From contig JAGYNU010000006.1 of the NCBI GenBank assembly GCA_018399975.1, forward strand, positions 1 to 33,412: 33,412 bases of DNA, given 5' to 3'. The notes beneath the pieces were generated by a model. It saw only the letters and a program-made list of their open reading frames with translations, ran no database searches and had not been told where the DNA came from. A program made the position numbers and the translations under genes. Source of the stretch: Candidatus Omnitrophota bacterium (lineage in GTDB: Bacteria > Omnitrophota > Gorgyraeia > M55B152). Each line of letters begins with the position of its first letter. Position 1 is the first letter of the stretch. Below are positions 1-33,412 of the stretch, piece after piece.

Positions 1-31
1 TTACAAGCTACAGGTAACAGGTTGCAAGACA

Positions 32-59
32 TAGGACTTAGGACTTAGGACATAGGACA
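32..59. repeat. Short TAGGACN heptamer array (4 units)
   Basis: Four tandem heptamers TAGGACT, TAGGACT, TAGGACA, TAGGACA. They belong to the same satellite family as the long array at 204-410. They are preceded by degenerate ACAAGCT/ACAGGTA-like heptamers at 3-30. Confidence 0.9.
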
Positions 60-65
60 TGAGAA

Positions 66-177
66 TGACAAATTACAAATTACAATAGCCAAATAAAATC
101 AGAGACAAACAACAAATGACGAAATCAGAATGACGAATGACAAGCTACAAGCTACAAGCTACAAGCTACAGGCTACA
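66..177. repeat. Mixed heptamer tract (AATTACA-, AATGACR- and AGCTACA-type words)
   Basis: This stretch reads as successive 7-mers. TTACAAA words lie at 73-86 and AATGACG/AATGACA at 115-142. Five tandem AGCTACA-type units occupy 143-177, the last being GGCTACA. Several words share a trailing ACA or ACG. No coding potential is visible. It resembles the short heptanucleotide repeats known from some cyanobacterial genomes. Confidence 0.8.
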
Positions 178-203
178 AAAACAAATTTCTAATTCCTCTA
201 ACC

Positions 204-410
204 TAGGACTTAGGACCTAGGACTTAGGACCTAGGACGTAGGACATAGAACATAGGACGTAGGACATAGGACGTAGGACATAGGACATAGGACGTAGGAC
301 TTAGGACATAGGACGTAGGACTTAGGACATAGGACGTAGGACTTAGGACGTAGGACTTAGGACATAGGACGTAGGACTTAGGACATAGGACGTAGGACTT
401 AGGACATAGG
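204..410. repeat. Heptanucleotide satellite TAGGACN, 29 units
   Basis: Twenty-nine consecutive 7-bp units occupy 204-406, followed by a partial TAGG. There is no insertion or deletion, and the only change in the six-base core is at 249 (TAGAACA). Only the seventh base varies: T 8, C 2, G 9 and A 10 times. From about 288 onward the seventh base mostly cycles G-T-A, giving a 21-bp higher-order period. Confidence 0.97.
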
Positions 411-445
411 AATGACAAATTACAAATAAATTACAAATTACAATA
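411..445. repeat. AATTACA-type heptamer remnant
   Basis: Imperfect tandem TTACAAA/AATTACA words directly follow the TAGGACN array. The tract matches the words at 66-86, so the satellite is flanked on both sides by the same AT-rich heptamers. Confidence 0.75.
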
Positions 446-480
446 AACAACACAAACATTGGCGGATTCAATTCACACTT

Positions 481-513
481 ATCATTTAGCTTTGCTATCA
501 CTCGCTAAATGAT
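481..513. repeat. Hairpin in repeat copy 1
   Basis: A perfect 10-bp inverted repeat, ATCATTTAGC (481-490) and GCTAAATGAT (504-513), encloses a 13-nt loop. Confidence 0.85.
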
Positions 514-549
514 GTGCTTGCTCCCGCCACAAGGATTGGTGAATAGGCA

Positions 550-583
550 TTAGTTCATAGTATCCGCCACAAATATTGGCGGA
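550..583. repeat. 34-bp dispersed hairpin element, copy A
   Basis: The element begins TTAGTTCATAG and ends in the hairpin ATCCGCCA (562-569) / TGGCGGAT (577-584) with a 7-nt loop. It recurs at 663-696 and, with four substitutions, at 12957-12990. It looks like a small REP-like intergenic element. Confidence 0.85.
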
Positions 584-597
584 TTTAATTCGCACTT

Positions 598-630
598 ATC
601 ATTTAGCTTTGCTATCACTCGCTAAATGAT
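598..630. repeat. Hairpin in repeat copy 2
   Basis: The same ATCATTTAGC / GCTAAATGAT stem as in copy 1, here at 598-607 and 621-630. It can be extended by GCAC (592-595) pairing with GTGC (631-634) across a 2-nt bulge. Confidence 0.85.
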
Positions 631-662
631 GTGCTCCCGCCACAAACATTGGCGGACAGGCA

Positions 663-696
663 TTAGTTCATAGTATCCGCCACAAATATTGGCGGA
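663..696. repeat. 34-bp dispersed hairpin element, copy B
   Basis: Identical to the copy at 550-583. The stem is ATCCGCCA (675-682) with TGGCGGAT (690-697). A shorter variant hairpin, CCGCCA (637-642) with TGGCGG (650-655), lies just upstream. Confidence 0.85.
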
Positions 697-704
697 TTTA
701 ATTC

Positions 705-747
705 GACCATATGATTTACACTTCTTACAGTCGTGTAAATCATGGTC
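705..747 (+). promoter_or_regulatory. Long hairpin immediately upstream of the exbB ribosome binding site
   Basis: GACCAT (705-710) and GATTTACAC (713-721) pair with GTGTAAATC (733-741) and ATGGTC (742-747). This gives a 15-bp stem with one 2-nt bulge and an 11-nt loop. It ends 5 nt before the strong Shine-Dalgarno AAAGGAGGGGG (753-763). It replaces the ATCATTTAGC hairpin found at the equivalent place in the two upstream repeat copies. It could influence exbB translation or mRNA stability, or be only a repeat-derived element. Confidence 0.6.
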
Positions 748-767
748 TCATTAAAGGAGGGGGAGAG

Positions 768-1391
768 ATGTTAGAATTGTTAGAAAAAGGTGGGCCTATA
801 ATGGTTTTAATATTTATATGTTCAATAGTTGTTCTTACTATAATTATCGAGAGGTTGGTAGTTTTATATAAAGCTAAGATAGATACCGAAGGTTTTATAG
901 ATAAAGTAAAAAATATATTGCGTAAAGATGAAACAATGGAAGCATTACGGTTATGTGATAATACGCCTGGCCCAATTTCTCATATAGTTAAAGCCGGTAT
1001 ATTGAAGCATGACCGCCCACGGTCTGAAATTAGAGAAAGTATCGATGATGCTGCTGGGCATGAAATTCCTAAATTAGAGAAAAATACAAAAATATTAGCA
1101 ACTATTGCTCATATTACGCCTTTATTAGGTTTATTGGGAACTGTTACTGGAATGGTTGAAGCTTTTCAAATAGTAGAACAAAAGGCTACTCTTTTGAATC
1201 CGGTTAATCCCAGCGATTTAGCAGGAGGTATTTGGGAGGCATTATTAACTACTGTTGCAGGTTTAAGTGTTGCAATACCAGCGTTTATAGCTTATAACTA
1301 TTTGGTTAGCAGAATAGAAGGATTTGTATTGGATATGGAAGTGAGTTCTACACATCTTTTAGAAATTTTAACCAGCAGAAAAAAATATTAA
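768..1391 (+). CDS. exbB: MotA/TolQ/ExbB proton channel family protein
   Basis: Inner-membrane subunit of a proton-motive-force motor that works with an ExbD/TolR partner and energises a periplasm-spanning TonB- or TolA-type protein. The 207-residue product has a hydrophobic segment near residues 10-30. Two more lie at about 105-130 (TPLLGLLGTVTGMVEAF, the family signature) and 150-180 (TTVAGLSVAIPAF). I chose the ATG at 768 because it follows AAAGGAGGGGG with a normal spacer. An in-frame ATG at 711 lies inside the upstream hairpin and would add 19 unlikely residues. exbD follows after 16 bp. ExbB, TolQ and MotA-like roles cannot be separated from sequence alone, but the ExbD and TonB-like genes downstream favour ExbB. 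Confidence 0.9.
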   Translation: MLELLEKGGPIMVLIFICSIVVLTIIIERLVVLYKAKIDTEGFIDKVKNILRKDETMEALRLCDNTPGPISHIVKAGILKHDRPRSEIRESIDDAAGHEIPKLEKNTKILATIAHITPLLGLLGTVTGMVEAFQIVEQKATLLNPVNPSDLAGGIWEALLTTVAGLSVAIPAFIAYNYLVSRIEGFVLDMEVSSTHLLEILTSRKKY

Positions 1392-1407
1392 TTAAAGGGA
1401 ATATATA

Positions 1408-1818
1408 ATGAAGTTTCAACGACACATTGAAATAGAAAAAGGTAAATTAGATTTAACTCCTTTGGTTGATGTAGTTTTATTACTATTGATTTTTTTTATG
1501 TTAACTTCTTCTTTTATAAGTCAACCTTCTATACCTGTGAAGTTACCTAAAGCATTAACCGGTGAGTCTCTACAGAAACTGAGGTTTGAGATTTTTGTTA
1601 CAGAAGAAGATATAATCTATGTCGAGGGTAAACCAATTACAATCAAAGATTTAAAAATTGAGTTAAATAAAATAAAACAGGCAAAGGATATTAAAGGAAT
1701 ACTTATAAAATCTGATAGAAATGCTTCTTTGGGAAAAGTAGTTAGAATATGGGATTTATGTAGAGAGATTGGTATTTCACAGGTTGATTTAGCTACAAAT
1801 GTTTATTTAGAAAATTGA
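1408..1818 (+). CDS. exbD: Biopolymer transport protein ExbD/TolR family
   Basis: Single-pass inner-membrane partner of the ExbB-like channel that carries the proton-binding aspartate. The 136-residue protein has a short cytoplasmic N-terminus and the family motif LDLTPLVDVVLLLLIFFM at about residues 14-31. Asp21 is at the conserved protonatable position. A periplasmic domain follows, ending with the usual IKSDRNASLGKVVRIWD-type strand-helix region. A Shine-Dalgarno AAAGGGA (1394-1400) lies 7 nt before the start. The gene sits 16 bp after exbB and 19 bp before the TonB-like gene, so the three are almost certainly co-transcribed. Confidence 0.93.
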   Translation: MKFQRHIEIEKGKLDLTPLVDVVLLLLIFFMLTSSFISQPSIPVKLPKALTGESLQKLRFEIFVTEEDIIYVEGKPITIKDLKIELNKIKQAKDIKGILIKSDRNASLGKVVRIWDLCREIGISQVDLATNVYLEN

Positions 1819-1837
1819 TTACTAATATATTCTAATT

Positions 1838-2545
1838 ATGTTTTCTATAATGAAAATGAAAAAAATAGAAATTCCTATTCTGTGGAGTTTAATATTTTCT
1901 GTTTTTATACATATTATAGGTTTTTTTTTGTTTCAGATTGATATTGGATTAAGGGGAAATCCAATTAAAAGAAATTTAATCAGGGTAACTTTTATTGGTA
2001 GCATTCTACCTTCTTTTACATCCAGCCATTTAACTAATATTAAAACTGTAAATTCTATTCCAAAATATAACCCAATTAAGATTTCCGACAAAATATCTCC
2101 AGATGTTTTTAGTAATAAGAGAATACTTCAATTAAGTGAATGTCAAAAGATAAATGCGGATATAGCAGATAACGATGTAATTAATACTATTCAAGAGTTT
2201 AATGTTTCGTTAGCTGATAATACAAAAAAATCATTTACATTAGATAACATAAACGAGTTTTTTATAGGAGATAGTTTTGAAAATAGAAGATTGATTTATA
2301 AGCCAAATATTAGAGAACTTAACGATTTAACTTTACTATATTCCAATTTTGGTATTGTTATGTTGAGAATTGCAATTATTCCGAATGGTAAAGTTAGTAA
2401 AGTGGATATTATAAAAACAAGTGGGGATTCCTTTATCGATATAGCGTTAAAAAATTATTTTCGCAAATGTATTTTTGAACCTATATTTTCTGACCGTATT
2501 CAAATTAGAAATGTAAAATTTGATTTAGCTAAAGTTAGTAAATAA
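1838..2545 (+). CDS. tonB: TonB-like energy transducer
   Basis: Predicted periplasm-spanning transducer driven by the ExbB/ExbD pair. The 235-residue protein has one N-terminal membrane segment (about residues 13-32) containing SVFIH (Ser21 to His25). This matches the S-x-x-x-H motif of the TonB transmembrane helix that contacts ExbD. The C-terminal 70 residues (VMLRIAIIPNGKVSKVDIIKTSGD...) fit the TonB C-terminal fold (PF03544). The middle lacks an obvious proline-rich spacer and is Asn/Ile/Ser-rich instead. No clear Shine-Dalgarno is present. Met5 at 1850 is an alternative start. No TonB-dependent receptor is encoded here, so the outer-membrane client is unknown. Confidence 0.82.
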   Translation: MFSIMKMKKIEIPILWSLIFSVFIHIIGFFLFQIDIGLRGNPIKRNLIRVTFIGSILPSFTSSHLTNIKTVNSIPKYNPIKISDKISPDVFSNKRILQLSECQKINADIADNDVINTIQEFNVSLADNTKKSFTLDNINEFFIGDSFENRRLIYKPNIRELNDLTLLYSNFGIVMLRIAIIPNGKVSKVDIIKTSGDSFIDIALKNYFRKCIFEPIFSDRIQIRNVKFDLAKVSK

Positions 2546-2555
2546 TAAATAAAAA

Positions 2556-2801
2556 ATGATTAATTTAACACTTAGTGAAGCAATATTTTTATATTTGGGA
2601 GCTTTTATAGTATTTTTTTTGTTTATTTGGGCTATTTATGAAAACCGTATAGAAAACAAAAAATCTATTGAAGATAAGGAATATATATGGTATTGTAATA
2701 TCTGTGGCTTTACTTATATAGATACTCTTAATGTTAGTGTATCTAAGTGTCCGCGTTGCCATAGTTATATTGAAAGAAAAGAAAAAGATAAATTGAAATA
2801 G
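2556..2801 (+). CDS. Small membrane-anchored zinc-ribbon protein, function unknown
   Basis: An 81-residue protein with one transmembrane helix (about residues 9-28). A short hydrophilic tail follows, carrying two CxxC knuckles (Cys47/Cys50 and Cys65/Cys68). These could form a rubredoxin/zinc-ribbon metal site near the membrane surface. It begins 10 bp after the TonB-like gene without a recognisable Shine-Dalgarno and is probably in the same operon. I do not recognise a named family. A role in assembling or sensing for the Exb complex is possible but unsupported. Confidence 0.75.
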   Translation: MINLTLSEAIFLYLGAFIVFFLFIWAIYENRIENKKSIEDKEYIWYCNICGFTYIDTLNVSVSKCPRCHSYIERKEKDKLK

Positions 2802-2862
2802 TTTTTTTAAAAGTTTTTTTGTTAGTATCTTGTGCTTTTTATAGCATAAACTGGAGGTGTCT

Positions 2863-3069
2863 ATGATAACACAAATTGGTATTGTCGCTGGTGAAATTTG
2901 GCATTTATTAGATAAACAAGAAACGGTTAAATTTTCTGAATTGGTAAGTATTGTTAAGAAACCTAAAGATATTATATTGATGAGCTTAGGGTGGTTGGCA
3001 CGTGAAGGGCATATTTTGTTAGAAGGTGACGAAGATTATAATATAAAATTACGTAATAAGACTGATTAA
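2863..3069 (+). CDS. Small winged-helix domain protein (DUF2582-like)
   Basis: A 68-residue protein that fits the stand-alone winged helix-turn-helix family PF10771 (DUF2582). It opens with IGIVAGEIWHLL, then VKFSELVSIVKKPKDIILMSLGWLAREGHI, which is the helix-turn-helix and wing pattern, and ends in a short charged tail. The ATG at 2863 is preferred over an in-frame GTG at 2857, because GGAGG (2853-2857) then has a 5-nt spacer. Such proteins are assumed to bind DNA, but no target is known. It is followed by the promoter region of the pilus operon, so a regulatory link is possible but unproven. Confidence 0.85.
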   Translation: MITQIGIVAGEIWHLLDKQETVKFSELVSIVKKPKDIILMSLGWLAREGHILLEGDEDYNIKLRNKTD

Positions 3070-3083
3070 TGTGTAAACTTTGC

Positions 3084-3112
3084 TTGACAAATTTCCCCTT
3101 TTGTGTTATATA
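3084..3112 (+). promoter_or_regulatory. Sigma70-type promoter for the pilus operon
   Basis: TTGACA (3084-3089) is separated by exactly 17 bp from TATATA (3107-3112). This is the best promoter match in the intergenic DNA of the window. It lies about 140 bp upstream of pilM, leaving a long 5' leader. A second TTGACG (3161-3166) and a TATAAT (3189-3194) further down are 22 bp apart, which is too far for a standard pair. Confidence 0.65.
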
Positions 3113-3254
3113 ACAGAAGTAAATACTTAGGGATAAGTTATAAAAGAATATATGTGTTGCTTGACGATTTGATAAAAAAGTGTTTGGGTATAATCGAATC
3201 CAAAAATAGTTCAGGTTATATTAAAAGTAAAAAAACTATTTTTAAAGGAAGAAA

Positions 3255-4847
3255 ATGAGCAAAAAATATACAGGCATATATATTGGAATCAACCGCATAG
3301 CAATAGCCCAAATTTCTTATTCATTTAAAAAAATATCTTTAGATAAAATAATCGAAAGCGATATAGTATCTCCTGATGAAAGTGATGCTAATATTCCTAT
3401 AGAGAGTTCAGTTAGTAGATTCGAAGAGGAAGATAAAAATTCAGATTATGCAACTGTTTTAAAAAAATTATTAGAGGAAAACAATTTCTATACCGAAAAT
3501 ATTATTTTAGTCCTTCCCAGCAGATATACAATGGTTAGATATTTTACCATTCCGAATCTTTCAAAACGTGAGATTGCATCAGCTATAAAATTCGAAGCTA
3601 AAAAATATATTCCTTTTAATCTTGATGAAGTTGAAACTGATTATTATGTCAATCGGTCTTCAGGTTTAAATAAAAAGGTAGGAATTTTATTTACAGCTGT
3701 CAAAAAAGAATTACTTGAAGAAAAATTATCTATTCTCCGTAAATGTGGGGTAAAACCCAAGAACATAAGGATTTCCTCTTTGAGTTTATTAAATACTGTT
3801 TATAGACAACAAAAAGGAGATAATATAGATAAGAATAGATCATATGGAATAATTGACGTAAATGAGCAAGTTGCCACGATTACCATTTTCAAAGAGGGTA
3901 TGCCATATTTAATACGTGATTTTTCTTTATCAGGTTCTGAGCTTAAAAGCCCAACTATTTCTGAAGAGGATTATGAGAATTTTTTGCACGAGTTGCATCT
4001 TTCTATGGAATATTATTATGGACAGCCTAATACTACAAATATTGATAAATTATTTTTATTTGATGATGGCACCTTGCGCGACAAAATAAGTAATTTGAAT
4101 TCAGAATTTAATATTCCAATCGTTCAGCCTGATATTAGCAATATTGCGAGAAAATTTTCCATTAGTAATGTTTCTTTTCAAGGAATGTTGACAGTTGCTA
4201 CAGTTGTTGACGAGTGCTTGAAGAGTAAAATAAATATATCAATATCTCCAGAAGGTGCAAAAGGTAAAGTTCCTAAGGGTAAGTTCGATTTTAAAAAAGT
4301 TTCTATAATACCTCGGATAATCTTGTTAGAAGTTGTGGGATTATTAATTGCAGGATTGATTATTTATATTGTTATGGATCGCACAATGTTAGTTCCTATG
4401 CAGAAAGAGATTGATAAAGTTATAAAACAAAGAGCTGTAGTTCTCGATGATTCGAGTGTTAATTTATCTAAAAATGCTTTAAACAAAATATTAGTTGAAG
4501 CAGTAGAAAAAGAAAAGCTTTTATCTTATATACTATATGATAGGGTTTATTTAACAGATAAGTTAAGTAGATTAGTGGCAGATTTGCCTAAACAAATATG
4601 GTTTAACGTCTTAGAATATCGAAGTAATTTTGGAGGGATAGATAAAGAAGAGTTGATTTTTTATATGCAAGGCTCAGTTTTTGTGGAATCAGGAGGAGAT
4701 GCTATGAGTATAATTACTGAGTTTATTAGAAATTTAAAAAATGACCCGATATTTATGGAAGGGTTTTCTGATATAGAGTTAGTTTCTGTTACTAAAGGTG
4801 CGATTAGAGAGTTTCCAATCTCTAATTTTCAAATAACGTGTCGTTAA
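3255..4847 (+). CDS. pilM: PilM-like pilus platform protein with a C-terminal PilN-like membrane domain
   Basis: Cytoplasmic actin-like ATPase of the type IV pilus inner-membrane platform, here extended by a membrane part. Residues 1 to about 335 show the PilM pattern: TGIYIGINRIAIAQI at the N-terminus, then LVLPSRYTMVRYFTIP, AIKFEAKKYIPF and YGIIDVNEQVATITIF. A single transmembrane segment follows (about 354-374), then a periplasmic region of about 155 residues. Stand-alone PilM is about 350 residues, and no separate pilN lies between this gene and pilO, so the tail probably supplies PilN. Just before the membrane segment, INISISPEG (about residues 329-337) recalls the INLLP motif with which PilN binds PilM. 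Good Shine-Dalgarno AAAGGAAG. Confidence 0.85.
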   Translation: MSKKYTGIYIGINRIAIAQISYSFKKISLDKIIESDIVSPDESDANIPIESSVSRFEEEDKNSDYATVLKKLLEENNFYTENIILVLPSRYTMVRYFTIPNLSKREIASAIKFEAKKYIPFNLDEVETDYYVNRSSGLNKKVGILFTAVKKELLEEKLSILRKCGVKPKNIRISSLSLLNTVYRQQKGDNIDKNRSYGIIDVNEQVATITIFKEGMPYLIRDFSLSGSELKSPTISEEDYENFLHELHLSMEYYYGQPNTTNIDKLFLFDDGTLRDKISNLNSEFNIPIVQPDISNIARKFSISNVSFQGMLTVATVVDECLKSKINISISPEGAKGKVPKGKFDFKKVSIIPRIILLEVVGLLIAGLIIYIVMDRTMLVPMQKEIDKVIKQRAVVLDDSSVNLSKNALNKILVEAVEKEKLLSYILYDRVYLTDKLSRLVADLPKQIWFNVLEYRSNFGGIDKEELIFYMQGSVFVESGGDAMSIITEFIRNLKNDPIFMEGFSDIELVSVTKGAIREFPISNFQITCR

Positions 4848-4875
4848 TTTTTAGATTGCAATTGTAATTTATATT

Positions 4876-5397
4876 ATGGAAATTAAACTTACAACAATTA
4901 CTTGTATATTGATATTTATTTTAGTGATTTTTTTGGGATATAATTATTTTTATGTTCCGCAGGTTGAACTTTTAGAAAAGAAAAAAAGTCAATTTTGGGA
5001 AGAAATAGAGAAAAATGAAATTGCATATGAAATTTATAGTTTAAAAAAGAAAATTGATAAATATACAGAGCATTTCCCTAAATCTAATGAAAGCTCGGAT
5101 TTTATTTCAAAAGTTACAGATAAGGTAAGAAAATCGAGGGTAGAATTATTATCTATTGCTCCTTTAAAATCTGAAAAATTAAGTCGGTATTATGTTATGC
5201 CAGTTGAATTAAAAATCAGGGATTCATATCATGCCCTGGGAGAATTTATTAGTTTATTGGAGAGTTCTACATATTATATGAGAATTAACCATCTTTCTAT
5301 GATGCCTTTATTAAAAGGGGAAGAAAATGTTAGCAGAGAAAATAATGTGATTAACAATATAGATTTAAAAATAAACACTTTTTGCATTCCTAAATAA
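4876..5397 (+). CDS. pilO: PilO-like type IV pilus inner-membrane platform protein
   Basis: Single-pass membrane protein of the alignment complex between the inner-membrane ATPases and the secretin. The 173 residues comprise an N-terminal membrane helix (about 7-25), a coiled coil (about 30-68, rich in Lys/Glu) and a ferredoxin-like periplasmic domain. That domain carries the typical YYVMPVELKIRDSYHALGEFISLLE stretch, which matches PilO (PF04350). It lies 28 bp after the PilM/PilN-like gene and only 2 bp before the PilP-like gene. No Shine-Dalgarno is evident. Confidence 0.83.
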   Translation: MEIKLTTITCILIFILVIFLGYNYFYVPQVELLEKKKSQFWEEIEKNEIAYEIYSLKKKIDKYTEHFPKSNESSDFISKVTDKVRKSRVELLSIAPLKSEKLSRYYVMPVELKIRDSYHALGEFISLLESSTYYMRINHLSMMPLLKGEENVSRENNVINNIDLKINTFCIPK

Positions 5398-5399
5398 TA

Positions 5400-5738
5400 A
5401 TGAGAAAATATTTTAATATTATAGTTTTATTTATAATTTGTTTTTTATTTTTAAATAAAAATATTGCTGCTTATCAGAAAGCACATTATTATGGTGGGCA
5501 ATATAGGGATCCTTTTAAATCGTTGATTCCAAAATCTCCTAAAGTAGATCGTGGAGAGTTGAATTTAAAAGTTGAAGGTATTGTTTGGAATACAGATAAA
5601 CCCTCTGCTATTATAGATGGTGAGGTTTATCATATAGGAGATTTGGTATCTGGCGCGAAAATAGAAGGTATTTCTAAAGATGGTATTTTAGTTTTTTTTA
5701 ATGGTCAAAATTTTTTAGTTAATATGGGGGGGGAATAA
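5400..5738 (+). CDS. pilP: PilP/GspC-like periplasmic protein
   Basis: Short exported protein linking the PilM/N/O platform to the secretin. The 112 residues begin with a hydrophobic signal or anchor (about 5-24). Next comes the RDPFKSLIP segment, similar to the R/DPF motif of PilP, and a beta-rich HR-type domain (LNLKVEGIVWNTDKPSAIIDGEVYHIGD). PilP is usually a longer lipoprotein. No lipobox cysteine is visible here, so a simple signal peptide or uncleaved anchor is likely. Start and stop of neighbours are nearly contiguous on the pilO side, indicating translational coupling. Confidence 0.75.
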   Translation: MRKYFNIIVLFIICFLFLNKNIAAYQKAHYYGGQYRDPFKSLIPKSPKVDRGELNLKVEGIVWNTDKPSAIIDGEVYHIGDLVSGAKIEGISKDGILVFFNGQNFLVNMGGE

Positions 5739-5752
5739 GTAAGGGGGAATTA

Positions 5753-7288
5753 ATGGATAGATTATTCGTGAAAATAAAATGTTTTAGAATATTGTTGATT
5801 GTTTTATTATTTACTATTAGTTATTTGATGTGTAGTGATGTTGTTGTTTTTGGAAAAAATCGTGTACCTTTAAGATCCGAAGATGCAGATAAAACTATAT
5901 CTATGGATTTCAAGGAGGCTGATTTAAAGAGTGTTTTAAAATTATTTTCACAACAGTCTGGTTTAAATTTTGTAGCCAGTGAAGAAATAGAAGATACAAA
6001 AATAACTTTATATTTTGAAAATGTTAGGGTTCAAGATGCTTTGAATAGAATTTTAGATGCAAATAACCTAACGTATGAATATTCTACTGATAGTGACATT
6101 TTTATAGTAAAGCCTTCAGGAAAAGAGGAAATTCAAACTGATACAAGAATATATACTTTAAACTATGCTACTTTAGGCGGTCAAACCGGTGATAGAAAAG
6201 ATGAGAGTGATATTGTAGCTATTTTGGAAAAAATGTTAAGTAAGTATGGAAGCATAATGGCAGATAAAAGGACCAATAGTTTAATTGTACGTGATATTCC
6301 CTCTCAATTTTCTTTGATTGAACGCACAATTGCTAAATTGGATTCTCAGACTGCTCAAGTTATGATTGAAGCGGAAATTTTAGAAACTACAATTGACTTT
6401 GCGGAAAGATTTGGAATCGGTTTAAAGTCAGAGTCAAAAAAAGGTAGATTCGAAGTTATTCCTTTTTATGGAGCCGATACCGGTGATTTTACTACTTCAC
6501 CTGGAACTCCTTTAGATTCTACCTTCTTGGGAGTAATTTCTTATTCGGAATTTAAAGGTATATTAGATATATTAGAAACTGAACAAAAAGTTAAATATTT
6601 GGCGCGTCCACGGATATTAAGTTTAAATAATGAAACGGCGAAAATTGATATTGCTACTTGGGCAACAATAGGACTTGAATCAGAATATGACGAAGGGCGG
6701 TTAATAACAACATCCGGAGAGAGAGAATGGGTTGGTACAAAATTAGAAGTTACCCCTCATATAAATCAAGAAGGTTTTATTACTATGGAAGTTAGGCCCG
6801 AAGTTAGTCGTACAGGGCCTACACAATTAGGCGGCGAAAATATAGATAATTATTTGGATATTTTTAAAAAATCTGCGGAAGCTAAAGTTATGGTTAAAGA
6901 TGGAGAAACTGTAGTAATCGGTGGGCTTACTAAAGAAAAAGAGGAAAAAACTAAAAGAAAAGTTCCGTTCCTTGGAGATATTCCAATTTTAGGATGGCTG
7001 TTTAAAGATTCAAAAAAAGATGATGAGAAAGTAGAATTAGTTATATTTATTACACCTCACATTATCAAAACAGCTGATTATGAATTAAGTGATACTATTG
7101 AGAAAAGTAAAAAAATCATTAGAGAAGTATCCGAAGAATCTTTTGACATTGAAGAGGTTAAAGATATAAAAGTTGAAGAAGAAAAAGTCAAAAAAAAGGA
7201 AAGCAAAGAAGCTGTTGAAAAGAAACGCTCAAGAGAAGAAGAAATAGATTGGGTTTTAAACCAGATGAGTAAAGAAGAAGAAAGATAA
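5753..7288 (+). CDS. pilQ: Type IV pilus / type II secretion secretin (short PilQ/GspD-like)
   Basis: Outer-membrane ring through which the pilus or pseudopilus-driven cargo passes. The 511 residues comprise a signal peptide (about 1-35) and an STN/N0 domain with the ISMDFKEADLKSVLKLFSQQ start (about 49-110). An N1-like domain follows (about 125-205: MADKRTNSLIVRDIPSQF), then the secretin core. The core carries KVMVKDGETVVIGGL and the signature VPFLGDIPILGWLF from Val404. The final 50 residues are a Lys/Glu-rich tail. It is shorter than most PilQ proteins because AMIN domains and extra N-domains are missing. Strong Shine-Dalgarno AAGGGGG (5741-5747). A 169-bp spacer follows. Confidence 0.92.
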   Translation: MDRLFVKIKCFRILLIVLLFTISYLMCSDVVVFGKNRVPLRSEDADKTISMDFKEADLKSVLKLFSQQSGLNFVASEEIEDTKITLYFENVRVQDALNRILDANNLTYEYSTDSDIFIVKPSGKEEIQTDTRIYTLNYATLGGQTGDRKDESDIVAILEKMLSKYGSIMADKRTNSLIVRDIPSQFSLIERTIAKLDSQTAQVMIEAEILETTIDFAERFGIGLKSESKKGRFEVIPFYGADTGDFTTSPGTPLDSTFLGVISYSEFKGILDILETEQKVKYLARPRILSLNNETAKIDIATWATIGLESEYDEGRLITTSGEREWVGTKLEVTPHINQEGFITMEVRPEVSRTGPTQLGGENIDNYLDIFKKSAEAKVMVKDGETVVIGGLTKEKEEKTKRKVPFLGDIPILGWLFKDSKKDDEKVELVIFITPHIIKTADYELSDTIEKSKKIIREVSEESFDIEEVKDIKVEEEKVKKKESKEAVEKKRSREEEIDWVLNQMSKEEER

Positions 7289-7290
7289 AG

Positions 7291-7325
7291 CAGCTAACAG
7301 TTGAAAGCTCAAAGCTGAAAGCAAA
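7291..7325. repeat. Degenerate heptamer tract after the secretin gene
   Basis: Successive 7-mers CAGCTAA, CAGTTGA, AAGCTCA, AAGCTGA and AAGCAAA run directly after the secretin stop codon and decay into A-rich DNA. The words resemble the AGCTACA units at 143-177. Confidence 0.55.
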
Positions 7326-7380
7326 AAAACAAAAATCTGAAAATCAAAGTCAACAATAACAAAATACAATAACTCCATAA

Positions 7381-7430
7381 GATGAGGCAGTTTCGGAGCA
7401 AAATGGGGCACGGTCCTACAGAGTGAAACT
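7381..7430 (+). promoter_or_regulatory. GC-rich intergenic element upstream of pilB, possible structured leader
   Basis: About 50 bp with roughly 50 % GC stand out inside a spacer that is otherwise very AT-rich. AGTTTC (7389-7394) and GAAACT (7425-7430) can close a stem around a 30-nt interior containing GGGGCACGGTCC. It ends 27 bp before the pilB start. I tested it by eye against the cyclic-di-GMP-I (GEMM) riboswitch core and it does not match. It could be a dispersed repeat or an unrecognised RNA element. Confidence 0.35.
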
Positions 7431-7457
7431 TAAAATAGAGATTAGGAGTATAAAACT

Positions 7458-9191
7458 ATGAAGAAACCTGAAGTGCGATTGGGAGAACTTTTAATTGGAA
7501 AAAAGAAAATTACAAAAGAACAATTAGAAGATGCATTAGCTGTTCAAAAAGAAACTGGGGAAAAATTAGGAGAAGTATTGACTAAGTCAGGTTATATATC
7601 AGAAGAAGGCCTTGCAAAAGCTTTATCCGAGCAATTACGTATTCCATATGTTTCATTATCTAAGGGAAATTTAAAGCCAGATTTAGAGCAGGATTTAGAA
7701 GAGATAATTCCTGCTAGATTTGCTAATGCTAATAAGGTTTTACCTATTTCGAAACATTTAGGTTCGTTAACTGTAGCTTTCATCGATCCTCTTAATTTAA
7801 TGCTTAAAGATAATATTAGAAAGATAACAGGTTACAATATAAATCCTGTTATTACAACAAATTCAGAGATTACTACGGCAATAAGCGAATTTTATGGTAA
7901 GGATTCTGCATTACGCGATGCTATAAAAAGTACTTATGGAGAAGAAAATGAAGACGGGAGCTTACTTAAAACTTATGAGGAAAAAGAGGATGAGGATTTT
8001 AGTTTAGATAATATTTTGGCAAAAGCTAAAGAAGCACCAGTAGTTAAATTAGTTGATTTATTGATAAAACAAGCAGTGGAAGAAAGAGCTAGCGATATAC
8101 ATATTGAACCTTTTAAGGATAGAATTAGAGTAAGGTATAGGATTGATGGAATCTTACATGAGATATCTCCACCTGCCAAGCATTTACACATGGCTATTAT
8201 ATCTAGAATTAAGATATTATCCAGGATGGATATTGCAGAGAAAAGACTTCCTCAAGATGGTAGCTTTATGGTAAATTTAAATAATAGGTTGATAGATTTG
8301 CGTGTTTCAACTGTTCCTACGTCATTTGGGGAAAAAGTAGTTATAAGAATTCTCGATAAAAGCAGTACTCCTCTTGAATTAAGTGAGTTGGGTTTTTCGA
8401 GTGAAGAATCTGAAAAATTTGCGAAAGCAATTACTCAGCCCTATGGGCTTATACTTCTTACAGGGCCTACTGGAAGTGGTAAATCTACTACACTTTATGC
8501 AGCCTTAAATAAGATAAAAGATCCAACAAAAAATATTACTACAATTGAAGATCCTATAGAATATCGTTTCGAAGGTATTAACCAAGTTAGTGCTAGGCCT
8601 GATATTGGATTAACTTTTGCAACTGGTATGCGTTCTTTTTTAAGGCAAGACCCTGATATCATAATGGTTGGAGAAGTAAGGGATGCAGAAACAGCTACAA
8701 TATGTGTCCGAGCTGCTTTAACAGGGCATATAGTCTTTAGCACATTACATACAAATGATGCTACGACAGTTTGCGAAAGATTGAAAGATTTAGGGATTGA
8801 CCCATTTCTAATAAATTCATCTTTATTAATGGTTATAGCTCAAAGATTAGTTCGTCGTCTTTGTCCTGAATGTAAAAAAGGTTATGAACCTACTAAGGAG
8901 GAGCGCAATAAATTGGGTAAATTCGGGGAAAATGTAGATATGATTTATAAACCACAAGGCTGTGAATATTGCAATATGACTGGATTTAGAGGTAGAGTAG
9001 GTATTTTTGAAATGATGGAAATGAATGATAGACTCAGACGCAGTATTGCTAAGGAATTACCTGCCGAGGATTTGCGTCAAATTGCCCAAGAATCTGGTAT
9101 GAGAAACTTATGGGATAGTGGAATGGAAAAAGTTGCTCAAGGAATTACTAGTATTGATGAAGTAAGCAGAGTTACTTTGACAATTTTATAG
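7458..9191 (+). CDS. pilB: Type IV pilus assembly / type II secretion ATPase PilB/GspE
   Basis: Hexameric cytoplasmic ATPase that powers pilus extension. The 577 residues carry an N-terminal GspE-N domain (about 1-150: LGELLIGKKKITKEQLEDAL) and the ASDIHIEPFKDRIRVRYRIDG linker-to-N2D region. The Walker A motif is GPTGSGKST (336-344). The Asp-box/Walker B region is DPDIIMVGE (398-406), and the His box is LTGHIVFSTLHTND. A tetracysteine zinc site (Cys469, Cys472, Cys502, Cys505), typical of PilB/GspE and absent from PilT, is present. All key residues are intact and the length is normal. Shine-Dalgarno AGGAG at 7444-7448. pilC follows after 47 bp. Confidence 0.95.
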   Translation: MKKPEVRLGELLIGKKKITKEQLEDALAVQKETGEKLGEVLTKSGYISEEGLAKALSEQLRIPYVSLSKGNLKPDLEQDLEEIIPARFANANKVLPISKHLGSLTVAFIDPLNLMLKDNIRKITGYNINPVITTNSEITTAISEFYGKDSALRDAIKSTYGEENEDGSLLKTYEEKEDEDFSLDNILAKAKEAPVVKLVDLLIKQAVEERASDIHIEPFKDRIRVRYRIDGILHEISPPAKHLHMAIISRIKILSRMDIAEKRLPQDGSFMVNLNNRLIDLRVSTVPTSFGEKVVIRILDKSSTPLELSELGFSSEESEKFAKAITQPYGLILLTGPTGSGKSTTLYAALNKIKDPTKNITTIEDPIEYRFEGINQVSARPDIGLTFATGMRSFLRQDPDIIMVGEVRDAETATICVRAALTGHIVFSTLHTNDATTVCERLKDLGIDPFLINSSLLMVIAQRLVRRLCPECKKGYEPTKEERNKLGKFGENVDMIYKPQGCEYCNMTGFRGRVGIFEMMEMNDRLRRSIAKELPAEDLRQIAQESGMRNLWDSGMEKVAQGITSIDEVSRVTLTIL

Positions 9192-9238
9192 GATTGTCGA
9201 TTTATATTTAATTTATATTTAATTAAACAGTTTATAAA

Positions 9239-10474
9239 ATGCAAAAGTTTGTGTATAAAGTAAAAAATAATGTTACAGGGAAGATAGAAGTATCGGAAGC
9301 AGAAGCAGAGTCAAAAGATGCTTTAGTTGATTTGCTTCATAATGAGTCTAAGACAGTAATATCGATTACTGAATTAAAGCCGGGAAGTGTAAGAAAAAAA
9401 ACAGTTAGAAGTTTTATAAGTTTTAAATCTTTGTTTGGTGTTGGGTTAAGGGACAAAATCGATTTTTGCGAACAATTTGCAGCGTTATTAGAAGGCGGAA
9501 TTACATTAATAAGGTGCTTGGAAATATTATCTTTGCAAATACAAAATTTGAAATTTAAATCTATTATAACAAGTGTTAAAGAAGATGTTAGAAGTGGTTT
9601 GGCTTTGCATAAAGCTTTTGCAAAATATCCTAATGTTTTTTCTCCCTTATGGGTTAATCTTGTTGAAACAGGCGAAGCCAGTGGGGAATTGCCGTATGTG
9701 TTAAGAGAATTATCGAAATATTTTGAACTATCTGTTGATATAAAAACTAAGTTAACTACAGCTTTAATATATCCTATTATCGTATTGATAGCATCGGCAG
9801 CAGCTATGATAGTTTTTATAACCTTATTAGTTCCGATGTTTGAAACTCTTTTTAAATCATTTGGAGCTTCTCTACCTTTTATGACAGTAATTGTTATTAA
9901 TATAAGTGGTTTTATCCGATCTAATTTATGGTACATTTTTTTGTTTTTTGTTATTGCTGTAATTATTTTAAAGAAGTATTTAAACACCCAAGCTGGTAAA
10001 GGAAAATTTGATAGGATTAAACTTTCCTTGCCTGTTTTAGGCCCATTTTTTATTAACGTTGCTATGGTAAAGTTTTCCAATGCATTGGGAGTTTTGATGA
10101 AGGGAGGGGTGCCAATTTTATACTCACTTGAAGTGGTTACAAAAGTAGTGGGTAATTCAATAATAGCAGGAATTTTAAATAATGTGAAGAACGATGTTAG
10201 AAGTGGAAAAAGTATGGCATCATCATTAAATAAGAATGCAAAGATTATACCTCCTATTGTTATTCAAATGGTGCAGGTTGGGGAAGAAACCGGAGAGTTA
10301 AATTCAATGCTTGAAAGGCTTTCTGAATTTTATCGGGGAAGATTAGATACTTTTGTTGCAAGGTTTTCTACTATAATTGAGCCAGCAATGATTTTATTTG
10401 TTGGAGCAATAGTTGCTTTTTTAGTTATTTCTATGTTTTTACCCATATTTATGAGAGCATCGTTGGCAGGGTAG
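9239..10474 (+). CDS. pilC: Type IV pilus platform protein PilC/GspF
   Basis: Polytopic inner-membrane protein on which PilB and PilT act to insert or remove pilin subunits. The 411 residues contain the duplicated GspF domain (PF00482). The first copy starts near residue 75 (KIDFCEQFAALLEGGITLIRCLEIL) and the second near 280 (VKFSNALGVLMKGGVPILYSLEVV). Hydrophobic segments lie at about 170-200, 218-245 and 380-405, and each copy carries the conserved G-E-x-x-G-E/S-L turn (VETGEASGEL, VGEETGELNSML). No clear Shine-Dalgarno is present. Length and topology are standard. Confidence 0.95.
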   Translation: MQKFVYKVKNNVTGKIEVSEAEAESKDALVDLLHNESKTVISITELKPGSVRKKTVRSFISFKSLFGVGLRDKIDFCEQFAALLEGGITLIRCLEILSLQIQNLKFKSIITSVKEDVRSGLALHKAFAKYPNVFSPLWVNLVETGEASGELPYVLRELSKYFELSVDIKTKLTTALIYPIIVLIASAAAMIVFITLLVPMFETLFKSFGASLPFMTVIVINISGFIRSNLWYIFLFFVIAVIILKKYLNTQAGKGKFDRIKLSLPVLGPFFINVAMVKFSNALGVLMKGGVPILYSLEVVTKVVGNSIIAGILNNVKNDVRSGKSMASSLNKNAKIIPPIVIQMVQVGEETGELNSMLERLSEFYRGRLDTFVARFSTIIEPAMILFVGAIVAFLVISMFLPIFMRASLAG

Positions 10475-10516
10475 ATTTATTTGATTATTAATCATTTTTA
10501 AAAAGGAGAATTGTTT

Positions 10517-10945
10517 ATGTATAGATTATTAGGTAAGAATTTTAAAGCGGGTTTTACATTATTAGAAATATTAGTAGTTATAGTAATAATAGCAATATTG
10601 GCTACTTTAGCTATTCCTCAATATCGGAAGTTGGTTGCAAGAGCTCGAGCTGCAGAAGCTATTCAGACTATTGGAGATATAAAAAGTTCTGTTCTAAGAT
10701 ATTATATGCAGTATGATGACATAGTTAATGCTGATGATCCTAATAATGATGATGATATCGAGTCAAATTATGATATAGATATACCTGGTGATGCAAAGTT
10801 TGATTATACAATATCTGGGAATAATCCTTCGGATCTTGCAATTACGGCTACTCCTAATGATACAGAAGAAACATTGCAAGAATATATAGACTATGTAGAA
10901 TATGATGCTGACCAGAATAAAGATATAAATATATTTTGGAAGTAA
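10517..10945 (+). CDS. Type IV pilin / type II pseudopilin (pilin 1)
   Basis: Prepilin with a 12-residue leader ending in Gly and the processing motif G/FTLLE, then the standard hydrophobic alpha-1 helix (ILVVIVIIAILATLAIPQY). Glu5 of the mature protein is present. The globular part is short and strikingly acidic (several Asp/Asn runs around residues 75-100). The ATG at 10517 is chosen because AAAGGAGA (10502-10509) has a good spacer. A TTG two codons upstream is less likely. First of three tandem pilins, and a major-pilin candidate because it directly follows pilC with a strong ribosome binding site. Confidence 0.9.
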   Translation: MYRLLGKNFKAGFTLLEILVVIVIIAILATLAIPQYRKLVARARAAEAIQTIGDIKSSVLRYYMQYDDIVNADDPNNDDDIESNYDIDIPGDAKFDYTISGNNPSDLAITATPNDTEETLQEYIDYVEYDADQNKDINIFWK

Positions 10946-11015
10946 ATATTTAGTTAACATTAATTGTATATATAGTTTTATATATAGGGATATAGATTTT
11001 ATCTGGAGGTAAATA

Positions 11016-11420
11016 ATGTTTTTAAATAAAAAGGGTTTCTCTTTATTGGAAGTCTTGGTAGTAATTGTAATAATATCGGTTTTAGCGGCGATGGCTACCC
11101 CTTTATATACAAAAGTAATAAAAAAAGGGCGTGCATCGGAAGCAGTTTCTAAAGTTGGAGATATAAGAGGTGCTGAGTTGCGATATTATGCAGAATATGG
11201 AAGTTTAGTTACTGGATCGAATCTTAGTGCTTTAGATATAGAAGATCCAAATAGTAGTGGAAAATTTGAATATTCTGTAAATGGTAGTGCTCCATCAGAT
11301 ATTGAGATAACTGCTGATGGCGTTGATTCCAGTGTTAAAGATGTATGTGTTTATTATGATGCAAGTATAGATGCTGATATACATGTTGATATAGATAATT
11401 CTGAAGGCAAATGTAATTAA
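11016..11420 (+). CDS. Type IV pilin / pseudopilin (pilin 2)
   Basis: A 134-residue prepilin with the short leader MFLNKKG, cleavage before FSLLE, and the hydrophobic helix VLVVIVIISVLAAMATPLY. The mature part parallels pilin 1 (RASEAVSKVGDIRGAELRYYAEYGSL versus RAAEAIQTIGDIKSSVLRYY), so the two are paralogues. Two Cys near the C-terminus (CVYYD... and final C-N) could form the terminal disulfide loop typical of pilins. Strong Shine-Dalgarno GGAGG (11005-11009). The 70-bp gap before it is AT-rich and holds no evident terminator. Confidence 0.9.
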   Translation: MFLNKKGFSLLEVLVVIVIISVLAAMATPLYTKVIKKGRASEAVSKVGDIRGAELRYYAEYGSLVTGSNLSALDIEDPNSSGKFEYSVNGSAPSDIEITADGVDSSVKDVCVYYDASIDADIHVDIDNSEGKCN

Positions 11421-11434
11421 ATGACTATTTAAAT

Positions 11435-11875
11435 ATGGTTTTTAAAAATAAAGCTTTTACTCTTTTGGAAATTTTGATAGTTGTTATTATTATGGCTATT
11501 ACTGGGGCTGTTGCTACGCTTTCTTATAGAAAAGCTATTAAAAAAGCAGGAGCTAAAGAAGCTGAAGCTCAAGTTGAATTGATATATGATGCAGAAGCTC
11601 AATATGCTTTAGATAATAATGATGAAATTAAAGAATTTGATTTTGATGATGAGGATTTATCTAATGATCTGGGTATTAATCCTAATGCAGGTCCATCTAA
11701 TTTTGAATATAAAGTAGAAGGTAGTAATATTGATGATATAAAGATAACAGGTCAAGCTAAAAGCAGTTCGAAATATGATGGTGTTGAAGTTAAATATGAT
11801 AATGGAGAAATTTGCACTAAGTTAAGTTCTACGGGAGATTGGCTTTGCAAGGATAGAGAATGGTCTTCTCAATAA
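11435..11875 (+). CDS. Type IV pilin-like protein (pilin 3) with Ala at the cleavage site
   Basis: A 146-residue prepilin-like protein: leader MVFKNKA, then FTLLEILIVVIIMAITGAVATLSY. The residue before the cleavage point is Ala7 instead of the usual Gly, while Glu5 of the mature chain is kept. Two Cys near the C-terminus (CTKLSSTGDWLC) could form a disulfide loop. It is paralogous to the two pilins before it but more diverged (KEAEAQVELIYDAEAQYALDNND). It lies 14 bp after pilin 2, with no good Shine-Dalgarno, which suggests coupling and lower expression. Confidence 0.87.
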   Translation: MVFKNKAFTLLEILIVVIIMAITGAVATLSYRKAIKKAGAKEAEAQVELIYDAEAQYALDNNDEIKEFDFDDEDLSNDLGINPNAGPSNFEYKVEGSNIDDIKITGQAKSSSKYDGVEVKYDNGEICTKLSSTGDWLCKDREWSSQ

Positions 11876-11896
11876 TTTAGTTAAGGATGTGATAGT

Positions 11897-12955
11897 ATGT
11901 TGAGCATAAATAATCTATTAAGGTATATTGTGGATAAAAATGCTACGGATTTGCATTTAACCGCAGGATTGCCTCCTCAAATAAGAATAAATGGAGAGCT
12001 TAAACTTACAGATTTTGAAAAGCTAACTTCGCCTGCAATAGAAGGTTTAGTTTTTGCAGTACTTTCAGAGAGACAGATTAATAAATTTCAGCAGGAAAAA
12101 GAACTTGATACTTCTTATGGTATACCCGGTGTGGGAAGATTTAGAATAAATCTTTATTATCAGAGAAGTTCGATAGCGGCTGCTTTCCGTTTCATTCCTT
12201 ATGAAATTCCTGATATGCAAAGTCTTGGGATTCCTGAGTCTTTAAAAGAATTGATTGAAAGGCCCAGCGGTTTATTTTTAGTAAGTGGGCCTACTGGAGC
12301 AGGTAAATCTACTACTTTAGCCAGCATGATAGATCATCTTAATAAGACTCAAAAAAAACATATTATTACAATTGAAGATCCAATCGAATATTTACATAGC
12401 CATAACAAAAGTACTATTAATCAAAGGGAGTTAGGTACAGACACATTGTCTTTTCAGGAAGCTTTACGTCATGTTTTCAGGCAGGACCCTGATGTAATAT
12501 TAGTAGGGGAAATGAGGGATTTAGAAACTATACATACTGCTCTTACTTTAGCAGAAACCGGGCATCTTATATTTGCTACTTTACATACAACGGATGCTGT
12601 GCATTCTATAAGTCGAATCGTTGATATATTTCCTCCTATTCAACAACAACAAATTCGGGTTCAATTATCAATGGTATTGATTGGAGTAATGGTTCAGCAG
12701 CTTATTCCCCGTAAGGATAATAAGGGAAGAGTTTTGGCTTTAGAAATAATGCAGGTTATTCCTTCAATACGCAATCTTATAAGGGAGAATAACTTGCCTC
12801 AAATTTATCCTGTTATACAGATGGGTGCAAAATATGGTATGATTGCTTTAAATCGTTATTTGGCAGGTTTATATAAAAAGAATATTATTACGATTGAAGA
12901 GGCGAAAAAGCACAGTAATAATATTTCAGAGTTGGTGTCATTTATCAGTGGATGA
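11897..12955 (+). CDS. pilT: Type IV pilus retraction ATPase PilT
   Basis: Hexameric ATPase that depolymerises the pilus and drives retraction or twitching. The 352 residues show the PilT N-terminal DLHLTAGLPPQIRINGEL motif and Walker A GPTGAGKST (131-139). DPDVILVGEMRD (Asp box/Walker B) and GHLIFATLHTTDAVHSISRIVD (His box and the PilT-typical continuation) follow. The tetracysteine of PilB is absent, as expected for PilT. A Shine-Dalgarno AAGGA lies at 11883-11887. Its presence inside the cluster argues for a retractable pilus and not a pure type II secretion system. Confidence 0.94.
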   Translation: MLSINNLLRYIVDKNATDLHLTAGLPPQIRINGELKLTDFEKLTSPAIEGLVFAVLSERQINKFQQEKELDTSYGIPGVGRFRINLYYQRSSIAAAFRFIPYEIPDMQSLGIPESLKELIERPSGLFLVSGPTGAGKSTTLASMIDHLNKTQKKHIITIEDPIEYLHSHNKSTINQRELGTDTLSFQEALRHVFRQDPDVILVGEMRDLETIHTALTLAETGHLIFATLHTTDAVHSISRIVDIFPPIQQQQIRVQLSMVLIGVMVQQLIPRKDNKGRVLALEIMQVIPSIRNLIRENNLPQIYPVIQMGAKYGMIALNRYLAGLYKKNIITIEEAKKHSNNISELVSFISG

Positions 12956-12956
12956 G

Positions 12957-12990
12957 TTAGTTTGTAGTTTCCGCCACAAACATTGGCGGA
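12957..12990. repeat. 34-bp dispersed hairpin element, copy C
   Basis: This copy matches the elements at 550-583 and 663-696 except for four substitutions. The CCGCCA (12971-12976) / TGGCGG (12984-12989) stem is fully kept and changes fall in the flank and loop. It lies in the pilT to pilX-like spacer, followed by TTAGGTC/TTAGCTT heptamer-like words. Confidence 0.85.
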
Positions 12991-13029
12991 CAAGCTTAGG
13001 TCTTAGCTTATAGAAAAATATAGAAGCTT

Positions 13030-13602
13030 ATGAAAGTACTAAAATTTTTTCGTCAGGAAAAATCTATTGCATTATTAGCTGTTATTTTATTTTTGCTGTT
13101 AGTTGTATTATTTCAGGCTGCAGTTCTTAAATATACAGATAATCAAAGTAAATTGGTAATAAAAAACATAAAATCGGAAGAAACTTTATATAAATCCGAT
13201 GCTGGTGTTCAATATGCTAAATATTTAGTTCAAAAAGAGGATTTTGATTCTAATACCGAATCTCAAGTAGTTTATGATGGAAATATTCCATCAGAGTATA
13301 GTGATAATTATGATAAAGTTAATGTTAAGATTTATCATGTGTGTGAAGGAAAAGGTTGTACAAAGGTTGGACTAACCTCGGGGCCTTATAATGTTACAGA
13401 AACTTATACAGCAACGATTGATACTACATTAGAAACACCTAGTGGGTCCGATACAACTCGTTCTATCGAGGTTGTTTTTAAAAAATATTGGAGAGTGGAA
13501 AAGAAGTGTCCTCCGGATACAGCAAAAGTTTGTGAATGGCATGTAATTAATCCCTATGGAAATGAACATAATATGTTTATAGATAGCTGGGAGGAAAAAT
13601 AA
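13030..13602 (+). CDS. PilX-like pilus assembly protein
   Basis: A 190-residue single-pass protein with N-terminal EKSIALLAVILFLLLVVLF followed by SEETLYKSDAGVQYAKYLV. This is the pattern of the PilX N-terminal domain family (minor tip-complex components), where a hydrophobic helix is followed by an A/S-x-A-G-x-x-Y-A motif. There is no prepilin cleavage motif with Glu5. Four Cys occur in the C-terminal half (CEGKGC and CPPDTAKVC), likely as disulfides in the periplasm. It precedes a PilV-like minor pilin by 26 bp, so the two probably form a minor-pilin pair. Function assigned by pattern and context. Confidence 0.7.
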   Translation: MKVLKFFRQEKSIALLAVILFLLLVVLFQAAVLKYTDNQSKLVIKNIKSEETLYKSDAGVQYAKYLVQKEDFDSNTESQVVYDGNIPSEYSDNYDKVNVKIYHVCEGKGCTKVGLTSGPYNVTETYTATIDTTLETPSGSDTTRSIEVVFKKYWRVEKKCPPDTAKVCEWHVINPYGNEHNMFIDSWEEK

Positions 13603-13628
13603 GCCTTGATTTTTAAAAAGGAGGTATT

Positions 13629-14108
13629 ATGAAATTAGAAGCTTTTACTTTAGTTGAGATAATTATAGCGGCGGTTATTTTAGCATTGGTTATTTCTGGT
13701 ATGTTTGTAGTATTTAAATCTGGAGAAAGATTCTCTATTGAAGATAGACAAAAGTTGCAAGCCCAGAATGTAGCAAGGCAGGTTTTAGAACATTTAGAAT
13801 CTTTAAATTTTGATGATTCAAAATTAACAAAAGGGACTAATAAAGATACAAGTAATTTAATAACAAAGGATACCTTAACCAAAGAACCTCATGTCGAAAA
13901 ACCGAATTGTTATTATAATGTAACCGAAATTGAAGAAGACTATGATGGAGATGGAAAAGAGGATGTTGTAGCCAAAAAGATTGACGTTGTTTATGAATGG
14001 AAATCGTGGGAAGAAGGCGGAGAACAATTAGAAACAGTTAACCTTTCTACTGTTATTTCTAATCCGGATGTAATAGAATCCGGAGTCACTGAATCACTTC
14101 TTCCATAA
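13629..14108 (+). CDS. PilV/GspI-like minor pilin
   Basis: A 159-residue prepilin-like protein with a five-residue leader (MKLEA), then FTLVEIIIAAVILALVISGMF with Glu5 present. The downstream ARQVLEHLESLNFDD pattern is typical of PilV/GspI/GspJ-type minor subunits. As in pilin 3, the residue before the cleavage site is Ala. A strong Shine-Dalgarno AAAAAGGAGG precedes the start. It is the last pilus gene. The adjoining 69 bp (14109-14177) are AT-rich, with a TTTATAATTATAAA palindrome at 14132-14145 but no convincing terminator. Confidence 0.83.
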   Translation: MKLEAFTLVEIIIAAVILALVISGMFVVFKSGERFSIEDRQKLQAQNVARQVLEHLESLNFDDSKLTKGTNKDTSNLITKDTLTKEPHVEKPNCYYNVTEIEEDYDGDGKEDVVAKKIDVVYEWKSWEEGGEQLETVNLSTVISNPDVIESGVTESLLP

Positions 14109-14177
14109 AATTTTAAATTCCCCTATCTATTTTTATAATTATAAATAAAATATTTTTTGCAAGTAAGGTAAATATGT

Positions 14178-15455
14178 ATGGATAAAGTTACAATATTAGG
14201 AGCAGGCCTTGCTGGATTAAGTTGTGCTTATCATTTAAATCGAGAATATGAAATTTATGAAAAACAATCAAAAATTGGTGGTTTATGTAAGTCAAAAAAA
14301 ATAAACGGTTTTACATTTGACTATGATGGACACTTGTTGCATTTTAAAAAATCTTATGTTAAAAATTTACTTTATGGTTTATTAAATAATAAATTAGTTA
14401 AGCATAAGAGAGAATCTCTTATATATTCTCATAATACATATACTAAATATCCTTTCCAGGCAAAATTATATGGCTTACCAAATTCAGTAATTCAAGAATG
14501 TTTAGAAGGTTTAATAAAATCTAAGTTTGTCTCTGCTAAAAATAGCAATTTTAAAAATTGGGTATTAATGAATTTTGGCGAAGGTATTGCTGAACATTTT
14601 ATGATACCATATAATGAAAAATTTTGGACAGTACCATTAAATGAATTGACTGCAGATTGGGTGGATGGATTTATTCCTGTTCCTGACATAAAAGAAATTT
14701 TAAACGGTATATTACAGCCAGATGAAACAGAGTTTGGTTATAATGTGAATTTTTGGTATCCATCTCAAGGGGGTATCGAAAATATTTCTAAAGCTCTTGG
14801 ACAGAGATTAAATAATTTAAATATATCAAGCAAGGCAGAAATTGTAGATTTAGATAAAAGGCAAATTTATTTTAATAACAAAAAAAAAATTCATTATAAT
14901 AGACTTATATCTACTATTCCTCTTCCCAATTTAGTTGATATTATAAAACCTGTTGGTTCGAAAATTAAAGAAGCATCGCGTAATTTAAAATTTACTTCTG
15001 TTTATGTGTTAAATTTTGGTATTAAGAAAAAAATATTTCCAGGAGTTCATTGGATTTATTTTCCTTCTAAAGAATATCCATTTTACAGAATAGGATTTCC
15101 TCACAATTTTTCTTCTGAACTTGTCCCTTCAGGGTGTTCTTCTGTTTATGTGGAATTTTCTTATTCTAAAAATAGGTTGTTGGATAAAAACAAAATAGAA
15201 AATAAAACGATTGAAAAATTAAAGCAACTAAGCATAATTGATTCTGAAAAGGAAATAATAGAGATTTTACCAATGGATATAAAATATGGATATGTTTTAT
15301 ATGATAAGGATTACAGTAAGGCGAGAGATACTATAATAAGTTTTCTAAAAAATAATGGTATAAATACACTTGGCAGATATGGTAATTGGGAGTATAAGTC
15401 TATGGAGGATGTTATATTAGATGGTAAAAAAATGGCTGAAGAGTTGAATAACTGA
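14178..15455 (+). CDS. FAD-dependent oxidoreductase, UDP-galactopyranose-mutase-like
   Basis: Flavoprotein likely acting on a nucleotide sugar or related glycan precursor. The 425 residues start with a Rossmann dinucleotide motif (VTILGAGLAGLSCAYHL) and the acidic residue plus GGLCKS turn (YEIYEKQSKIGGLCKS). F-D-Y-D-G-H-L-L-H-F and the NEKFWTVPLNELTADW region follow, as in UDP-galactopyranose mutase/protoporphyrinogen-oxidase-like proteins. At the C-terminus, LGRYGNWEYKSMEDVILDGKKMAEEL matches the FAD-closing segment. It opens the glycan cluster. Strict identity as Glf is not certain because this superfamily includes many uncharacterised amine-oxidase-like members. Confidence 0.75.
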   Translation: MDKVTILGAGLAGLSCAYHLNREYEIYEKQSKIGGLCKSKKINGFTFDYDGHLLHFKKSYVKNLLYGLLNNKLVKHKRESLIYSHNTYTKYPFQAKLYGLPNSVIQECLEGLIKSKFVSAKNSNFKNWVLMNFGEGIAEHFMIPYNEKFWTVPLNELTADWVDGFIPVPDIKEILNGILQPDETEFGYNVNFWYPSQGGIENISKALGQRLNNLNISSKAEIVDLDKRQIYFNNKKKIHYNRLISTIPLPNLVDIIKPVGSKIKEASRNLKFTSVYVLNFGIKKKIFPGVHWIYFPSKEYPFYRIGFPHNFSSELVPSGCSSVYVEFSYSKNRLLDKNKIENKTIEKLKQLSIIDSEKEIIEILPMDIKYGYVLYDKDYSKARDTIISFLKNNGINTLGRYGNWEYKSMEDVILDGKKMAEELNN

Positions 15456-15472
15456 CAAGTTTCAAGCTGCAG

Positions 15473-15495
15473 ACCTCAAGTTGCCAGTTTGAGGT
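15473..15495 (+). terminator. Possible weak hairpin after the flavoprotein gene
   Basis: ACCTCAA (15473-15479) pairs with TTGAGGT (15489-15495) around a 9-nt loop. There is no T-tract, so a Rho-independent terminator is doubtful. The following bases contain TGTAGCT, TGTAGTA and TGTAGTT words, the reverse complement of the AGCTACA heptamer family, so the hairpin may be repeat-derived. Confidence 0.3.
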
Positions 15496-15543
15496 TTGGG
15501 AGCATATGTAGCTTGTAGTATAAAATTTGTAGTTTGATAATAT

Positions 15544-16491
15544 ATGGATATTTCTGTAATAATTCCTACTTATAATAGAAGTGAAAAATTAAAAAAATGT
15601 ATTGATTCTATTTTAGTACAGGATTTTTCAAAAAAAAAATATGAAATAATTGTTGTTGACGATTGTTCTAATGATAATAGCATCAATATCTTAAAAGATT
15701 TTGAATTACAAAATCAAAATTTAAAGTATAAAGTATTATCGAAAAGAAAAGGCCCTGGGAATGCAAGGAATCTTGGAGTTGAATTTTCTTCGGGGGACAT
15801 TTTGGTTTTTACAGATAGCGATTGTATATTAGATAAAAATTATTTAAATACTGTTTTAGAATTACATAATAAAAATAGAGATTGCAGTGTCATAGGTGGA
15901 TATACATATACAAATTCATTTAACTTAAAATCGCAGATAATTCAATTTATGAGCAATAGTGCGATTTTTAATAAAATTTGTAAGAAAAAAGAAATAATAT
16001 TTTTCCCGACTTGCAATGTTTCTTTTAAGAAAAATGTTTTTATCAGTAAAAAATTTGATAAAATTTTTCAATATCCAGGAGGAGAAGATTTAGAATTTTT
16101 TTGGCGGTTATATAAAGCCGGATATAAATTTTTATACAGTAACAAATTTAGAGTGTATCACAATCAAGATGTTACTTTTAAGCAGTTTATGTATCGTCCG
16201 TTTTTATATGGGAAAGAAAATTTTATTGTAAAAAAAATTCATAATGACCATCCTGCACTTAGAGATTTAAATACTGATAATATTATTAAATATTTATATA
16301 GTGTAATAAAAGAAATCATTAGAAGTCCTTTTTTATCTATTTCATTAGCAAAAAAGTTTAATAATGAGAAAAATGGAAAATCACACTTGGTACTTTTCAT
16401 AAGTATGTTTTATTTTTTTTTATTTAGGATAATATATTTGTTTGGTAATTTAGTGCAAACAATAAAATATTTACTTCATGCCACATTTTAA
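15544..16491 (+). CDS. Family 2 glycosyltransferase
   Basis: GT-A fold transferase that adds a sugar from a nucleotide donor to a membrane-bound acceptor. The 315 residues contain ISVIIPTYNRSEKLKKCI at the N-terminus and VVDDCSNDNS. The metal-binding DSD lies in VFTDSDCI near residue 90, and the catalytic-base region is GGEDLEFFWRLYKAGY. A C-terminal hydrophobic stretch (about 280-300) suggests membrane attachment. No Shine-Dalgarno is seen. The donor sugar cannot be deduced. Confidence 0.88.
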   Translation: MDISVIIPTYNRSEKLKKCIDSILVQDFSKKKYEIIVVDDCSNDNSINILKDFELQNQNLKYKVLSKRKGPGNARNLGVEFSSGDILVFTDSDCILDKNYLNTVLELHNKNRDCSVIGGYTYTNSFNLKSQIIQFMSNSAIFNKICKKKEIIFFPTCNVSFKKNVFISKKFDKIFQYPGGEDLEFFWRLYKAGYKFLYSNKFRVYHNQDVTFKQFMYRPFLYGKENFIVKKIHNDHPALRDLNTDNIIKYLYSVIKEIIRSPFLSISLAKKFNNEKNGKSHLVLFISMFYFFLFRIIYLFGNLVQTIKYLLHATF

Positions 16492-16590
16492 GCTTATAAT
16501 TTATTAATTTTATTAACCTGATTATCTATTTTTCCCTTAAAACAGAATAAAGTGTATTATTTATAAAATGGAATATTCATAGATTATAGT

Positions 16591-18048
16591 ATGAAATTTG
16601 CATTAGTATTTAATCCATTTAAATATAAACTTCATGAAGAAAATTTAAAAATAGTTCAGAAATATTTTGGATTATTCCCGCCTTTAAGTTTAACGTGGCC
16701 AGCTGCTATTGCGGAGCAGCATGGACATCAAGTAATATTAATCGATGCTAGAACCTTAGGTTTAACAAAGGAAGAAGTTTTGGATAGATTAATACAATTC
16801 CAACCTGATATAATGGGTTTTATGATGACTACCTATATGTATAGGGAAACATTAGAATGGATAGTGTATTTTAAAAAAAGGCTAAAAATTCCAGTTGTAA
16901 TAGGGGGATATAATCTAAGAGTATATCCTAAGGAATCTATTATGCCGGGTGAAATAGATTTTGGTGTGGTAAATTCTTCTCTTTATACCATACCAGAGTT
17001 ATTTAAACAATTAGAATCAGAAAGAAGGTTTGATGATGTTCCAGGTTTAGTATATAAAGAAAAAGGGGAAATTATACAGACTCCATCTCTTAAACCCGAG
17101 GAAAGATTTGAAGATTATCCTAATCCTGCTAGACATTTATTACCAAACGAACTATATGCAGAATTTCCTACTGAAAGAAGAAATTTTACTGCTATGGTTA
17201 CAAGTAAAGGTTGTCCGATGAGATGTAAATTTTGTGAAGCAGGTAGGACTTATTATAATCCTAGAAGTGCTAAAAAAGTAGTAGATGAGATTCAAGAATG
17301 TTATTATAAGTATAATATAAAAGAAATAGATATATTTGATTATGAATTTTTAATCGATAGAAAGAGAGCTTTAGATATATGTAAGAGATTGCAAGAAAAA
17401 AAGATGGATATTACATGGGCTTGTAGGAGTAGAATAGATTCTGTAGATGAAAAATTATTACAAGAGATGAAAAATGCGGGATGTTGCAGAATATATTATG
17501 GAGTGGAATCTGGTAATCAAAACACATTAGATGAACTTAATAAGGGGATAACTGTAAAGCAGATAAAGGATAATATAAGACTTACTAAAGAAATTGGTAT
17601 AAAAACATTAGGATTTATTTTAATTGGTGTTCCAGGAGAAACTAAACAGACAATTAAGAATAATTTAAGATTTGCTAAAAGTTTAGATTTAGATTATGTG
17701 CAGTTTTCGAAACTAACTGCGAAACCACTAACTGATATGTGGAAACAATTAGTAAAAGATACAAATTATGATTATTGGAAAGAATATATTTTAGGTAATA
17801 CAGTGGAAAGACCTTTACCGAGGCCTTGGACTAAATTAAGTAATAAAGAAATAGATGAATTAACAAAAAGATGTTATATAAGTTATTACTTCCGGCCTTT
17901 GTTTTTATTAAAAGCGGTTCTAGAGATTAAATCTTTTAAAGAGTTTAAACGTAAGTTTTTTGCTTTTTGGGATATGCTATTTAAACAGGAAAATGTGTCG
18001 AAAGTTGATGGGAAATTCGAGGCATTTAACGAAAATAAGTTTTTTTAA
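16591..18048 (+). CDS. B12-binding-domain radical SAM protein
   Basis: Predicted iron-sulfur SAM enzyme with an N-terminal cobalamin-binding-like domain (about residues 1-150: FPPLSLTWPAAIAEQHGHQVILIDARTLGL, VVIGGYNLRVYP). The radical SAM core carries Cys208, Cys212 and Cys215 (CPMRCKFC). The 485-residue length and the VESGNQNTLDELNKGI/GFILIGVPGET stretches fit the BchE/HpnJ-like class that often alters lipids, hopanoids or other hydrophobic substrates. The reaction is unknown (methylation, ring formation or rearrangement are all known in the family). It sits between a GT2 and a SPASM-type radical SAM gene, without a Shine-Dalgarno, so a glycolipid substrate is plausible. Confidence 0.85.
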   Translation: MKFALVFNPFKYKLHEENLKIVQKYFGLFPPLSLTWPAAIAEQHGHQVILIDARTLGLTKEEVLDRLIQFQPDIMGFMMTTYMYRETLEWIVYFKKRLKIPVVIGGYNLRVYPKESIMPGEIDFGVVNSSLYTIPELFKQLESERRFDDVPGLVYKEKGEIIQTPSLKPEERFEDYPNPARHLLPNELYAEFPTERRNFTAMVTSKGCPMRCKFCEAGRTYYNPRSAKKVVDEIQECYYKYNIKEIDIFDYEFLIDRKRALDICKRLQEKKMDITWACRSRIDSVDEKLLQEMKNAGCCRIYYGVESGNQNTLDELNKGITVKQIKDNIRLTKEIGIKTLGFILIGVPGETKQTIKNNLRFAKSLDLDYVQFSKLTAKPLTDMWKQLVKDTNYDYWKEYILGNTVERPLPRPWTKLSNKEIDELTKRCYISYYFRPLFLLKAVLEIKSFKEFKRKFFAFWDMLFKQENVSKVDGKFEAFNENKFF

Positions 18049-18189
18049 TTTAAAAATGCAAATAAGAAGAAATCATTTATCATATTATGGCTAAATACAG
18101 GGTCAGGTGTTTATAAGGTTAAATTTTATAAGTTTGTATAATTGAGTAGGTAGATGTATTGTATGTATATAATATGAGAGTTATATAGA

Positions 18190-19191
18190 ATGATAGATTC
18201 AAAATTTAAGTTTTTTTATTTATTTAAAATTGCTTTTAATTTACTTAAAGCCAAGTTTTTCAATAAAAGCATTCCTTTGTTTATTGGTTGGGGAATAACA
18301 GATAAATGTAATTATCATTGCCGTTATTGCTATATACCTGATATTAAACGGGAGAAAGAATTATCTACAAGCGAAGTTTTTACGATAATAGATGGATTAG
18401 CTAAATTGGGAACAGTACGGATAAATCTTACTGGTGGTGAGCCTTTACTTAGAAAAGATATTGGTGGAATAGTAAAATATATAAGGAATAAGGGAATTCA
18501 TGTGGGAATGAATTCAAATGGTTCTTTGGTTCCGCAAAAAATTAATGTGTTGAAGAATATAGATATTCTTATGTTAAGTTTTGATGGGCCTAAAAAGATT
18601 CAGGATAGACAAAGACAGCCTGGTTCTTATGAAGATATTGTAAATGCATTAAAATTAGCAGGAAAATATAATATAAAAGTAATACTTTATACAGTATTAA
18701 CGAAGGATAATATAAAATATGTAAATTATATATTAGATTTTGCCAAGCAATTTAAGACATATGTAATGTTTTCTCCAGTTAACCAATTTCCTTTTCAAGA
18801 AAAGCAAAGAAATAATTCTTTTTATGTTCCTATAGATGTTTATAAAAAAACAATTAAAAAATTAATCCATTATAAAAAACAAGGTAATTCCTGTATTGTT
18901 AATTCTTTAACTGGTTTAAGACATCTTTATGATTGGCCGCATCATAGAAAAATAAATTGTGCTGCGGCTAAAATATACTATCGTATTCAACCAGATGGAG
19001 ATGTATATGGCTGTGGAAACTTTGTATCTAAATCTTCTAAAGTAAATTGTCTAAGATTAGGTGTAGAAAAAGCATTGAGAGGAATTAATATTAATCCTTG
19101 TGAAAATTGTTGGTGTGCCAACAGAGTAGAAATGAATTTTGTTTGGTCTTTGTATCCCGAAGCAGTTTTTAATGCTATTAAGTTATTATAA
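18190..19191 (+). CDS. Radical SAM/SPASM-domain protein
   Basis: A 333-residue radical SAM enzyme with Cys40, Cys44 and Cys47 (CNYHCRYC) and the LTGGEPLLRKDI motif. The C-terminal Cys-rich region (INCAAAKIYYRIQPDGDVYGCGNF, then CENCWC) fits a SPASM/twitch domain binding auxiliary iron-sulfur clusters. Such enzymes usually modify peptides or proteins, or mature sugars or cofactors. No precursor-peptide gene is evident beside it. The N-terminal 25 residues are hydrophobic and basic, possibly membrane-associated. It is tightly coupled to the next gene (2-bp gap). The 141-bp spacer upstream is AT-rich and shows nothing clear. Confidence 0.85.
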   Translation: MIDSKFKFFYLFKIAFNLLKAKFFNKSIPLFIGWGITDKCNYHCRYCYIPDIKREKELSTSEVFTIIDGLAKLGTVRINLTGGEPLLRKDIGGIVKYIRNKGIHVGMNSNGSLVPQKINVLKNIDILMLSFDGPKKIQDRQRQPGSYEDIVNALKLAGKYNIKVILYTVLTKDNIKYVNYILDFAKQFKTYVMFSPVNQFPFQEKQRNNSFYVPIDVYKKTIKKLIHYKKQGNSCIVNSLTGLRHLYDWPHHRKINCAAAKIYYRIQPDGDVYGCGNFVSKSSKVNCLRLGVEKALRGININPCENCWCANRVEMNFVWSLYPEAVFNAIKLL

Positions 19192-19193
19192 AA

Positions 19194-20135
19194 ATGGAGA
19201 ATTTATTAAAAACTATATTTATTGTTATAATTACTATTGCTATATTTTGTGTTCTTTTTTATAAAATAGATTTTGATGAAGTAAAAAATATAATGGCTTC
19301 TGTAAATATTAAATTGTTTATATTAGCTTCGTCTATTTCAATTTTTGTAAATCTTTTTTTAGGAACAGATAAATGGAGGAGGATACTTAAAAATTTAAGT
19401 CTTTCTATTTCATTTAAGGAATTATTTTTTATAATGGTAGCATCAAATCCTGTTAAATTTGTTTTGCCTTTTAAATTTGGTGAAATCAGCAAGGTATTAT
19501 ATTTAAGTAGAATTAAGCGATTCAAATTTGCTAAAGCTCTTAGTTCGGTTATCTTTGATAAATTTCTAAATTTGTTAGGAACAATAATACTTTTAGCCGC
19601 TGGGCTTTTTTTATTTAAAATAAATATAATTTTAAAATTAGTTGTGTATTTTATAATTGCTATGTTAATAATAGTAACATTTGATATGAAACGATTGCGT
19701 TTGATAATATTTAATTGGATTGAAGGTTTAAATTTAAAAATTTATGAATTTGTTAAGCAACTATTTAGTGCCATAGGAGAAATTAAGTTAAATAAAAAAA
19801 TAAACTTGGGGGGGTATGCTATTTTTTTTCAAGCTTCAGAATTGCTTAATGCTTATATTTTATCTAAAGCATTAAGAATAGAGTTGCCTATAATTGTGAT
19901 ACTGTTATTTATTCCTTTAATAATATTGATTGGCAATATTCCAATAACTATGTCTGGTTTAGGAATGAGAGAAGTAGCAATGCTAATATTTTTGGCGCAA
20001 TATGAAACTTCTGCAAAACTTCTTAGTTTTTCATTAATGCTTTCTTTTGTGGAATATGTATTACCAGCTTTTTTTGGTTTATTTTTTTTAAAAAAATATT
20101 TATATGATTTAGTGTTTAAAAAATTGAAAGTTTAA
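19194..20135 (+). CDS. COG0392-type polytopic membrane protein (lysylphosphatidylglycerol synthase TM / AglD-like)
   Basis: A 313-residue integral membrane protein with about eight hydrophobic segments. It carries the family motif MSGLGMREVAMLIFLAQY near residues 258-275 and the NPVKFVLPFKFGEISKVLYLSR loop (about 83-104). This is the UPF0104/COG0392 family, whose members include the flippase part of MprF and archaeal AglD. In glycan clusters they are thought to move or use lipid-linked sugars. It lacks the soluble aminoacyl-transferase domain of MprF. A second member occurs at 29763-30692. Confidence 0.82.
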   Translation: MENLLKTIFIVIITIAIFCVLFYKIDFDEVKNIMASVNIKLFILASSISIFVNLFLGTDKWRRILKNLSLSISFKELFFIMVASNPVKFVLPFKFGEISKVLYLSRIKRFKFAKALSSVIFDKFLNLLGTIILLAAGLFLFKINIILKLVVYFIIAMLIIVTFDMKRLRLIIFNWIEGLNLKIYEFVKQLFSAIGEIKLNKKINLGGYAIFFQASELLNAYILSKALRIELPIIVILLFIPLIILIGNIPITMSGLGMREVAMLIFLAQYETSAKLLSFSLMLSFVEYVLPAFFGLFFLKKYLYDLVFKKLKV

Positions 20136-20158
20136 TTAAAGTAAAATCTGTTTATAAT

Positions 20159-21376
20159 ATGGAAATAAAGATTATAAGAAAAATGGATTATTGGTTAGGT
20201 ATACCAATCTGTTTTTTACTTACTATTATTTATAAATTACAAAAAATTTTTATTAATAAAATATTTATCGATATTGAACCAAAGAGAATAATGTTTTTAG
20301 AGCTTTCTGAAATGGGAAGTGCGATATTAGCTTATCCTGCAATGGAAAAGGTTTTAAAAACATATCCGGGAGCAAAGCTTTATTTTTGGATTTTTAAAAG
20401 GAATCAAGATAGTGTGCATATATTGGATTTAATACCTAAAGATAATGTAATTATTATGAGAGATAGGAATATTTTTGTTTTATTAATGGATACTATAAGA
20501 AATATAATAACAATTAGAAAGCAGAAGATTGATGTAATTTTCGATTTAGGTCTTTTTTCGCGTTTTACTGCAATATTGAGTTATTTATCTGGAGCTAAAT
20601 ATAGGACAGGATATTATAGATTTTCTTTGGAAGGTTTATATAAAGGTAATCTTTATACACATAATGTTAAATATAATCCATATTTGCATATTTCTTTAAA
20701 TTTTTTGTTTCTTGTGGAGTCTTTAAAATTTCCTGTTAGACAAATTCCATTACCTAAAAAAGTATTAGATGGTTCTAAAATTTTCTTACCTAAAATTAAG
20801 ACGGATAAAAAAGGAGAAAAAAATATATTTAATAAGCTAACATCAATTAGTAGTGAATTTAGCAAAAAGAATAAGATAGTAGTTGTTAATCCAGGAACAA
20901 GTAAACTTTTACCTTTACGGCAATGGCCAATAGATAAGTATATAAAACTTATAAGGTTGCTTTTGAATAACTCATATATTTTTGTAGTTTTAATAGGAGA
21001 TGAATATGATTTTAGTACTATAGAAGATATGATTTTTAAAATAAACAGTAAAAAATGTATAAATCTAAGTGGAAGAACAAATTTAAATGATTTAGTTGAT
21101 TTATTTAATATTGCGAATCTTTTTATTACCCATGACAGTGGGCCTGCTCATGTAGCTGCTTTATCCAAGGTAAATATGATAGTGTTATTTGGCCCGGAAA
21201 CGCCTAAACTCTATGCTCCATTAACTGAAAATGTTAGAATATTGTATAAGAAGTTTTCTTGCAGTCCTTGTGTTTCAGCATATAATTACCGTAATTCTAT
21301 GTGTGATGATAATAAATGTATGCAGGCTATAAAAGTGAAAGAAGTTTATGATATCGCCATGGAATATTTGTGCTAA
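20159..21376 (+). CDS. Family 9 (heptosyltransferase-like) glycosyltransferase
   Basis: GT-B fold enzyme of the ADP-heptose:LPS heptosyltransferase family. The 405 residues include a hydrophobic N-terminal segment (about 12-32) that may anchor it to the membrane. RIMFLELSEMGSAILAYPAM marks the N-terminal domain start. The GT9 signatures are VVVNPGTSKLLPLRQWPIDKY and FITHDSGPAHVAALSKVNMIVLFGPETP. Near the C-terminus, CSPCVSAYNYRNSMCDDNKC holds four Cys, a common GT9 pattern. This supports an LPS- or lipid-linked glycan pathway. Donor sugar unknown. Confidence 0.88.
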   Translation: MEIKIIRKMDYWLGIPICFLLTIIYKLQKIFINKIFIDIEPKRIMFLELSEMGSAILAYPAMEKVLKTYPGAKLYFWIFKRNQDSVHILDLIPKDNVIIMRDRNIFVLLMDTIRNIITIRKQKIDVIFDLGLFSRFTAILSYLSGAKYRTGYYRFSLEGLYKGNLYTHNVKYNPYLHISLNFLFLVESLKFPVRQIPLPKKVLDGSKIFLPKIKTDKKGEKNIFNKLTSISSEFSKKNKIVVVNPGTSKLLPLRQWPIDKYIKLIRLLLNNSYIFVVLIGDEYDFSTIEDMIFKINSKKCINLSGRTNLNDLVDLFNIANLFITHDSGPAHVAALSKVNMIVLFGPETPKLYAPLTENVRILYKKFSCSPCVSAYNYRNSMCDDNKCMQAIKVKEVYDIAMEYLC

Positions 21377-21398
21377 TTTTAAATATAAAAATAAATAG

Positions 21399-21441
21399 TA
21401 TTTTATGATAAAAATACAAAAAATTTGTTTTTCATAAAATA
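21399..21441 (+). terminator. AT-only hairpin after the GT9 gene
   Basis: TATTTTATGA (21399-21408) plus AAAAA (21410-21414) pairs with TTTTTCATAAAATA (21428-21441). This gives about 14 bp with a one-base bulge and a 13-nt loop. It begins 23 bp after the GT9 stop. The stem has almost no GC and no following T-run, so termination is uncertain. It could mark the break before the giant fusion gene. The rest of the 162-bp spacer is AT-rich. Confidence 0.35.
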
Positions 21442-21538
21442 TAATGTTAAAATTTAAACGGATTTTAATGAATTTAATATTTGTATTATAATAAATTTTT
21501 TATCAGGAATGTAGCCGTGGGATTGGTTATAATAAATT

Positions 21539-24500
21539 ATGAAAAAACCTACAGTTTCAATAGTTATTGTGAATTATAATGGCGAGTATTTTTTAGAACC
21601 TTGTCTTAAATCTGTATTTAACTTAAATTATCCTAAGACTAAATTAGAAATTATAGTGGTGGATAACGGTTCTACGGATGGTTCTATCGATTTAATAAAA
21701 AAACAATTTCCCAAGGTTAAGATAATAGAAAACGATGTAAATAATTATTGCAAAGCTAATAACTTAGGAATTAAAGAATCAAAAAGCGATTATATTGCAT
21801 TTTTGAATAATGATACTGAAGTGGATAAGAATTGGTTAATTGAATTGATTAAAATAATTGAGGAAGATTCAAAAATAGGCGCAGTAGGAAGTAAAATATT
21901 ATATCCAAATGGTCAGATATCAAATGTAGGGCATTTTGGGCTTCCTAATTTCTATTGGGGTGAGAAAGGTGCATTTGAAAATGCCGATCAATTTGCAAAT
22001 ATTGAAGAAAGAAATAGTTTATGTGGAGTAGCTGTGCTTTATCCTAAAAGAATTTTTGGGAAAGTAGGTTGTTTTGATGAAGATTTTATTATTTATATGG
22101 AAGATGTTGATATGTCATACAGAGTAAAACAGGGAGGGTTTAAACTCGTATATGTTCCTGATGCTATTATTAAACATTATTTTCATGGTAGTGGGGGGCA
22201 TGAGTTATCACGTTATTTTATTGAAAGAAATAGATTATTGTATTTAGCCAAGCATCATCCGCAGTTTCTTGTTTCATCTCTTTTAGGGAATGGCTACTTT
22301 ACTGTAAATAATAATATAGATTATTTAGGAAAGATTTATCAAATTATCGCTGATGTCATATTGAAACTTTTCAAACACCACTCTATCCAAAAAACTCAAA
22401 ATATTTTAAATAGACTTTTTGAAGAATTGGGAAAAATTTCAAATTATGAAAACGAAATATTAAAACAGAAAGTTAAAGAATTTAAATCTGAAGTATTAAA
22501 GAAAACAGAGGGTATTTCTGTTTTACAAGGTGATTTAAAGAAACTTAATAATAATATAATACAGAAAGATGAAGAGGTGCTGAGCATAAAAGACGAATTA
22601 AATAATAAAAATGATTTAATAAAGAAGGTAAAAGAAGACAATGCTGATAAGGATTTACAACTTCAGAAAAAACATTGTGAAATTAATAATTTGAAAGATA
22701 AATTACAAAGGATTAGGAAGAAAACAGAAGAATATGAGCAAAATATAACAAAGTTGAATGAAATAGTTCATGCAAAAAATAATGATTTATCGAATTTATG
22801 GCATGAGTTGAATTGCATAAAGAATTCAGAAGGTTATAAATTTATACTTCGACCTTTATGGAATCTTATTTTTACAACCAGAAAGTTTTTAAAGACTTTT
22901 TTTTTGATTCTTATTCTATTTTTACTAATTCCAATATTTTTATTCTTACCCGTATTTTTTTTTATAGAAGAAAAGGCCTGGGCTCTTTTTTCTTTGAAAT
23001 TTAAAAAAAACATTCCTGAAAGAAAAATAATTCCTTATAAAACACTAAAGTTAAGTGTCGTCATACCTAATTACGGAAATAAAAGAATTATTAACAGATG
23101 TCTAAAATCTTTGTTCAAATTAGAAGAGTTTGCTAAATCAGAAGATAATGAAGTAATTGTTGTAGACGATTGTAGTGCAAATGGAAGTGTCGATTTTATA
23201 AAAATTAACTTTCCTAAAGTGAGAGTAATAGAAAATAAAAAAAATATGGGGTTTGGATTCTCTTGTAATAGGGGCATTAAAGCAGCTAGAAACGAGCTTA
23301 TATTGTTACTCAATAATGATGTTTTTGTAGATAAAGGTTTTTTAAAGCCGTTAATCCGCCATTTTAAAGACGAAAGTGTTTTTTCAGTAACTCCTAAACT
23401 ATATGACTGGGATAAAAAAACATTTAAATGGGGTATGAATGTAGGAGGTTTCAAACAGGGCTATCTTAGGTTTTTCAATGAAAAAGATACAGCTTACGGA
23501 AGGAAAATTTATCATACGTCACCTACTCTTTACTCTGTAGGTGCGGCTATGTTGTTCAGGAAAAGAGATTTTTTGTGGTTAGGTGGATTTGATAGTATAT
23601 ACAAACCGTATTCCTGGGAAGACATAGACCTTTCATATAGAGCTTGGAAAAGAGGTCTCAAAGTTTTATATGAACCGAAAAGTATAATTTATCACAAAGG
23701 AAAGGCTACTATAGGTAAGTATAAGCGCGAGTTGGAAATTAAAAACGAAATAACATTTACATGTAAAAATTTTACCGATAGATCTATAATTTACAAATTT
23801 TTAAAGTATCTACCTCAAGTAACTTATAACGGGAAGACAAAATTTTTGAGGGGGTTTTTATGGGCTTTAAGATTATTGCCGATTACTTTACTGCATCGTT
23901 TTAAAGAAAGATGTTATATTGTTAGTACTGACAGAAAAATTTTGGACGGAATTAATAGTATATATAGTAGGTTTAAAAGTGAGCAAAAAAAATGTATTAA
24001 TGGAAACCATAAAAAGAATATACTTATAGTTTCCCCTGTAGTTCCTTATCCAGTTAATAGAGGGGGACAACTTAAATTATATTATTCTTTAAAGTTTCTA
24101 TCTAAAAAGTTTAATATATTGTGGGTATCTTTTTCAGAAGAAGTAAAATCTGTGGCAACAAATGAATTTTTAGGAAAAAATTGTTTGGATTACATTTTAA
24201 TTCCCCAAGATAATTTAAATAATGAAGATAATTTTAATTCTAATTTTCCTGGTATTGTAAATAAATGTTATTCTTTAAATATGAAAGAATCAATTCGGTA
24301 TATGATTGAAAAATATAATGTTGATTTAGTTCAAATAGAATTTTCTTGGTTAGCTTATTATATTAGTTTTATGAGAAGGATACCAGCTGTTTTGGTAGAA
24401 CATGATCCAACTCCTGCTTTTCCACTTAAATCTTATATGCCTTTTAATAACCAAAAGGAAAGAGCAGATGGGGCAAAAAAATGGAGGGATTTTTTAGGAA

Positions 24501-26137
24501 ATTATTATCCACAATTCGATAAAGTTGTAACATTTACCGAAGAAGATAAGAAATTGGTATCCTCTATTTCTCCAAAAATCAACATCGAGGTCATTCCTAT
24601 AGGTTTAGATTTATCAGATTATTCTTTTTCGTTAAAAAAAAATAAAAAATATGATGTTATCTTTGTAGGTCATTTTTTGCACTATCCTAATATAGATGGT
24701 ATAAAGTATTTTTGCGATGAAATTTTTCCAAGAATTACAAAACGAATTAAGGATGTAACATTATATATTTTGGGTTCTTATATGCCTGACGAGGTAGTAA
24801 AATTGGGAAAGCAAAGTAACATAGAAATTATCGGTGAAGTTAGAAATATTCAAGAATATTTTTCAAAAGCTAAAGTTTTAGTTGTTCCAATTAGATTAGG
24901 TAAAGGGTTAAAGGTAAAAATTCTTGAGGCGATGGCTTCAGGATGTGCTGTGGTAACCACAAAAGAGATTGCTATAGATTATTATGATTTTCATATAGGT
25001 ACTACGTGTCTTTTAACAAATGGCTCACCTGAAGAGTTTGCTGAATCCGTTATAAGGTTAATCCAAAATGATGATTTTCGTAATAATATTGTTTCTAATG
25101 CAAGAAAGCTGGTAGATAAGGTTTATAATATAAAGGCAGTTAGTCAAAAAACTGAACAGTTATATAAGAAATTAATAAAGTATTCTTCAAATGGGTTTAA
25201 TTCTCCAATAGTTAGTGTTTCTCCTTGTTTTGATGATAATGAAGAGCAAGTATCTTCTATATGGGCAGGTTGGGACATTATAATGAGATGTAATTATCGC
25301 TGTGCATATTGTTTTAATAATGGGCATTGGGATAAGTTAAAATATTTCCTAAGAGGTTCTGATGAATGGTTAGAATTTTGGAAAAGGGTTTATTTTAGAC
25401 ATGGTCAAGTTCATATTAATAATGTTGCAGGAGGAGAGCCGTTTCTTTATCCTAATTTTACAAATCTTATCAAAGGGGTATCCAGATTTCATACAATAGG
25501 TGTCAATACCAATCTTAGTTGTATTCCTGAAAAATTTATAAAAGAAGTTGACCCAAAGAGAGTAAAATTATTCCCTTCATTCCATCCAGATTTTACTTCA
25601 GTATCAAAATTTATAGATAGGCTTATTTATCTAAAGGAATATGGATGGAGGAATTGGACCAGTATAGTTGCATATCCTGTTTTTTTTGACAGATTAGGTG
25701 AATATAAAGAACAATTTAAAAAAAATGGATTGGAAGTTTTTATTCAACCGTTTATTGGAATTTATGAAGGGGAAAAATATCCCAAAAATTATACGAAACA
25801 ACAGAAAGGATTTTTATTGCAACAAGCAAGAGTTCCTGAATATATTGACTATCAATTAAATTGCATATCTTTTCGTGACAAACTTTGCAATGCTGGTAAA
25901 AATTATTTCCGTGTAAATGCTAAAGGGGAGATTTATCGTTGTGCTTTTGGTCCTAAATTGGGCAATATTCAGGATGAAGATATTTCTCTTTTCGATAAGC
26001 CACAACCGTGTCCTAAAGAGTTTTGTGTGTGTCCGAATGAAATGGTGTTTTTAGAATCGCAAAAAAAAGTTAGAATAAAAATACATAAAGATTTTTTGAA
26101 GGATATGGATTTATCTTGTGATTATGTATCAAAATAA
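21539..26137 (+). CDS. Giant multidomain protein: GT2 - coiled coil - TM - GT2 - GT4 - radical SAM
   Basis: A 1532-residue chain with at least four enzyme domains. Residues 4-250 form a GT2 (DNGSTDGS 42-49, NND 90-92, EDVD 188-191). Residues about 285-420 are a Lys/Glu/Asn-rich coiled coil. Residues about 450-480 form a hydrophobic membrane hairpin or helix. Residues 504-790 are a second GT2 (DDCSANGS from 543, NND 592-594, WEDIDLSYRAWKRG). Residues about 825-1215 are a GT4/GT-B domain (VSPVVPYPVNRGGQ, LRLGKGLKVKILEAMASGCAVVTT). Residues about 1240-1532 are a radical SAM domain with Cys1251, Cys1255 and Cys1258 and a Cys-rich SPASM-like tail. No frameshift or stop interrupts it. Domains are individually common in surface-glycan clusters, but I know no named protein joining them all. 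There is no Shine-Dalgarno. The next GT2 gene overlaps its end. Confidence 0.9.
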   Translation: MKKPTVSIVIVNYNGEYFLEPCLKSVFNLNYPKTKLEIIVVDNGSTDGSIDLIKKQFPKVKIIENDVNNYCKANNLGIKESKSDYIAFLNNDTEVDKNWLIELIKIIEEDSKIGAVGSKILYPNGQISNVGHFGLPNFYWGEKGAFENADQFANIEERNSLCGVAVLYPKRIFGKVGCFDEDFIIYMEDVDMSYRVKQGGFKLVYVPDAIIKHYFHGSGGHELSRYFIERNRLLYLAKHHPQFLVSSLLGNGYFTVNNNIDYLGKIYQIIADVILKLFKHHSIQKTQNILNRLFEELGKISNYENEILKQKVKEFKSEVLKKTEGISVLQGDLKKLNNNIIQKDEEVLSIKDELNNKNDLIKKVKEDNADKDLQLQKKHCEINNLKDKLQRIRKKTEEYEQNITKLNEIVHAKNNDLSNLWHELNCIKNSEGYKFILRPLWNLIFTTRKFLKTFFLILILFLLIPIFLFLPVFFFIEEKAWALFSLKFKKNIPERKIIPYKTLKLSVVIPNYGNKRIINRCLKSLFKLEEFAKSEDNEVIVVDDCSANGSVDFIKINFPKVRVIENKKNMGFGFSCNRGIKAARNELILLLNNDVFVDKGFLKPLIRHFKDESVFSVTPKLYDWDKKTFKWGMNVGGFKQGYLRFFNEKDTAYGRKIYHTSPTLYSVGAAMLFRKRDFLWLGGFDSIYKPYSWEDIDLSYRAWKRGLKVLYEPKSIIYHKGKATIGKYKRELEIKNEITFTCKNFTDRSIIYKFLKYLPQVTYNGKTKFLRGFLWALRLLPITLLHRFKERCYIVSTDRKILDGINSIYSRFKSEQKKCINGNHKKNILIVSPVVPYPVNRGGQLKLYYSLKFLSKKFNILWVSFSEEVKSVATNEFLGKNCLDYILIPQDNLNNEDNFNSNFPGIVNKCYSLNMKESIRYMIEKYNVDLVQIEFSWLAYYISFMRRIPAVLVEHDPTPAFPLKSYMPFNNQKERADGAKKWRDFLGNYYPQFDKVVTFTEEDKKLVSSISPKINIEVIPIGLDLSDYSFSLKKNKKYDVIFVGHFLHYPNIDGIKYFCDEIFPRITKRIKDVTLYILGSYMPDEVVKLGKQSNIEIIGEVRNIQEYFSKAKVLVVPIRLGKGLKVKILEAMASGCAVVTTKEIAIDYYDFHIGTTCLLTNGSPEEFAESVIRLIQNDDFRNNIVSNARKLVDKVYNIKAVSQKTEQLYKKLIKYSSNGFNSPIVSVSPCFDDNEEQVSSIWAGWDIIMRCNYRCAYCFNNGHWDKLKYFLRGSDEWLEFWKRVYFRHGQVHINNVAGGEPFLYPNFTNLIKGVSRFHTIGVNTNLSCIPEKFIKEVDPKRVKLFPSFHPDFTSVSKFIDRLIYLKEYGWRNWTSIVAYPVFFDRLGEYKEQFKKNGLEVFIQPFIGIYEGEKYPKNYTKQQKGFLLQQARVPEYIDYQLNCISFRDKLCNAGKNYFRVNAKGEIYRCAFGPKLGNIQDEDISLFDKPQPCPKEFCVCPNEMVFLESQKKVRIKIHKDFLKDMDLSCDYVSK

Positions 26138-27053
26138 CGATAAATTTAAGATATCAGTTATCATACCTACAAAGAATGGAATGCCTTATATAAGGGATTG
26201 TTTGAGTTCAATATTCAATCAGCAATTTACATATAAATTTGAGGTGATTTGTGTGGATTCTGGTTCGGTTGACGGAACATTGGAAGTTATTAAGAGATAT
26301 CCTGTAAGGTTGTTTACCATCTTACCTAAAGATTTTAATCATGGGTTAACACGTAACTTTGCTATTGATAAAGCAAATTCAGAATTTGTTGTTATTTTAA
26401 CTCAAGATGCAGTTCCATATGGTAAGTATTGGTTAACTAAAATGGTTGATAATTTTAGTGATGAGTTAGTAGCAGGAGTTTATTGTAGGCAAATTCCGAG
26501 AAAAGAAGATGATATAATTTTAAAGAGAGAGATGGAAAGTTTTTTAACTGCCCGTAGAAACAAAATAATATCTTATATTAAAAGTGAAAAATGGTACGAT
26601 TCTCTTAATCCTATAGAACGTTTTATAACATGTTATTTTGACAATGTTTGTTCATGTATTCGAAAAAGTATTTGGAGTAAATTCCATTTTCCCGAGACAA
26701 ATTTTGCTGAAGATTTAATGTGGTCAAAAACAATATTAGAACATGGTTATAAAATTGTTTATGAACCAAATGCTAAAGTCATACATTCTCATAATAAATC
26801 TTTTAAATATAAATACCTAAGATATTATATGCATTATGAAACACTACATAAATTATTTGGTATCCAACAAATAGATAGCTTTAATATAGTTATTAGAGAA
26901 ACATTGAAGCAAAGCATTGGCAATATTATATTTTTATTTAAAAATATAAAAATATTATTTTTATCACATTTTTTTTATCTTTTATTAAAATGCATTTTAG
27001 ATCCACTCATTATAAATTGTGCTCAATATAAAGCAATTAAAAATAATATTTAA
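26124..27053 (+). CDS. Family 2 glycosyltransferase, rhamnosyltransferase-like
   Basis: A 309-residue GT2 with ISVIIPTKNGMPYIRDCL and VDSGSVDGT. FNHGLTRNFAIDKA followed by VILTQDAVPYGKYWL is the pattern of rhamnosyl- and related transferases. These carry Q-D-A in place of the DxD metal motif. FAEDLMWSKTILEHGYKIVYEP supplies the catalytic-base region. I take the ATG at 26124. A GTG at 26118 is possible. The start overlaps the last 14 bp of the giant gene, so the two are translationally coupled and probably act on the same glycan. Confidence 0.85.
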   Translation: MYQNNDKFKISVIIPTKNGMPYIRDCLSSIFNQQFTYKFEVICVDSGSVDGTLEVIKRYPVRLFTILPKDFNHGLTRNFAIDKANSEFVVILTQDAVPYGKYWLTKMVDNFSDELVAGVYCRQIPRKEDDIILKREMESFLTARRNKIISYIKSEKWYDSLNPIERFITCYFDNVCSCIRKSIWSKFHFPETNFAEDLMWSKTILEHGYKIVYEPNAKVIHSHNKSFKYKYLRYYMHYETLHKLFGIQQIDSFNIVIRETLKQSIGNIIFLFKNIKILFLSHFFYLLLKCILDPLIINCAQYKAIKNNI

Positions 27054-27056
27054 TAA

Positions 27057-28277
27057 ATGAAAAAATACTGCAAGAAATTTATATTGTTATTTTTATTCTT
27101 GGCCATTGTGTTATTTGGGGTTGAAGTTATTTTACGGTTTTCCCCGAATTTTTATATAAATCATATAGGAAATTCAGAACCTTGGCCTCCAGGTATGTTT
27201 ATGGAAGATAAAAAATTAGGATTTAAACTAAAACCTAATTTTTCAGGATTTTATTATAGAAAATTTAAGGACAGAAAGTTCAAAATTCGATATCATATTA
27301 ATACTAATTCTTTTGGTTTAAGAGATAAAGAAATTGCTTTGTTTAAAGAAAGTGGCGAAAAAAGAATTTTATGCTTAGGTGATTCTTTTACTCAAGCGAT
27401 TGAAGTTGATTTATGCAATACTTTTTGTAAAGTCATAGAAAAAAAGATTAATTATGTAGAAAGTCAAAATAAAATTAGAGTTATAAATGCCGGAGTTTTA
27501 GGTTGGGGACTGTATCAGGAGTTACATTATCTAAAAAATATGGGTTTTAAATTTCTCCCTGACATTGTATTAGTTAATATTTGGGTAGGTGATGATATAT
27601 TCCAGTCAAAAATACCCACTATGAGTTTACATAAACGTGATGTTCAACATGTAGATTACGAAGGTAGTTATGTAATTAAACTAATAAAAGACTTTTTTTG
27701 CAAGTTAAGAGATTATAGACAAAAATTTAGATCCGTTAAAGATAATGGAACTAAAAAATTTTATTTTCGATTTGAAGATATTTTTCTTAAAACTAATTCT
27801 CATCTTGAGGATTTAAAAAGAAAGCAATATTTAAGAATTGACGGTCAACTTTATGCTGGATTATATCTTATGCAAAAAAAATACCCAAAAATCATGCAAG
27901 AAAATTGGAATGTATTTTTTGAAATTATAAAAGAAATGATAGGTTTTGCAGATAAATTAGATTTTAAGATTGTATTTATAATAATACCAACCAAAGAACA
28001 GGTCAATGATTGGGGAGCTTTAGATAATTTAATCAATTATTCTAATATTGACAAAAATAATTTTGAGATTAATAAACCTCAAATAATTTTGGGTGGATTT
28101 TTAAAGAAACATGAAGTTTTGTATCTTGATTTACTACCTGTACTGGAGAAAGTTAAAAGAGAATTCCCAACTTGTCATTTATTTTTTCACGGTTGTCATT
28201 TGAATGAAAAAGGACATAAAATCGTAGCTCAGCAAATCGCAAAGTTTTTATTTGAAAACAAATTACTTAATTTTTAG
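27057..28277 (+). CDS. Membrane-anchored SGNH-hydrolase-like protein with altered catalytic motifs
   Basis: A 406-residue protein with an N-terminal membrane anchor (about 8-25) and an exported SGNH/GDSL-type domain. GDSFTQ (Gly108-Asp109-Ser110) is the nucleophile block. INAGVLGWG is the glycine block. VNIWVGDDIF stands where G-x-N-D is usual. The final block is H378-G-C-H381-LNEKGH. In family members the last motif is normally D-x-x-H, so the acid residue appears to be His here. Related proteins add or remove acetyl groups on surface glycans. Whether this one is active is open. It begins 3 bp after the preceding gene. Confidence 0.75.
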   Translation: MKKYCKKFILLFLFLAIVLFGVEVILRFSPNFYINHIGNSEPWPPGMFMEDKKLGFKLKPNFSGFYYRKFKDRKFKIRYHINTNSFGLRDKEIALFKESGEKRILCLGDSFTQAIEVDLCNTFCKVIEKKINYVESQNKIRVINAGVLGWGLYQELHYLKNMGFKFLPDIVLVNIWVGDDIFQSKIPTMSLHKRDVQHVDYEGSYVIKLIKDFFCKLRDYRQKFRSVKDNGTKKFYFRFEDIFLKTNSHLEDLKRKQYLRIDGQLYAGLYLMQKKYPKIMQENWNVFFEIIKEMIGFADKLDFKIVFIIIPTKEQVNDWGALDNLINYSNIDKNNFEINKPQIILGGFLKKHEVLYLDLLPVLEKVKREFPTCHLFFHGCHLNEKGHKIVAQQIAKFLFENKLLNF

Positions 28278-28301
28278 TTATATTTTTAAATACATTAAAT
28301 T

Positions 28302-29678
28302 ATGAAAGTATTACAGGTAATTCATTCGTTTCCACCATATTTCTCATCTGGTTCTGAATTATATACATATAATATAACCAGGGAACTTAGTAAAAGTATG
28401 AATGTTTATATTTTTCATCGGATTCCTAAAGGAGAAAGGAAAGAATATGAGATATTATTAGATCGGATAAAAGGGTTAAATATATTTAAGGTAAATTATA
28501 ATTGGTTGGAGTATTTTGTCTTGAATGATTTTTCTGAAAAAAATAATAAAATAGATGAAATATTTAGAAGTATATTAGATAAAATTAAACCCGATGTAGT
28601 TCACTTTCAGCATTTAATTCAATTATCTATTTCAATGATTAATGAGGCAAAAAAGAGAAATATACCTATAGTGTTTACTTTACATGATTATTGGCTTATT
28701 TGTCCCCAAATACAGTTATTTTATTTAGAACATAAGATTTGCAGATGTTATAGTAGAGAAGGTTGTAGAGGTTGTATATATTGGAATATGAATTACAAGT
28801 CAAATATGATGAAATTTGTAAGAAAATTAAAAAGAGTTATCCCGGGATTAAAATATCCTGTAAATGGCCGTTACCGTTTACTAAGACAAATATTGGATTA
28901 TATAATACAAAGCTTTATGGATAAACCAACTTATCAGAAAATTATAAGCCGAAGAAATGAAAATATTTCAAAAGTATTTTCTTCAGTTGATTTATTTATT
29001 TCCCCTTCTGTTTTTTTGAAAAAGAAAATAACCGGTTCAAAATTGTTTTCAAATAAAATTATTCATTCCAAATATGGTATCAGTTTACCTTTGTCATATA
29101 AAAAAAATAAAAAAACTAATAAAAATATTAATATCGGATTTAGAGGGCAGTTGATTTTTCACAAAGGAGTGCATGTTTTGATTAGGGCTTTTAAGCGTAT
29201 TAAAGACCCAAATGTAGTTCTTAAAATATATGGAGGAGTTCCTAACTATGGTGATTTTCATGGTGATTATTCATATGAAGAATTATTAAAAAATTTGGCA
29301 GATGGTTCAAATGTACGATTTTTAGGACCATATTTTTATGATAATATAAATAAAATTTTGGATGACATAGATTTATTAGTGGTGCCATCTATTTGGTATG
29401 AAAACTGCCCTATTACTATATTGGAATCGTTTGCTAACCGAACACCGGTTATAGCTTCAAATATAGGAGGAATTCCTGAGTTAGTGAAACACCGAGTAAA
29501 TGGTTTATTGTTTAAACCAGGAGACAGTGTAGATTTGTATAATAAGATAAATTATGTATGTGAAAATCCAGAAGTTATTGGTGAATTCAGTAATAATATT
29601 TCCGGAGTTAAAACTATCGAGGAAAATGCCGAAGAATTAAAGAAGATTTATAAAAATTTAATTGAGGGGAAATTTTAA
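28302..29678 (+). CDS. Family 4 glycosyltransferase
   Basis: GT-B retaining glycosyltransferase. The 458 residues carry VLQVIHSFPPYFSSGSELYTYNITREL (N-terminal domain with the acceptor-side glycine loop), HFQHLIQLSISM and FTLHDYWLICP. A four-Cys patch follows (Cys147, Cys149, Cys155, Cys158), which is seen in a subset of GT4 enzymes. The C-terminal donor domain has IGFRGQLIFHKGVHVLIRAF and VVPSIWYENCPITILESFANRTPVIAS, the E-x7-E motif region. It is longer than average because of an insertion at about 175-225. Donor sugar unknown. Confidence 0.88.
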   Translation: MKVLQVIHSFPPYFSSGSELYTYNITRELSKSMNVYIFHRIPKGERKEYEILLDRIKGLNIFKVNYNWLEYFVLNDFSEKNNKIDEIFRSILDKIKPDVVHFQHLIQLSISMINEAKKRNIPIVFTLHDYWLICPQIQLFYLEHKICRCYSREGCRGCIYWNMNYKSNMMKFVRKLKRVIPGLKYPVNGRYRLLRQILDYIIQSFMDKPTYQKIISRRNENISKVFSSVDLFISPSVFLKKKITGSKLFSNKIIHSKYGISLPLSYKKNKKTNKNINIGFRGQLIFHKGVHVLIRAFKRIKDPNVVLKIYGGVPNYGDFHGDYSYEELLKNLADGSNVRFLGPYFYDNINKILDDIDLLVVPSIWYENCPITILESFANRTPVIASNIGGIPELVKHRVNGLLFKPGDSVDLYNKINYVCENPEVIGEFSNNISGVKTIEENAEELKKIYKNLIEGKF

Positions 29679-29762
29679 AAACGGACTTTCTGTTTAATTT
29701 GCTTTATATAAAAGTTTATTTTTATATATAATCATTTTTAAAACATATTTTTTAAGAATATA

Positions 29763-30692
29763 ATGGGATTTTTTAAAAATGTTAATAAGGTTAAACTGGG
29801 TAAAGTTTTTAATTTATGTGTTATATTTATTTCTATTGGTTATGTTTATTTAAGTATTATCTCTTACAAATTCCGATTTAAAGATATAGATATAGAGATA
29901 GATTATTTGTGTATTTTCATAGCGAGCATTTTATTATTTCTTGTGTATATGATTTATGTGGGATTGTGGAGGGGAATAATGAGTTTTTTAAAATGTCCTA
30001 TATCTTTTAAAAAATTAGCTTATGTATATTTTTCTACTTTATTATATAAATATATTCCAGGCAAAATTTGGGTTCCTATATGGAGAATTGTTTATTTAAC
30101 CAATGGTAAAAATAAAAAAAATCTTGCGCTGAGTTTATTTTTAGATTTAATTTTTAAAGTTTTTGCTGGGTTTATTATAGGTATGATTTGTTTTTTTATT
30201 TTGTTGAAGCAATTCCAAGTTAAATTAAACCAGTTCAACGTTTGTTTCATTATTGTGTTATTGTTTATATCTGTTTTAGTTATTGTATTTATTTATAAGA
30301 AGAATGTTTTTTTCTGTATTTTCTTAAAAAGTCTATCAAATAAGAAAGCTTATGTTTTAAGAATTTTCGTTATATTAACATTGATATATTGTTTTACGAT
30401 ATGTTTGGAAGGATTATCTTTTTTCTTAATTATAAACGCAGTAACCGACAGTCAAGAATTATTATATTCTATTGGTACTAAAGCTATAGCAAAAAGTATT
30501 TTTTCTGCAGTTCCAGTTAGTCATGTAGGTACTACAGAAGCAACTTATGTTTTTTTTCTTAAGAAGATTATTAAATTTCCATACTTTTTCATAATCCCTT
30601 TGTTATATAGGGTATGGAAAATATTTTGTGAATTAACTTTGTTTATATTTTTTAAACTTTATAAATTTAGTTTTCTAAAAAAATATGAGTAA
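29763..30692 (+). CDS. Second COG0392-like polytopic membrane protein
   Basis: A 309-residue membrane protein with about eight hydrophobic stretches. KLAYVYFSTLLYKYIPGKIWVPIWRIVYL (about 80-108) resembles the substrate loop of LPG-synthase-TM/AglD-like proteins. Near residue 250, FSAVPVSHVGTTEATYVFFL corresponds to the glycine-rich G-x-x-E-A signature, which is weaker than in the copy at 19194-20135. It overlaps the kinase gene downstream by 8 bp, so the two are translationally coupled and likely functionally paired. Assignment rests on topology and motif placement. Confidence 0.65.
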   Translation: MGFFKNVNKVKLGKVFNLCVIFISIGYVYLSIISYKFRFKDIDIEIDYLCIFIASILLFLVYMIYVGLWRGIMSFLKCPISFKKLAYVYFSTLLYKYIPGKIWVPIWRIVYLTNGKNKKNLALSLFLDLIFKVFAGFIIGMICFFILLKQFQVKLNQFNVCFIIVLLFISVLVIVFIYKKNVFFCIFLKSLSNKKAYVLRIFVILTLIYCFTICLEGLSFFLIINAVTDSQELLYSIGTKAIAKSIFSAVPVSHVGTTEATYVFFLKKIIKFPYFFIIPLLYRVWKIFCELTLFIFFKLYKFSFLKKYE

Positions 30693-32037
30693 GTTTAAAA
30701 AAAACTATGTAGTATATCTAATAATATATCTAACTTTATTTATTTCTATTGTTATACCCAAAACTTTTTCTAAAAAGATACCATTATCTAACAGAAGGAA
30801 ATCCTCGGAATGTTATCGAGAACTTATACAAATTTATAATGAATATATAGAATTGGAGAATAATATATTTAAAAAATTAGTTTTTTGTCTTTCGGATTTT
30901 CAGCTTCAAAAAGGTACCAGTTTAAAGTTAATTTTAGAAGATCAATTTGGTAAGAAGTGGATATTTAAACCGGGGGAAAAAGCTAAAAGTGAGATAGTAG
31001 TTTATCATTTATTTACTCTCTTTGGTATTGAAGCACCAGAGATACATTTTATCGAATTACCTGTAAATGGTAAAGAGGTTTTCGGAAGTATCCAAAAATT
31101 TATTGACAATCAGGGTAATTTATATGACATTTCTCCAGTTGAACTTACCCGAGAAACATTAGTATATTTATTAAGAAGTCATGTATTTACTTGGCTTCTT
31201 GCAAATTACGATGCACATGCAAAAAATTTTCTAATAACTTCTCTAAAAAGAGGGAAAGTTCATAAAATTGTGCGTATAGATAATGACGGAGCATTTGGGA
31301 TATTAGGAGATGATGAATTGGAGATTAATTTTTCGCCTCCTTGGTATGGAAATTTAAATCGTAGTTACTATAATAAGTTATGGAAATCCTTTATGTTAAA
31401 TAATATTGAGCTCGATTTGAATGGAAATTATGAATTTGTCAAATTTGTTGCATATTTTCCAGATGAGTTTTTCAAAAAGTTGATATTGCATATATTTAGT
31501 AAAAATAAGATTGTAGATTTGGCGATTCAAAGGAAACGTAATTTACCTTTTGACTATAAAAAATTTTACAATAAACTTATCAAATTCAAAAAAGCAAGTT
31601 TATATTTTAACCAAAGTATTAGCAGTAAAAAGTGTTGTAATATAGGTAGTGTAATTTGTGGAAAACTTAAAGCAAAAACTGAAAAACTAAGAAATATTAT
31701 AAAGTTAAATGAGGTTGAAGAAATTGAGAAACAATTAAATATTGCAGCAAAAGCATCTATTGACGGATTCAAAATATTGAAAAAAGTTTATTACTTTTTC
31801 TGGGATGAATCATATTGGAAAGAAACCCATCAAAAGGATAGAGATAAAACTTTAGTCAAAATTTGTGATGAAGCTTTAGAACGATTAAAGAGTTTGAAAT
31901 TTACTGCGAATAATAAGTATGAAGAGTTTGCTATTAACTGCTATATTCAAGAGGTTAAACAAATAAAATTAGAAAATAAAGCCTCTTACGGGTTTAAGCA
32001 GATAAACAAAGTTGTTAAAGATATTACGTTATATTAA
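30685..32037 (+). CDS. Membrane-anchored HipA/FAM20-fold kinase-like protein
   Basis: A 450-residue protein with a basic N-terminus and a membrane segment (about residues 8-26). A kinase-like domain then follows, probably outside the cytoplasm. The elements visible are WIFKPG with Lys95 (ATP phosphate contact) and SEIVVYHLF with Glu103 (helix C partner). NYDAHAKN has Asp176 as catalytic base and Asn181 as metal ligand. RIDNDGAFG has Asp199 at the DFG-equivalent position. The N-x-D-x-H-x-x-N arrangement is that of HipA/PI3-4-kinase-like and FAM20 secretory kinases. It is not HipA toxin-like in context: no HipB is present and it is joined by overlap to a glycan-cluster membrane protein. FAM20B phosphorylates a sugar, so a glycan kinase role is a reasonable guess. 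Confidence 0.75.
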   Translation: MSKFKKNYVVYLIIYLTLFISIVIPKTFSKKIPLSNRRKSSECYRELIQIYNEYIELENNIFKKLVFCLSDFQLQKGTSLKLILEDQFGKKWIFKPGEKAKSEIVVYHLFTLFGIEAPEIHFIELPVNGKEVFGSIQKFIDNQGNLYDISPVELTRETLVYLLRSHVFTWLLANYDAHAKNFLITSLKRGKVHKIVRIDNDGAFGILGDDELEINFSPPWYGNLNRSYYNKLWKSFMLNNIELDLNGNYEFVKFVAYFPDEFFKKLILHIFSKNKIVDLAIQRKRNLPFDYKKFYNKLIKFKKASLYFNQSISSKKCCNIGSVICGKLKAKTEKLRNIIKLNEVEEIEKQLNIAAKASIDGFKILKKVYYFFWDESYWKETHQKDRDKTLVKICDEALERLKSLKFTANNKYEEFAINCYIQEVKQIKLENKASYGFKQINKVVKDITLY

Positions 32038-32147
32038 AACAATTTTATATTTTTGAAAGTTGTTATTATTGAGAGAAACGGAAACGTAGTAAAATAATAA
32101 AGGATATTGTTTGTGAAAAAATATAAAAAGTCGACAATTAACCAAAT

Positions 32148-33374
32148 ATGCAAAAAATGTTAGGAAAGATAACAAAAAAAATTTATATATATTTTATTAT
32201 TTTATTTTTACTTTGGATTTCTTTTTTCTGTGAGTATGTACAGTCAAAATATCAATATTTTGTTCTAGGAATATTTTTTGTTTTATTTTTTTATTTATTC
32301 TTTCAAAGAAATATTTTATCTAAATGGAACAATATTGTTAATATTTCTTTTTTAATTTTTATAACATCTTTCTATATTTCTTATTTTACGGCAGTTAACA
32401 GAAATAATTCTTATAATGCACATTACATTGTTGTAACGTTACTTCTTTTGTATTTTATTTTCCAGTCAATAAATTTCAAGGATATAAAAACTAAATTATC
32501 ATCTCTGATTTCAATATTAAGTATTATAGTTTTTGCTATTGGTATTTTAGAGTTAATATTTAAGAAGAATTTTTTATACGAAGCCTTTTTTTATAATCCA
32601 TTTTATAAAGGTTACATTAAATGTGGAGAAGTTATGTCTACGCAGTATCATCCGGCAGTTTTTGCTACTTTCATGTTGGCATGTTTACCATTTTCGCTTT
32701 ATTGTACAGAAAATAGCAAATGTAGATTGCAATTATTGGGAATATTAGGAAGTTTTGCAAGTATAGTAGGTATAATATTATCTACGATACATTTTGCCTT
32801 TATAGGTATGATAGTTTTGTTAAGTATTTATTTATTTCAAAAAAATAGAAGAGTTTTTAAAATATTTCTAATTATATTTATACTGTTTTTAGCTATTTCC
32901 ATTTTGTTATCTAATTTTGATATGCTTTTTTATAAATTTTCTATCCTAAGCAAACTACATCTTCGTTCTTTAATATATAGATTTCAACGAGTTATTATTA
33001 GTTACAAAATTTGGAGTGATAATCTTTTAACCGGAGTTGGTTTTAATAATTTCAGATATTTGTTCGACCAGTATTCTCAAGGAATTATTTCGGATTTCAC
33101 ACATAAGATACCAGATAATATGTATTTGTCATTATTAGCAGAAACAGGGATACTAGGATTATTTTCATTTATTATATTTTTAATTATTTTAATAGTTAAT
33201 GGAGCAAAGAAGGTAAAGGGTATTCAGTATCAGGATGACAAAAATTTTCTTAATCTTATGTTATTAGGGTTAATAGCTCTTCTTATAAACATGAATGGAT
33301 ACGATTTCTTGTATTGGCATATGCCGCTTTATTTTTTTTCTATTTATATTGGTATAATTAGAAGTTATTTATGA
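32148..33374 (+). CDS. O-antigen ligase / Wzy-polymerase-like membrane protein
   Basis: A 408-residue polytopic membrane protein with about ten hydrophobic segments. Its large periplasmic loop carries LLTGVGFNNFRYLFDQ and HKIPDNMYLSLLAETGILGLFSF, the pattern of the O-antigen ligase (WaaL)/Wzy/PglL-like family (PF04932). These enzymes polymerise a lipid-linked glycan or transfer it to lipid A, or to proteins such as pilins. The ATG at 32148 is taken; Met4 at 32157 is an alternative. No Shine-Dalgarno precedes it directly, though AAAGGA lies at 32099-32104 in front of a tiny overlapping reading frame. Confidence 0.85.
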   Translation: MQKMLGKITKKIYIYFIILFLLWISFFCEYVQSKYQYFVLGIFFVLFFYLFFQRNILSKWNNIVNISFLIFITSFYISYFTAVNRNNSYNAHYIVVTLLLLYFIFQSINFKDIKTKLSSLISILSIIVFAIGILELIFKKNFLYEAFFYNPFYKGYIKCGEVMSTQYHPAVFATFMLACLPFSLYCTENSKCRLQLLGILGSFASIVGIILSTIHFAFIGMIVLLSIYLFQKNRRVFKIFLIIFILFLAISILLSNFDMLFYKFSILSKLHLRSLIYRFQRVIISYKIWSDNLLTGVGFNNFRYLFDQYSQGIISDFTHKIPDNMYLSLLAETGILGLFSFIIFLIILIVNGAKKVKGIQYQDDKNFLNLMLLGLIALLINMNGYDFLYWHMPLYFFSIYIGIIRSYL

Positions 33375-33386
33375 TAATAATTTAAA

Positions 33387-33412
33387 ATGGTTGATTTATC
33401 TATAATAATTAT
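33387..33412 (+). CDS. Start of a further GT2 glycosyltransferase gene (partial)
   Basis: An ATG at 33387 opens a frame reading M-V-D-L-S-I-I-I up to the window edge. This matches the canonical first strand of GT2 enzymes (compare MDISVIIP at 15544). It lies 12 bp after the ligase-like gene, the usual spacing in this cluster. Only eight codons are visible, so the call is tentative. Confidence 0.5.

Follow-up and report, generated by a model that had tools for sequence, protein, structure and literature searches.

The window described here, namely the whole stretch of 33,412 nucleotides from a Candidatus Omnitrophota bacterium (contig JAGYNU010000006.1 of assembly GCA_018399975.1), carries a polysaccharide gene cluster in which a single gene on the forward strand, at 21539..26137, encodes a protein of 1532 amino acids. 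The upstream neighbor on the same strand (20159..21376) encodes a GT9, heptosyltransferase-like protein by Pfam. Further upstream lie forward-strand genes for an FAD-dependent oxidoreductase (14178..15455), a B12-binding radical SAM protein (16591..18048) and a separate radical SAM protein of 333 aa recognized by Pfam (18190..19191). Homologues of the oxidoreductase, 44-48% identical, recur in the clusters of the relatives discussed below, where B12-radical SAM proteins also flank the enzyme. Downstream, again on the forward strand, lie a GT2 gene (26118..27053; Pfam) whose frame shares 20 bases with the 3' end of the 1532-aa gene, a GT4 glycosyltransferase of the same cluster (28302..29678; Pfam) and a Wzy_C protein (32148..33374; PF04932) that is a possible O-antigen ligase. 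Two flippase-like LPG_synthase_TM proteins are also encoded in the window. Within the polysaccharide cluster, the frame at 30685-32037 gave a weak, short match to HipA_C (4.6e-8, residues 155-184) and possibly encodes a kinase; type IV pilus/type II secretion genes (PilM, PilO, secretin, two ATPases and T2SSF) occupy 3255-12955, upstream of the glycan cluster.

The gene starts with ATG at 21539 and its stop codon ends at 26137, giving 1532 codons with internal stops absent; the antisense strand of this interval is crowded with stops. A sequence-only reading of the window had described a single uninterrupted frame running from GT2 through a coiled coil, a hydrophobic segment, a second GT2 and a GT4 to a radical SAM enzyme. 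This description held, in that the open reading frame is intact and conserved in relatives, the domain order was recovered with Pfam and with our own profiles, and the motifs and cysteines that it had named (including Cys1251/1255/1258) were found where it had placed them. The GT2 motifs lie at 42 (DNGST), 89 (LNND) and 187 (MEDVD) in the first module and at 543 (DDCSA), 591 (LNND) and 692 (SWEDID) in the second. The domain search that it had proposed supported both GT2s, the GT4 and the radical SAM domain with Pfam and NCBIfam, and all four scored above the curated Pfam cut-offs.

The N-terminal GT2 module (residues 1-262; 21539..22324) is proposed as a chain-terminating glycosyltransferase. 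PF00535 matched the 1532-aa protein in two stretches (2.7e-53), and both Pfam and NCBIfam assign the N-terminal module to GT2 and not to the Kdo transferases. The coiled coil that follows (about residues 285-427; 22391..22819), a candidate molecular ruler, shows a heptad periodicity of 3.5 residues (p = 0.0005 versus 2000 shuffles) and is variable among relatives, ranging from 166 to 667 aa when measured between the GT2 and a post-coil motif. The longest of these coils, 667 aa, belongs to L066 (9995-16326), where the enzyme is split within the GT4 into two overlapping frames by either an assembly frameshift or a real split. A conserved NSEG(Y/F)xFxLRPxW motif, seen in the alignment, precedes a hydrophobic membrane segment (residues 444-485; 22868..22993) identified from hydropathy and alignment. 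An AlphaFold model of 1103 residues drew the membrane region as one long helix; given its low overall pTM of 0.48, neither the domain arrangement nor the membrane topology was taken from this model. Both GT2 modules require cytoplasmic donors, so the hydrophobic stretch would be expected to fold as a hairpin or to run within the plane of the membrane. A single membrane span would place the two halves of the protein on opposite sides of the membrane, which counts against the WbbB-like reading given below.

The second GT2 module (residues 498-805; 23030..23953; Pfam and alignment) is the best-conserved part of the family in the alignment. It is followed by a GT4 module of the GT-B type (residues 826-1216; 24014..25186), matched by PF13692 (1.3e-26) and PF00534 and also TIGR03087-like. 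By analogy with described systems, we infer a polymerase role for these two modules.

The C-terminal radical SAM module (residues 1241-1509; 25259..26065) was recognized by several means. PF04055 scored 37.2 bits against a cut-off of 29.5; the CxxxCxxC motif reads CNYRCAYC at residues 1251-1258 and, together with GGEP at 1298-1301, is invariant across ten aligned family members. By sequence, a profile built from 40 homologues picked out radical SAM enzymes of solved structure (SkfB, 4e-11; MoaA, 2e-10). When the domain was modelled with AlphaFold (pLDDT 87, pTM 0.84), BlsE was the top Foldseek match (3.7e-9), with SuiB, ChlB, EpeE and anSME also retrieved. The expectation of a radical SAM fold in the last ~290 residues was therefore borne out by Pfam, NCBIfam, AlphaFold and Foldseek, and on these matches and the predicted fold the domain is a genuine one. 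The closest NCBIfam radical SAM model, NF038073 (STM4011 radical SAM), aligned to residues 1248-1499 with 84.4 bits (7.7e-24). Given the curated cut-off of 200 bits, membership of the STM4011 family was rejected; this family is unnamed in any of the open-licence papers searched.

The cysteine-rich tail of the module (25886..26032) can be written as C1450-x12-G1463-x4-C1468 ... C1491-x4-C1496-x-C1498. Among the 40 homologues, C1450 and C1468 never vary, and conservation is at least 90% for both C1491 and C1496. This second set of cysteines, among them the CX12GX4C half of the SPASM/twitch motif, suggests an auxiliary cluster like those of SPASM/twitch enzymes. Membership of the SPASM domain as such was rejected, given that Pfam returned no PF13186 match in the 1532-aa protein and that, of the seven-cysteine motif, only CX12GX4C and CX4CXC are present.

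Of 285 sampled genomes from the phylum, 43 matched at E <= 1e-40. A scan of genome contigs with a single sequence gave no matches; with an alignment it succeeded, and the best named matches were Candidatus Omnitrophota. The search for proteins of the same domain order, also proposed beforehand, revealed GT2-GT4-radical SAM in one chain in 15 distinct genomes, window included. The whole chain, with the N-terminal GT2 and uncut by a contig end, is present in the window and in three relatives, where it measures 2079 aa (G221; L039/L055), 2166 aa (G129; L046/L060) and 1662 aa (DNHS01000056; L054). In a further genome, G063, the N-terminal part and the remainder lie at the ends of two contigs that overlap by 88 identical bp within the coiled coil, where the number of coil repeats is uncertain. 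The window protein and that of G063, which cluster in the GT2-GT4 tree (support 99/97, with a long-branch warning), carry an STM4011-like radical SAM module, and the other relatives end in one or two radical SAM/SPASM modules. On this comparison of sequences, the radical SAM module is exchangeable within the family. The window protein belongs to a modular Omnitrophota family and is neither chimeric nor unique. The N-terminal GT2-coiled coil was also seen on other C-termini, either a radical SAM part that lacks the polymerase GTs or other parts whose ends are hydrophobic (L050, L052, L051, L019 and L026).

In 20 other genomes, no more than about 300 bp separate the end of wzt from the start of the N-terminal GT2-coiled-coil gene; where scanned, the Wzt has two Wzt_C domains and wzm lies upstream of wzt. 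The genome of the window, searched by family and by protein, encodes one Wzt_C-bearing protein, 46% identical to its G063 orthologue, together with wzm. In this assembly the pair is not on the contig of the gene but on contig C74, where positions 12-5531 (L161; G000:C74) hold wzm, wzt with two Wzt_C domains, an N-acetyl sugar amidotransferase-like gene and a carbamoyltransferase-like gene, the last two named from reading of the sequence and the carbamoyltransferase-like gene also from a relative. This segment is possibly a missing part of the window's cluster. The location of wzm-wzt on another contig counts against ABC export for the window gene, as do the Wzy_C and two LPG_synthase_TM proteins, which fit other export routes.

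The reading that we prefer, with a probability of roughly 0.55, is that the protein is a WbbB-like single-chain assembly enzyme for an ABC-exported, lipid-linked surface polysaccharide, with an added radical SAM tailoring module. In described systems, a coiled-coil ruler carries the terminator at its far end, and in both WbbB and O7 ORF6 one chain also includes the polymerase GTs, as its C-terminal part (PMC11231755); the cap stops elongation and is recognized by the carbohydrate-binding domain of Wzt (PMC9445017). Because relatives have the N-terminal GT2 and coiled coil immediately behind wzt, the WbbB/WbdD type of polymerase-terminator with ruler offers the closest described logic, and the first GT2 is therefore more likely to cap the chain than to add the first of several extending sugars. 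In the WbbB-like reading, the second GT2 and the GT4, at the membrane end, would extend the chain, and the coiled coil would act as a ruler that holds the N-terminal GT2 away from the membrane, a role for which coil lengths of 166-667 aa would be allowed. When the chain has reached a sufficient length, the N-terminal GT2 would cap it with a sugar, the carbohydrate-binding domains of Wzt would recognize this cap, and export by Wzm/Wzt would then start. The C-terminal radical SAM module, on the polymerase side, may modify the growing glycan or the lipid-linked acceptor. The domains, the intact frame, their conservation, the transporter linkage in relatives and the exchangeable radical SAM modules were observed, whereas the way in which the GTs share the work, the coil as a ruler and the substrate of the radical SAM module are inferred; the proposed capping, ruler and polymerase roles draw on the wzt adjacency in relatives, the described cap and ruler systems and the variation in coil length. 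The sequence-only reading had pictured a membrane-bound assembly line that extends a glycan by several sugars and then performs a radical modification. A membrane-associated multi-GT enzyme joined to a genuine radical SAM domain survives from that picture; extension by the first GT2 is the less likely assignment, and the radical step, by a module attached on the polymerase (membrane) side, may or may not come last. A further point that counts against the WbbB-like reading with glycan tailoring is that the open-licence papers searched yielded no radical SAM enzyme with a polymeric glycan as its substrate.

It is possible, though rather unlikely, that all three GTs build a repeat unit or an adaptor, in which case the coil would only dimerize and scaffold and the protein would add no cap. 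The proven terminators are Kdo transferases or methyltransferase-kinases (PMC11231755), and the N-terminal module, as an ordinary GT2 with intact motifs, is neither, which counts against its capping role. By contrast, the GT2-coiled-coil unit still lies directly after wzt in other genomes when the polymerase part is absent, as would be expected of a transporter-matched terminator, and the coil varies widely in length.

A radical SAM module that acts on a peptide or protein (RiPP-like or a glycoprotein), attached to the GTs so that a glycopeptide results, would account for the peptide modifiers SuiB, ChlB, EpeE and anSME among the Foldseek neighbors and for the arrays of radical SAM/SPASM genes in relatives; we consider it improbable. 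The top Foldseek match, BlsE, acts on a nucleoside sugar, and the identified neighboring genes are mostly sugar, radical SAM or export genes. In addition, the array genes of G221 abut, overlap or are at most about 70 bases apart, which leaves no space for a precursor-peptide gene, so a RiPP precursor is not supported there. Such arrays were observed near the enzyme of relatives in L142, L143 (G205:C217), L039/L040 (G221:C65) and L149 (G079:C1); the 34-kb contig of G205 holds about 20 or more radical SAM domains, several of which are fused to TPR repeats or to one another.

Assembly of the polymer by a Wzx/Wzy-type route, with the window protein building only the lipid-linked repeat unit, is suggested by the Wzy_C protein (32148) and the LPG_synthase_TM flippase-like proteins nearby, and is also doubtful. 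The wzm-wzt genes lie directly upstream in relatives, the genome of the window encodes an orthologous pair, and Wzy_C (PF04932) is also a hallmark of O-antigen ligases, enzymes required for ABC-dependent export routes.

Separate genes at the borders of the fused domains were found in other phyla. Behind a GT4 gene in Elusimicrobia (mostly Endomicrobia) lies a separate radical SAM gene of the type seen in the window protein (L076, L078, L080 and L116), and on two Nitrospirota contigs (L068 and L069) a GT2-GT4 gene is followed by a separate SPASM-type gene. Unfused radical SAM genes of the same families adjoin GT genes. The sequence-only reading had noted that radical SAM/SPASM enzymes are usually free-standing; within the family, radical SAM modules often occur as separate genes in the same clusters. 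The simplest reading of these gene orders is that fusion may have joined genes that were already side by side. An assembly or frameshift artefact joining separate genes, for which one might cite the fragmented assembly (109 contigs), the relatives' contigs that often end within the coiled coil and the separate genes of Nitrospirota and Elusimicrobia, is rejected as extremely improbable because the same junctions recur in many independently assembled genomes and because G063, with its 88-bp overlap, repeats the exact GT4-radical SAM junction of the window protein.

The known sugar substrates of radical SAM enzymes, such as those of BtrN, DesII and BlsE, are small molecules, and the present family would bring this enzyme class into polysaccharide assembly. 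Capping, length measurement and export control are known from a few proteobacterial models, and the family would extend their logic to an uncultured phylum of very small cells. A more tentative proposal, which we hold to be somewhat short of probable, is that the polymerase performs radical SAM chemistry on the growing lipid-linked polymer, per repeat or at the cap, and so sets the glycan structure or the export signal, with fused modules and radical SAM arrays diversifying the polymer. If the radical SAM module does act on the polymer, glycans would be tailored in a way not seen before, and because of the fusion the isolated C-terminal half lends itself to a direct test.

Among known systems, WbbB of Klebsiella pneumoniae O12 likewise joins an N-terminal GT, a coiled-coil ruler and two C-terminal polymerase GTs in one chain, and its polysaccharide is ABC-exported (PMC11231755), as proposed here; Pfam and our own profiles recovered the same order in the window protein. 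The window protein differs from WbbB in having a GT2 in place of a Kdo transferase at the N terminus, and in adding a hydrophobic segment between coil and polymerase and a C-terminal radical SAM module. ORF6 of K. pneumoniae O7 shares the N-terminal terminator, central coiled coil and two C-terminal GT modules (PMC11231755), but its terminator is a methyltransferase-kinase and it lacks radical SAM. WbdD/WbdA of Escherichia coli O9a has a coiled-coil ruler between terminator and membrane-bound polymerase, but consists of two proteins, uses a methyl-phosphate cap and is likewise without radical SAM. The SPASM/twitch enzymes BlsE, SuiB, anSME, EpeE and BtrN share the radical SAM fold (Foldseek) and the auxiliary-cluster cysteines; they are not fused to GTs, and the window protein has no Pfam SPASM match. 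The open-licence papers searched held nothing relevant on radical SAM joined to GTs or to O-antigen assembly, and the main Omnitrophota paper mentions neither glycosyltransferases nor radical SAM. The earlier claim of an architecture without described counterpart therefore stands for the papers searched; as a member of the modular Omnitrophota family, the protein is not an isolated oddity. In summary, the assembly logic was already known, and the novelty lies in the fusion to a radical SAM module and in the exchange of that module among family members.
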